From positions 186,001-250,000 of the forward strand of contig JARUPY010000027.1 in the NCBI GenBank assembly GCA_029817715.1: 64,000 nucleotides of DNA. Direction: 5' to 3'. Source of the DNA: Melastoma dodecandrum (taxonomy: Eukaryota > Streptophyta > Magnoliopsida > Myrtales > Melastomataceae). Below the pieces are notes generated by a model. The model was given only the letters and a program-made list of their open reading frames with translations, was not told where the DNA came from and did no database searches. The position numbers and the translations under genes were made by a program. Shown in pieces: positions 1 to 64,000 of this stretch (positions are counted from its first letter, which is position 1; each line of letters begins with the position of its first letter).

Positions 1-1222
1 GCTTAAGGCGCATTACCTCAAACATCGACATGGGGGTGTCCAGTCGAGCAAAGGTCTTAACGAACATAGACTGCATCTGGGTCCACGAGGCTACTGACCC
101 TGGCGGCAAACTCGCATACCACGTAAAGGCATCTCCCGTTAATGAGTTAGGGAAGAGCTTCAGTTTCCAAAAGTCGTTCCCAGCCGCCTCACCAAGTTGG
201 TGAGTGAAGCGAGTGACATGCTCGAGTGGGGTCATTTCATCTTCACCCGAAAAACGAGTAAAGTCGGGCACCTTATAACCTCTAGGTAGAGGGAAATCCC
301 TGTCGACATATGCAGGATAGGGAGACCTGTACAAACAGGCATCGTCTCGCCGAGCTATTCCGGGGACGACTTGCTCTATAACCTGAGTTATGGCCTCCCT
401 CAAGTCTGGGGGTACACCGTTTATTGGGGCCTGCGCTGGAGGTCGAGTCGACCTTATCGGGCTGTACGGAGATCACCTTATCGGGCTGTACGGAGATCTT
501 TCCCCCATTGCCTGATTCGCTGGATCCCTCATGTAGAAAGAAGGCTCCTCCCGAAAGTTTCCACCTCGGGATCCATAGGGGTCTCCAGTCGCGTCGATTA
601 CAGGTTCTTTTCCAGGGCGACGAGACGGAATAAAATCCTCCCCTCGATCTGCTTCCTCTTGAAAGTCCTCTGCCTCATTCCAATACGTATTCGTTGGTCG
701 ATTACGTGAAGAAGAGGGTCGACCAGGGGGAACCAGATTCCCGGGTTCGAAAAGAGCATTTGTCCTTATCTCAGATTGCTCAAAAGTCACGTTACGTGGC
801 CCTTGAGCAGTCCGTCGAGCGTCTGTCATAAACGTAGACTCCCTAAAGGGGGTTTCTCTCATATGAGGTCTTACTCTTTCCTCGTTTCTCGGGCCAGAAA
901 GACGCCCTATTAGGGTTTGGACATCCATTAGAATACCCTTCATATCAGTCAACTCCTGACGCACATCCCCCAGTTCCTTGTGGAACTCCAGTCTTGAAAT
1001 AAATTCGGACGGGGTATGTGAATCAAAGGTGGACTGGTTTGTAGCTGCCTGGCCTCCTAGGGCCGGCGCTGGCAAGTCCATTCCCGGAGGAAGTTCCGAC
1101 TGGTCTGTAGCTGCCTGGCCTCCTAGGGCCGGCGCTTGCAAGCTTATTCCCGGAGGAAGTTCTGACTGGTTTTCCCCATCTAAGGGATTGTGAGACTCAC
1201 GGCTTCGAGTATTTCTTGGCAT
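1..1222 (-). pseudogene. Ty3/gypsy gag, interrupted by one in-frame stop
   Basis: Gag polyprotein of element A, minus strand. It starts at the ATG at 1222 (MPRNTRSRE...) and has a variable N-terminus with two copies of a 22-residue unit (SELPPG...PALGGQAAT; DNA 1039-1170), then the conserved HTPSEFISRLEFHKE segment. Next comes the retrotransposon-gag core (FTRFSGEDEMTP, NDFWKLKLFPNSLTGDAFTW, DTPMSMFEVMRLK), which continues off the window. The frame is open except for a single TGA at 473-475. That stop sits at the joint of a 24-bp tandem duplication: one unit begins AGA and the other TGA. Gag would form the capsid of virus-like particles; this copy is probably non-coding unless the stop is read through. 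Confidence 0.85.
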
Positions 1223-1248
1223 TTGAGACTAAGATTTTTTTCTTCTGC

Positions 1249-1265
1249 TCCCACTGTGGTCGCCA
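1249..1265 (-). other. Retrotransposon primer-binding site
   Basis: On the minus strand this reads TGGCGACCACAGTGGGA, just inside the LTR and 27 bases upstream of the gag ATG. It is not the common initiator-Met type. The same site with one change occurs at 59998-60014 in element B. The tRNA species was not resolved. Confidence 0.7.
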
Positions 1266-1485
1266 AAAACGTGTTCGCGCACGGAACGGATCACGTCGGA
1301 AATATTTGGCAATGGACTCACAGTAGTTGAATTGTGGTCGCCAGTAAGAAGATGCACTAATTTTATACAGAAATAATGCAAGTCTTACAATCTTTAGAGA
1401 ATTAAAAGAAAAGAGCTTACAGCCATTAAAAGAGAAAAAGGCAAACGGTGGTGACGATGCGGGATCTTGTAGCGGCGGAGAACAC

Positions 1486-1690
1486 GTGACGAAGGCCTTG
1501 GAAGCTCGCTCCGTCTGTGGTGGTTGCTGGCGGAAGGTCGTGACGAAGGCCTTGGAAGCTCGCTTCGTAGGAGGTGGTCGCTGGCGGAGAGTTGTGACGA
1601 AGGCCCTACGAGCTCACTTCGTCGGTGGTGTCGCTGGCGGAGGAATGACGACAAAGGCCCTACGAGCTCACTCTGTCGGTGGAAGGGTAG
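1486..1690. repeat. ~54-bp minisatellite, about 4 units, inside the LTR
   Basis: Units begin GTGACGAAGGCC at 1486, 1540 and 1594, with a fourth, diverged unit from ~1646 (TGACGACAAAGGCCC). Period is 54, 54 and ~52 bp. The first two and last two units form subtypes (CTTGGAAGCTCGC versus CTACGAGCTCAC). The small open frames here are repeat artefacts. Confidence 0.85.
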
Positions 1691-2130
1691 TTGACCTATA
1701 AACCGGGTCAGGGCATCTAATTCCTAAGGTTGACGAACAAACTTCAGAGTTTTTGGCTGTGTGTGGTCGTGTCTTTATCTTGAAGAATTCCTCTGCTATT
1801 TATAGAGGACTTGTACGTGATTAACACGTAACAGATAGATCGTTTTGCAGATCGTGTTATAGATCGTGATTCCTAATATCGTGGGAGTGTCTCAACAACC
1901 CCCTTGATATATGGGATCACGTTCCTAGGTATTTAAGATCAGTTACGATCTTTAACATACGTGATTGAAAATGAATAAATTTATTTTAACCTCGTCGACT
2001 TGACTGATCTGTACGGACTACGATCGACTTGGTCGACTTATCCAAAGCTCCGTCGACTTTGACCCCACTAGTAAGCCTGGCTACTGTTGAGTCATCTTGG
2101 TTGACTTTGATCGCCACACTCCTTTGTTGT

Positions 2131-2224
2131 GAGTCGACCTAGTTGACTCCGTTCATAAGTCGACCTAGTCGACTTCATCGTAAATCGACCTAGTCGACTT
2201 CGTCATAAATCGACCTAGACGGCT
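2131..2224. repeat. GTCGAC-rich short tandem array in LTR
   Basis: Repeats of AATCGACCTAGTCGACTTC at ~27-bp spacing, about four degenerate units. Looser copies of GTCGACTT lie upstream from ~1995. Each unit contains the palindrome GTCGAC or a one-base variant. The array lies in the first ~180 bp of the LTR in its own orientation, where promoter elements would be expected. Confidence 0.75.
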
Positions 2225-2311
2225 GTATCTTGGGCCGACTAGATGTGTGACTTGAGGAATTACTGGATCTCTGTTCTAAGCCCAGGCCCAAAATTATTTG
2301 CCATGTCAACA

Positions 2312-3262
2312 ATCTCTTAAGGAGATGAGGATTGTTAATTGCGAGAAGTTATGTTCCCTCCCCGATGAGGAACTGCCTGCTTCGCTTAGAAGATTGATGC
2401 TTGAGTGCTGCCCAAGCATGTCCCAGTCACAACTGATCAGCAGCAGACTTCCCGATTCTCTCGAGGAGATTTCTCTTTTAATCTGGAGGGACTTGTGTCG
2501 ATTACGAAATTAGTTGTTGTTGGTAGTCCCTTCTCTCGATCTCTACGGAAATTGGAAATTAAGAATTGCAGAAGCTTGACGACTTTGACGGACAGCTTGC
2601 AACACCTGTCCGCCCTCTCCCATCTCACTCTCCAGGATTGCGCAGCATTAGAGATGGAGATATTCCCTTCACTCCCTTGTAGCCTGTCCATGTTTAAGCT
2701 TGCCGGATGTTCAAAGGTGAAGTCTTTGCTTCAAAAGATGCACCACCTCACATCCCTCAAATCGTTATTTATTTACAACTGCGAAGGCATAACAAGGTTA
2801 CCACTGAGGGGAGGACTGCCTCCAAATCTAGAATCTCTTTGGATTGGGGAATGCAGAAATCTGAATCAACCAATTGAGGAGTGGGGGTTGAGGTGCCTCA
2901 CCGCCTTACGAACATTGAGCATTTGGGGAGGGATGGGACGCGTGGATGAGATGGAGAGTCTTCCTCCTGCCGATGATGCAGACTGGAGTCACCATCTTCC
3001 TTCGTCCCTCTTGAGGTTGTACATTGGGAAAATGGAGAAGTTGGAGAGCATGGGTGGGGGACTCAGGCACCACCTCACCTCCCTTCAATCTTTGGAAATT
3101 TAGAACTGTCAGATGTTGAGGTGTTTACCAGTCGACGGCCTCCCCGACTCCCTTGAGTATCTCAACATTTGGGGATGTCCAGAGTTGGAGGAGAAATGCA
3201 GAAAGGTGAAAGGAGAATATTGGCCACACCTCCGACTCATTCCAAAATTTAATATTGAGTAG
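2312..3262 (+). pseudogene. NLR resistance-gene 3' relic (LRR domain only)
   Basis: C-terminal leucine-rich-repeat part of a CC-NB-ARC-LRR protein. LRR units are clear (LRKLEIKNCRSLTTL, LTSLKSLFIYNCEGI, LESLWIGECRNLNQ), ending with the usual tail (LNIWGCPELEEKCRK, then PHLRLIPKF) and a TAG at 3260-3262. Lesions: the 5' part is missing at the retrotransposon edge (2311/2312), there is a frameshift near 2480, and an in-frame TAG at 3101-3103 after LQSLEI. It closely resembles the LRR part of the second NLR at 14.3-15.2 kb (shared SQSQLISS/LPQSQLISS and RNLNQPIE segments), so the two are probably tandem duplicates. Such LRRs act in pathogen recognition; this copy is non-functional. Confidence 0.9.
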
Positions 3263-3651
3263 ATGCATTTGATTCAAATGGTTTGATATTCTATGTTATT
3301 TTACTGTTCATGCAAATAGAAAACAAAAAAACAGACGTTCTTATGAGGAATCGGAGACCAAAGCTCCTCCTTACTTCGTCAAATTGGAGCCAAAGCCTCC
3401 TCCTCCAACATCTGGATGCGCCCTTCCCAACTCCTCGGACAAGGCCCGTAGCAAGGTACGCCAACTCGCCCCATCCAAGAACGCAGTAGAGGACGCCCAC
3501 TCACCCCCGGACACGACCTGCATCGTATTCACAGTCAACGGGCGTAAAAAACCACAGTCGAAGTGCTAAAGTTTGGAAAATTTCCTACTTTGTGAAGAAA
3601 AGCAACCTGGATAATAACAGCAGTGGAAGACATGAAAATTTTTCAGAACAT
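3263..3651. other. Spacer between NLR relic and virus-bearing element
   Basis: No supported gene. A short open stretch at 3340-3567 reads ...KPPPPTSGCALP...FTVNGRKK but has no recognisable domain, start context or partner exon. It may be 3' flank of the NLR or a captured exon scrap. Confidence 0.4.
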
Positions 3652-3660
3652 TTTTTTAAA

Positions 3661-3785
3661 GGCTTAATTATCAAATATGTCCTCAACTTTACTTATTTTT
3701 TCCGATCTAGCCTGAAGTTTGAATCGTATCTTGGGGGGGCCTGTACTTGTGGTCTGTTTTAATTTTGTCTCAATTAATTTTTCTC
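3661..3785 (+). repeat. Left TIR of the virus-bearing element
   Basis: Starts GGCTTAATTATCAAATATG after the 9-bp ttttttaaa. It ends about 30 bp before the viral primer-binding site. Confidence 0.6.
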
Positions 3786-3816
3786 AGACAATAATAAACC
3801 TTGATTTTTCTTAAGC

Positions 3817-3829
3817 GGCTCTGATACCA
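3817..3829 (-). other. Initiator-Met tRNA primer-binding site of the caulimovirid
   Basis: On the minus strand TGGTATCAGAGCC, the standard site where initiator tRNA-Met primes minus-strand DNA synthesis in plant pararetroviruses. It lies ~35 nt after the leader ORF and ~30 bp before the left TIR. Confidence 0.9.
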
Positions 3830-3863
3830 ATAAGGATGAAATACAGGAGTCGAACTTAAGAAC

Positions 3864-4172
3864 TTAAGAAGGTTTTATTAATTGTCTTTGGCGTCGGCGT
3901 TCTACCAACCTCGAATACTCGTTTGAGTATTTCGAACTTGCCGTAAATCCCAGATTGGATTTACCTTCAAGGAAATATTCCTCAAATTCACTCTGCAAGA
4001 GAGTCAGCTCTTCTAATTTCTTAGAATAGCTATTCACAAGTTCAGTCAGCTGCTGGATTTGAGCTGAGATACTTGCCAGCCGATCTACTACCGTGTTTAG
4101 AAGTCCAGTAGCAGAATCCTTGCCCACACCATGATCCAAATGTAAGAGCTCGGGGTTTGGACAATCAGTCAT
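3864..4172 (-). CDS. Small ORF in the viral leader (102 aa)
   Basis: ATG at 4172, between the presumed RNA start and the primer site. The product is hydrophilic with a heptad-like, probably coiled-coil middle (LLNTVVDRLASISAQIQQL, then EELTLLQSEFEEYF) and a basic tail (ERRRQRQ). Caulimovirid leaders often contain short ORFs, and coiled-coil virion-associated proteins are known in the family. Whether this is such a protein or only a leader uORF is open. Confidence 0.45.
   Translation of the reverse strand: MTDCPNPELLHLDHGVGKDSATGLLNTVVDRLASISAQIQQLTELVNSYSKKLEELTLLQSEFEEYFLEGKSNLGFTASSKYSNEYSRLVERRRQRQLIKPS
3874..3879 (-). terminator. Possible viral poly(A) signal
   Basis: AATAAA on the minus strand, inside the 3' end region of the leader ORF sequence, ~45 nt before the primer site. 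In caulimovirids the poly(A) signal lies between RNA start and primer site, which fits in order. Confidence 0.4.
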
Positions 4173-4428
4173 AAGACTCTTGCTTTCGCAATTGTCGTGC
4201 CTTTTGCACCAACCTTCAAGATCTTATTAGATCAATCAGATTACCATAAACTATACAACGGAAAGTTTATCATACCTTAATCCAGTGGGTTGCTTAGAGG
4301 GTTCACCAAGCTTCCGCAGTAACGGAGATCCAAGAGTTGCACAATTCTCACTTCTAGAGAATTCAGCGAACGCATTCGCAAACCGGAGAGGCTCTTCTGT
4401 GTCATTCCAATGCCCTTACCATGAGGGT

Positions 4429-4437
4429 CTTATATAG
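4429..4437 (-). promoter_or_regulatory. TATA box of the viral pregenomic promoter
   Basis: On the minus strand CTATATAAG, in the intergenic region after ORF2. A start ~30 bp downstream (~4400) would give a leader of ~570 nt to the primer site at 3829, similar to known caulimovirid leaders. Confidence 0.6.
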
Positions 4438-4771
4438 ACACTCCTCATCCAAGGTTTCAGCCCAAGGTTTTACTCCCTCCAAGGTTCTCGATCCTTCGAT
4501 CCGACCTTTCGTTAGTCTTAACCAATATAGATTAATTCTAACCACCTTACTCTTGGTTCCTTAAGGTATTCGGAGGACGATTCAGAGATTTTCTTACTCA
4601 AGAATTTTTTGAGAGAGAATTTCTCTATTTGATTCGCCTCCCCAAATGAGGTAGAGGGCTTGTGAATATATACACAAAGGAGCTGGTGCCTATGCACTGT
4701 TTGCCAGCTCAAAAGTAAAAGGAATCTAAACTATTACAAAAGTTAGTGGGGTCCTAATGTCCGAAAATGTC

Positions 4772-7048
4772 CTAGTCTAACTTTATGCAGTTGTTTTCTC
4801 CCGTCTGCATTGGTGCGCTATCTTGGGAGACTCCTTTGTTGGCGTTTGTTATCTCGCCAACTTCTTCTTTCTCTGAGAGTCCCATCTGGTCTTGAACTGC
4901 TTCAAGAATCTGTTGTGATATTTGTTGGGTTCTCTCATCATGCTCGATTTGCTGATTCAAGGTCTTGTCGGTGAAATCAGCAATCTTGCTCCAAACCTCG
5001 AAGGTGTCGGTTCGGAGATGCAACTCAGAGTTTTCTCGCCTCCAGAAACTATCTAGAAGATCGAGCATTCTCTGCCATCCTCGGTCTCCTGCTTGTTCAT
5101 CGATGAAGCTTAAATTTGACCGAAGAATCGTGACGGTGACTATACCATCACAGAGCACGTAATATTCGTCCTTGCGGGCTAACACATGCTCTAGCACGTC
5201 TTTAAGGAACTCAACTTTTATGGCCTTTCGGACAGTCTTGTCCTTGTAGTATTTCCGCCATAACCCTCTCTGATCGAGGTCTTGTTTATGAGGTTCCGTC
5301 ATACGTCTACTTTCACACGGATGGATGTCCCATACTTGCAGATTTTGAAGTATTACCTTCCCATACTGCGGATGGTCTTCTTCCTCCATCATTGTGCTAG
5401 TAATCAACGCCGTGGCATACTTTGGTCCGTAGCCTAGGCATCCGAGTATATACCTTACTAACGTAGGCAGGGGTTCCATACATTCTGGTTCTGATCTGTC
5501 GATCTCCAGTATGTCCACAAACCCAGCATACACATAAGGCGCTGCTATTCCCACCATATCTGAGTGTATTCTCAGAGACGGCCACTTCCCCGATATCCAG
5601 TGTAGATACGGTTGAAGCACAGTGTTTTCCTCAAGAGAGGATTCACTCATGTCTACTGTTACCCTCGGGACGTCATATTCTCTAACTTCCCCCGGTATTA
5701 TAGACATCGTTGTGGAGAATATCTGCTGCCTTTCTTTTTCAAAACGAGACAACTCCTCCTCACCTGAAGCCATTACAGATAGTTTGAACTCCAGATCTTT
5801 GATGTACTCAACTGTCTTTCTTGCGAAAAACTCAATCTGGCGGTTGTCACCACGCTTGACGCCACCTATGAGTCCTCCACAGACTACAGCCGCATCCCAA
5901 CTTAGGGATTCGTCCTCAAATGAGTCCTCATCAAAAAACCAGGATCCTCCCAGATCCTTTTGGGTATTCCCATTATGGCCTTTGCCATTGTGGTTCTTAC
6001 CCCCGTGACTGTTGTCACCAGACTCCTTGAATGAATCTCTTACAGGAATTGCTTCCTCAAGGCTTTCTTTCTTTTCAAGATTACCTTCCAATGCTGCGTA
6101 AGCACCTCCGAAGTCGAAGTATTGCTCACACTCCATTGCAGCCGCTTCCTCTGGTTCTCCCCTGGGTTCAGGGTCTACCACTTGGATTGGCTCGCCAATT
6201 ATGGCCTTAAACTTAGCCTCTTCTTCAGCGTACTGTGTTTCCATATTTTCCTTCTGTTCCTCCTTGCTTTGTAACAAAGCCTTGTAGGATTTTACAGCCT
6301 GATTAATGGAAATTTTCTGCTCTTTGGCTAAGTTGTTTCTGCAGTAGTTGAACTGCTCTATGGTCAACGGAGACCACCAAGGTTCTTCAACCTTTCCGTC
6401 CTTCTTAGGACCATCTTTTGCAGAATCATCCTCTTTTGGACCAGAAGACCCAAGCCTCTTGGCTTTCCTCTTCTTCCTGGCTTTTTCCTTTGACTCGGCT
6501 TTTGCCTTGTCTTTCAGATCTGCCATTTCCACATCTCCTCTGGAGCTTTCCTCCTTTGAATCTGTCATCTTCTTCTGAAGATCTTTATTCACATCTCTTT
6601 CGGAGTTGGTGTTTCCCTTCTCCTTCAGATCTGTCTTCCCCTCCTGGGAAACTCTCGCTTTCTCCTTGGGATTGGTTATTACCTTTCCCTTAGATCTAGC
6701 CATTCCTTTCAAGGATTCTTTCGCCTTTCCCTTAGATCTGGCCTCAGCCTCTTTGGGATTAGCCATCTCCTTCTGGAGATCTGGTTTCGCCTTACTTTCG
6801 GAGTCAGCTTTTGCTTTCTCCTTAAGTTCAGCTTTCCCCTTCTGGGAATCCGCAGTTTTCAGCTTCTTGGGACACTCATAAGAGCGATGCCCGAGTTGCT
6901 TACACTGCCAGCAAAGCACTGCTGCCTTCGTTCCTGAAACAGAACCAGCATCACTATGCTCACCATCTCCCTTGTTAGGACATACCTTTCGGGAGTGTCC
7001 CTCTTTCTTGCATCCCCAGCATATCTTTCTCTTTGCAGCAGGATCCAT
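4772..7048 (-). CDS. Caulimovirid second ORF, double zinc knuckle, unknown function
   Basis: An open frame of about 758 codons from the ATG at 7048, overlapping the end of the polyprotein by ~74 bp in another frame. An upstream non-ATG extension reaches 7081. Near the N-terminus are two CCHC knuckles, CWGCKKEGHSRKVCP and CWQCKQLGHRSYECP, ~35 residues apart. A very Lys/Glu-rich, repetitive segment (units such as KGKAK, KEKAK) follows for ~170 residues, then a conserved-looking region from PWWSPLTIEQFNYCRNN, an acidic linker with a HNGKGHNG stretch, and a globular-looking C-terminal half (SWDAAVVCGGLIGG..., WISGKWPSLRIHSDMVG). Zinc knuckles suggest nucleic-acid binding. I do not recognise the C-terminal domain. 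The overlap suggests translation by reinitiation or leaky scanning, as an inference. Confidence 0.8.
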   Translation of the reverse strand: MDPAAKRKICWGCKKEGHSRKVCPNKGDGEHSDAGSVSGTKAAVLCWQCKQLGHRSYECPKKLKTADSQKGKAELKEKAKADSESKAKPDLQKEMANPKEAEARSKGKAKESLKGMARSKGKVITNPKEKARVSQEGKTDLKEKGNTNSERDVNKDLQKKMTDSKEESSRGDVEMADLKDKAKAESKEKARKKRKAKRLGSSGPKEDDSAKDGPKKDGKVEEPWWSPLTIEQFNYCRNNLAKEQKISINQAVKSYKALLQSKEEQKENMETQYAEEEAKFKAIIGEPIQVVDPEPRGEPEEAAAMECEQYFDFGGAYAALEGNLEKKESLEEAIPVRDSFKESGDNSHGGKNHNGKGHNGNTQKDLGGSWFFDEDSFEDESLSWDAAVVCGGLIGGVKRGDNRQIEFFARKTVEYIKDLEFKLSVMASGEEELSRFEKERQQIFSTTMSIIPGEVREYDVPRVTVDMSESSLEENTVLQPYLHWISGKWPSLRIHSDMVGIAAPYVYAGFVDILEIDRSEPECMEPLPTLVRYILGCLGYGPKYATALITSTMMEEEDHPQYGKVILQNLQVWDIHPCESRRMTEPHKQDLDQRGLWRKYYKDKTVRKAIKVEFLKDVLEHVLARKDEYYVLCDGIVTVTILRSNLSFIDEQAGDRGWQRMLDLLDSFWRRENSELHLRTDTFEVWSKIADFTDKTLNQQIEHDERTQQISQQILEAVQDQMGLSEKEEVGEITNANKGVSQDSAPMQTGENNCIKLD

Positions 7049-10000
7049 CTGCAGAATTTTTTGAAAGAGAGGTGTTTGCAAGTTCTCTAGAGAGAGAGTC
7101 AGCTATTATGTTGTGGTCGGACTTGATGTATTCGACCTCGTATTTATAATAGCTTAATTGTTCTTGCAACCTTAAGAGTCTAGTTTGCCTAGCTTCCTTA
7201 AGATTCAGACTCATAAACCTTTTTACATAGGTCGAGTCAGATCGCACTAAAAATGCTTTCGGTGCCAAAAAGATGTAAAAAGCCTTTATTCCATATTTTA
7301 AGGCTAATACTTCCTTTTCATGTATCGGGTACCGTAGTTCGTACCCCTTGAAGCTTCCCGACCAGTATTTGCACACCGGTTCTGGTTTGCGTCCTCTAAT
7401 TTTGAGGACTGCTCCCCAATAATTTTCAGAAGCATCAACTTCCAAGACTAACTCGTCCTTATCCGAAGGTATAGCAAGTTGTGGTAAATTTTTTACCTTT
7501 GCTTTAATCCTTTTAATGGATTGAGTGTCTTCATCTTCCCATTTCCAAGGATTCGTAGAAGAAGTTTTCTTCGCAATCCTACTTAGGTCTCGGGAAAGAT
7601 CTTTCACAAACTTTCTTGCATAGTTAGCGCATCCACAAAATCTTTGGACTTGCTTCCTATCCTTGAGTCTATCAGGAAAATTAACTATCTTCTCAGCAAT
7701 ATGATTTTGCAGTTTTATTTTTCCCTGCTCAATTTCCATGCCTAGAAAGTTAACTGATTCCTTAAACCATTCTATCTTCTTTTCTGATAGAATCATACCT
7801 TCTCGTCGGAAAATATCAGTCACCTGATCTAGGTGCCTCATGTGTTCATCTTCAGACTGACTGTAGATTAGCACATCGTCAATATAGACCGCACAAAATT
7901 TTCGGATATGCTTAAAGGCATTATCCATTTTGCGCTGAAATACTCCTGGAGCATTTTTCAGACCGAATGGCATAACTAACCATTCAAACATTCCTCGCGG
8001 AGCATTGAAGGCAGTTAGAGGAACCGACTCTTCTTCCATTTTGACTTGCCAGTATCCACTTTTCAAGTCGAATTTAGAAAAGTATTTTGGTTGACTCAAA
8101 CTAATCCTATCAATAAGATCTCCTGCAGTTGGAATCTTATAGCCATCGTCTTTTGTAGCTTTGTTAAGCTTCCGATAATCTATAACCATTCGTGCTTTAC
8201 CTCGCACCTGCTCGGCATGGTTAATTACCATAAAGGCTGGACTAGAATGCGGACTGTAACTGTCCCTTATCAAACCCTTTCCAAGCAACTCAGGAATTTG
8301 TTTATCAAACTCCTCAACCATCTCAGCCGTATACGTAATGTTTCTGGCTCTTATTATGGTTCCGGGATCTTTCAACTCTAATTTAACCTTTAGGCCATTT
8401 CGAGTCCATAACTTCAGCGGATCTTCACTGAAGTTATCGGCAAGTTTTATCAGGAATTTATCCCATTTCATTCCTGTTAAGTTTACAGCCATACACACTT
8501 TCTGTTTTGGATTGGTAAACAGGTCGTCATACCAGCTATAATTACTGGTATCTGTTGGAGAAAACAGGGTTTGTTCCCATGATTCGTTCTCATCCAACCG
8601 CATATCACCACGTTGAGCTCGCACTCTGAAAGCTCTTTCACATGGGATATTATCACAGTATTCTGTCCGTTTTACCGGATAAAAGCCAAATTTTAACCGA
8701 AGTCTAGGCTCTTGTAGAATACTTATTTTTACCCCACCTATGGAAACATCATTTTCATTCTGCACAAAAGGAAGGTTTTCCTTTTGTCCTTTTAAAAAGG
8801 CGTTACCAATAATGATGTCGGCCTCTAATAAAGGATGTGCAAGAATCTCTTTAATGATGAACTTTTGTCCACCAATAAAGACAGGCACGTTGCTTGCCTT
8901 GTGACCAACAATTGTGGCCATACCATCGACGTTAACCATGTGGATGGGTTTCTGCAGTGGTTCCCACCACTCATCTGGCAAAGCATTGAGTCTAGCACAC
9001 GTTATGCTACACCCCGTGTCTATCAGAGTATCCAGTGAATACTCATAATATCCAGGAAATTTGAAAGTTAGAGCCACATATGTGCTCATGTCTGTCTTCC
9101 TGACACTAAACCCAATATTCGCAGGTACACTTTGGGATGGTTCTATCATCCTCCAGATCTCGTCTATCGCAATAGATCTTTGCTTGGCTATCTGCTCGAT
9201 AACCTTACAAACTTCAGGAATCTCAGATAAAGAGCTACCAGTATTGGTTACTCTTAACATTCGTATAGACTCCTCTCTCGGTTGATCTACAGGGTCTTCA
9301 TAGACTGGTAATGATACTTGTCTATACCCCACGATTCTACCCGTATGTTGCGACGGGGTTCTCGAATCAACAGACCTTCGAGACGTCTCTTCTATTAGTG
9401 GAGGTGCGCTTGCAACCTCTGGTCTGGAGACTATTACGTCTTCTCCCACATCACTAGCTCTTGAAGAGACTTCAGAGGGCGTTCTATTGAACGGTTCTCT
9501 CAGGATTGGTATCCTCACAGGCAGATGCCTGTCAGCCCTTTCGCTAAGCATAGGCAAATGCCTATCAGCTCTAAGACGGTCCCTTGACGGTTCTCCCAAC
9601 ATCAAAGTAATCTCGTTACCTCTTTGTCGGATATTGGCCGCACTAATTGGCCTAGAGCTATTACCAGGTTCAGTCATAACCCAGTTTCTTGGCCAGGTTA
9701 ACTCTAATGGGTTTACCTCTCGCCTGTGAAACTGTTGGTAGTTATTATGACCTTCTTCAAACAACTCAGTAAGTCTTGAGATGTTCCTCACACCAGGACT
9801 AGTTGTATTTACCAATCGGTAAATCACTCTAGTGTGATACGCCAAGAACTTGGCCTGGGAATTCATTCTATCCATATTCATTGATTTGATCCTTAAGGTT
9901 AATGAATTTCCCAAACATCGATCGTTCAGAGCCATCATGAAATTTGGATGGACCTGGAACCATACAGGGCCATGCGCTAGGTTGGCCTGTATTCCTGATA

Positions 10001-12197
10001 TCAGCTGATCTCTAAACTCTCGCCAACGTTTATCGATCACTGCTGCTATCACAGGACTATCCGCTGGTAAATGAAACAGCGGAATTAATCCTACTTGGAT
10101 CAACCCAATGTGTATATAGTTATATATACCTCTCGCACGTTGCATGGTTTCCCGTATGCGTTGTACGTTGAGTAATGGGATATCCAAAGTCTCAAGTTCC
10201 GTACTTGTTACTTGAGTCGTTGCTTCTGCTTGCGAGATGTCTATTATCGATCTAAAATTAAATCTTGATATATTATAGACTTCCCTCACATTAACATTAG
10301 GCAACCTCCATTCCAGTACTGACTGGGATGGATCTTCGTACTGGTGGAATTCCTCCAGTACCTGATTCGATGCTTCCAACGGAATCATCTCATCACCATC
10401 TTCGTTCTGCACTGCTCTCATCATGAACAGATGCATTTTCCAAAGATCAGAATCTTCCTCTGAGTCTGTAGCATAATCAGATACTACCTCGTAAATTGAT
10501 TCTACTTCCGAGTCTAAGTTGGAAATTTCTTGCTCATCAATTGGTTCATAAGCAAGGACTTCTTCCTCATGACTCCTGTCATCCAGGAAGACCATACGGA
10601 GTCTCTCTCTCCTTTGATTCTTCTTTGGACAACTATCTGCTTTGTGGTCTTTTGAGCCACAAAACCAGCAACAATTACAGCTGCTCAAGGGTTTCCCTTT
10701 TGGACATTTAGGTTCTCTGCCATGCTTTCTTTTGAAAGCATCAACCCTATCTTTATCCTTTAGGTTGTCCCTTCTCCTTACAAACCTTCTGGGCTTGTAA
10801 GCAGGACCTCCTCTTTTCTTATGCTGGACGTCCTTCTTGGGCCAAACTTTCCTTTTGTTGTACCCAACAAACTTCCTCTTATGAGGAAAATCTCTTCTCT
10901 TCAAGGAGTTTCCTGGGGTACTGCGAGTATCGCATCCATACCTTCCAGGAACGTATTCTATCTGAGAACAACAGCTCTTATTTAGGTAAGGTAGCTTCTT
11001 AGCTGCCTCTTTTACTTGGAGCTCAGTACATGCTTTACGCATTGCGTACTTCACCGCCTGAATTTTACCTCCGAGTCCAGAGACAATTTTTTCTTCACTC
11101 AGGAGTAATTCATAGGCCTTTTGCGCCACTTCCGGCCAAGGTTCAGGAAGTTTTGCAAAAAAGGTTCCCAATATGAACTGTTGAGAGACTACATCCAGAT
11201 TGTAGTAATACTTCTGGAATTCACATACGTAGCTATCAAACCAGCACATATCGCAGATTTGTAGTTTAACCAGAGCGGTCAAAGACTGCTCTTTCTCCAC
11301 GGTCTCAGTGGATAACGAGAAACCACAGAACTCTCGTTTCAGGGCATCAGCGATTATTGCCAATACTCCGTCAACCGTCAACGCCTGATCTATCTTTTCC
11401 TTAATGTCTGTATGTGCCACTAAGGTTTTCCAATATTTCTGCGCTGTACCCATGAGGGCTGCTACACATAATTCGTAGACCGCTCCGGGAGGTACTCCTC
11501 CTGCAGATGCCGTCATTCGAATAAGTGATAACCACTCATCTATCTTTTCAGATACATGCTTTTCGCAATCTATGTCTAGAAAAGCACCAGGGGTAATTAT
11601 TGGCTTTAAAATATTATCCCTAGGGACAAACTCTTGTTTAGTCCGATGAGGATAATCGGGCCTGTAAATTTCCCTTTTTGCAGTTACCAGTTCATTAAAC
11701 GTTCTGTTGTCTAAATGAACTGGGGTATCTTCTGCCAGACCTAAGGCTTTCCTTAAGTCTTTTGCCAACTCCCCGCTCTGGGAGTTCAAGTTTGCGCTTC
11801 GCTTTTGTGAGTCTGAAATGAAAGGAGCTACTGACTCTCTATACATCTCATCCACACTCTTGCCTTGACTCTGTTTGGTATTTCTTCCTCCCAGATTCAA
11901 TCTTTCGACTGGTTTTCCTGTTGTACTTTCCAGTCCAGAGGTCGCCTCGGCTTCAGGCCTCTTTAAACCTCTTTCTCTTTCCAGGGCGTCTAACATTGTA
12001 TTTACAATGGAGCCTACTTCCTTCGCCATTTGGTTTCGGCTTTCAAGACTTTCATTGCTCCCTTGAATTGTTAGCTGAGTTAAAATATCATTTATACTCT
12101 TGCTAACTCCAAAAGGAGATAATCTGGCCTCTGGAACGAACTCCAACCTCGAAGGAGTTCCAGAAGGATTTCCTGAAGATTTTCCTTCTCCAGCCAT
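6975..12197 (-). CDS. Caulimovirid polyprotein: coat/Zn-knuckle, movement, protease, RT, RNase H
   Basis: An open frame of 1,740 codons from the ATG at 12197. Rough residue positions: coat-like region ~200-420; basic stretch (KRK, KKR, RRR clusters) ~440-480; CCHC zinc knuckle CNCCWFCGSKDHKADSCP at ~505-523, typical of the capsid C-terminus; acidic segment ~540-620; 30K-type movement-protein-like domain ~680-810 (IYNYIHIGLIQVGLIPLF, then GPVWFQVHPNF); aspartic protease ~1050-1065 (LDTLIDTGCSITCA, DTG active site); reverse transcriptase ~1290-1480 (FDLKSGYWQVKM, VMPFGLKNAPGVFQ, YIDDVLIYS with both catalytic Asp); RNase H from ~1580 (LEVDASENYWGAV). Catalytic motifs look intact. The zinc knuckle precedes the movement-like domain, the reverse of the order usual in badnavirus-type polyproteins. 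Function in a living plant is not shown. Confidence 0.9.
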   Translation of the reverse strand: MAGEGKSSGNPSGTPSRLEFVPEARLSPFGVSKSINDILTQLTIQGSNESLESRNQMAKEVGSIVNTMLDALERERGLKRPEAEATSGLESTTGKPVERLNLGGRNTKQSQGKSVDEMYRESVAPFISDSQKRSANLNSQSGELAKDLRKALGLAEDTPVHLDNRTFNELVTAKREIYRPDYPHRTKQEFVPRDNILKPIITPGAFLDIDCEKHVSEKIDEWLSLIRMTASAGGVPPGAVYELCVAALMGTAQKYWKTLVAHTDIKEKIDQALTVDGVLAIIADALKREFCGFSLSTETVEKEQSLTALVKLQICDMCWFDSYVCEFQKYYYNLDVVSQQFILGTFFAKLPEPWPEVAQKAYELLLSEEKIVSGLGGKIQAVKYAMRKACTELQVKEAAKKLPYLNKSCCSQIEYVPGRYGCDTRSTPGNSLKRRDFPHKRKFVGYNKRKVWPKKDVQHKKRGGPAYKPRRFVRRRDNLKDKDRVDAFKRKHGREPKCPKGKPLSSCNCCWFCGSKDHKADSCPKKNQRRERLRMVFLDDRSHEEEVLAYEPIDEQEISNLDSEVESIYEVVSDYATDSEEDSDLWKMHLFMMRAVQNEDGDEMIPLEASNQVLEEFHQYEDPSQSVLEWRLPNVNVREVYNISRFNFRSIIDISQAEATTQVTSTELETLDIPLLNVQRIRETMQRARGIYNYIHIGLIQVGLIPLFHLPADSPVIAAVIDKRWREFRDQLISGIQANLAHGPVWFQVHPNFMMALNDRCLGNSLTLRIKSMNMDRMNSQAKFLAYHTRVIYRLVNTTSPGVRNISRLTELFEEGHNNYQQFHRREVNPLELTWPRNWVMTEPGNSSRPISAANIRQRGNEITLMLGEPSRDRLRADRHLPMLSERADRHLPVRIPILREPFNRTPSEVSSRASDVGEDVIVSRPEVASAPPLIEETSRRSVDSRTPSQHTGRIVGYRQVSLPVYEDPVDQPREESIRMLRVTNTGSSLSEIPEVCKVIEQIAKQRSIAIDEIWRMIEPSQSVPANIGFSVRKTDMSTYVALTFKFPGYYEYSLDTLIDTGCSITCARLNALPDEWWEPLQKPIHMVNVDGMATIVGHKASNVPVFIGGQKFIIKEILAHPLLEADIIIGNAFLKGQKENLPFVQNENDVSIGGVKISILQEPRLRLKFGFYPVKRTEYCDNIPCERAFRVRAQRGDMRLDENESWEQTLFSPTDTSNYSWYDDLFTNPKQKVCMAVNLTGMKWDKFLIKLADNFSEDPLKLWTRNGLKVKLELKDPGTIIRARNITYTAEMVEEFDKQIPELLGKGLIRDSYSPHSSPAFMVINHAEQVRGKARMVIDYRKLNKATKDDGYKIPTAGDLIDRISLSQPKYFSKFDLKSGYWQVKMEEESVPLTAFNAPRGMFEWLVMPFGLKNAPGVFQRKMDNAFKHIRKFCAVYIDDVLIYSQSEDEHMRHLDQVTDIFRREGMILSEKKIEWFKESVNFLGMEIEQGKIKLQNHIAEKIVNFPDRLKDRKQVQRFCGCANYARKFVKDLSRDLSRIAKKTSSTNPWKWEDEDTQSIKRIKAKVKNLPQLAIPSDKDELVLEVDASENYWGAVLKIRGRKPEPVCKYWSGSFKGYELRYPIHEKEVLALKYGIKAFYIFLAPKAFLVRSDSTYVKRFMSLNLKEARQTRLLRLQEQLSYYKYEVEYIKSDHNIIADSLSRELANTSLSKNSADGSCCKEKDMLGMQERGTLPKGMS

Positions 12198-12322
12198 TCA
12201 GAAAATATTATTTTGAGACTTTGAAAATAAGGTCAAAGTTTAGGACCCGGAGAGATATTTTCCACACTTGAGGATAGATTTGAAAATTTTCGTAACTTGG
12301 GGATATATTTGATAAAGCGGCC
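12198..12322 (-). repeat. Right TIR of the virus-bearing element
   Basis: Read on the minus strand it starts GGCCGCTTTATCAAATATA and ends directly at the ATG of the viral polyprotein frame. A normal viral leader between primer site and first long ORF is therefore not present at this end. Confidence 0.6.
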
Positions 12323-12331
12323 TTTTTTAAA

Positions 12332-13047
12332 TGGTATGTAAGTTTGTAATGTTTCTAATATATGTAAACCTGTAATATGAAATATGTAATGATCCGCTGT
12401 GTAACTACCAACGAAACTTGTTCAGTCGGGACGAGAACGCGCTCGAAATAGACTCGGGGGAAGTCCCCGAGTCATGGGAGCAACATTTGTCTGTCCAATG
12501 AGACTAACAGCAATCCCTTGTACTCTTTCTTGATGTAGTTTTTAAGAAAATGAATACGACTGAAGATGAATTAAACAAAGACTCACTCGACGAGAGAAAG
12601 GGGGAAAGTATTATGGTTTGGGTTGATCCAAATGGTAAAGAACTTACATTTACTTAAGGACGAGACCTACCATTTAATCAGAAAATACTTTTTATTCGTT
12701 TCATTCTTTCGAATATTTTGTAAAATTCTATTCACGAGTAATTTTTTATTTTAGTATTAATATTTCTATTTTTTAAAAGGTAAATTTTATTTTTCTACGG
12801 ATAAAATTTTATTGGTAAGTATTTTGCGATAGATTAGATGTTGGGTGTTCGTGGGGAGGATGAAAATAAAGGGAAAAAGTCTTTTTTTTTTTTTGGGTCA
12901 TTAATAATTTAATGGAATCCACCACCCACTTCATTTTTGTTTGTTTGTGTAGGATTGGATGGATGAATGAAAAAGCGACCGACTCTCTCGGGTTAAAAAG
13001 TATCTGGTCCGTTTGTCAGGAAGACAAGCCATCCCAAAAGAGAAGAA
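12332..13047. other. AT-rich upstream region of NLR 2
   Basis: No gene. It holds a 9-bp hairpin (GACTCGGGG/CCCCGAGTC, 12451-12473), long A/T runs and a poly-T tract near 12883. It probably contains the remains of the NLR promoter. Confidence 0.45.
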
Positions 13048-15155
13048 ATGGATTTCCTCTCCCCCGTCCTCAACTTAGTCGGCTCCCTCCTCCTCGACGA
13101 GTATTCCCAGATCCACGGCATCACCGGCAAGCTCCCAGCTCTGGGCGGAGAAGCTGACCAGTATCCAAGCCGTGCTGGACTCTGCCGAGGAAAAGCAGAT
13201 GAACGATGATGACCCTGCTACTGTCCAGTGGCTTGCTGACCTCAGGGACGTCGCCTACAACATGGAGGACCTGCTCGACCACGTCTCTGTCGACGCCAAG
13301 CAGAAGGCATCCAAGAAACGTCCTTTCTCCCTGATCTCCAAATTATCTCAGTTTGATCCACACACCCTGATCTCTGGTCATCGTATGGCCAACGAGATTG
13401 AGGACGTCGACCAAAGATTAAAGGCTGTCCATGACCAAATTCCCTTGCTCCAATTAGTCCGGAACTCGAGGAGGGAGTCTCGCGACGATCAGCCCGTTTC
13501 AGAACCACATCCCTGCCCGAGCCCAAGTTTGTGGGCAGGAAGACGCAAATGGGGGAGCTGCTCGCTCGATTGACCAGATCCGATGGAACCGTGGCACCGT
13601 CTGACCCTTTACCGTTGTTTCGATCATGGGGATGGGGTGACTCGGTAAAACTACCCTTGCACAAGAGTTGTTTAATCATGAGTCCTTGAAAAACGCGGAC
13701 TTCGCGGTCAAAGCCTGGGTCGGTGTCTCCGAAGTCTTTGACATGGCCGCCATCACCAAGAGCATCCTGGACAAGGTAGGACCGTCTTCGTCCGGTGCAG
13801 AGAAGGATCTGGATCAGCTTCAGAATTCTCTGAAAGAGGAGTTATCTAGAAAGAAGTTCCTCCTTGTGTTGGACGATCTCTGGAACGATAACTACGACGA
13901 GCTCGAGTCTCTGATGAAGCCCCTGTATTCCAGGAGCAAAGAAAGCAGGATTCTACTCACTACAAGAAACATCGACATCGCTAGACGGATGGGTGATCGT
14001 GATCCAAAGCAGTTGGAATTGTTGTCTTCGAAGGATTGCTTGTCTCTGCTCACCTGTCACCCCATTGGTGAAGAAAAATTTGAACAACATCCTAATCTTC
14101 AAGATATTGCCGTTGAATTGGCAAACAAGTGCAAGGGGTTGCCTCTTTCTATTAAGGCAATCGGAGGGCTGCTGCGGTTTGGAAGGGACAATGAACAATG
14201 GAAGCGAGTGTTAATTCGCGGTTGTTGGGACAGAGGATTACGTATTGGAGATGTTATGGAGAGATAGAGAAGCTGCCGGATGATTTATTTGGCCTGCTTC
14301 GTTGAGGATATTGAAGCTTCATGGCTGCCCAAGCCTGCCTGCCCCAGTCACAACTGATTAGCAGCGGACTTCCGGAATCTCTCGAGGAGGTTTCTCTAGG
14401 TAATCTGGATGGATTCGTGTTGATTTCGGAATTAGTCGATGTCGGCAGTCCCCTGACTCGGTCTCTGCGAAAATTGGAAATTAGGGATTGCAATAGCCCT
14501 CACGACTTTAACAGACAACTTGCAACACATGTCCGCCCTCTCCGATCTTACCCTCGGTAATTGCCCGGAGATGGAGATAATCACTTCACTCCCCTGCAAC
14601 ATGGCCCGTTACAGATGTCCAAAGGTGAAGAATTTGCCTCTCATGCATGACATGCACCGCCTCACATCCCTCAAAATTTTGACTATTTTCAACTGCAACG
14701 GCATCACGAGGTTAGCACCGAGAGGAGGTATGCCTCCCAGTCTGGAATCTCTTGGGATTGGGGGATGCAGAAATTTGAATCAACCAATTGAGGGATGCAG
14801 GAGGTTGACGATTAGGGGTAAGATGGGATGCGTGGATGAGACGGAGTGCACTCATTATGATAAGAGAATGGAGTCGCTTCCTCCCTTCATCCCTATATAG
14901 ATTTGAATATTCGGACAATGATGAAGTTGGCGAGAGGGTGGGTGGGGGACTCAGACGTCACCTCACCTCCCTTCAATCTTTGCAAATTATTAACTGTGCG
15001 AGGCTGAGGTGTTTACCCAACGACGGGCTCCCTGACTCTCTCTGGAAAGTCTCCGCATTTGGCGATGTTCGGAGTTGGAGGAGAAATGCAGGAAGGGGAA
15101 AGGGGAATATTGGCATTCTCACCTCCGATTCATCCCAAAAGTTAGTATTGAATAG
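13048..15155 (+). pseudogene. CC-NB-ARC-LRR resistance gene, broken and internally deleted
   Basis: Starts at ATG 13048 (MDFLSPVLNLVGSLL), an Rx-type coiled-coil N-terminus. A frameshift before 13172 leads into the rest of that domain (IQAVLDSAEEKQ..., VQWLADLRDVAYNMEDLLD). The frame shifts again near 13520. NB-ARC follows: P-loop at 13629-13655 reads GMG-stop-LGKTT because TGA (13638-13640) replaces a Gly codon; then AVKAWVGVSE, kinase-2 FLLVLDDLWN, RNBS-B RILLTTRN, and GLPL (CKGLPLSIKAIGGLL). At ~14250 the ARC2/MHD part and the first LRRs are missing and sequence resumes in C-terminal LRRs (LPDDLFGLL, LTSLKILTIFNCNGI, RNLNQPIEGC) with further frame breaks, ending at TAG 15153-15155. It closely resembles the relic at 2.3-3.3 kb. 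An active protein would detect pathogen effectors; this copy cannot. Confidence 0.92.
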
Positions 15156-15787
15156 ATGCATTTTCTAAATAAACTCTGGGATTTATACATATCAAAACAG
15201 ACCAATTTCATTTTCTTTTTCTTTTTTAATTATTATTGAAGTCTTCTTATGCTTGGAAAATGTTTCAGAGGATGTTTTGTTATATGTATTCTCGATCAAT
15301 GCGGTTACGGAAGTTTTAGGAACTGTGTGGTTGCAAAGGAATCATGACACTTCTCTCGTTATGCCATGCATAGTGTGATGCCCTTCTTTTCATGAGTAGA
15401 ATTTTGTCCCAAATAAAAACTGTAAATAAATTATTCTTTACATAAAATATGAAATCATGTATTACATATTTTGAGACCCGGACTTGGATGACTATTTTGC
15501 TGAATAGGAGGAATAAGTGATAAATTTCCGTTGCAAATACTTATCCTTTGGATTTCTACTAATTTATACATTTTAATAACGAGCATATTGAATTTTTTAG
15601 AATTTTGAGAGAGTTGTAAACAAAAAAGATGCATTTCTTAAAAATTAATTGTTGGTAGCTTATATAACATAAGCAAAAATTATAACTTACTCTTCTATTC
15701 GATTTCTAGCCTAACAATATTGTTTTCCTAGCACTTGTTTGGCCTTAGGCGACAAGACTCGAATCATTCCAACTCTTTTCCTCGGCA

Positions 15788-15970
15788 ATGGCTGCTGCCG
15801 TTAGATTCACTAGATCAAGCTATTGGAGGTCTAGTTCTTCTTTGCTTCATTTTCGAAGTTACGCCGGGATCAAGTCTCTGAAATCTTGGCTATATTTCCT
15901 AAGGCTCACTAGATCAAACTCACAAAACCGTCAACCTCACTCGCGAAGCTTATGCTCATCATCCATCTAA
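15788..15970 (+). CDS. Short ORF with presequence-like N-terminus, unrecognised
   Basis: Sixty codons from ATG 15788: MAAAVRFTRSSYWRSSSSLL..., rich in Ser and Arg with no acid in the first 60 residues, like a mitochondrial targeting peptide. It ends at a TAA (15968-15970). It could be a first exon of a mitochondrial protein whose other exons are lost, or chance. Downstream to ~16400 there is no convincing continuation. DNA from 15156 to 15787 holds no gene. Confidence 0.25.
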   Translation: MAAAVRFTRSSYWRSSSSLLHFRSYAGIKSLKSWLYFLRLTRSNSQNRQPHSRSLCSSSI

Positions 15971-16439
15971 ATCCATAATCTTGATTTTCAATATTGTTCG
16001 AGCTGGGCATCATCCGATCGTCATGGGTGTGGGATTTTACGACGGCCGTGATGTAATGAGTTTGAGTCAGGCAAAACCTTTTGAACCGGCTCAAGAACCT
16101 CTTAATTATAAAAAGTTGTTCTTCGAGTATTCAGCAGGGAACTTTTTTCTTTTTGGGTTAAGATTATATAGTTTTAACATAATCAATCCATCATCGCGTT
16201 GTACGTACCACCCGGTCATTCGACTATTTTGGTCTAGGAAGCAAGCTAATCGTGCCGGCTTTGAGCAAGATAGTCTACTATTTTTCGGAAAGTATGAGGA
16301 GAAACATCCAATATGTGTCATGAAAAATTTTTGAATGATTTCTGTTTTAATCGTCAAATTAATCTGTTCTATTGGGGTTTATAGTCTAGCTCCAAGTTGG
16401 TTTTGGGTTGGTTTTATGTTACTTTGAAGGCTATGTTTT

Positions 16440-16540
16440 ATTATCGATTTATGGACCTCGGGTCGACTCGACCCGCTCTGAGTGCCAGAACGGAGCGAGC
16501 CCGGCCCGAATACTTCACCGAGCCAGCCCATTGAGTAAGT
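16440..16540. repeat. GC-rich 'GTCGACTCGACCCG' scrap of a dispersed repeat
   Basis: A short GC-rich patch in AT-rich DNA with inverted TCGACTCGA/CCGAGCC motifs. It resembles the longer copies at 19.5 and 20.8-21.2 kb. Confidence 0.4.
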
Positions 16541-16728
16541 CTACTCGTTTTCATGTACTTGAATATTTCTCCTTATCATGGACATGTAAAATGTTGGTTC
16601 TTATCATCAATGTAATACGTGAAAAAATGGTAAAGATTGATGAGAGAATGAATTGAAAAAAGAAAAAGAACTACGACAATGAATGGGAAAAAAATGAACA
16701 TATTAAACTAAGAGATTACTAATTGGAT

Positions 16729-17775
16729 TCAATCAAAAGTTGTTGATGATGATTTCCAAATCTTGTAGCATTCCTTGGCTCGCGAGTCGTTCTTTGCTAT
16801 TGATCGGACCAGCTCCTTCGTCACCAGGCACTTCTCCTCGGCATACAACTTCTCTTGAATCCTCTGCGATCCGAGGAGTGTCCCGATATTACCGACGGAC
16901 CGGCATCGCGGAACTTCCTCCTTCACCTGCAGTTTTGTTTTCCGCGAGCAATGTGAGCAGTTACTACGATCGTCGATGTTCTTGGAAAAAGAAAAGGTTC
17001 CTATCGGCTTTACCTCGTCAACGTTAAGACGAATGAGTTGAAGCATGCCGACCTGTGCTTGCAGGAACCTGACGTACTTGTGAGCTGCCTGCAGCATCTC
17101 GGCCGTGGTCATCTTCCGTCCGCCAGGGATGAGCCTCCCGAGCTCCGTCGTCTTCTCCGTAATCCTCCTCCTCCGCTCCCGAGCAGCCATGCTCTGCGCT
17201 GACAGGCTAGTCCTACCCTCGCTCTTCCCCTTCGTGCCGCTCCCACTCTCGCCATCACATCCCGTTCTGAAGCACCCATACTCACTCGGGAAAGGAAACA
17301 GCTCTGGGACTTCAGGTGACTGCAACCGCACAAACTCCGGGAACTTAACTGAACCCTCAGTCCTCTGCCTTTTAGGGTACAAGCCCTCGAGCCCTTCACT
17401 CGCAAGCACAAAATTACCGAGCAATCCAGGATCAAGCCAAGGCAACGGAGCAGCAGCACCGCTCGCATCACCCAAGCCCGAGCTCCCCTCAACCTCAAGC
17501 GACCCTAGGAGGAAGGGGTCCCCGAAGCAAGCAACGTCGTCGGGGCAAAAACCCGGTTCCCAGAAGAGCCGCGTGGGATCAATGTAGTTGAGGGGGACGA
17601 GATTACCCGAGCACGAAGCAAGGGCCATGTCAAAAGGCACCTAGCGAGAGATAAAACAAGAAAACAGATCACAAAAGAGGTGCGAAGAGTTGAGGGTTTC
17701 TAGTGAAACAACAAAGAACTGAAAGGGGGGGGATGATAGATACTAACTAACCAGAGAAGATTGTGTGGTTGCCAT
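16729..17775 (-). CDS. bHLH transcription factor, bHLH52/53-like
   Basis: Two exons on the minus strand give ~311 residues. Exon 1 is only 24 bp (17775-17752, MATTQSSL). The intron is 17751-17641 (donor GTTAGT, acceptor CGCTAG), and exon 2 runs 17640-16729 in frame (VPFDMALASCSGN...). The bHLH domain lies at about residues 155-210. The basic region is SAQSMAARERRRRITEKT; a short loop with IPGGRKM and helix 2 AEMLQAAHKYVRFLQAQVG follow. The C-terminal block LLGSQRIQEKLYAEEKCLV is typical of the bHLH52/53 group. The basic region has ER but lacks the canonical His of strict E-box readers. It should act as a nuclear DNA-binding regulator. No lesion is seen. If exon 1 is wrong, translation could start at the internal Met of MALASC. 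Confidence 0.88.
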
Positions 17776-19479
17776 GTTGTTTCTTCTGGAGTTTCTGTCG
17801 GTTTTGTAGTTATACGTTAAAGGAGTGGGGGGAAGTTAATAAGCTAAGGGCGGTTAACTTCCCCTGTTTTTCAGGTGATGGTGGAGTTTTTAAAGGGAAT
17901 TCTGTTAACAGATTTTTTTTATAAAATATAATAATAATAATTACTATTATTTAGCTGCTCGCGAGCTCTAAAAACATTCATTATTTTACTTTATTTTCTT
18001 ATTTTTGTATTTATTTCTAGGGTTTTGTGGGAGTTTTTTGTTTCTTCCCTTTTGTAATAAAATACACAAAATTTTAATTTTATTTAAAAAAAAGAAACAA
18101 ATTTAGTTTTCGTTTTAACATGAAAACCCAGGTTTTGCATCTTCTGTTCCTTGCTGGCCAAATTTCATCGTCTCCTAAACTTGATGGGTGGTAGGCATAA
18201 GAAAAACCGAAAACGAGGGCGAACATCCATTCCGACATTATGTCCGCTCGAACGAGCGGAAGTCGTGTTCGGGTTTTCATGGGCGGGAACCGGCAGTTGA
18301 TAGCTCTTGGATGATGGGAAGGAGATGAATGGAGTCGGAAGCACAAAGAAATGTGGGATGGAAATGAAATGGACCAAAACATTAATAATCTCCTTGCAAG
18401 CATGCAATTTTTTTTTTTTTCAAGCCATGAATGGAAGTACGAGGTAGTCACCACCTAATCCCAACTTACTCCCCCCCCCCCCTCCTTTCATCTATTTATC
18501 TATTGATATTTGATTTCCTCTTTATGATATATAATTAGAGGTGTATTTGGCTGGTTTAAACAAGTAAATAAATGTTTAGTTTCATAATCTTGTATCAAGA
18601 TAAGTAAAAGTAATTTTCCCTACTTCTTCTTCTTCTTCTTTCGATGGATATATATACATATATGAGAAAAAAAAAACAATTGAGTTGAAAAATAAATAGC
18701 TGAGAAAATATTGCTTTTTGTTTTTTTAAAGTGGCTTGGGTTGCAAGTAAGTATGAGAAAGGTACGAGGTAATAATCCCTAACTGAAGTCTCTCAACTCC
18801 TCCCGACATTGTCGGAACCGAACTCAAAGTCTCCCCCAAACCCCCTAAAACGGTTACTGGCGCCCCGTGGATATTTGGATATTACAATTAAAAAGGCAAG
18901 ATCTAATTATTTATCATGTAAATATTAATTTTATTTTTTAAAAAATTATTATCAATTCATATAATTATTTGTAAAATCTAATAATTTAATATTGAAATGG
19001 TTAAAACAATTGTTAGAATAATTCCTTCATCTAGTAAATAGCTTTAAACTTCAAAGCAAGCCAAATGAAGATAATTGTGTTTCACTTATCTTGGAAAAGA
19101 ATAACAATTATGGTTTTCTTTTTAATGTTTATTGTTTAAAATTTGCAAGTGTAATTATTTTGAGAAAAGAAATATATAAAAATGTTGAGTTGTAGTTTTT
19201 ATACAAGTGTAATTTGTACTATAAATTTATTTTTTTTGTAAATATTAATGTTAATTAATTCTATTTTAGTTGACGGGGAAATTGTTATAAATCTTAAGAA
19301 TTTTTAGCGTAGTTAATTTATAAAAAAATGATTTAAAATCAAATTTCATTCTACAAATTGAGAGTAGTTTCAAAAACTTCAATTACTAATTGTAATTCTA
19401 CTCAATCAAGCCAATTTGATTTAATAATCCTTATTTTATTTTAGTTTTTGTTATTTTTTCGGAAACTCGAACGAGCTTT
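17776..19479. other. AT-rich region without genes
   Basis: The first ~200 bp is the probable bHLH promoter. The rest has long A/T runs, a C-run near 18471-18483 and CTT repeats near 18624. A 124-codon minus frame (18454-18080) lacks any domain and looks like chance. Confidence 0.5.
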
Positions 19480-19580
19480 TTGTGAATCGGATTTCTGCAA
19501 GTAGGGAATCATTTGACTAAGTCCAGTCAGGCTCAGAGCCAAATTCGAGTATTGGGTTTCTCAGCTCATTAGCAGCCCTA
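19480..19580. repeat. Copy of a dispersed repeat (AGGCTC...GAGCCAAATTCGAG)
   Basis: The segment CAGAGCCAAATTCGAGTA, followed by a TGGGTTT..CTCATTAG.AGCCCTAA stretch, recurs at about 21175-21235 with a few changes. This points to a dispersed element present twice within 2 kb. Confidence 0.6.
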
Positions 19581-19910
19581 ACGGGATTGAGGCATTACAA
19601 AGAAAAACTTTCGAAGGGACGCGCAAAAAGGAAAACGAGGTACTCGGGATTTTTTTTTCAGTGATTGTATTGGGATGCGGATGAGAAGAACTTCCAGGAG
19701 TGAGGTTCACATCACTGTAAAAAGAACCCCAAAGCCATATAAGAGAGGGGGGATTGACTCCCTGGAGGAAGAAAAAACCTAGAGAAGGAGGAACGTTCAC
19801 CACTTACCGCCCTCCTCCCCCATGCCGTCTCTTCTGTTCTTTTCAGCCCTTTTAATTGACATAGAGACAGACAGAGTGGTGCATATTTCTTCGATCTCCA
19901 TACGCATAGC

Positions 19911-20110
19911 CTTTGTAAGGCCGACTTTAGTGGTATCATTTTATTTTTACTTAAGGCTTCAGAAGTCGGTTATACAAAGACCGACTTCATGCGAGTGGGA
20001 CGGATGACGTGAAGTCCGCCTTTGTAAGGCCGACTTCGATTTGAGGGTTATGAAATCGGTCTTACAAAGGCCGACTTCCTTCATAATCGAAGCCGGTCAT
20101 TGTAAGGCCG
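19911..20110. repeat. Cluster of palindromic GAAGTCGG...CCGACTTC motifs
   Basis: About seven copies of TTTGTAAGGCCGACTTC or its complement in ~200 bp, several arranged as perfect or near-perfect inverted pairs around a TACAAAG centre. Such clustered palindromes resemble subterminal repeats of DNA transposons. No transposase or matching second cluster is seen in the window. Confidence 0.65.
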
Positions 20111-20364
20111 ATTTCACAACCTTAGTCAACAAATTTTCAAACGACTTACCTTATTTGGCGAAATAATTTTGTTACCTACGTTATTTAGAAACAAAACTCA
20201 TGATTCCCAAACCTAATGTATTGATTCTTCGATTTCATCCTTCGATTGAACAGAATGATTCCTGGTTTGGTTGGGGGACTTGTGACATCTGTTTAATCTG
20301 GCGACTTCATACGGAAATACCATTTATTTTAAAAAAATTCATGAAACTCCATCAAATATGATCA

Positions 20365-20738
20365 AATATGGAGTCTTGTACAGATATATAGTTGATTTCA
20401 AAAATAATTTATGAAATACGGTCGAAGTTTCAAAAATACTTAATTTACTATCCCTAGGGCGCGTTTTGAAAACATTCAATTTACAAAAAAGACGGATTTT
20501 CAAAACTCGTCACCCAAATAATCAGGTAAAGAAAGTAAAAACAACTTACAGGATACAGTGGCCGCCTCCCTCCTGATTATTTGGATGGTGGGTTTTGAAA
20601 ACGCGTCTTCTTAAATTGGAAGACGGATTTTCAAAATGCGCCTTAGGGACGGAAAATTGGATATTTTTGAAACTTCGACCATATTTCGCAAATTTTTTTA
20701 AAAACCAACTATATATCCGTACAAAGCTCATCAAATAT
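20365..20738. repeat. Foldback element, ~165-bp inverted arms with 45-bp loop
   Basis: The left arm 20365-20526 pairs with the right arm 20572-20738. Shared blocks are TACAGATATATAGTTG/TACGGATATATAGTTG, GGTCGAAGTTTCAAAAATA, GACGGATTTTCAAAA and CCAAATAATCAGG. Similarity is imperfect (indels present). It could be a MITE-type foldback or a hairpin RNA locus. Flanking duplications were not found. Confidence 0.75.
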
Positions 20739-20814
20739 GGTCTTTAAGTTGCGCTTGATCATTTAATTTATATAAAAAAGGTGTTGTTTTTAACCGCATC
20801 TCAATGTTAGAGCA

Positions 20815-21240
20815 ATTAGAGGTGTTAATGAGCGTGAGCCGAGCCGGCTCGAGAACCACCCGGCCTAGCTCGTCACCTGATTCGAGCTCGACTCGACAAA
20901 AATCAGAACTCGACGAACTCGGGATCGGGCCTTAACTTTTGATAGTCAAACCGAGCTCGGGCTGACTTACAAACCCGATAAACGGTCCGACTCAGCTTGA
21001 TAAATGTAATAATAAATAAAAAATAAAAATAAAAAATTCTTTTTTTAAATAAAATATTTGGAGTACTGATCGTACTTAAAAGAAAAATATGCGAATATGA
21101 TGGTTTCGGGTTCAGACCGGGCTCAGTTTCGGACTCGTCTAAAATTTTTTGAACGGGCTTAACTAAATAGAGCCCAATCAGGCTCGAGCCAAATTCGAGT
21201 AGTGGGTTTATGAGCTTCTCATTAGAAGCCCTAAGAGCAA
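20815..21240. repeat. GAGCTCGAGCC-type dispersed repeat, longer copy
   Basis: A GC-rich start (GAGCCGAGCCGGCTCGAG) and end (CAGGCTCGAGCC...) surround an AT-rich middle. The end repeats the copy near 19.5 kb. No coding capacity. Confidence 0.55.
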
Positions 21241-21469
21241 TGACGGGATTGAGAATTTCTTGTTAGGTGAATTATTCCACGTATCGAGAATTTCGTTTTT
21301 ATGTTAGGGGAATCCATCTTTCACATTTTAAAACGGGATTGATAAGTGCGCCTCATTTTGGATAAACTATTTCCGTACAAGCCCGACGTGGTCGCCCCAT
21401 CCCAACTAAAAACAAAACGAATATGTTGTCCCATGGCCCATCTTTAGGCGTTTTAGAACGTGGGGATTG

Positions 21470-22231
21470 GGAAGCGGCTAACGGTACGTACACGTAACCG
21501 TTACGTAGTTTACTAATTAATACTAAGGAAAAGTAGTAAATTTTACTAAAAGTTGACCGTTACTAACGAAGTCAACGCGAAAGTAGTAAAAAAAGTAGTC
21601 AATTTTACTACTTTTCGGTCAACCTTTAGTAAAGTCAACGCAAAGGTAGTAAAAAAGTATGTAAATTTTACTACTTTTTCACTGTTCACTCCAGTTCAAT
21701 TTTACTACTTATGCGCTGACTTTACTAAAACATTTCCATTAGTAACATCAACGCAGATGTAGTAAGAAAAGTAGTAAAATTTACTCCTTATTTTACAACT
21801 TATGCGTTGACTTTACGAAATTTTTTCGTATTTTAGTAAAGTCAAACCAGTTGTAGTAAAAAAAGGAGTAAAATTTACTACTTTTTTTTACTACATCTGC
21901 GTTGACGTTACTAACGGAAATGTTTTAGTAAAGTCAGTGCAATGTTAGTAAAAAAGATAGTAAATTTTACTACTTTGGACTGTACGAATGACGCCGATAA
22001 GTAGTATCTGTTTACTAATTCTGGCGGTTTTGTTAGTAAAAAGCTCTTCCTCTTAGTAATTTTTACTAATTTTGAGCCATTTTTACTAAAAAAAGTAGTA
22101 ATCAGTTACTAAAAAATGAAGTCGTTTACGAACAAATTTACTACTTTGAACAGTGTTCCCGAACCTAACATCGATCCTATTTATGTTGTGAAATTACCTC
22201 TCTACCCTGGTTACTACACTTGTTACTAATT
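21470..22231 (+). repeat. Left TIR of the MULE (~762 bp)
   Basis: Built largely from repeats of AGTAGTAAATTTTACTACTT and GTTGACTTTACTAA in alternating orientation, so the TIR is itself full of short palindromes. It ends ...ACACTTGTTACTAATT. Confidence 0.9.
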
Positions 22232-22305
22232 CTGGAGGACCGAAGTAGTCATTTGCTTCGTAGCCTTCGTAACCGAGCTTCCCTTTCCGGCCGCCGTCGC
22301 CTCCG

Positions 22306-22845
22306 TGGTGCGCTTCCCTTTCCAGCCGCCGTTAGTGGTGTTCCGGATCAACTTCGCCATCGGCTTTCCTGCAAGTTCCCCCGCTTCCGCTTTGCAGTAC
22401 GTGTTGTCGCGTTTGATTAGGGTTCGGGTCGGTGGTGGGCGTCGTTTGTTTGGGTGTGGGTGGTGGTTATCGTTGTTAGTCCTCCCGAGTTGTTTATTTT
22501 GTGTCCTCGTGCTGATTTGGGTCGTGCTTGGGTTTTAGTTTGAGTCGGGTTTCCGTTCTTTGCATTGGTAGGTTCCCGGCGATCGTCCCTTCCTGCTGCG
22601 CGTTCCCTTCCGGCCGCCGTCCGTGGCGTTGCCGATGGAGTTCGCCGCGGGCTGGAAGTTACCCCGCTTCCGCTTGGCGTGCCCTGTTTTCACGTGTCAT
22701 TAGGGTTTGGGTTAGTGGTGGGCGTCGTCATTTGTTTGGGTGTGGGTGTTGGCCGTCTCCCGTATCATCGACGTGAGGTGTTGTTTGTGCGTGCTCGTGC
22801 TGAGTTGGCCCACGCTTGGGTCAAAGTTGGTCTGGGTCTGTGCCG
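22306..22845 (+). repeat. ~285-bp tandem duplication upstream of the ULP1-like gene
   Basis: Copies at about 22306-22555 and 22590-22845 share GCGCTTCCC/GCGTTCCC, CCCCGCTTCCGCTT, ATTAGGGTT.GGGT, GGTGGGCGTCGT, TTTGTTTGGGTGTGGGTG and CTCGTGCTGA. They lie between TIR and first ATG, so they are probably promoter/5' UTR. Confidence 0.75.
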
Positions 22846-23081
22846 GTAAGCGTGTACATGGGAGTGGGAATGGTTTGCTTGTTATGGTAGAGTCTGGTGA
22901 AAGCACAATCTGATTTGATTTGGTTCGGTTTGCGTTGGTTCGGTATTGATCTGCTTTGACTTTTCATTTCCTTCGTGTTATGCTTTGGATTTGGTTTGTT
23001 TTCTGGGCGTGTAGTTGGAGTGGGGTCCGATGTTCATTTTGTTTTAATTTGAACAGTGACTGAGATTTTGGAAGTGCAGAT

Positions 23082-26000
23082 ATGGACAGAGATTTTGCTG
23101 ATTTGGTTGGAGAATATTCACATGAAGCAGCGGGTTATGACCATGGAGAAGGTGGAATTGAAGGCAACACACCAGCTTCGGCTCAAAAGGGGAAGGCGAA
23201 GGGTGTCCGAAAACCGAAGGTAATGATGATGACCATTTGTTGTGAGTGTTGGCAGTATTCCTGATTCTATTACTGAGGTGTTCGCGGATATATTGTTACA
23301 GGATTATCTTTATACAAGGTGTAGTCCGCGAAAGTTGTTAGATGTGCTGAATACTTTTAACGATGCCAAGAGGGCTGCGCTTTCTAATTTAGGATTTGAA
23401 GGGCTACTGCATTTGGCAAGTCGGCAAGTTCATCACAACGCCTTGAAGTGTCTTCTGAAGTTGTTCGACCCTGTTAAGAGGGTTATGGTCATCGACGGTG
23501 TGGAACATCGAATGCTCTCTTCGGATGTGGAGGCGGTGTTTGGCGTTCCGGCTACGAAAGTAGGTGTCCCGTTTAGCGGACACATGGATACCGTCCATGA
23601 GGAGCTGAAAACGCATCTGAAGAGGGGTAAGATTTCTCTTAAGTCCGTGGAAAGCAGCATGATGAGAAGAGAGCAGGCCGACGACGTATGGAAAGTGGAG
23701 GTTGTATTATTCATACTAGGATCCTATTTGTGCCCCACGACGGCGTTCGACATCGACAAGGAGTACCTGCTCGCGACACGCGACGTCGGCTCCATCTGCA
23801 AGTTTGACTGGGCCACTCATGTGGTCGATACTCTATGTAGCTAAGTGAGGGCCTTCAAAGGACATCATGCAAAGTATATAGGAGGCTGTGTGCATCTCCT
23901 GTTGGTGAGAATGTTTAGGTTTATCTAGCTGTGTGTGTTGCTTATTCATTGTATTTAGGTTGTAATTATTAATGTCAACAAGTGCTTGTGTTGATGATAC
24001 TGTTTTTAATCCACCAGATGTTTTACGCTTGCAAGAAGTCATTGGAGGAGATCACGTCAAGAACTACGAGCAGGAGTACTCCTTTATGCCAGGATTGGGA
24101 CGATGACCGGCTGAAGGCCATATTCCGAGTTGCAAATGCTGATCTAGCTGAACTTGTACGATTATCCCGCCTACTGCATGTGTACTTCTGTAATTTTGAC
24201 ATGTCGTCGGGTCATATTCTGATTGTGTCCCTTTACAGGAATCCCGCGAGGTTGAAAGTAACGCCGACGAAGAAGTGGACCCTGCGACCCAATGTGGGCA
24301 GATGGATGTGGTGCTGCGTCGTCTAAAGGTAACCTTCATTTCGTGGTGTGCTCTGTATATGTTTATCATTTGGTTTATCTACCTGATTTTCAATTACTGA
24401 TTATCGGCATTATATTCTAAGCAGAACGTGGAACTTTCTGTTATGAGACTCCACGCTACTAATGAGCACATCGTCCGCAAATTGGGATTTATTCTAAGAG
24501 AACTTAGACGAGAAAGACATCGAGAAGGTCATCCCGTTATGCAAGAAGATCGTGGTAAGTCTGAGGAGAAGGTGGTAGGAGGCGAAAAGGAAGATCATGC
24601 ATTCGAGGGTGTTGATGAAGGAGTCACACGTAAAATGGCTGATGTGAACCCGGCTGAACATGTGTCGAAGCCGATTTCTCCACCTACAGACTCCGGTGTG
24701 CCAGTCAGGGACACCAGTATTCCTATTGTCGAGGTAGGATCTAGTATGATGTCGGAGAAGAGCTTGGTCCCGTATCATCCTCCTCAGATGTGACATAATT
24801 TGCCAGAAGGCTCCGATGAGTACTCCGACCCGCGTGAAGCACAACTTGCGCGAGCTTTGAATAAACTATCTACAATGCTGGATCCTCCGGATGCTGTGAG
24901 GTGTAACATTGCATCTGAATCTGACTTCAGCCTAACTAAATCCGAGGAGGGTGTAAACATTTTGCTGCAATGGAACAAAGGAAAGGAGAAGGTAGTGCAA
25001 GAATCCGCACTGAATGAGGAAGGCACGGGAACACCCACAGGAACAGCAGAGGAGAAGGATTTGATAGGAGAAGAATTTCGTGCAGCAACTGATATTGTTC
25101 CTACCACTCAAGTGAATGACGATGCAGAGCATCCCATGGATGATGATCCGGAAGTGGTTGGAGAAGCGGTTGAAGTGCATTTGAAGGTGACGTTGTTGCA
25201 TATTATAGACTTCCACGCCGTGATACTTCAGAGTAGCATGGATCCCGAAAAGAGGAGGATTTGGTACCTTCCAAGTTGGTTAGGGGTAAGTGCTCATAAA
25301 CATGAAGTCCCTCATCCTCCTTACGGTAGCCTGATCTAACCAACAGCCGATCTCAGAATCTTGCATCGACGCAGTATAGTGCTGCCAAAATGACCGTCAT
25401 AACCAAAGATAATGCCGCAGCCTTATATGCGCACTTCAAGTCTCACATTGGGAAGAACCAGGAAGTGCAATGGGTAAGCACCCCCTCCATGTAGCTATCT
25501 TCGTCCCTATCTCCCGGTAGTCGTACATTTCGTAATGTACGTACAATGCCATGTTCTTCGTTTCTGAAAGTGAATGTGCCTTGCCCGTATGCAGATTTTC
25601 ATACCGTTATGTGTCGCGGAATCACATTGGGCATTACAGATTGTGTCATTCAGGACAGAAGAAGTCCTCATAATGGACACAATGTACAAAAAACTGTCCA
25701 ACATCGGGGGTAGAGCACATCTTCATCATCGTGTAATAAAGCTCATAAGCGTCGTTATGGAAGAGAATCGTGTGAAATCCAAGGCAAAGGGGTATCAATT
25801 ACCAGACATTTGCAGCTGGTAAATATTCGACGAACGTCCCCGACCAGATGGCTGCCGGGAATGAGTACGTGAAACGCCCGCTTCCCGATTACATTTTAAA
25901 CATAATGAAGTGGTTGCAGGCGTTACACAAATTCTGTATTGCTGCGTCTGCAGGACCGAATGTGGAATATATGTCATGAAATTCATGACATTGGCTGAAC

Positions 26001-26343
26001 CCCCATTACGTGCCGAGGAAGTGGTAAGTGCATCAAATCATTCATAGCATTACTGTCTTACCCACAGTGCATCGTCCCACCTGTGTTGGAGTTGAGGCAT
26101 GGGTGAATTCTGGATATGGTGTTTTCTCTTATGTTTGCACTACCAGCTTTCATTACATGCCATACTGTATGTGCGGTTTAGACCGTAGGCATTGCTGACA
26201 GGTTGAGGCTCGTTGTTAGCATGATCAAATGGCCTGGGAATGAGGTTAAGAAAAGAGTACAGCAGAAACTTAAAGATGATGCCAACAAGAAGAGTAAGAA
26301 GCCAGATAGCAGTGACGCTTCAACATGGGATGCAGGTCGATAG
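23082..26343 (+). pseudogene. MULE-encoded ULP1-like (C48 peptidase) gene, multi-exon, with a stop
   Basis: Starts MDRDFADLVGEYSHEAAGYD (23082). The largest exon (from ~23256) encodes a transposon-type N-terminal domain (GFEGLLHLASRQVHHNALK, VEAVFGVPATKVGVPF, EYLLATRDVG...WATHVVDTL). An in-frame TAA (23842-23844) interrupts it before AFKGHHAKYIGGCVHLLL. Later exons give a charged linker (24003-25290), with another TGA at 24791-24793. The protease part at ~25590-26020 has IFIPLCVAESHWALQIV (catalytic His), VLIMDTMYKK (Asp) and CRTECGIYVMKFM (Cys). The last exon ends at TAG 26341-26343. ULP1 enzymes cleave SUMO; the role in MULEs is unknown. Splice joins are inferred from GT/AG and frame. The triad is present although the frame is broken. 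Confidence 0.8.
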
Positions 26344-26604
26344 ACAAAGGACTGATGACATGCATCCTGTACATGGCAGTAGCATCAACTAACATCACCA
26401 TGTAGGTTAAGTTGCAGTCAACTTGTGCCACACTTTCTGTAGCCCTTTGTTGTAATAGCTACCAACCTGGTCAAAAGAAGTAGAAATACTGAAACATGTA
26501 GATTTGATAATGGAAAAGTCATTTTGACATATGTACCTTTTGTAAGTGAATGAACAGGTTGTGGCTTTGTCCAAATTCTGCAGTTATGCTGTCGAAATTT
26601 CCAA

Positions 26605-28752
26605 TTAAGGGTACATATTCCACTGACCATAAACGGAGTTATCTTTGCAACGCATATCCTCGCCTAATCCGGAAGAAGTTTCACTACATACATTCGGCCG
26701 TTTCTCGTTATTGTTGCCCCGATCATAACCCCGTTCAGAGGGACCCGTGCACGTTTCTTCATTCATACCGTGAAAGACATACTCTTTAAGCTGGTTACCG
26801 AAATTAAATGTGACGCGATCATCAATACTTCTTACGCCTTCATTTTCCACAGTTCTACTCTCCAACTCCAACGTTAGTGACAGAATCTTTTTTTGCAGCA
26901 TCCGAAATGCTTTTTCTGATGAACCAGCAAGAAAACACATACGCCGGCATGCGGTCAGGAGAATACCTTATCGTAAACTATTGATGTCCACCCCGTATTC
27001 ACAGCCAGATGCAACTTCAGGATTTGCACTTTTTGCTAACTTTGTCCACCTCTTATTGACTAGATGCTTTGGTATGGTGAAGAATCCTTCAATTTTCATC
27101 ACGTGGAAGAGGTGTGCACACGGAAAACCAAATGTCTCATAATGTAAGCAGCTGCAGCTGAGTTGGACATTTTGTTTTGCAGATGACACTTGCACGCATC
27201 GACGCTCGCCGTCATAACACGAAATGCTGTATACCCTCGCTATATTCCCGTCGACTAAATCTTCCACATAGAAACGAGCTTCCTTTTTCATTTCTGACTG
27301 AACTCTACGGAAAGAACTGAGGGTGTACAACTGACTTTTATCCTCCTCAAGTCGACGCAACATCGTACTTGGCCTGAATGCCTTATGCATTGATTTGAAG
27401 TCCTCTTCGTATTGCTTGTGACGAAGATCAGCAACTGCGCGCTCGAAATTGTTAACGAAGTCATGCAGTTTATGTTTGCTGTCGACATATCCCTTCATGT
27501 AACGATGCATTCGTTCGCATCGTTGAGTGCTTCTAAGTTCTGCCCAGAAATGACCATGAAGATACGTTTGCCACCACATATGTCGGCATGCATAAATTTG
27601 TTGTAGCCATCTAACGCTTATGGATCCTGTATGGCTAAGTAAAGACGACCACTCCTCTTCAACTTCCTCACTTGGTCTACTATTGTACATGAATGACGAA
27701 AGACGAGCTCGCATTCCAGGGTCCTGTACACGACAATTGATATTCCGACTAAAATGCCAGAGACATAACCTATGCCTTGACAATGGCCATACTTCTCTCA
27801 CTGAAGCAATCATCGCTTTGTCAGCGTCAGTGACCACGCTGACCGGATGTTTTCCTCCCATTATCTGTGTATGAGTACGTAGGAGCCAAGTGTAGTCCGC
27901 AATGGTTTCATAACTCATCAAGGCAAACCCAAACACAGTAGTTTGATGGTGATGATTGACCCCGATGATGATCACCATTTGCATTCCATAATTGTTTGTC
28001 TTGAACGTTGAGTCTAGTGCTACGACATCGCCGAATGATTGGTAATCAGTGATTGAGGTACTGTCCGCCCAATATATGCGTGTCACTTCATTATTTTCCA
28101 CATGTGATTTGAACGCCATACCACTGTCACTGTTCTTCCTACATAGGAGATATGCAAGGACTGAATCACAACGACCAGCCACCCCAGCAGAGTCTTCCTT
28201 CAACTTCCGGTTATTTAGGTCCTTCAATAGGAAACCGGCACGTGAGTGTCCACCAGATGCGTGTACTACTAGTCGCATAATATCACACTGTCTAAAACCA
28301 ACGTCAAGCATTCGACGGACAAATGTCATATCTTCGTCGCAAACTTGCCGCCTTTCTCGCATAAAATATGACAGACATTCGCTCACCATGTCATGATTGT
28401 GTTCCAACTTAATTGCGACGAAATTCCATTGCCCATTAACCTCCACTCTCGCTTTAAAGAAACACTTGCAACCATTCTTCACAGATGCACGAACCCGACT
28501 TCTCGCTGTCAACATAGGAACATCGGAACACCCGCCTTCCCTTGAACAAACCCACTTTCTCATCACGCATTCACCGTTTCTTAATTTCTGCCGATCTCTT
28601 TTCCGAACAGAAAACCCATGAACCATTGCATACATTTTAATGAACTCTTCAACTTCTTCGGCAGTACTAAAACACATATTCAACATCCGTTCTTCGTTCA
28701 TATCACTGATTATATTGAAGAAGTGCTGAACATCATGGTCACCTACATTCAC
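26605..28752 (-). pseudogene. MULE transposase, FAR1/FHY3 type, with a C-terminal frame break
   Basis: The main frame 28752-26968 (594 codons) has in order a FAR1-type DNA-binding domain (MCFSTAEEVEEFIKMYAMVHG, CMRKWVCSREGG-like Cys pattern, CKCFFKARV...LEHNHDM), a MULE DDE transposase domain (DVVALDSTFKTNNYGM, VVTDADKAMIASV, CLWHFSRNI), and a SWIM zinc finger (CSCLHYETFGFPCAHLFHV). After the stop at 26968 a second frame (to 26605) continues with CFLAGSSEKAFRMLQKKI...LELES, as in FAR1-related proteins. A frame break near 26960 or an unrecognised intron therefore lies between. The first ATG is at MNEERM. An acceptor-like AATGTAG at 28744-28750 hints at an upstream exon. It would bind the TIRs and catalyse excision. 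Confidence 0.88.
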
Positions 28753-29323
28753 AGTAATGATGAAAGGTTATCAATACATTAGGGATGATGAATAATAAAT
28801 GCAAGATCAACATCATGTTCTTCACCGAATCTCGACTTCTCCGCTTTCAATACACTTTTCATTTCTTCCCACCAACGACGACCCAAACCCGAAAACCAAC
28901 ACAATCCCAACCAGATGAACTAGCTGCAGCCCAACAACACTCCCCTGTCGAACCAGCTGGGGCGGAAGAAGATGACCAGCAAATTCCAGCTGCTGGCGAA
29001 GAGGAGGGACGATGCCGAAGACCTCGGACGATGCCCTCCGGCCGAAGATCTCGGAGGATGACCTGCGGAATGTCTCTGGGTTGAAGACGACGGCGAACTG
29101 AAGATCTGGGTAGCACCCGACCTGCAGCAGGAAATCGGGGGCGACGTGTAGCCAGGAAACCCAAATCCAACGACAATTGCTTTACCAATATTATATTAAA
29201 TGCGGATGAGAGTTTCTGAACGTTAGTAAATTTTACGACTAATACACCTCATAATTAGTAATTACATTAGTAATATTTACGCAGTTCAACAGAATGATAA
29301 CAAAATTAGTAATATGTTTAGTA
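28753..29323. other. Transposase upstream region of the MULE
   Basis: This is the 5' flank of the transposase. A 109-codon minus frame (29188-28859), rich in Arg, Ser and Pro, lies in GC-rich DNA and has no domain. It may be 5' UTR or an unresolved first exon. Confidence 0.4.
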
Positions 29324-30002
29324 AATTAGTAACAAGTGTAGTAACCAGGGTAGAGAGGTAATTTCACAACATAAATAGGTTCGGTGTTAGGTTCGGGAAC
29401 ACTGTTCAAAGTAGTAAATTTGTTTGTAAACGACTTCATTTTTTAGTAACTGATTACTACTTTTTTTAGTAAAAAGGGCTCAAAATTAGTAAAAATTACT
29501 AAGAGGAAGAGCTTTTTACTAACAAAACCGCCAGAATTAGTAAACAGATACTACTTATCGGCGTCATTCGTACAGTCCAAAGTAGTAAAATTTACTACCT
29601 TTTTTACTAACATTGCGCCGACTTTACTAAAACATTTCCGTTAGTAACGTCAACGCAGATGTAGTAAAAAAAGTAGTAAATTTTACTCCTTTTTTACTAC
29701 AACCGGTTTGACTTTACGAAAATACGTTACTAATGGAAATGTTTTAGTAAAGTCAGCGCAGCAGTAGTAAAATTGAACTGGAGTGAACAGTGAAAAAGTA
29801 GTAAAATTTACATACTTTTTTACTACCTTTGCGTTGACTTTACTAAAGGTTGACCGAAAAGTAGTAAAATTTACTACTTTTTTTACTACTTTCGCGTTGA
29901 CTTCGTTAGTAACGGTCAACTTTTAGTAAAATTTACTACTTTTCCTTAGTATTAATTAGTAAACTACGTAATGGTTACGTGCACCTACCGTTAGCCGCTT
30001 CC
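29324..30002 (-). repeat. Right TIR of the MULE (~679 bp)
   Basis: Inverted copy of the left TIR, nearly identical over most of its length, lacking one ~83-bp block around the ...ACTTTACGAAA...TAAAGTCAAACC repeat. Confidence 0.9.
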
Positions 30003-30275
30003 TAGGGATTGGGATTGGTGGTGTGGTGATATAATATAATATTTTCAGACTTCAATCGCAAGAGAGAGCCTGCGGTCGCGCCCGAAGCTCTCTCCATAAG
30101 GCAGGCGTCGGATCACTTGGGAGAGCGCTTATTTTGGATGGGTAAAAAATTTGATAACTTGTGAATATCTTTTAAATATATTCTAATCATAAAATTAAAA
30201 CTAAAAATTTTAGAAAAATATTAAATCCCAGCAAACTGGAAGGGCTTAAACTTGTCTGTTTCTTCAAACTCTAAT

Positions 30276-30515
30276 TTATTGATCTGCGTTGTCTTCTTCC
30301 GAAAAACTTTGTTGGCTGGATGATGGTTGTCTTTCTGTTGAAATAGGTTTTAATATCAAAGTTGGTTCCGATCTATCGAACGCGGCCCCGACCATCAATC
30401 GCAGGATTTGGTATGCATTCAATCTGTCATGCTTATCCCCCATAAACTTCTTAATGTTGTCGATAGAGTTGGGATCATTAGGCATGGGCTTATGAAAGGC
30501 TGCCTTCCACAACAC
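30276..30515 (-). CDS. Exon-like ORF, unrecognised
   Basis: Minus-strand frame ending at TAA 30276. Upstream is a pyrimidine-rich acceptor (CTCTTCTTCTCTTCTAG, ~30517-30533), so it looks like a last exon: LWKAAFHKPMPNDPNSIDN..., ...LMVGAAFDRSEPTL..., then a Ser/Glu/Gln tail (SSSQQSFSEEDNADQ). Composition is protein-like but no family is recognised and no partner exon is seen. The rest of 30012-31505 has no supported gene. Confidence 0.35.
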   Translation of the reverse strand: MLWKAAFHKPMPNDPNSIDNIKKFMGDKHDRLNAYQILRLMVGAAFDRSEPTLILKPISTERQPSSSQQSFSEEDNADQ

Positions 30516-31514
30516 TAGAAGAGAAGAAGAGCGGGAGTAAATTTGCGATTTTGTTACAAAATTTATCTTTCTCTTGGATCATAGTCTTTATTGGCCTCAT
30601 TTAATAACTTTTTGTTTCATTTTATTTTAGTTATCTTTTAGTTTCGGATGATTTGATATACCGATTAGAAAGATATAGCTCGTAATACGTTATTTTAGAC
30701 TATTAAGTTTAGTATTCCATAAGAAACTATTTTCGTGGCTCTTTTAAGAAAGAAGAGAGATTCATTTTTGGCTGCTCGAATTAATGTTATGATACCAATG
30801 CTATGATATTATGTATATGTTACATGATATATCGTATATTTGTTTGAGATGGAGTTGGTCGCTCTATGCTCACTATGTGTTTTGAAGGGTATTATTCACT
30901 TGAACGAGCTCTCGCGTAAAAAGACGAGATTACGAGACTTTTGATGGCTCACAAGCAATTCGCACTTGAATATCCTCTCTCAATAGAGTTAACATGCTTT
31001 ATAGTGTCTTAGCACGACGACGTCTCTTTAGGTCTTGGCTCTAAATGCATCCATTTTAACACTCAGCTTTTCAAAGTTCGTGATATGTTTGTGTTTTCTT
31101 TCCGGCGGATTCTTGAGAGAAGCGAAATCATTGAAATGATAGAGTTAGAATTCACCCCGTTGAATAAGAATGAATTATTCGTGGATTCGTACTTTGCTCA
31201 CTTTATCTGTGCTATCTCATCTTTAATTAATCTGTTCTTTTATATTAGATAGAACGCTAATTATTTATCTGGACAAAGGCTCCGATGTACATTAGTCGAC
31301 GCCAACCACGCTTACTGGTCTCAACTACAGGAGAAGATCAAGGTTCTTCCATCACCTTCAATACAACTACAACCGGATCATTCCTGGTCATGCTGAAGGT
31401 AACAAATAAGTCCTCCTCCGATGCTCCTGGTGGGGTTCGAACAGAGTGATTGTGATTGATAGCCCTAATGACGAAGCCACAATCTCTTTCTAATAGTTTT
31501 GGTTATTATTATTA

Positions 31515-31848
31515 GGCAAAATATAAGTTTGTGTCTACTTTGGTCGAACTTTCATTCTTATCAGCATTTTCATTTTTTTTTTCTTTTGTATCCATAACTT
31601 CAATTTTATTTTCCTTTGTGTCTTTTTCGTAACGCTTTTAGGTTTTCAGTCTAATGTGGACGACTAACGGAGTCATACATGTATTATTTATTTTTTACAA
31701 AATATACGTTCGTGTCCCTAACTATGTCCAAACTTTTATATGTGTCATCATTTTTTATTTCTTTCTTTTTGTGTCCACAACTTCATTTTTATTTTTATTT
31801 GCGTCCTTTCCTGACGCCGTTAAGTTCCTTGTCCGACATGAACTAACG
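31515..31848 (+). repeat. Left TIR of the Pack-MULE-like element
   Basis: Pairs with 43832-44113 over CGAACTTTCATT, CTTTTGTATCCATAACTTC, ACTAACGGAGTCATACATG and TAACTATGTCCAAA. The inner end CCTTGTCCGACATGAACTAA pairs with 32160-32189. Confidence 0.8.
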
Positions 31849-32159
31849 GGACAAAGGCCACCAATGCCTTCTTCGACAGCTAGGCCAAAGGCCACGGTCT
31901 TCACGGGGATCGGCGTACTCCACTCGATGATCAACCCCGCGCGACCGTCTCTAATTGGGACTTCTGATTCCTTCGCGAGTCTCCTCCTATTCGCCATAGG
32001 GTTGTTGCTGCTAATAGTTGCCCTCATCCATGATACGGAGGGGCGTGGAGGGTAAGGTTCGAGGCAGGGTGGATGGTTTTTCCGAGACTTCTTCGGATGC
32101 TTCATTTTTTATTTAATTTAATTACCTAATATTATAGATAAATAATTCATATATGACCT
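31849..32159. other. Possible captured gene fragment
   Basis: GC-rich stretch (31850-32090) between the TIRs. Plus frame: ...ARPKATVFTGIGVLHSMINP... then a hydrophobic helix FASLLLFAIGLLLLIVALI and a stop at 32055. Minus frame: ...WMRATISSNNPMANRRRLAK.... Neither is recognised and strand is undecided. Confidence 0.4.
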
Positions 32160-32841
32160 TATTAGTTTACGTCGGACAAGGAGCGTCACTGTTAGCGCAA
32201 AAATCTCACAGTCTGTATATAGATCGGAAATGACATACAAATTGTCGTATTAAAAAAAAAAGCGGGTTTAATCTCAAGTCAAGGACGAAGCACGTGAGTC
32301 CTCTGATTCTATACTTGTAAAGTGTCCGAAGTTTGGAAGGGTTGATGCTCTGGCGAATATCCGCTGGAGCTTCAGGAATGTATGTTGATGAAGACATTGG
32401 AGGTGCAGAACTTGATCCGGCGGGTCTTCAGGAGTGGCGAAGATCACCAGGGCTTTATAAGCTTGATCTGGAAAGTCTTCAGGAGATGACGCTTGATCTG
32501 GAGTCTTCTGAAGATGCGAAGAACACCAGGCTGCTGAAGCTTGATCTTGATCTTGAATGCTTGCTTGAACTTGATCTTCAGGCTTGATCTCGATCTTCAG
32601 CCTTGATCTTGAACCTTGATATTGGTAGCACTTCGTCGTCGATCGGGTGAGGAAAAGAGGCTCGAGAACTTCGCTATCGAAGGAGCTCCTCACTCTTGAA
32701 GTTGTCGAGGCCTGTGGATTTTATCCAACAAAACTTGAGGGAGAGATGTTGTCGACAGAGGAATATAGCCGCCGTCGGGAAAAATGTAACTCCAAGGATA
32801 ATATACCACCACGAGAATTCGTCGTCCTGCTATGGGACCTT

Positions 32842-33245
32842 TAGAGATAAACCCGCAGAGGAGCCTTCGGAGATAAACCCGCTATGAGGCCTTCGGAGAT
32901 GTACCCGCAGAGGGACCTTCGGAGATAAACCCGCTAAAGGGGGCCTTCGGAGATAAGCCCGCAAGAGGGGCCTTCCGAGATAAACCCGCAAGAGGGGCCT
33001 TCGGAGATATACCCTCAAGAGGGGCCTTCGGAGATAAACCCGCAAGAGGGGCCTTCGGAGATAAACCCGCAAGAGGGGCCTTCGGAGATAAACCCGCAAG
33101 AGGGGCCTTCGAAGATATACCCGCAAGAGGGGCCTTCGGAGATAAACCCGCAAGAGGGGCCTTCGGAGAACCCGCTAAAGGGGTCTTCGCCGCCGCACCA
33201 GCCGCCGAGGAGCCTTCGCCGCTCTACCCGCAGAGGGGTCTTCAA
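32842..33245. repeat. ~27-bp minisatellite in 3' LTR
   Basis: About 14 units of CCTTCGGAGATAAACCCGCA plus AGAGGGG, some shortened or with ATATACC. The open frames here (SEGPSCGFI-type repeats) are artefacts of the array. Confidence 0.9.
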
Positions 33246-33343
33246 AAATAACTAGAATCTCTTTATAACCCAATGGGGCTTAAGAGAATAAGAGAGAAGA
33301 GAGAATTTTTTTTTTTTGTCTTCATGAGGGGGGTGAGACTCCC

Positions 33344-33395
33344 TTTGTATAGGAGTTGAAGGACCCTTGGGTGCCCTCTCTTTCCGATGTGGGAC
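33344..33395 (-). promoter_or_regulatory. snRNA-type USE plus TATA in 3' LTR
   Basis: On the minus strand GTCCCACATCG (33395-33385), a perfect plant snRNA upstream sequence element, then 33 nt, then TATACAAA (33351-33344). In plant snRNA genes a USE-TATA gap of about 33 nt marks the Pol II class. It is probably the LTR promoter. Confidence 0.6.
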
Positions 33396-33744
33396 AAAGA
33401 GTCACGGGCTTAAAGGCCATATTGGGCTGACATTTGGATTGGACCGAAGTTTGAATGGGCCTATATATGGGCTAAGCCCAGATCATTTTATAATTGCGTT
33501 AGGCTTAATTGGGCTAGCATATGGGCTGAGCCATAATTTTAAAACCCAATAATAAATGGGTTGGACTTGAACTTTTTTATAATATCAAGCCCATGTATTA
33601 TATTTACACTAAGATATAAGTGCAAAATATTTCACATCGTGATGTCTTATAATATAAAGACAATCAATCATATTCAGCCATAATATATGGTTTGGGCCGA
33701 ATGACATTATTTTGACATCAATAAAATTTCAATGTCTACAAATG

Positions 33745-33754
33745 CCCCCACTTT
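33745..33754 (-). other. Polypurine tract of the Tat element
   Basis: AAAGTGGGGG on the minus strand, four bases before the 3' LTR start; primes plus-strand DNA. Confidence 0.7.
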
Positions 33755-34117
33755 AACTCGTATCTCGTATGCGTATATTGGAGTGGGATCCGTAAGACAC
33801 ATGATGTGTATTTCACAAATCAGAACCGTGGTTTATTTCAAGGAGACAACGGTATTTGTGTCTTGTGAAGGATGTTAACCCACAAGAAGAAGATACGCTG
33901 AAGTTACCATGTCTTCCATCTAAAATAGGCCATTGTGCTCCGCACATCAAGCTTGATATCCAACACTGATCGAAGGAGATCCTTATGATTCTTATCGCCT
34001 CAAGGCCTGGTCTTTATTGTCTCCATCCACGATGTCCTATGCCGAGCCAAAACCTTCGCTTACATTTGGCGAATCTTGTTGGGAAGGGTATTTTTGGGAG
34101 TTGCTGGATAATCATCA

Positions 34118-34684
34118 ATGGCAGCTCGAATTCCAAAAAGGATTGCTCAATTCGAAGGGAATAAAGAAGTTGATGACGCTTCTGTCGACCCTGACTTGAG
34201 TGACCCAGCTGTGGCTTCTCGAGCTTATATATGGGAAGACATCAAGGAGAAGATTTTCAAAACTCCCTTTAGTCAGGGTCACATACTTACTGAGGAGTTG
34301 GAGAATATTCTCGATCTCATCAATGAAAGTGAGCATTTGGAATGGGCTCCTATCTATGCCTCGGTGGAAGAATATATGGAAGGATCGACAAAATATTCAG
34401 ATCTATTGCCCATCGTTAAAGGGACAATAACAGAAGAATAACTAGCCGCCGTTAAAACAATTGTCTAACTGTATTGGGGCTAAAGCGACCTTAGAGGATT
34501 CTTTAGAGTAGACCGTTGCCAATGCTAAGAAGGCATATGAGGACCTATCAAGATTGAAAGGGCCATGTCTACTTTTAAGAATGCCTTGATAGTCCGTGAT
34601 GAAGATCGTTTGTCCTTCAATGAACTTCGAGAGCAGCTGAAGAGGACTCGTGAAGAGATTGTCCAATTTACCTGGGAAGCTTGA
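34118..34684 (+). pseudogene. Antisense ORF in the Tat element 3' region
   Basis: On plus, opposite to pol, between integrase and 3' LTR. It starts MAARIPKRIAQFEG (34118) and is open to 34441 (acidic, helical: HILTEELENILDLINESEH, YMEGSTKYSDLLPIV). After stops and shifts it continues as RAMSTFKNALIVRDEDRLSF and REQLKRTREEIVQF to TGA 34682-34684. Antisense extra ORFs at this position are known for some Tat elements such as Grande. Function is unknown. From 33755 to 34117 and 34685 to 35042 there is no other gene. Confidence 0.6.
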
Positions 34685-35042
34685 TTTCACCCTTCTAGCT
34701 TGTTTCGGCCCAGAATAGGACTTTCCTTCTTTGTAGGACTATCATTTCTTCGAATAAAAAATCCTTTCTTTTCAAAGTCGTTCATCTCTTATACTCGTAG
34801 AACCACGACTTTAATATATTTTTTTAAGCCGTTCACAGTTTATACTCGTGCGGGCCAGGAGTGAAACATTTTATTTAGCCGTTCATAGTTTATACTCATG
34901 CGGGCCAAGAGTATTACATTTTGTTTTTTTTTATGTCGTGCAGTTTAAGCTCATGCGACATGGAACATTATTCTTTAGGCATAATATCGCTTCAGGAACT
35001 TTCCGTTGATCGGTCCAACTCGTACTCCATCTTGATCAACTA

Positions 35043-37584
35043 TCATGTAGGCGCTCCCGGTACTTCTTGGACGACGTATGGGCCATCCCACTTTGATGTG
35101 AATTTGATTCCGGTCTTATGCGTGACGATTATGGGTCTTCGCACCGCCAAAACAAGGTCACCTACTTGAAAGGAGCGAGGTCGCACTTTCTTGTTAAAAG
35201 ACTTTGACATCCTTGCTTGATAGCATTCAATTCGCTGCTGGGCTTCAAGACGTTTCTCATCCAAAGCTTCTAGTTCCTGTAAGCGTAGTCGCGCATTATC
35301 CTCTTGACAAAGTCCCTCTTGTATGGCTATTCTCAGCGACGGTATTTGTTGTTCAAGTGGAAGGACCGCTTCAACACCGTAGACCAATGAGTTTGGCGTC
35401 ATTTGAGTCGAGTTCTGTACGTCGTACGATACGCCCATAAAGCTTCTCCGACTCGTTCATTCCAATCTCTTCTAGCTTTATCGACCACCTTCTTTAGGAG
35501 ATTGCACAGCGTCTTATTGAATGCTTCTGCCAACCCGTTTGCGGCCGCATAATACATGGAAGAGTTATATTGTTTGAAACCAAATTGCTCGCAAAATTTA
35601 TCCATGGCCTTATTAGAGAAATTCCGGCCATTATCAGTAATGATATAGCGAGGCACTCCATAACGAAAAATGATATTATTCTTGATGAAGGTGATCACAG
35701 TCTCCTTCTTCACTTCCCGAAAGGATGCAGCTTCTGCCCATTTTGAGAAATAGTCCGTCGCTGCTAGGATATATGAATGGCCCCCTGACGATTTAGGAGT
35801 TATGGTCCTACAACATCTAACCCCCAAGCTTCAAATGGCCAAGATGCTACAGTTGGATGAAGTGGCTCGGGTGATTGATGAATGAAGTTAGCGTGAAACT
35901 GACAAGCTTGACACTTCTTTGCATATTCCATACAATCTTTTACCATTGTTGGCCAATAGTAGCCCATTCTCTTCAATTGGAAGTGAAGTTTAGGGCCTGA
36001 TTGATGAGCTCCACAAACTCCAGAATGCGCCTCTTCTACCGCTCTCAAGGCTTCCTCAACACCAAGGCATCGCAAGAACACTCCTTCAAAGGATCGTCGG
36101 TAGAGAGTATTCTTAAAATATATGAATCGAGGCGCTCTTCTCCTCACATCCACTTTTTGTCGCGGGTTGTTGGGAAGCTTTCCATGCTCGAGAAAGTCAA
36201 TGAGTGGTTGTCTCCAATCCTGGTCTTCTATATTAAAGACGGATACGAGATTACCTTCGTCCGTTTCCTTCTCATCATGAATTGGTGGAACCACCCATGC
36301 TTGACATAACCGGATGCCAACCTCCTTATCCACCAAAGTAAGTGCAGAAGCTAGAGATGCCACGGCATCGGCTTGTGCATTTTCCTTTATCGGTATATGA
36401 CTTATTGTAATGTCTGGGAACCACCCTGCGAGTTTAACCGCATAGTCATGATAAGGCAGAAGCTCTGGCTTGCGAACCTCGTATGTGAATAAAAGTTGAT
36501 TAATCACAAGCTTGGAGTCTCCATATACCCTCAAACTATGTACTTTATTATCCATGGCCATTTCTAACCCGAGTATGAGAGCTTGATACTCAGCCATATT
36601 GTTTGAGCATAACTGAGTGAGGGTATATGCATAAGGGATGATATCTCCATCGGACGTGACGAAGACAACTCCAGCTCCCGCGCCTCTTTGTGTTGCTGAT
36701 CCGTCAAAGAACATTTTCCATGGAGGGGGAACATCAACCAACATTACTTCCTCGTCGGGCAGTTCTTCCGATATTTTCCAACTATCTGGTATAGGATAGT
36801 CTGCCAAGAAGTCAGCTAAAGCTTGTCCCTTTATAGCCTTTTGAGGTACATACAGGATCTCGAACTCTTGGAGCACAAGTGCCCATTTTGCGAAACGACC
36901 AAATAAAACCGGCCTTGACATTATATACTTGAGAGGATCTGCCCGTGATATGAGACGAACAGAGTGTGCCTGCAAATAATGTCGCAGCTTTTGTATAGCA
37001 AACATTAAAGCCATACAGGTCTTCTCAATTGGAGAGTAATTCAATTCCGCTCCGGTTAAAGTCCTGCTCAAATAATATAGGGCATTTTCTTTTCCATTAT
37101 CGTTGTCCTGAGCTAACAGAACTCCTAACGAAGCTTCTTGTGCTGCTATATAAAGTATGAGGGGTTTTCCTTGGATTGGAGCATTTAGAACCGGTGGCTT
37201 TGACAAATAAGCCTTTATGCTGTTGAATGCATTTTCACACGCTTCATCCCACTCAAAAGGAGTACCTTTCTTCAGCAATCTATGAAAGGGATGGCATCGT
37301 CCGGCCAAGTTTGATATAAACCTTCGAATGTATGCAAGCTTCCCTTGAAGGCTCTTCAACTCATGTATATTCCTTGGCTCTGGCATCTTCATAATTGCAT
37401 CTATCTTTGATTGATCGAACTCTATGCCTCGATGCCGAATGATGAAGCCAAGGAATTTGCCCGAAGTGACCCCAAATGCACACTTCATGGGATTCATCTT
37501 CAGTTGATACTTACGCAGTCTGTCAAATACTTTTCTCAAGTCATTAATATGATCATGCCTTTGTTTGGACTTCAACCAAATCAT
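35043..37584 (-). pseudogene. Tat element RT C-terminus, dual RNase H and integrase
   Basis: 37584-35800: RT thumb (KVFDRLRKYQLKMNPMKCAF), the Ty3-type RNase H (LYYLSRTLTGAELNYSPIEK, ADPLKYIMSRP), then a second, archaeal-type RNase H (FFDGSATQRGAGAGVVF, NMAEYQALILGLEMA, VYGDSKLVINQL, NAQADAVASLA) with its acidic residues. The integrase HHCC zinc region (CGAHQSGPKLHF, CQACQF) and first Asp (WGLDVVGP) follow. After frame breaks, 35827-35399 has TDNGRNF and LAEAFNKTL (second Asp, Glu), and 35438-35043 is the C-terminus (VGDLVLAVRRP, KFTSKWDGPYVV). Confidence 0.93.
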
Positions 37585-39141
37585 TCACGTAACACTCTAC
37601 GTTTTTATGTAGCATATCATCGAAGATGCGTTGCGTTGCTCTTTGATAAGTTGCTCTTGCATTCTTCAACCCAGAAGGCATCACCTTATAACAGTAGATT
37701 CCTTTCGGTGTACGAAAAGCTGTCATTTCTTCGTCTTTTAGATCCATTCGAATTTGATTATATCCTGACGATCCATCCATAAAACTGAGGGCTTCATAGC
37801 CAGTGGTAGCATCTACCATCATCTCAGTGATCGGAAGAGGAAAATCATTCTTCGGACATGAATTGTTGAGGTCGCGGAAGTCAACACAAACGCGAAGTTG
37901 ACCATTCTTTTTCTTGACTGGTACAATATTTGCGATCCATGTTGGGTACTTCACTTCCTGAATAAATCCAGCTTCGATAAGTTTATTGACTTCAGCTTCT
38001 ATCAAGGGAATCAACTCCGAACAAAATGCCGTTGAGCTTGCTTTATGGGACGAACCCCATGCTTCACAGCTAACTTGTGAACTGCAATTTTTGGGTCAAG
38101 GCTGGGCATTTCTTTGTAGCTCCATGCGAAGACGTCTTTGTATTCCTTCAACAACTGAATATATAATTCCTCTTCTCCAGGGCTTAAACTTGCATTGAGG
38201 AAAGTGGGACGATGATTCCCTTCTTCTCCAAGGTCAACTTCCTTCAATTCATCGACAGTTGACTTCTTCCCATCCTCTAATACTTCAGGGGCATCTTCTG
38301 CATCATCTTCTTTGTGAGATGCGTCTTCATCGGCCTCTGAAGTCGTAACATGATAAGAAGCGACTTCATCTTCAACATTATCTTGAGATAACTCCTCATT
38401 GCCATTTGTAGTTATCCATGTCTTCGTGGTCATTTTTAACACTTCTCCAGTGGTCACCTCCACAACAGTTCGACGCTTCATCTGGGAAGGAATTTTACTA
38501 CGGAGATCATTTGTGTCTTCAATTATGATTGGGACGTCTTTCCTCTTGTCCACCCTCTTCCACACCATTCGACTTCTTGGAGTGTCGCCTAACCTTAGTC
38601 GCGCAGGTTTCCTAGCATCAATCCCTTCTTTTTGAGTGCCAAGTCTATCAAATACCAATCTTCGCTTAGACGGGACTCCAAGTCGATCAAATACTGAAGT
38701 TCTAGTTGATTCGACTGTACTTTCATCATCAGCTTCAATGTATTGAATCGAAGCATTCTTCGCCGGAGGGTTGACGGGCTTAGGAGTGACATATCCAAGA
38801 CCAGATTTTGATTTCTGATTATCATTTCTTGGATTAGTTTCTTTTGAGCCATCCCCAAGTGTCTTTAAATCCTCAGTGTAGCCAGCTGCAGAGATTAGCC
38901 TAAACGCATTTGGATCAAATCCGTTGGTGCGCCTGTCAGGCAATGAATCTGGATAAATAATTGCCCCCTGTTTAGGTCTAACAAAACCTTTTAAAGGCGT
39001 ACTTGTTTGAGCAATTGTCGTCATTTTCATCACTGGCCAGTTGAGTTCCTTTGGCACCACCATTTCTTCAGCATGGCTACTCACAAAAGGTGGTTCCCCG
39101 GCTTTTCGGAAGACTCTTGGGATATTGCGCAGGAATGGCAC
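37553..39141 (-). pseudogene. Tat element RT N-terminal part, active site mutated
   Basis: 39141-38011 is the linker between protease and RT (ESTRTSVFDRLG, PGEEELYIQLLKEYKDVFAW). After a frame shift near 38014 the RT begins (AEVNKLIEAGFIQEVKYPTW, RVCVDFRDLNNSCPKNDFPL, MDGSSGYNQIRM). The catalytic box reads YVND at ~37580-37591: AAT (Asn, 37583-37585) stands in place of the first Asp codon. VMPSGLKNARATYQ also departs from the usual MPFGLKNAGATYQ. Inactive. Confidence 0.9.
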
Positions 39142-39144
39142 ATT

Positions 39145-39996
39145 TTATTTAGGCTTATCATCCGTCCTTTCATTTTTAACTTTTGGATTAACTGAAGGTA
39201 CTTCTTGTTTAATAGGAGAAACTTCTACGTCCGATTTCTTCATGATATCCCTCTCAACCGGTGCAATCTTCAAGACTTTTTCTTCAGCATCGATACCCTT
39301 ATTAAAGTAAAATTTGGCATCGGCGAAGTATGACTCCGCTTCCGTAAAGAGTTTCGCATCTGCCCATACTGTGTGGGTTACCCCATCCTTCACAAATTTA
39401 AAGCATTGATGGAGCGTGGATGCAACAACTCCGTATTCATGCAGCCATGGTCGACCCAACAACATATTATAGGTGGTGTTGGAATCAATGACGTAAAACG
39501 TCGCTCCAGCTTCCATATCTCCTATAGTGAGGGTGAGACAGATCTTCCCAATGGCTCGTTCTCCCCCCTGGTTGAATCATTGGATTATCAGCCGGCTACT
39601 TGATAAATCATCAACCCCTAGCCCAATCTCCTTCAGGGATTTTAGTGACAAGATATTGACTGCTGAACCTGGGTCGACCAATAAGCGATTGACCTTCGTA
39701 CCATAAGCATATCCTGATACAAATAGCGGCCGATTGTGAGATCTGTGTTCTATAAGGAGATCTTCATCAGAAAATGTAATTGTTGCGCCATTTTCTCGTG
39801 ATTTCACAACATTCATCACTGTGGGATCTTCCGGTGTGTCAACCTTCGCGACCACCACTTCTTTGTTTGCATCAATGTGGTGACAGCTCCTAGGCAAATC
39901 TGCAAGTTTTCGAAAACATTTCGGAAAGAAATCCCATAACATAGTCGGGGTTGGCTTTTTCACGGACAGGATATCTAACGAACTCTCTTCTTTCAC
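39145..39996 (-). pseudogene. Tat element protease region
   Basis: The frame at 39996-39577 holds VNRLLVDPGSAVNILSLKSL, a retropepsin-like active site with DPG instead of DTG/DSG. After a frame break at ~39570 it continues (39516-39145) with YNMLLGRPWLHEYGVVASTL, the usual downstream protease motif. It would process gag-pol. Confidence 0.82.
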
Positions 39997-42289
39997 TATC
40001 TTCCTGGAATCCTTTTTATTGGTGACCTCCTCGCAATCTTTGCTCGCATAGGAGGCATTTCCTTAACAGGCTTAGAATACTTCTTCCGGTTCCTTTTGTG
40101 AGTCACCAAAGTCCAGCCTTCTTCGGTTGATACTTCTTCGGAGCTAACCACACAACTTGACACTTTGGTCATATATTGTTGCATTATCTCCAGACTTGGT
40201 AGACAAATTATCTCAGCAGGATCGATAGTCCCAAATATGATGTTTGGAGTATCATTGTTTGCGACACTGATCATATTTGAAGGTGCAATATAGGCTCCTA
40301 AATCGATCTTGTTGTCGCGCACAAGCTCCATGACCTTTTCCTTGAAGACGAAACATCTCTCAATTGGATGGCCTAAAACACGATGGTACTTGCAGAAGTT
40401 GGGATTGTCAGCTAGATTCGCTTGGTTCGGTCGCTTTGATGGCGGAAGCTCGATCATTTTAGAAGACAACAAATAGTCAAATATTTCTACAACATCTTCA
40501 TCGGGAAAAGGATATTTCTTATTTTGCCTTTCCTCAAGAGTTGGGCGTTGCCTCTCCATCTTGGGTGCTTCTACAGGTGATTGTCCATTTGCTGAGGCTT
40601 TTCCTTTTGCAATTGGCACTTTGACAGGAGCAGCATCTATAGTCATTACCTGCTTCTTCGTATCCTTGAAAGCAGGCTTGCCCCCAGTTCTGTTTCCTAG
40701 TCTTCCTGTCCCTCGTGGTGGCTCAGGTATTGGGATGTTACTTACGTTGGTCCCAACAAAGCTCAACTCCATGTTATGAGCCTTTGTTGCCAACTCCTCG
40801 AACGATCGTGGTTTGAGCCCTTGCAGAATGTATCGAATCCTCCAGAGCATGCCTTGAATGCACATGTCGATAGACGTTTCCTCTGATAGACGATCCCTAC
40901 AGTTCAAGCTCAGATTCCTCCATCGTTGGATATAGTCAACGACGGGTTCTTCCTCCCATTGGCGAGTATTAGTTAGCTCAATCATGCTCACCACACGCCG
41001 TGTACTGTAGAAACGATTCTGAAACTCTCTTTCCAATTGTTTCCAACTATCAATAGTGCCTGGCTTGAGGTCAATGTACCAGTCAAAAGCGTTTCCCTTC
41101 AGAGAGCGAACAAACTGCTTAACCATCCAATCTCCATCCGTGCCTGCATTGTTGCAAGTTTCAACGAAATGGGCCACATGTTGACGTGGATTACCCTTCC
41201 CGTCGAACTGTTGGAAGTATGGAGGCTGATATCCCACAGGCATCTTGAGGCCTTCAATTCTCCGACTGTAAGGCTTATAATATGCCGAAGATGATGATGA
41301 TTTTCCTTCAAGCTCGCTCTTCACCGTTTCTTTTATTAATTCCAGCATTGCTTTCGCTGGAATAGGATCTTCAGCAATGGGCATCTGTTTTGCCGAATCA
41401 TCAACATTCATGACCGTTTTTCCTTTATCAACTTGGGTGAGCGAACTCTCCTCCATAGATGTTTTCTCAGTGTCTTTACTCTCCAGCCTTTTGACAATGT
41501 AGTCCATTTGCTGCTCTCTTTCTTTCATGAAGAGCATCATAGCATCCACAGTTTTTGTGAGAGCGGCGACCTGATCTTCAAGTGAAGGAGTATCTGCCAT
41601 CATCACTGGCATGACTTCGAAGCCTTTAGTTGAATGCTCTTCTGGGGAAGAATCCAATGGAGAGTCACTTGACGAGATATTTTCAAAATTTATCTGCGGC
41701 ATAGGAGACACTAGAACCTTGTTGAAGGGGCTGCCACCGGCAGTTGGTTGAGATGACTTAGGGGAAATTGCTCTAAGCATTCCCTCTATTTCCTCAGTCT
41801 GTTTACAAGTTTTGGCCACAGATTGGGCATACGTCCACTTTGGAGAGCTTCCCTGGTTAAGAACATCCTTGTAAGATGGGGAAGCTTTCGGAGAGATGGA
41901 CCTGAGCATTTCTTCTATCTCCTCAGCCTGTTTGCATGTTTTGGCCCTTGATTCATCAAAGCTTCATTTTGGAGTGCAGTCTGATGGAGAATCCTCAAGA
42001 GGATAGACACTTGATGAGTTGTTGCAGAAACTACCAAAATGAGTTGGTGATATGGAACTCTTGCTGAGAATGCTTCTTTCAGTAACCTCCTTGTATGATG
42101 GAGGTGACTTTAGAGAGATGGATCTTAGAACTCTTCCGTCTCCTTATATATGTCAGAAATCGGTCTGGTTTTGGTGAGGTTCCTGGGACCAGGTGATGAA
42201 AAGCTTTCAGACGACTGAGAGGGAAAACCAACTAGCTGATTATTCACAGCATCGATTGAGTTCTTCAGCATGATCATCTTTGAAGCCAT
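39996..42289 (-). pseudogene. Tat element gag
   Basis: The likely start is ATG 42289 (MASKMIMLKNSIDAVNNQL). A stop or shift near 42130 is followed by a long open frame from 41909. The N-terminal part contains two to three repeats of a ~45-residue unit (EEIEGMLR(S/A)ISPK...). A predicted coiled coil (LEDQVAALTKTVDAMM, REQQMDYIVKRL) is followed by the retrotransposon-gag core (YFQQFDGKGNPRQHVAHF, LKGNAFDWYIDLKPG, YIQRWRNLSLNCRD). The C-terminal part has a Cys/His patch (FCKYHRVLGHPIERCF). It forms the capsid. Confidence 0.88.
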
Positions 42290-42327
42290 CTAGATACTTA
42301 GACGTAAAGAGATGAGAGGTAGAGTTG

Positions 42328-42345
42328 GTCCCACTGGGCGTGCCA
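42328..42345 (-). other. Primer-binding site of the Tat element
   Basis: TGGCACGCCCAGTGGGAC on the minus strand, six bases inside the 5' LTR. It is not the initiator-Met type; the tRNA was not resolved. Confidence 0.75.
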
Positions 42346-42997
42346 AAAATTTGTTAGCGCAAAAATCTCACAGTCTGTATATAGACCGGAAATGGCATAC
42401 AAATTATCGTATTAAAAAAAAAAGCGGGTTCAATCTCTAATCACGGACGAAGCACGTGAGTCCTCTGATTCTATACTCGTAAAGTGTCCGAAGTTTGGAA
42501 GGGTTGATGCTCTGGCGAATATCCGCTGGAGCTTCAGGAATGTATGTTGATGAAGATACTGGAACTGAAGAGCTTGATCCGGGGGGTCTTCAGAAGTGGC
42601 GAAGATCACCAAGGCTGTAGAAGCTTGATCTGGAAAGTCTTCAGGAGATGACGCTTGATCTGGAGTCTTCTGGAGATGGCGAAGCACACCAGGCTGCTGA
42701 AGCTTGATCTTGATCTTGCAAGCTGGAACTTGCTCTTCAGGCTTGATCTCGATCTTCAGACTTGATTTTGAACCTTGATCTTGGCAGCACTGCCTCGATC
42801 GGGTGAGGAAAAGATGCTCGAGAACTTTGCTATCGAAGGAGCTCCTCACTCTTGAAGTCGTCGAGGCCTGTGGATTTTATCCAACAGAACTTGAGGGAGA
42901 GATGTTGTCGACAGAGAAATATAGCCGCCGTCTGGAAAAATGTAACTCCAAGGATAATATACCACCACGAGAATTCGTCGTCCTACTATGGGACCTT

Positions 42998-43320
42998 TAG
43001 AGAAAAACCCGCAGAGGAGCCTTCGGAGATAACCCCGCTATGAGGCCTTCGGAGATGTACCCGCAGAGGGACCTTCGGAGATAAACCCGCTAAAGGGGGC
43101 CTTCGGAGATAAACTCGCAAGAGGGGCCTTCGGAGATAAACCCGCTATGGGGCTTTCGGAGATATACCCTCAAGAGGGGCCTTCGGAGATAAACCTGCAA
43201 GAGGGGCCTTCGGAGATATACCCGCAAGAGGGGCCTTCAGAGATATACCCGCTAGAGGGGCCTTCGCCGCCGCACCAGCCGCCGAGGAGCCTTCGCCGCA
43301 CTACCCGCCGAGGGGTCTTC
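42998..43320. repeat. ~27-bp minisatellite in 5' LTR
   Basis: Same unit as at 32842-33245 with about three fewer copies. The last units change to CCTTCGCCGCC. Confidence 0.9.
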
Positions 43321-43415
43321 AAAAATAACTAGAATCTCTTTATAACCCAATGGGGCTTAAGAGAATAAGAGAGGAGAGAAATTTTTTGTGTCTTCATGAG
43401 GGGGGTGAGACTCCC

Positions 43416-43467
43416 TTTATATAGGAGTTGAAGGACCCTTGGGTGCCCTCTCTTTAAGATGTGGGAC
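43416..43467 (-). promoter_or_regulatory. snRNA-type USE plus TATA in 5' LTR
   Basis: GTCCCACATCT (43467-43457, one mismatch to USE), 33 nt, then TATATAAA (43423-43416). Same spacing as the other LTR. This would drive the genomic RNA. Confidence 0.65.
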
Positions 43468-43812
43468 AAAGAGTCATGGGCTTAAAGGCCATATTGGGCC
43501 GACATTTGGATTGGACCGAAATTTGAATGGGCCTATATATGGGCTAAGCCCAGATCATTTTATAATTAGGTTTGGCTTAATTGGGCTAGCATATGGGCTG
43601 AGCCATAATTTTAAAACCCAATAATAAATGGGTTGGGCTTGAACCTTTTTATAATATCAGGCCCGTGTATTATATTTACACTAAGATATAAGTGCAAAAT
43701 ATTTCATATCGTAATGTCTTATAATATAAAGACAATCAATCATATTCAGCCATAATATATGGTTTGGGTCGAATGACATTATTTTGACATCAATAAAATT
43801 TCAACGTCTACA

Positions 43813-44113
43813 GTCACCATGTCGAAAAAAGAAAGCAAATAAAAATAAAAATAAACTTATGGATACAAAAGAAAGAAACTGAAAATAATGACACATATGA
43901 AAATTTGGACATAGTTATGGACACAAACATATATTTTACAAAAAATGAATAATCCATGTATGACTCCGTTAGTTCACGTTAGACTGGAAACCTAACTACA
44001 TTACAAAATTGACGCAAAGGAAAATACAATCGAAGTTATGGATACAAAAGAAAAAACTAAAAATGATGACAAAAATGAAAGTTCGGCCAAAGTTTTGGAT
44101 ACAAACATTTGCC
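43813..44113 (-). repeat. Right TIR (outer part) of the Pack-MULE-like element
   Basis: Inverted copy of the left TIR. The five bases gtcac at 43813-43817 are the retrotransposon's target duplication. Confidence 0.8.
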
Positions 44114-45329
44114 TTGTTATTACCATTATTGTTGTTGTCATAGTATGCCCTCATAAAGAGGTAAAAGCTGCGAGGTTCCTATCCATGAAGAACAAAGTCC
44201 GGATGGATGATCGTGGATTGTCGCGCAAAACATGCGAAAGTGCTTCAAGACGAGAACCTCCAGTTCGATCTGACACTATGCGGTTTGACCCTGAGGGCTC
44301 CATGTGGTCGCATCTTCAGTACATGGAGAACATGTGAAAGGATCGAGACTTTGTTGAATTTTTTAAAAAATAATTTTCTTGACACTTGGTCTTACAACTT
44401 TTATAATGTTCATTACATATGTGATCCTCGTTCCGTTCTCTATACAACCTTCCACCTTCACGAATGTCCGAATCCCCCTCGGATTTGCATGGGACTACAA
44501 ACATGTTAGGACTTAGCCTAAGTATCGCACAAGACTCTTATGCGTATCGTCCCAAGTAACGGGTGGCAATCCACACCACCACATCCCTTCTTCATTCTCC
44601 CGCATCACTACGAGCAAACCAGCCTTCTCGGCCCTCATCTCCCTTTTTCTTGGCCTTTGTACATGCCCTCCAAGAGCGGGGACTCAGCCATTGGCCCTCC
44701 TTTTATAGCGCACAAGGCGACTTGCCAACGTGACCACGGTTCCTCGTCTTGTGTGTCCCGCCGGTATCGGTCTAGTTCGTTCCCAACTGCTCATTCTGGG
44801 GTCGACACGCCTCAGTCTGACCTTCACAAGAGCACTTAAATGGCAGCCCTCAACAGCTCGCCCCTTGTCTCGTTGTTCGTCCCCACGTAAGTTACTTAGT
44901 TTAGCTCATTCACCCAACCACCCCCGAGCTTATTCCCGTGCTTGTTCAGCACGATGAAAGGGTTTGCCATGCCATCAAACATTCTCATTCCTTGCTCGCG
45001 CGACCAGCCCCATGGCTAAGTCTAGTTCCGGGGCTTAGACTCGCGATCTTGCTCCCTTGAGCGTTCATTCGAGTCCAACCTCGTGGACATCATATAACTC
45101 ACGTTAACCTTATTTCCATTTACTTTTGTTCTCCAAGCAAACCCTTTTATAACTATCACGTAGAGGTTTGGTTCGTCATTCGCGTCGATTAGCGCAGCCC
45201 ACTCATGGGCCGTAATTTGTATCATCGTTTCGTTCGTTTCTTCCGTGTACCTACGGTCGGTTACCTCAAGGTGCGCACCATCCATGCCACCCCGTTCATC
45301 CTTGTTTCGACCTCTCCTTGGTCTCTAAG

Positions 45330-45760
45330 CCTCCCTTTTTATGTTGGGATTTAAGCATTTCATTCCTCGTTCAATTTGAACGGGACTACCCAATTGTCGG
45401 CAATTTGTTCGGGCATAATCATACCGCAAGGGCATTCGCGTTCGGTACAAGTGCGCTTATCACGACCAACTCAACCCAGCCATATTCGGTCTCTTTCCTA
45501 ACCCCTAACCCTTCCTTTTCTGGTTAGGAATTACGTGATTCAATCCTTACAACAACCCGAAACGGGACAGCCACACATTGGCGCCCCTTTCGCATGTCAC
45601 AGGGGCATTCGCATTTCGGGCGTGCCCATCACCGCCGTTCGTTTCAGCCTTAGTTAGCCTTGTTCTCAAGCTTGTCTTTAAACCTTTTTAGCCTCATAAC
45701 GATTTAAAACGGGGCAGTCCATCATCGACCCCCTCATCGTGCATCATTCTCGCTCGTTTC
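45330..45760. repeat. Degenerate ~170-bp internal repeats in the solo LTR
   Basis: Three related blocks, each with a variant of AACGGGACTACCCAATTGTCG / AACGGGACAGCCACACATTGG / AACGGGGCAGTCCATCATCG. The first two also share GGGGCATTCGC/AGGGCATTCGCG and a CCCATCAC/CTTATCACG stretch. Confidence 0.65.
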
Positions 45761-46479
45761 CACCGAAACCTCATGGTTCGGTCTCACCTCCCATCCACCC
45801 CCGAGCGCAACCATTTCGTGCCATATCTTTGCAAGAGTGACAACCTCTTTAGGGTCCAAATCAGTCCCGTTTCATTGTAATAATTCCAGCCCTTGGTCGA
45901 GTCAAGTTCCGAGGTATAACCTCGCGGATTCCGCTCTACGAGCACATATTCAAGTCCAGCCTCGGAGGGGGGGTACTTTCGTGCCTTTCCCCTCCTCAGA
46001 TCCTCATCTTTTCCAGCCCTAAGGCCGAGTTCCGACCTCCCAAGGGTCGCACACAACGTTCATATCCCGCATATTCCGTCTTTCGACGCTTACACCCACA
46101 CCGTACAACCATACATCCGACGGGTTTCGGGGCGGCCTCCCTCATCTCCGAGGTCCGGCTTCACCCCTAGCCCCCTTTGCTCCGGCAGCCCCTCTTGGGT
46201 ATGGGGGGGTCGGCTGATGTCGCCCCCTGGGCGTCCGCGACCCCAACTCAATCCGTGACGACCCCCACACGACCCTTCAGTGACCAATTTCGCCCGCGAT
46301 TATCCTAAGATCTAAACCTCGTCTCAAAAATCTAATCCCCACTAAACACCTCTTAATGACCTCCTTAAGACCCCAAAGGTGTTTATTTTCAATTTCAGGT
46401 CGGGTCATTTTTCGGCCGAATCGACCCCCCTAGGGTCACCCCCCTAGCGCTGTGGGCATGCTCAGGGGCAGCGTCTGTC

Positions 46480-46600
46480 GCCTCTCCATCACCCCTCTAT
46501 CGCCCACCAATCGCCCCTCAGGACGCCCCTCTGTCGCCCTTTGCCATTGCTTGCCCATCGCCCCCTCATCGCCCACCTGTCGCCCCTCTATCGCCCACGG
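46480..46600. repeat. ATCGCCC-rich microrepeat
   Basis: Irregular repeats of CCCCTCTATCGCCCACC type, about nine copies of TCGCCC in 120 bp, inside the solo LTR. Confidence 0.6.
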
Positions 46601-47821
46601 GCAGCGGGGGAAAGCCTGCCCGACTCCCTTTCGGGAATGTCCGCGAGCGGGTTTCTCTCTCTTCACGGATGGGCGCCTGTGCGCTTCTCTCTCCTGACGG
46701 TTGGGCGTCTGGGCGTGCTAGGGTCGGCGGCCATCGCCCCCCGGGCCAACGGCCGTCGCCCACGACCCCGACCCGCATCGACCTCCATACCTCCCGATCT
46801 ACGACCGATCTCAAAATTTTAACACCTACTTTAGAGACTTATTTCACGTCCTCTATCACCCCGTACATGTTCCGGGCCGATCCAAGAACCTTCGATTTTG
46901 GGCGTTCCATGCCCCCTTACACGTCTCAACCTCAATCACGCATCATTCCATTGCGCTCTCGCATTAACCCTGCTTCCGTATCCGTTCCTATCACTCATTT
47001 CGTTGTCTAATGACACCCTCATTTTAATTAATAAAAAGACGGGTCGTTACAACATTAACTCCATTGCTTCTCTGGTCATGGTCGTCACGGTTAGTGAGGA
47101 AAATGATGAAGCTGACAATAACGACCCCGTACAACCTCAGTAGAGAAAGAAGCTCCGGGGTCTTGTGGCTTGCCATAACACAAGTCCTCGATTTGTTCCA
47201 TTCCCCCTTAGGTATGCCTCCGAGTTCTAGCTCAAGTTTTCGCCTTTTATGTCAACAAGGAGCTCGAGCTAGAAAATCAGACACTGGAGAAGAATAACTT
47301 GCGCATTTGGACTCTTTTATGCGCTATCTTAATGAGAGATGCGCCTCTGGGTATTGTATCTCAGTGCCCCAATGTGATGGATCTCGTGAAATGTGATGGA
47401 GCAGTTCTTTTGTATAACAACACAATCTACAGGATTGGAGTAACTCCTACTGATTCTCAGATTCAAGGCATAGCTTCTTCTTGGTTGTCTGAGTAGCACA
47501 TGGATTCTACTTGTCTAAGCATGGACAGTTTGCACGATGCTGGATATCCTGGGGCGCTTTCTTTAGGCGATTCTTTTTGTAGAATGGCTGCCGGTGAGAA
47601 TAACTTCCAAGAACATGATTTTCTGGTTTCGATCGCATACTGCGTCGGAGATTCGATGGGGCGGGGCAAAGAATGAACCCAATGAGAAGTACAACCGCTG
47701 GAGGATGCATCCACCTAGGTCTTCCTTTTAAGGCTTTGCTTCTGGTCGTTAAAATGAGGAGTTTGCCTTCGAACGAGACGGATGCCATACACTCAATGCA
47801 GCATATCTTGAGGACTAAATG

Positions 47822-48339
47822 AGGAGCTTCTCTTATTATACGAAAGAAACTAATTTATTTACATGGAATAGTCATTTATTATATGCGTAGGATTGTGTAA
47901 TTTGACTATGTTAAAAGCAATTTGCAGTTGCGTCTTTTTATGATTTTCACGTCTTTTTACAATTTCTTGGATGTTTGAAGTACCTGTTTTTTTTTTTTGA
48001 AAATTAAAATACGAGTTCAATTTCAAAATTTAAAATTTAAATAAGTTCGAATTCGAGATCGAATTTGGAGCTGATATTTTGAAGAAGGTGGGCTGGATTA
48101 GCGTCTTGAATTAAATTATAAAATTTAATTTGACATTTGAAATCAGTTTTGGCATTAATGGAAACGAATGAAATAGTTGTGCTATTATTATTTCTTTTTT
48201 TCATCAATGAGAGACAGTTGGTTCCAACTAATCCCCGGGGGTAGCCTTTCTCCCTAGATCCAATTAATATATTCTTATCATATTCGATGTTACCAAAGGT
48301 ATTATCATCTTCCTTCGAAAGCACACACAAACTCACCAT
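47822..48339. other. Upstream region of the SDR gene
   Basis: AT-rich, no gene. Presumed promoter; no clear TATA was identified. Confidence 0.4.
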
Positions 48340-49834
48340 ATGAATCCAGAAGAAATGGGCGACTCCATTAGCGACGGAGGAGACCACAACCAACCCCACC
48401 CTCAGCCTGATGTGGTGCTCATCACAGGGTGTTCCCAGGGAGGCATTGGCCACGCTATGGCCCGTGCCTTCGCTGCCCGGGACTGCAAGGTCGTCGCCAC
48501 CACCCGCTCCAAGTCATCCATGTCCGACCTCGACGGCGATCCCAGGTTCTTCCTCCGCGAGCTCGACGTTCTCGACGACCGCAGCGTCAACAAGGTCGTC
48601 TCCGATGTCATCGACAAGTTCGGGAAGATCGACGTGTTGGTTAACAACGCCGGGGTTCAGTGTATCGGCCCACTCGCCGAGGTGTCCTTGTCGTCCCTGC
48701 AGCAAACCTTCGATACCAACGTCTATGGTGAACCCAACTGATCGCTTCTACTTCCTTCCCCTGAATTTGGTTCGATTTTTTGCGGTAATTAGGTTAAAAT
48801 TGGAGGTTAGTTTTTGGTGTCTTGGTTTGTTTAAGTGACGGACTTCTCGCTGAAATGAATACCTTTTTTAGCATTTGGGGTTGTTCCCGAATTCATTTGC
48901 CTGATTGTTTGTTTCTTTGGCATAAAATGCCGAAAGTTTAGTAGATGTTGCTAATATGTGTGATTGCCCTGTTATGATGATTTCTCTGGTGAACCTTCTC
49001 CAAACCAGCAACACCGCATTGATGCTTGTCTGCTGCTTTGCTCCTGTTCTTTCCTCGACTGAAGTGGAAGTGAAATTTTTGGCTCATCCAACCTATATTT
49101 GATGTCGGAACCTATCGCCCTGCTCACCATCAGCAGATGATAGTTGTTCCTAGATCAGATTTAAGCTCCTTGTGATTTATACAGCGCAATCAGCTTGCTT
49201 TTGGGAACACTTTTCCTGCAGGCTCCATGAGGATGATTCAAGCCACGGTTCCCCACATGGCGAAGAGAAGAAAAGGGAAAGTTGCCAATGTCGGAAGCGT
49301 CACGGCTCTATCGCCGGGACCATGGGCCGGTGTTTATATTGCAACCAAGGCTGCCCTTCATGCGCTCACCGACACTCTCAGGTCAATCCGTACGCTGTTA
49401 GTTTTAATGAATAAATGTTTCTCTGATTCATCCCTCTTTGTTTGTCGCACAAATGAATGTTGACTCCGAAAACACATCTGTCTCTGATGATGAGCAGATT
49501 GGAGCTGAAGCCGCTGGGGATAGACGTCGTCAACATTGTGCCTGGTGCTGTCAAGTCAAACATCGGGAACTCTGCCTCTGCGAGCTTCAACAAGTTGCCC
49601 GAACTGAAGCTCTACAAGCCCTTTGAGGCCGTGATCCGGGAAAGGGCCAACTTCTCGCAGCAAGTTGGTGCCACCCCAACCGATGAGTTTGCGAAAGCAG
49701 CAGTGGACGCTATCTTGAGGAAGAACACACCGAGTTGGTTCACTGGTGGAAAGTATTCTACAGTCAGTGCAATCATGTACCATCTTCCTCTCTTTATTAG
49801 GGATTTCATCATGAGGAAAGCCATGAAATGTTAA
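48340..49834 (+). CDS. Short-chain dehydrogenase, acyl-DHAP-reductase-like
   Basis: Three exons, 48340-48727, 49222-49381 and 49498-49834, join in frame to 294 residues (GT/AG introns, phases 1 and 2). Classical SDR: Rossmann motif TGCSQGGIG at residues 29-37, NNAG at 102-105, catalytic Ser155 ([10 protein letters not shown]), Tyr168 and Lys172 (YIATK). The best family fit, from the TGCSQGGIG motif, the FDTNVYGSMRM stretch and the length, is NADPH-dependent 1-acyldihydroxyacetone phosphate reductase (AYR1-like), which makes lysophosphatidate in ether/glycerolipid synthesis at ER or lipid droplets. A hydrophobic helix near the C-terminus ([13 protein letters not shown]) could aid membrane contact. 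An alternative start is Met6. No lesion was seen. Confidence 0.9.
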
Positions 49835-50136
49835 CACTTACCTCTTGACACAAAGACTTCTGCCATTAGTCATGACTTTGTTCATTTGCATCGAGGGGAA
49901 ATTATGTGCTTCAAGGGACAGTAAGTGATGAAATAATGGCTCCCAGTTCCAGCAACTTCTCCTCATTCTTTCTTGTTTCTTGACTGCTCAAAAAACTATT
50001 TGATGATCCAGCAGCCATGAGATGTAGGTGAACACAAAGAACTAGGCACAAATGCAATCGCCCCAAGTTACTTGTACAACATCACTCCAGCTACAGAAAA
50101 AAACTGTCCTGAACAAGGATGCTGCAACATAGCTTC

Positions 50137-52581
50137 TCACTGAGGTTGGTGTTGATGTGCATAATACATCATTTGAGGGGGTTGAAGCGGCCTAAAAGGA
50201 GGTTGGGGGGCTACTGGTACTGCAGGCTGCGCCAATGTCAGCGTTTGGTTTGGCACCATCTGTTGAAACCCAGGCGGAGCCGTTAACAAAGGGCTTGCCA
50301 TTTGAGGCGGTGGCGGTAGTCCATGTGAAGCTGGGAAGTTAATGAAACTATATGAGGCCACTGCTGGCCCGGCTGGCTGTATATACGGCTGCGTTGGGGG
50401 ATTTGGCAGAATCTGGTACAGAGGCTGAGATGTCGGGATCTGACTCGGTACAGCTTGTGGGGGAATTAACCCATGAGAGAATGAATGATTGGCAGCAGGT
50501 GATGGCGCCAACATCATTGGCTTTTCGGTTGCAGGAGAGCTCTTCGTGAAACCAGCATTCTTTGCTTCTTCGGCAGCAAATGAGGAAAGAACAGAGGTCA
50601 TGATGAGTTGTGATGAAGTAGAAGCAGCGAGCTTGTCCACAACCTCGGCAGCAATGGAGGCAGCTGTCTTCCTCGGTGTTCTTGATTCTTGAAGGCTTGT
50701 ACCATTATCCCGCGACCCTGAGGTCGATGGTTTATGGATGTAGTTTTCGTCGGTCAGCTGCTTCCTCATTATTTCCACTTCTTGAGCTTGTGCATGTGCA
50801 ACCTGTAACCATGACCAAGTTAAAGATCTTACAAAAAAGATTACTTTCTAGCTAAATCAGGAAAAAATAAGGAACAGTTTGTCATGTACCATAAGTATAA
50901 CCGTTTCAGCCAGTTAACTTGCAGGGACAAGGAATATTCTCATCAAGTTTAAAACAAATTTTGTTTTTCAGTAACTGGCAACATATAGTACACCAAAAGG
51001 CAGGCATAGATGGCGCATGGACATAGCTAAATATTTTTCAAAGCAAGAAAAATGGTTTTGTTAGAGAGAACGGTTTAATGTTTTATCAGAAACTACTCAT
51101 GGACAACCAACCCATCGAACAAATTGGCAAAATTCAAATGGAAAAACCACATACCTGCATCTGGGTCCTGACATTCTCCAGTTGAGATTCCTGAAGTTAT
51201 ATTGTAAATGATTACTTAAGCCCACAAAAGAATATAGAGTTTTTAATCAATCACAAAACAATATTAACATCAGACAGAGATGCCAATAGGGCCACTGTTT
51301 CTTCCAAGATTTTGCTTATTTCAGAGGAACACACCTGTTCATGGAGAGCTTCTCTTAATTGAGATACAAGGAGTGCGCGGCTTTCTTCGACAGTCTTGAG
51401 TTTCTCAACACACTGCTTTAAAGTGGTCTCTTCCCCCTCCAATTCTTTGGCCAGTTTTTCCCTCTTCGGATCCTTGGCTACATAAAGATAAAGCCAATGT
51501 ATTCCCAGTCAAAATAAAGTCTAATTAATTACGCCAAATTTGCATGGCCAATCATAATCATCATTGAAGCCGATACTAAAACACGGACAAAGTATATGGT
51601 GCTTACGATTTAAGCAGGCAATGTCGACATCTTTCTCAATCTTCCTCACGCGGTGTACAGCAGATTTGCAATTGCTCATCTCAACATCCTCATTCGGTTG
51701 TTCACCAAGAACCACGTGAAAAGCAGACACTATTTTCTCCACCGAGGACCCGATTGTCAACTTCTGAAACTCCCACAGAAATCGTCATGTAAGCATCATG
51801 TTAAACCCAATAACATCTTCAACCGGCCATAAACCACCCAAAAGAACATAATAATTAGGAGTAAAATCCTTTACCGTCTTAATGGATCGGGAATCCCTCT
51901 TCACAATACGTATAGAGCGGGAACGCTTTTTGCTCAAATCCAAGGGAGGAGGAGCCTCTCCTCCGAGCATCAAATCTTTCAAACTCTTGGAACGGTGTCC
52001 GAATACTCTCCTCTCTTCCCATATACCAACCTAGAAAAAAAATTTCCACATCTTGTCAAATCAACAGGCATCATCAACATTATCCCCGAACAACCAAACC
52101 AGGCATCCACAGAACTCAATTGCCCTACCAATCTAGAAACCACATTCTTCCCACGATCGTCGTCCTTCTCAAGGACATCCTTCAAAGCCCCAGGAAGGAC
52201 CTTCCAGAACTCGTCGACAAACTCGTTACCCTTGCGCTTGCTATTCTGCAAGATATCATTAGCGAGGTACAGCAAAGGGACTTTCTGAGCCATATCGGAG
52301 TCGTGGAACTGCTTATCCCATGTCGTGACGACCAGCTCGGCCTTACTCCTATGGAAAATACACCAATGCGACAAGGCTGCGGCAGGCAATCAGTAAAACA
52401 GGAACGAGCACGGGAAGTTTAGAGGACAAGCCCATGGAATCAGCCAAAATCCAGAAACCCTAAAAAGAGTTTCGGCAGTCGATGAAGCATTACTTTCGAT
52501 GCACTGTTGGGTGCTGTTGAGCTTAGAGAGCTTGTCGGCGAGTATCTGCTCACTGAAGACGCTACCACTCATCACCACCAT
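50137..52581 (-). CDS. CID-domain protein (RNA polymerase II CTD binding), RPRD-like
   Basis: Seven exons on minus: 52581-52494, 52376-52129, 52030-51875, 51763-51607, 51477-51335, 51190-51155, 50802-50137. They join in frame to 497 residues, all GT/AG. Residues 1-130 form a CID/RPR domain (LADKLSKLNSTQQCIETLSH, WCIFHRSKAELVVTTWDKQF, VPLLYLANDILQNSKRKG, EFWKVLPGALKDVL, RLVGIWEERRVFG). A middle region is predicted coiled coil (KREKLAKELEGEETTLKQC, SRALLVSQLREALHEQ). The last exon has AAEVVDKLAASTSSQ and a long Pro/Gln/Ala-rich tail. CID proteins bind the phosphorylated CTD of Pol II and act in transcription termination and 3' processing in the nucleus. The start could also be the Met three codons later (52572). 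Intact. Confidence 0.92.
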
Positions 52582-52899
52582 AAAAAGCACAACTACAGGT
52601 TTTGCTCTGTCAAGACAGCCGCTTCGATTCACCGCAGATAATGCCGCGGACGGCGACGACAACTCTCGACAGCAACTGGATCGAGATTCAAGTGGAGGCA
52701 GGGGAATATCGGGATTGGAGACAGTCGTTGGGAGGCGAGGGACAGCGGAGGTGGTGGTGAGGTGGGGATCGGTGGTAGGACAGGACTCGGTTCCAGCTGT
52801 ACGGGCTTGGGGTTGGGGTTGGGGCGGGGAAACAACGGCACAACGTACGGTCTGGTCTCTCCACGACAAGTGTCTCTCCGGTTAGGGCAAAAACTCGAG

Positions 52900-53740
52900 C
52901 CCTATGCCGTGTTTGGTTTGGAGTAAATTTGAGAGACTTAGGGGATGTCTGGATTGGGAATAGTTTCAAAATCTTTTATTTTTAATATTATTTTTTTTAT
53001 TTTTCTTTATGGAAATAAAATAATTAAAATAAAAAAAATCTTGAAATTTGTTTTACCTAATTTCAAAATTTTTTAGAAAAAATCCTTTGCACTAACCAAA
53101 AAATGTGGGTCTCTGCTCTGCTTGGTGTGATCGTATGGTGTCTCCAATAACAATTTATATTGATTGACTAGTTTAATTAAATATTATAAAAATAAATTCT
53201 CCAAATCTATAAATATTATATAAAAAAATCACAATTTTTCAGCATTCCTAATAATTGTGGACCGGTTTTAAAATTCAAACTTACTGACTTAAAAGTTTCC
53301 TATTTAATAGAATTTTAGTTTGGGAAATTATAAAGTTGTAAGACTTTTCATCATAATTTTAAAATTTTATAGAACTCAATCAAGAGTTTAAGGATTTTAT
53401 TTAAAATCTCAAAATTAATGTACTAAATGTAAAAATCTTATAAATTACCATATTTTTTACCCTTTTGTAATTTTTAAATTTTTAAATATGTACGTGAACA
53501 TGCCTTATTTTAAAACAAAAAAATGGACATATATTTAGTCAAATGCCATGTTCAGATAAAATCAAACAATTTTGGATGATCATATTCGTATTAATATTTC
53601 TGTTTTTACAAAATTCATCCAATATTTTACTTCTTTTACCAAGAAATCGCATCTTCGCTCTATTTATTTCATCAGTACTTCACTAATTGTTTTCTTTGCC
53701 GAGAACATAGTCTTATGTTGTGTTTGGATTGAATCCTAAA
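52900..53740. other. AT-rich intergenic DNA
   Basis: Upstream of the CID gene; very AT-rich with no gene or clear repeat. The start probably includes the promoter. Confidence 0.5.
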
Positions 53741-55245
53741 TGTTGGTATAAGATTGCACTAAGAAAATGGGTTGAATTAGTGCCTTAAGAGTTTTGACAC
53801 TTTTTCGATCACAGAAGTGTGGTTCTGTCAAATCACAAAGACCGGATCTGTTCGACAGATTTCCAGTTCTGAGATTCGTTATCTTATCTGTATGACACAA
53901 AGATTTATAGTGGTTCGACAAACAATACCTACGTCCACTCTCTCAGCGCTCACCCAAAGTAGGGCGTATTCACTATGTTTAGAACAAGGGATTTACAGAT
54001 CCATACTTTTGTCAGAAATGTGACTAACAACTTGCATATACACACGTGACTAACTCAACCCGCACGCAAAGTGTCTGACTCCGGCTCCTCACTGAGCCCG
54101 TGGCTTGACGGCAACCACCTGCCCTCGTGGCTTAACGGCAACCACCTGCCCTTGCACACAACATGTGTGATTAACAACCTGAACAAAACAGAATTAGCAA
54201 CTACAACACCAATAGTCTGCAGCCACAGAAGACCCTCTCTCTCAGAAGTGATCGGCTCGGTGAATGCTCAACGGACGCTCTCAGCTTTTGCAACGGTGAA
54301 GGCACAAGGATTCTGATAAGCTTTCAGGTAGAACGACAATTTCGAAATGTCGTTTCACTCTTACATTTAAGCTTGTCCGCGGAATGAAGTTTCCCAATCA
54401 ATCACCAACGGCTAGTTGAACCACTTGCCATTTTCTCCTTTATGCGATCATGTGGGAAAACTTCCAGAGACACAAAACATTATCCTAACTAATATCTGAT
54501 AATAATAAACTATTAATCACCCAACAAAAGATAATGTCTTCTGCTCAGAAGTTGCTTTCTACAACAGCAGAATCAACACTTCTCCTTATACAAATTTGGC
54601 ATTGGAATTGACTTGTTTCCATAATATGAAAACATTCCCATCGTAAATTATTCTCACCAAATAAGGGAGATTTCAACCTGATTAGATTGCAGCCAAATTC
54701 AATAATTTTAGGATCACGTTAGTTAAGGAAATAATTCTTTCCAAAACAATTCAAGGTCCAAGGAATAAACCTAGACGTGATGCCAAAGTTAATTCAATAA
54801 GAATTAACTTAAGGATGTATGAGATAAATATCTCACGTGCTCGCATGTTGAACAATCTCCAATAAGGAAATCTTCATTCACTGAAATACCATTCTGTAAT
54901 CGTAATAAGTACTCTAGCAAGGAGAGTTATGGCATCTGTGACACAGACGCTGATCTCTATAATTGAGATAGTGGACTCAATAGTAGATCTTGTTCTCAGA
55001 ACACCATTTCTGATGACTAGGTTGTTTCCCCCGTTGAAGTACTCTACATAACTCTTTTACATATTGCACAGATAACAGAAACCAGCTTCTACACCCGAAG
55101 ACATGTTTTTCTGTACACTTAAATAGCACATTAGCAATATATAACGTTTGTCATCATCAAAACCAGATTATATCAACACTAAAACAATAAAATATGATGA
55201 AAAGTGATTAAGCATCATTCTTCCTGCTTTAAACGTATTCCAACA
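53741..55245. mobile_element. Possible solo LTR (~1.5 kb)
   Basis: Ends TGTTGG...CCAACA make a 6-bp inverted terminal pair. There is no coding sequence, and a short duplication (GTGGCTTGACGGCAACCACC / GTGGCTTAACGGCAACCACC) lies at ~54101-54150. The opening (ATGGGTTGAATTAGTGCC) recalls Ty1/copia LTRs of the SIRE type. No 5-bp target duplication is visible (ctaaa versus actca), so ends or identity may be wrong. Confidence 0.35.
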
Positions 55246-55990
55246 ACTCATGTTATATGGTTTGACATATGTTGTATGATTCCAAAAAATGTTGATCCGT
55301 ACGAGGTTATTCGATCAATCCGTTTAATGTAAATTCTTTGGTGTTATATGAGGGTTCGTGCTTAGGGTTCTTGATCAAAATGAAGAAATAGAATGAGCCT
55401 ATTCATTTTTTTCTAAATGTAAAATTTATTAAGAAGATTTGCTCTTTTCTTCCGGAAAGTACTGTATTCGTGGAATATTTTTAGAAGAAGTATGTGGCAT
55501 TTTAAAAATGATTTACAAACAAGTGCTGTGTGTGTTGGGAGTTTTCCTTTGAGGATAAATAAGAGGGTTTAAGGTTAGTTTGCCTTAAAAAGTGGTAAAA
55601 TCATAATTTACAAACTCAAATTTCGCCAATATTTTTGGAAACAAACCGTGGAAAAGGATGGCAACTCTCTCAAGTGGCGTTGTTCCTAATAAGAACACCA
55701 AAGAAAATTACCGCCGGATCTTTAAAAAAATTGAGTAAAATATTAACAGGTTTGAAGTTTAAAAATATCAATTTTAACCTTAAAAATAATATAATTGAAA
55801 TTATTGATACCTTCATAAAATTGTATTTATATTTTCTTTTATCCAAAGTGCCAACATTAATGATCTTTCTAATTATTTTGAGCAAGTGTTGTCATTTCAA
55901 AATTATTGGGCGACATATTCGCAAAGTCCTACATTCAAGCAGCAGCGAGTCTCTTTTTAGGGAGCTGTCCTCATGTAATAGTATATGGGA
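55246..55990. other. Gene-free AT-rich stretch
   Basis: No supported feature. A 137-codon plus frame (55635-56048) is Lys/Ile/Phe-rich, has no domain and overlaps the LINE end; probably chance. A short direct repeat (TATATGGGATGTC..., 55981 and 56026) is present. Confidence 0.4.
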
Positions 55991-55997
55991 TGTCATT

Positions 55998-58110
55998 TCA
56001 AAGTTTATATGTAACAGATCCAAAGGTATATGGGATGTCCTCATGTAATAGTTCTAAAATGAAATATGGAGGAAAAGCAAAAGATGGGTAGTTGTCCTCC
56101 TGGTTTAGAGCATCCTTGCCTAGCTTGTCTGCAACCCCGTTTTGTCCCCTTGCCACATAGGATATCGATGATGCTTCAAATTCATATAATCGTGACCTGC
56201 ATTCATCCACAATTGGGTTAGTCATGGAGTTGGATTATTAGGTGCCTTCTATATAGCTGACTAGAATAACCGCATCTGTTTGGACTGCTAGGTTTTTAAT
56301 TCCTACATTCTTAACTATGTAGGTTCCCTCATTAAGAGGCTTTGCTGCTTAGGACAGTTTGTGCTAGGGTGCTTGGCACAAAATCCTCCTAACCAGTTGT
56401 CGTGTTGGTCTCTCAGTACTCCTCCTAGACCCAAGTAAAGCCCGTTACCACCTGGGGAGGCGTCTTGTTTAGTGTGTAGGGCAAGGCTTTATCGGGTTCC
56501 CATCGTTCCTGTAGAGTGATTTGGTTGGCGTGATCATTGTTTCTGTTTCTCGAGGAAAGGAAGTGGTGTTCCTTGAATCCTATGTTGTCGTTGTTGACTC
56601 GATTTCTTCTTACCACTAATCAGTGCTCGTAGCTCAGCCGCTTTTTCCAAGATTAGGGTGTATGGTTCCTTGGTCCCAGCGCTAGTCCTAAACAAACTGT
56701 TGTTTCTCTATTTCCAGAGGTACCATAATATAGAGGAAAAATGTATTGGCCACTGGGATAACTTTGTATGTTGCTATTATGGCTCCCTTTGACTTTAGGT
56801 TCCCAAGTAGCCATTGTTGTATGGGCCTGGTTGAGAATATGGTGGTGGAGCTGGATTGTGGGAATAAGTTTCAGATTGCTTGTGATAAGGGACAGTCCCT
56901 GAGAATATGTAGTGTTTATTCGAATTCCCATTCGCATGATGGGCATAACCTATCTTGTGCGATGTTCTTGGAATAGAGTAGGTCTCTTGTAGGAAGTCTT
57001 TCAAACCTGTCTTGCTATAGGAAGTCTCTTTTGCTTTAGGAGGATAGGGAGGAGTTTCCATAACCATCTCAGGTTCACATGGGCATAATTCCCATCCTGG
57101 GGATGTGATATGCTATTTATGCGAAAGAGAATGTGAAGTCTCCATCAGGGGAAAGCTTTCATGTTATCTTGTTAATTGAAGTGTATGGACCTAGCAGTTT
57201 TAAGCCGGTGATGTGAGTCCAAATTTTTGTCGGTAATAGGCAGGATGCTCTTGATTTGTTCTATGTGGAGCCATCTGTAGTTTGCCACTTTCAGTTGGGT
57301 TTCCTGCACATGTAGAGCCATCATGGCAGTCTGTGGTCCAAGTGGCATGTAGGATGGTGGGATACATAGGATTCAGGATATTCATTCAACCGGTCTAAAT
57401 TGGCTATGGCTCGATATAATCTTTGAGAAATTTTGCCCTAAGATCCGAGGTTGCACCAAGTGGTGCTAGGCCTAGAGTAACCTAGGTCTACGAATAAGCA
57501 GTGGTCTAGGCAGTTAGCCTTCTGGTTTGAGACATTGTAACTCTTTTCCCGCCTATTTTTTATTTTTCTTTAATTATCCTGCTAAAATTTCCTACCATCA
57601 ACCAAGGGTGTCTGATATTGTCAGATATTACTCTACAATTATTCCAAAGTAGATCATATTCCTTACTCCTCGGACTTGCATATATAGCTGAAAATAACCA
57701 GGGGGACACTGGGAATCTAACCTCAACATGTATCTCTAGTTAGATGTTAGCTCCTAGATAGAGAGCAGCCGGTCCCATAAAATCCAAAGCCCACCCCTGA
57801 ATCTAGTTGAGCTTGAGCAGATAAAACCTTCATAGGACAGCCTGCTTACAATGTTAGTGGCATTTGCTCCAACAACTCTCGTTTCCATGATGACCGATAG
57901 ATAAGGGTTGTGTGGATGATAAAGATCTCATATGTACGAAGGAAGCTTGGGATCCTTTACTACTCCAAATTAAAATTTTCATGGTTGGTGAGTGAGGTGA
58001 AAAAGTGCTCGCCACAATTCCAGTTTCATGTGAAACTATGTTGGGGGAGGGGGTCGGCTCTCCTCTCCCATGCCAGGGGTGAGGTCCATGATCTCTGGGT
58101 GGCCGGAGAT
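55998..58110 (-). mobile_element. L1-type LINE relic (endonuclease, zf-RVT, RNase H)
   Basis: On minus, with many stops and shifts, these pieces are seen in order: MKILIW start and endonuclease fragments (58000-57800: MET-RVVGANATNIVSRLSYEG, RFRGGLWILWD, then PWLMVGNFSRIIKEK at ~57600). After a gap without RT comes the zinc-binding RVT tail (~57040-56880: RLPTRDLLYSKNI, RLCPSCEWEFE, LHILRDCPLSQAI). RNase H fragments follow (~56450-56000: VADKLGKDALN, DECRSRLYEFEASSISYVA). The RT core seems deleted. LINE RNase H of this kind occurs in plant L1-type elements. Fully dead. Confidence 0.75.
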
Positions 58111-58817
58111 TTGTTTTGGCTAGTTGAAGATCCTCATGTAAAAGTTCAGGATGAGAAGGGTTAGCTCTACTTGCAACGAGGCTTCCGCTGTGCAGACTAG
58201 GAGTGAAGCTATGCATAGGTGTGTTTTTTGCACGTCTTCAAATCGATATGGCTTGAGGAGAAATCCCTTTCTTCTAGTCCGAGGAGTGGTGGGTGTACGG
58301 TCCTCCGAATACGCAGAGGTGTAGATGCGTCTAAGCTGTTTTGAAGGGAAAGAGGCAGCCAATAGTGGTATTCTATCTTCAGTAGGTGATTATATTCTTC
58401 CTGCTCATCCTAGATCTGGTGTCTGATGCTCGCCCGTAGTGTGAGCATCAGACTATGTCGTGTTGGGTTTGCTGATGATCTGGCTATGTCGTGTAGTGTT
58501 TCTAGTAGGTTGATTGATCTGTGGATTTTCTCCTTCTCGTTGGTTATTCAAGACTTCCTTGCGAAGAATCCTTGTTTGTGTTGCATGATCTCTCGACTCA
58601 GGGATGCCATCTTATGTGTTGGGTTCCCCTTCCTCAATTGCTACCTCAAAGCACTTGTCTGGCTTGTTGTTTGTTATTTTTAACTTCTTCACCTATGGCA
58701 CGGTTGGAAAAATTAGGGGCACTTTGGGAAAAACCACTTCGCCCGCACGGTTTTGTTTTTCGCGACCGAATACATCGGCCCGAAAACGCGTCCTATGAGG
58801 AGAGGTCTCCACAGCTT

Positions 58818-58860
58818 CTTATAAAGCCTGCTTCGTTCCCCTCTCCAACCGATGTGGGAC
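58818..58860 (-). promoter_or_regulatory. snRNA-type USE plus TATA, Pol III-like spacing
   Basis: On minus GTCCCACATCG (58860-58850, perfect USE), 24 nt, then TTTATAAG (58825-58818). The shorter gap is that of plant Pol III snRNA-type promoters such as U6. The expected transcript start is near 58795. The sequence downstream does not match U6, U3 or 7SL as far as I can recognise, so it could be a transposon promoter. Confidence 0.5.
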
Positions 58861-58869
58861 TTCACACAT

Positions 58870-59801
58870 AGGACTTCACATTAGGTGAAGATTCTTTGCC
58901 AACGTTTTTTTTGTGTAAGGATTGGTTGTTCCAGGCGATTCTGTCCTGAGATTCGTACGCGATCGTGACTTATGGTTTCGGCAGCGCTTTGATTTTCTTT
59001 GTTGCTAGAGAGATGTGTTCCTTTCCCCGAGCTTGTTTTTGTGGTGGTTTGTTCTTTTGACGGCAACAAGCAGATGTGCTTATCGCTTCTCGCGGATCGG
59101 CATGATCGGCAGATGTGCTACTCCTTTGAAGGAAACAGAGAAAACACATCTCTCCAGCAAATGTGCTACTCGGGTTTTCATTTGATCGTCCGAAGGCAAC
59201 AAGCGAGAAGCGGAGCATGATCCCAAAAAGGAATTTTCAGAAAAACCGGGAATGGTTCCCGTCGCCTTCTCCTCATCCATGATGGCTCCGTAAAAAAGTG
59301 GTTGATGTTACTTGACCTAGGTAAGCTATCACGGAGTCGCCATGACTTAATTATAAAACGATTTAAGTCGGAAAAACCGTTGATCGGGGATCCCTATTTA
59401 CTAACTTTTACATTTTAACATGCAAAACAGTAGTATTGCTCTAAAAATGTCTTGGCTTACAGGTGTTGGACCGGATTCGAGCTTTCAGGCCCGAACTCGT
59501 GTTCGATTAAAAATATCACATGCGACATAAAATCTATAGGCCTAAAGCATGCAAACACACACATGGCCTATGCACTTGGGCCCATGACCCGTTACAGGTG
59601 GATACAAAAAACTCAGGAGGCAAACACCTCCCTCATATACCTGATGCAACCGGGATGGCACCTCGTCGGCTGAAAACTGTCGGTCAGGGCCGCTCTAGTG
59701 AAGCCTTCAACCGCACCTCTTGTCTCGTGTTCCACCTCCTCCGGCCTCCAAGATTCCTCATGTTGAATCCACTTGATTTCGCATCGATCCGAAGTCGGAT
59801 G
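58870..59801. other. Region left of element B
   Basis: No gene. It contains short repeats of CAGATGTGCTNNTC type (59070-59170) and a GGAGTCGCCATGACTTAATT stretch (59334-59353) of a sort common near plant retrotransposon LTRs. Probably transposon debris. Confidence 0.4.
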
Positions 59802-59991
59802 TGTTGACACAATAGATTATTTTGGGCCTACTATTTCTGACAAAGCCCACAATAGACGCTAAATTCATAACAGAGTTAGACACACCAGGCCTGCATCTGT
59901 AGTCTACACAGACTATATGGCTGAGTAGTGTTCCTGTAACCAGAGGAAGTCTACAAGCCTGTGCTTGCACAGGACACACGTCATGGAGACA
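59802..59991 (+). repeat. Candidate 5' LTR of element B (~190 bp)
   Basis: TGTTGACACAA...GAGACA, placed by similarity to the start and end of element A's LTR. Much shorter than that LTR, so it may be internally deleted, or its start may lie further left. Confidence 0.45.
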
Positions 59992-59997
59992 CGTTTT

Positions 59998-60014
59998 TGA
60001 CGACCACAGTGGGA
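59998..60014 (+). other. Primer-binding site of element B
   Basis: TGACGACCACAGTGGGA, one base different from the site in element A (TGGCGACC...). Confidence 0.65.
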
Positions 60015-60038
60015 GACAAACAACTTAAAGTTTTACAG

Positions 60039-61611
60039 ATGGCAAAAAGTACCAGGAGTCGAGCTAATCGCGGCCCTCCACCTCCATTAGATGGAGATGA
60101 TCAGCTTGTAGCAGGGAACTTAAATGTTGAGACCGCGGCTCTAAGAAGCCAAGAAACTGAGAATCAACCTGAATCCGGGGTGCATACCCCTTCTGAGTTC
60201 ATATCCAGGCTTGAATTCCACAAAGAATACAATGATATGATGAGCCTAATGGACAGACATATCACTGGATTGCAAGACAATATGACTCAGATTTTGGAGC
60301 AACTCAGCGCTTTGAATAGGCCAAATGCCGCTTCAAAGCCAAATGCCCTTGTAGACAGAGAGAATTCTTTCATGAGAGACGCCCGGCGCGCGGAGAGGCG
60401 CAATGTATCGTTCCAGGAGGATGAACCCTGGAGCGGTGCTAAGCCAAGCGCTATAGAGGTCAGCAATAGGGATCGGATGTCCCCATCAAGGCCTACTACC
60501 TCTCGGTGTCCCACATCTTGGAGAGCAAATGTTATCTACACAGTGAACCCTGTAGACGACGAGATAGAGGCTCAGGGTGAAACAAACAGGTATGCAAATG
60601 TTATACTCCCTCGTCGACCTGGTAAAACAGCTGTAGAGGAGATACCTCCAGGGGAAGCTCCCGTTATGGGAGTCTACCTTGGGCAGATAGCTTCTATACT
60701 AACGTCTCGGTAAACCCACAGCCACCTCGAGCCATGGCAAGGGTGTCTTATCCCCCCAAAAAAGTGAGTCAGGAATATGTTCGGGAACAGTTCGATCCTG
60801 TACCACCACCACAGAATCTGAGGGAGACGATTGCTCAGGTCTTAGAGCAAATGGTACCTGAGGCTGTCAGGCAGGATGACCCTGGTCTATACAGGAGTCC
60901 ATACCCTAACTACATCGACAGAGATTTTCCCCTGCCCAGGGGGTACAGAATACCTTATTTTACCCGCTTTTCGGGGGAAGATGAGATGACACCCATGGAG
61001 CATATAGCCCGGTTCACTCATCAGGCAGGGGATGCTGCAGCCAATGATTTTTGGAAGCTAAAGTTATTCCCAAATTCTCTTACGGGAGACGCTTTCACAT
61101 GGTATGCGAGTCTACCTCCTGGATCAGTAACATCATGGGCGGAAATGCAGTCTTCCTTTATGAAAGCAATTGCTCGTTTAGACACACCCATGTCAATCTT
61201 TGAAGTGATGCGGCTTAAGCAGACCGCTGGAGAACACCCAGGACAGTTCCTCATGCGTCTACGAAAGGCGTTACTTCGTTGTAGACCTGCAATCCCTGAA
61301 AGGGATCAGTTGATGATTGCGTTAAACGCGTTATCTATGCCCTTCAGGGGGAAAGGTTTAATGACCTGTATGACTTGTCTAGGAGTGCGACTGAGTACCA
61401 TCAGTTACTGATGGAAGAAGCCCAGTCTAAACACGCTTATCAGTTGGAAACCCTTTGGCAAGGAAAAACTCAAGGCGAAGCAACGATTTGTGAACCTTTG
61501 GCAAGGAAAAACTCAAAAGCAAAAGCGTCTCAGAAGTCTGGTGAAGAAAGAAAATATTCTTTCGACGTAGACAAGGCAGATGCAATTTTTGATTGGCTCA
61601 TCCAACGTTAG
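60039..61611 (+). pseudogene. Element B gag
   Basis: ATG 60039 (MAKSTRSRANRGPPPPLDGD), HTPSEFISRLEFHKEYND, and a helical segment (MSLMDRHITGLQDNMTQIL). A frame break at ~60660 is followed by the gag core in 60734-61411 (FTRFSGEDEMTPMEHIARF, NDFWKLKLFPNSLTGDAFTW, DTPMSIFEVMRLKQTAGEHP). It shifts again at ~61355 into EYHQLLMEEAQSKHAYQL and ends RKYSFDVDKADAIFDWL with TAG 61609-61611. Core closely matches element A gag. Confidence 0.88.
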
Positions 61612-63715
61612 CGGATTAAGCTTAAGCCAGGCCATAGAGCCCCCCAGACAGAAAGATAAAAAATTAAAAATTACTGCAAATGGCATGGGTCGTTTACACA
61701 CACGACCGGAGACTGTCTGTCATTCAGGAATATAATTCAAGACCTTATAGAGTCAAAGGATGCTTTTCTGAAGTAGACGAAGTCACTATAGTCGACGACA
61801 TACCTTTTAACGACGAAGTAGCCATTCATATGTTCGATGTTGCTGATGTAGACATCAATTTCATCGAAACTAATACAGACGTTTCCCTGCAGGATATAAA
61901 GATTTCTGTGGAGACTTTGGTGGCGAATGCCCTCTTCCATCACCTGGCTGATAAGGGTGTAGTCACCTGTCCGGTCAAGGAAGTGGCGTCCAGCCTCTGT
62001 TGCTGGCACATGGATGACACGCACACCACTGATAGATGCAATACGTTTTGGAAGTAATTGCAGAAAAATCAGGGGGATTCCTGGTATGACCTGACCCCAC
62101 TTGAGGAAGTAGCGATGGGAATAGTCTCCCCAAGCGCCTCCAACAATTCACAAAGGGGATTCAAGAGCCCCCCAAGCGCAGAGCGCAGGCCAGCTACACG
62201 GGGAGGAAGAGGTGGCCTCATAGTCGAGGTAGAGCACCCGAACAGCAGCCCCGCGCGTTCGAGCGTCCCAAACGACATCTGGAGTTTAATGATTCGTCCT
62301 CTCAACAAGGGGCAAAGCCGGGGCAGGAGAGACATGGCAACTCTGGTGAATCTCACTCTGGAAACGTAGAGGAGGACGATCTTAGTAGAACCCAGCGGTC
62401 TGAAAGGCCACAAGAGAAAGGGAACAAGCCAAGACACGGAATGCCTAAGGTAGACACCTCCTATTGTGTCAATTACTTCCTCAAGCTTGTAGACTTGTCC
62501 TCAAATGGGGAGATCGTGGTCAAACCCGCGCGCTCTACAGCTACAGGTACTTGTGAAACTAACAACACTTGTTCGGAACCGCAACAGGTACCAATGCGGA
62601 CGGTAGTAGGATACGTTCCATTCGTTGGAGACTTTGTCGAGGTATGTCAAACTCTCCTTGATTCTAAGAGATCAAGGGTAATTAAAGCGGTTAACCCTTC
62701 AATATATTGGCAGAAGGCAGTGGGCAAAACTACTTTGCCACCAAGGGCTCGCAAGAGAAGGGACAGACGTCTAAGTCACGTCGCTAAGAGGCCTAGGCCT
62801 ACCCTCTCAGGAGCCGCTCTACCGGCTAGGGTGCCTACAAAGGGATTGAACGCCAAAGCAGAGCACATTGAGTCTACACACCATTCAGAAGAGCCTGGCT
62901 CAAGTTTTAACTATACCCCGCTTCGGAGCGAAATCCCAAGTGATGTCGACATGGAAATGAGGCCGGCCATGAGCTGCAACGCTTTTACCCTGCCTGTAGA
63001 CTTCGCTAATAAGCGAAATGTGGAGACCCTAAGAGGTAAAGTGCCTCTTCCTTGTTCTCCTGCTTACCCAATAGGCTTCCCACTAAATTGGTTGGAGAAA
63101 CCATCTGATAGCATGAAACAACACATGCACTCTTTATACATAACCGCTATCTTTGATGGTACAGTGGTGAGTCGAGTCTTTGTAGATAATAGAACTTCTA
63201 TAAACGTGCTTCATCTGTGTAGGTTTAAAATGCTTGGGTAGCCTCACGACTTGGTTAAAACTAATGTCGCAGTGAGTGGTTTTAATGGTAGGAAGTCTGA
63301 ATGCTTAGGGGTTTTCTCTGTGCACCTTGAAGTCGGTCGCTAGGAAAGAGAAACTGCTTTCTTTGTGATAGACTTAGTTCCTATTAATGCTTGGTTGGGC
63401 CGCGACTGTCTCCATAAAGCGGCAGCTATTCCTTCCACTTTACATAGAGAGTTGATGTTGTGGGTCGACTCTGAAATTGAAATTATCAAGGCTGATGAAT
63501 ACTCCTGTTGTGGCAAAGGTATCTTGTATGCAGAGACAAGCAAGACTATTAAGGACCTCACACTGGAACAGCGTTATAAGCTTGGCGACCCTACTGTCGG
63601 ATCCCTTGGTCAACCATCTGGAAAGTTTAACTACATCATAGACTATGGAACGTCGCACCCTAAGCCAGAGACGGGGTCGATCGTTCCACATAGAGGAAGT
63701 TCTGCAAGAGGTTAA
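61612..63715 (+). pseudogene. Element B gag C-terminus, linker and protease
   Basis: After 61612: a Cys/His motif (YCKWHGSFTHTTGDCLSFRN), a linker with a second such motif (CCWHMDDTHTTDRCNTFWK, ending 62057), then a basic linker (62441-63100). The protease region has SRVFVDNRTSINVLHLCRF (active site changed to DNR), a stop at 63241, and the downstream motif AWLGRDCLHKAAAIPSTLHR. The frame is broken at several places. Beyond 63716 to the window end no clear domain is seen. Confidence 0.75.
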
Positions 63716-64000
63716 TTCGGGCAAAAACCCCGTAAGAACCGATAGAGCAAAAGAAGACGAAGATGGAAAGGACTAGCAAAACGCTGTTGCGGAGTTGGAA
63801 CCCGATAGACTCCTAAAGGAAGGAACCTATTGACCAGAATGAAGAAGGGAACGAAGTAGTCGCCGATGTTCTTCGATGGCTTCAAGTCTACCAAGGAAAT
63901 CATTGTTGTAGACAACCCATCTATTGGCTTTCAATAAACTCAGAAGCGGTTAGAGCGCCTAACACTTGTAATAAGTCCGTGTCTACCGACTTAGGTGGTA

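What the first reader, a model, noticed from the sequence alone, without database searches (positions are those of the whole stretch)
3652..12331. Caulimovirid genome enclosed by Mutator-like TIRs with a perfect 9-bp target duplication
The viral sequence runs from the polyprotein ATG to just past the Met-tRNA primer site. Immediately outside lie inverted repeats (GGCTTAATTATCAAATATG / GGCCGCTTTATCAAATATA, similarity ~125 bp) and then ttttttaaa on both sides. Endogenous caulimovirids are not known to make TIRs or 9-bp duplications themselves. Either the virus landed in the middle of a MITE, or a Mutator-type element carries a virus as cargo. The second would be a virus-transposon chimera able to spread by transposase.
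Basis: partly seen in the sequence, partly recalled or inferred. Interest (0 to 1): 0.88.

Follow-up and report, generated by a model that had tools for sequence, protein, structure and literature searches.

The report
Plant virus integrating like a transposon
In this plant genome a whole plant DNA virus sits, many times over, between transposon-style inverted ends with a short copy of the target site on either side, which suggests that the virus enters chromosomes by using a host transposon's cutting-and-joining enzyme rather than by accident.

Summary
The window copy (3652-12331) is an ~8.66-kb caulimovirid genome between imperfect ~124-bp TIRs and a perfect 9-bp duplication. I read both ends of 50 copies (48 sites): 48 have target duplications with at most one mismatch, against 0.25% of displaced-flank controls. 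Of 20 copies picked by reverse transcriptase, 18 pass; 16 share the window's TIR family, 3 carry an unrelated TIR pair with 10-bp duplications, 1 a diverged, weak pair. No empty MITE turned up: one terminus leads into virus in 30 of 30 read (of 108), the other in 18 of 18 (10 read, 8 by spacing). Coat, movement, protease and RT regions show dN/dS 0.04-0.10 at dS 0.19-0.37, and copies are mosaics. So the TIRs appear to belong to a replicating virus lineage, lying between primer site and ORF1, and to serve as integration ends, most likely for a host Mutator-type transposase. That enzyme, the donor circle and an empty site were not shown. Papers I could search call caulimovirid integration passive or speculative.

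The parts
3652..3660 (.). left copy of the 9-bp target duplication (ttttttaaa)
3661..3784 (+). left TIR, imperfect, ~124 bp; in viral sense it follows the primer site
   Evidence: same-family ends in 46 of 50 copies read, window included; C260 has a diverged pair and 3 an unrelated one
3817..3829 (-). TGGTATCAGAGCC, Met-tRNA-type primer binding site (motif recalled)
   Evidence: present with few changes in the 11 copies aligned and beside the second TIR type
4772..7081 (-). ORF2, 769 aa, zinc knuckles near the N terminus, rest of unknown function; no transposase domain found
   Evidence: the one homologue found is from Melastoma candidum, 83% over 63%
6975..12197 (-). ORF1, 1740 aa polyprotein
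   Evidence: searched in three pieces
10983..11297 (-). caulimovirid coat protein domain (PF22909, 1.3e-08)
   Evidence: dN/dS 0.036 in 7 copies
9801..10238 (-). movement protein domain (PF01107, 4.5e-19)
   Evidence: dN/dS 0.078 in 21 copies for 9762-10268
8802..9086 (-). caulimovirid aspartic protease (PF02160, 1.7e-08), cut by the piece border
   Evidence: dN/dS 0.062 for 8700-9089
7731..8204 (-). reverse transcriptase (PF00078, 2.8e-38)
   Evidence: dN/dS 0.099 for 7722-8639
7146..7541 (-). RNase H (PF17919, PF17917)
12200..12322 (-). right TIR, ending 2 bases before the ORF1 ATG in viral sense
12323..12331 (.). right copy of the 9-bp target duplication (ttttttaaa)

Best explanation
This is an integrated copy of a caulimovirid lineage that carries Mutator-type TIRs in its own genome, filling the leader between the Met-tRNA primer site and the ORF1 start. 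On the viral circle the two TIR ends would face each other. A transposase, most likely of a host Mutator-like element acting in trans, would cut at the TIR ends and insert the whole genome once, opened at a fixed place, into AT-rich DNA (T(A/T)7A), leaving a 9-bp or, for the second TIR type, 10-bp duplication. Shown: TIRs at both ends, target duplications, many distinct sites, fixed breakpoint, mosaicism, replacement of the TIR pair, selection on the viral genes. Inferred: that the donor is the viral episome, that the enzyme is a host MULE transposase, and that the TIRs came from MULEs. Whether an integrated copy can leave again is unknown.
For: 50 copies read at both ends: 37 perfect duplications, 11 with one mismatch, 2 worse (C39 7/9, C566 5/9); displaced-flank control reaches 8/9 in 0.25% of 2750, swapped partners in 3.2% of 2162; duplications 95% AT, T at position 1 in 39 of 47 and A at position 9 in 37 of 47. 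Flanks of 150 bp show 48 distinct sites. All 20 copies picked by RT have inverted ends at the predicted places, 16 of the window's family. Termini seen only on virus: 30 of 30 read of 108 and 18 of 18, of which 10 read and 8 by spacing to RT hits. dN/dS: coat 0.036 (7 copies, 21 pairs), MP 0.078, protease 0.062, RT 0.099, ORF1 N-terminus 0.100 (21 copies, 210 pairs each). Duplication mismatch is 17 of 453 while mean dS is 0.19-0.37, so most divergence predates insertion. Mosaics: A_C274 and A_C598 are 0.8% apart in RT and 13.6% in MP. Three copies are about 4-14% from the other groups in coding segments but have unrelated TIRs. The outer 20 bp of the TIRs diverge 0.09, inner bins up to 0.29. 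The genome holds at least 150 scored MULE domains, many in frames of 700-723 codons, domesticated FAR1-like genes not separated.
Against: No autonomous MULE with these TIRs was found; the ends of the two MULE families fetched do not resemble them. No TIR-TIR circle junction with 0-9 bp spacer in the genome, and no related record in viral contigs. RT hits were ranked by protein similarity, which lowers RT dN, and I preferred copies with long open frames. C39 and C566 have poor duplications, and C260's inverted ends are weak. In one copy (C253) the ends lie only about 5.1 kb apart, as in deleted DNA transposons; its interior was not read. In one bin of the right TIR, next to the ORF1 start, divergence falls again to 0.04. 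The empty-site search did not complete.
Confidence: 0.7

Rival explanations
1. Pack-MULE-like cargo: Mutator-type elements captured caulimovirid DNA and the chromosomal composite has since been copied by transposase alone; the virus plays no part.
For: TIRs, 9-10-bp duplications and abundant MULE domains; a copy whose ends lie only 5.1 kb apart, C253; no circle junction found.
Against: Purifying selection on coat, movement, protease and RT regions, which passive cargo would not need; gene-by-gene mosaicism; at least two unrelated TIR pairs at the same viral position; dS far above duplication divergence.
Confidence: 0.17
2. The virus encodes its own transposase or recombinase, for instance in ORF2, and needs no host enzyme.
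For: ORF2 is conserved between this genome and Melastoma candidum, carries zinc knuckles and has no known function.
Against: Only zinc-finger families match ORF2 up to E 10 (the tool drops most weak matches), its homologue shows only a sub-threshold Arcadin_1 match, no PDB relative by sequence for its C-terminal 390 aa. The AlphaFold model is unusable, pLDDT 36, so this is untested rather than refuted.
Confidence: 0.08
3. The inverted repeats began as the viral leader hairpin and were later used as ends by a host transposase.
For: The termini were found only on virus; in viral sense the two TIRs can pair, -68 to -94 kcal/mol against shuffled means of -24 to -36 in 7 of 8 copies tried; the eighth, C260, is weak (-46.8 against a shuffled minimum of -46.2).
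Against: Any TIR pair would pair like this; the left TIR alone folds no better than shuffles; the pair in three copies is unrelated to the others, so it was exchanged. This is about origin and does not contradict the best explanation.
Confidence: 0.15
4. Virus inserted by chance inside a MITE.
For: None beyond the TIRs of a single copy.
Against: 48 distinct sites among the 50 copies read, nearly all with their own duplications; no empty MITE among the termini checked. MITEs with diverged termini would escape this test.
Confidence: 0.01

Closest known systems
Endogenous caulimovirids (florendoviruses, endogenous petunia vein clearing virus, banana streak viruses)
   Same: Coat, MP, A3 protease, RT, RNase H and Met-tRNA primer site; high copy number in a plant genome
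   Different: In the passages read, integration is described as passive, accidental or speculative, without LTRs and with borders hard to define (PMC4241990, PMC10377300, PMC10741241, PMC8346255; PMC10741241 notes petunia vein clearing virus as one with a reported integrase core). Here copies end at one fixed viral place with TIRs and target duplications
Mutator-like elements, Pack-MULEs
   Same: Long TIRs, 9-bp duplications (recalled as typical; ~215-bp TIRs and 9-bp duplications of maize Mu in the abstract start of PMC2774946 in the listing)
   Different: No transposase domain found inside; the content is a virus genome under selection
Teratorn (piggyBac-herpesvirus fusion of medaka)
   Same: Whole virus between DNA-transposon TIRs with target duplications (passages of PMC10175614)
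   Different: Herpesvirus with its own piggyBac transposase; here a reverse-transcribing virus with no transposase domain recognised
LTR retrotransposons
   Same: RT, RNase H, protease, tRNA primer
   Different: No LTRs, no integrase domain found, 9-10-bp instead of 4-6-bp duplications

Membership tests
Caulimoviridae | coat, movement protein, A3 protease, RT and RNase H | tested here: met
   all above Pfam cut-off
Caulimoviridae | Met-tRNA primer site | tested here: met
   3817-3829 minus strand; motif recalled
Caulimoviridae | circular episomal DNA in virions | not testable with these tools
   no reads or virions; viral contigs gave no relative
Mutator superfamily (non-autonomous) | 9-11-bp target duplication (range recalled) | tested here: met
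   47 copies with 9 bp, 3 with 10 bp; 48 of 50 with at most one mismatch
Mutator superfamily (non-autonomous) | long TIRs | tested here: met
   ~124 bp; 68-78% identity between the two ends in the 30 copies; C260's are weak
Mutator superfamily (non-autonomous) | TIRs shared with an autonomous MULE of the genome | tested here: inconclusive
   MULE domains abundant, but only two families' ends were read and neither matched
Mutator superfamily (autonomous) | encodes MULE transposase | tested here: not met
   no PF10551 in ORF1 pieces or ORF2
Pack-MULE | passively carried fragments of host genes (definition recalled) | tested here: not met
   content is viral with dN/dS 0.036-0.10 in domain regions
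LTR retrotransposon | LTRs and integrase | tested here: not met
   no long direct repeat at the ends, no integrase domain

The most novel reading that the evidence does not exclude
A reverse-transcribing plant virus that has made transposon ends a fixed part of its genome and integrates through a host Mutator transposase as a regular step, exchanging TIR pairs between lineages: a pararetrovirus with a class II integration route.
Probability: 0.6. Interest if true: 0.95.

Novelty: new variant of a known kind. Interest (0 to 1): 0.88.

Why it matters
Plant viruses are described as lacking an active integration route (PMC8346255, passages). [quoted passage not shown] Here the ends, the duplications and the target preference can be read base by base at dozens of sites, so the question becomes directly testable. 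It would also offer an explanation of how a caulimovirid reaches very high copy number, and be another kind of virus-DNA transposon union beside Teratorn.

Tried and rejected
Insertion into a MITE: rejected, no empty copies among the termini checked. LTR-type integration: rejected on duplication length and absence of LTR or integrase. MULE helper by TIR: the two MULE families read gave nothing similar; one shows a TTTAGTAAA-type candidate end. Circle junction: 0 matches for 0-9 bp spacer. Left TIR folded alone as RNA: not better than shuffles, z 1.03. Related virus records: none in viral contigs. ORF2 fold: model unusable, so no fold search was run. Metagenome and genome-contig scans were not used. 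The first dN/dS run had gap artefacts at piece ends and was replaced; its values were similar. Papers looked at in passages that did not bear on the question: PMC11939994, PMC12440569.
Full report
What is there. The window lies in a 373-Mb genome of 607 contigs, by its virus relatives probably of a melastome: the nearest ORF2 and RT proteins are from Melastoma candidum at 83% and 88%, and the other RT relatives listed (120 of 842 shown) are at about 37-60% (full-length polyproteins are outside that search's length range). At 3652-12331 a caulimovirid genome lies on the minus strand. Pfam finds a coat domain, movement protein, A3 protease, RT and RNase H in ORF1, searched in three pieces, and a zinc knuckle in ORF2. 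A Met-tRNA-type primer site stands at 3817-3829. The genome is open between that site and the ORF1 ATG, and each side of the opening is filled by a TIR of about 124 bp. The TIR alignment scores 82 against a shuffle maximum of 43 in 500.

Many copies, one structure. I fetched both ends of 29 of the pairs. With the window copy, 30 of 30 end at the same bases; 21 have 9/9 and 9 have 8/9 duplications. C117 and C366, and C427 and C261, share 150-bp flanks on both sides and look like the same site twice, so there are 28 distinct sites here. Two further fetched left ends on C500 had no right partner in the list and were not used. To avoid choosing by TIR, I took 20 of the 150 scored RT hits (6088 first-look candidates), mostly with long open frames and not among the pairs already fetched, and read the predicted end positions. 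Sixteen carry the window's TIR family; 14 of them have duplications with at most one mismatch, C39 has 7/9 and C566 5/9 (6/9 with a shift). The other four have other ends: C253x, C265x and C493 carry GAGCTTTGTACCTTTTTACC-type TIRs with 10-bp duplications, and C260 a diverged GGC-type pair with 9 bp, whose inverted similarity is weak. The borders of these four were set by eye and then checked by script.

Controls. Over all 50 copies 37 duplications are perfect and 11 have one mismatch. Flank pairs displaced outward reach 8/9 in 0.25% of 2750, and swapped left and right partners in 3.2% of 2162. The duplications are 95% AT against 65% in the flanks, with T first in 39 of 47 and A last in 37 of 47, which is a symmetrical target preference.

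Are the TIRs a host MITE? The exact left 18-mer occurs 108 times, with 0 for the reversed control. Of the first 30 by contig order, the window copy among them, all 30 run into viral sequence; in two (L146, L148) the match is weak (about 70% over 390 bases) and starts further in. The second TIR type occurs 18 times: 3 are the copies read, 7 were fetched and run into the primer-site region, and 8 were not read but lie about 4 kb from an RT hit, as expected. So no empty element with these exact termini was seen. Diverged MITEs would escape this test.

Virus or cargo? Nei-Gojobori dN/dS from 21 copies (210 pairs) is 0.078 for MP, 0.062 for protease, 0.099 for RT, 0.151 for the linker between MP and protease and 0.100 for the ORF1 N-terminus (21 copies, a partly different set); for the coat domain it is 0.036 in 7 copies. 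No stop codon occurs in these pieces. One pair in RT and one in the N-terminus have dN at or above dS, both sets including pairs with dS 0. RT hits were ranked by protein similarity and I favoured open frames, which lowers the RT value and may lower the others; coat and MP lie 1.5 kb or more from the ranked piece. Mean dS is 0.19-0.37 while the duplications differ at 17 of 453 positions, so most divergence arose before insertion. Copies are mosaics: A_C274 and A_C598 differ by 0.8% in RT and 13.6% in MP. Type-D copies differ from the other groups by about 4-14% in coding segments but 53-65% in the TIRs (group means), so the pair was exchanged. On a circle the two TIRs are neighbours, so one event could exchange both (inference).

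How it most likely works. The TIRs make up the leader of the viral circle. A transposase recognises the ends, whose outer 20 bp diverge least (0.09 against up to 0.29 further in, 17 copies; the last right-hand bin, at the ORF1 start, falls to 0.04), and inserts the genome. ORF1 and ORF2 carry no recognised transposase. The genome has at least 150 scored MULE domains among 1241 first-look candidates, many in frames of 700-723 codons (domesticated FAR1-like genes are not separated), so a host enzyme acting in trans is plausible; but the ends of the two MULE families I read do not match. The helper is therefore inferred. In viral sense the TIRs can also pair with each other, as TIRs must; whether this serves as a leader hairpin is open.

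Against the reading. No circle junction in the genome, no exogenous relative in the viral collection, the empty-site query unanswered in nine tries, ORF2 unresolved, one copy with ends only about 5.1 kb apart (C253), two poor duplications, one weak TIR pair. Chromosomal transposition of integrated copies may contribute as well.

Print. In ten searches of open-licence PMC I saw, in the listings and in the passages opened, no report of a caulimovirid with TIRs and target duplications; subscription papers and most preprints are not covered. Passages read: CAULIFINDER (PMC9719215) reports no sign of TE-caulimovirid chimeras in its benchmark; Geering 2014 (PMC4241990) thinks a coordinated process unlikely and notes a bias to TA repeats; the Teratorn review (PMC10175614) calls the EPRV mechanism unknown; PMC9794742 mentions retroelement-like transposition among proposed ways of amplification; [quoted passage not shown]

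Noticed in passing
window 26968-28752 (-), repeats 29219-29944: FAR1/MULE transposase-like ORF (594 aa) with many TTTAGTAAA-type inverted repeats beside it; a MULE on C132 has a similar candidate end.
   Followed up: partly
window 35800-41909 (-): LTR-retrotransposon-like ORFs: RNase H, integrase zinc domain, gag.
   Followed up: no
window 6492-6865: Direct repeats inside ORF2 that encode a lysine-rich repetitive stretch.
   Followed up: no
window 2405-3103 (+), 16729-17640 (-), 60734-61411 (+): LRR-like fragment, bHLH domain ORF and a second gag-like ORF.
   Followed up: no
G000:C253:1612547-1617635: Copy with both TIRs and an 8/9 duplication whose ends lie only about 5.1 kb apart: probably internally shortened, interior not read.
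   Followed up: partly
L149 (G000:C94 near 2661400): A second viral copy starts about 270 bp away in head-to-head orientation.
   Followed up: no
G000:C261:2738790-2767394: The two ends of one copy lie 28.6 kb apart, which suggests nested insertions; its flanks match those of C427.
   Followed up: partly
L167 and L172 (G000:C34, G000:C589): Two type-D left ends share the same 40-bp flank: possibly one site assembled or duplicated twice.
   Followed up: no
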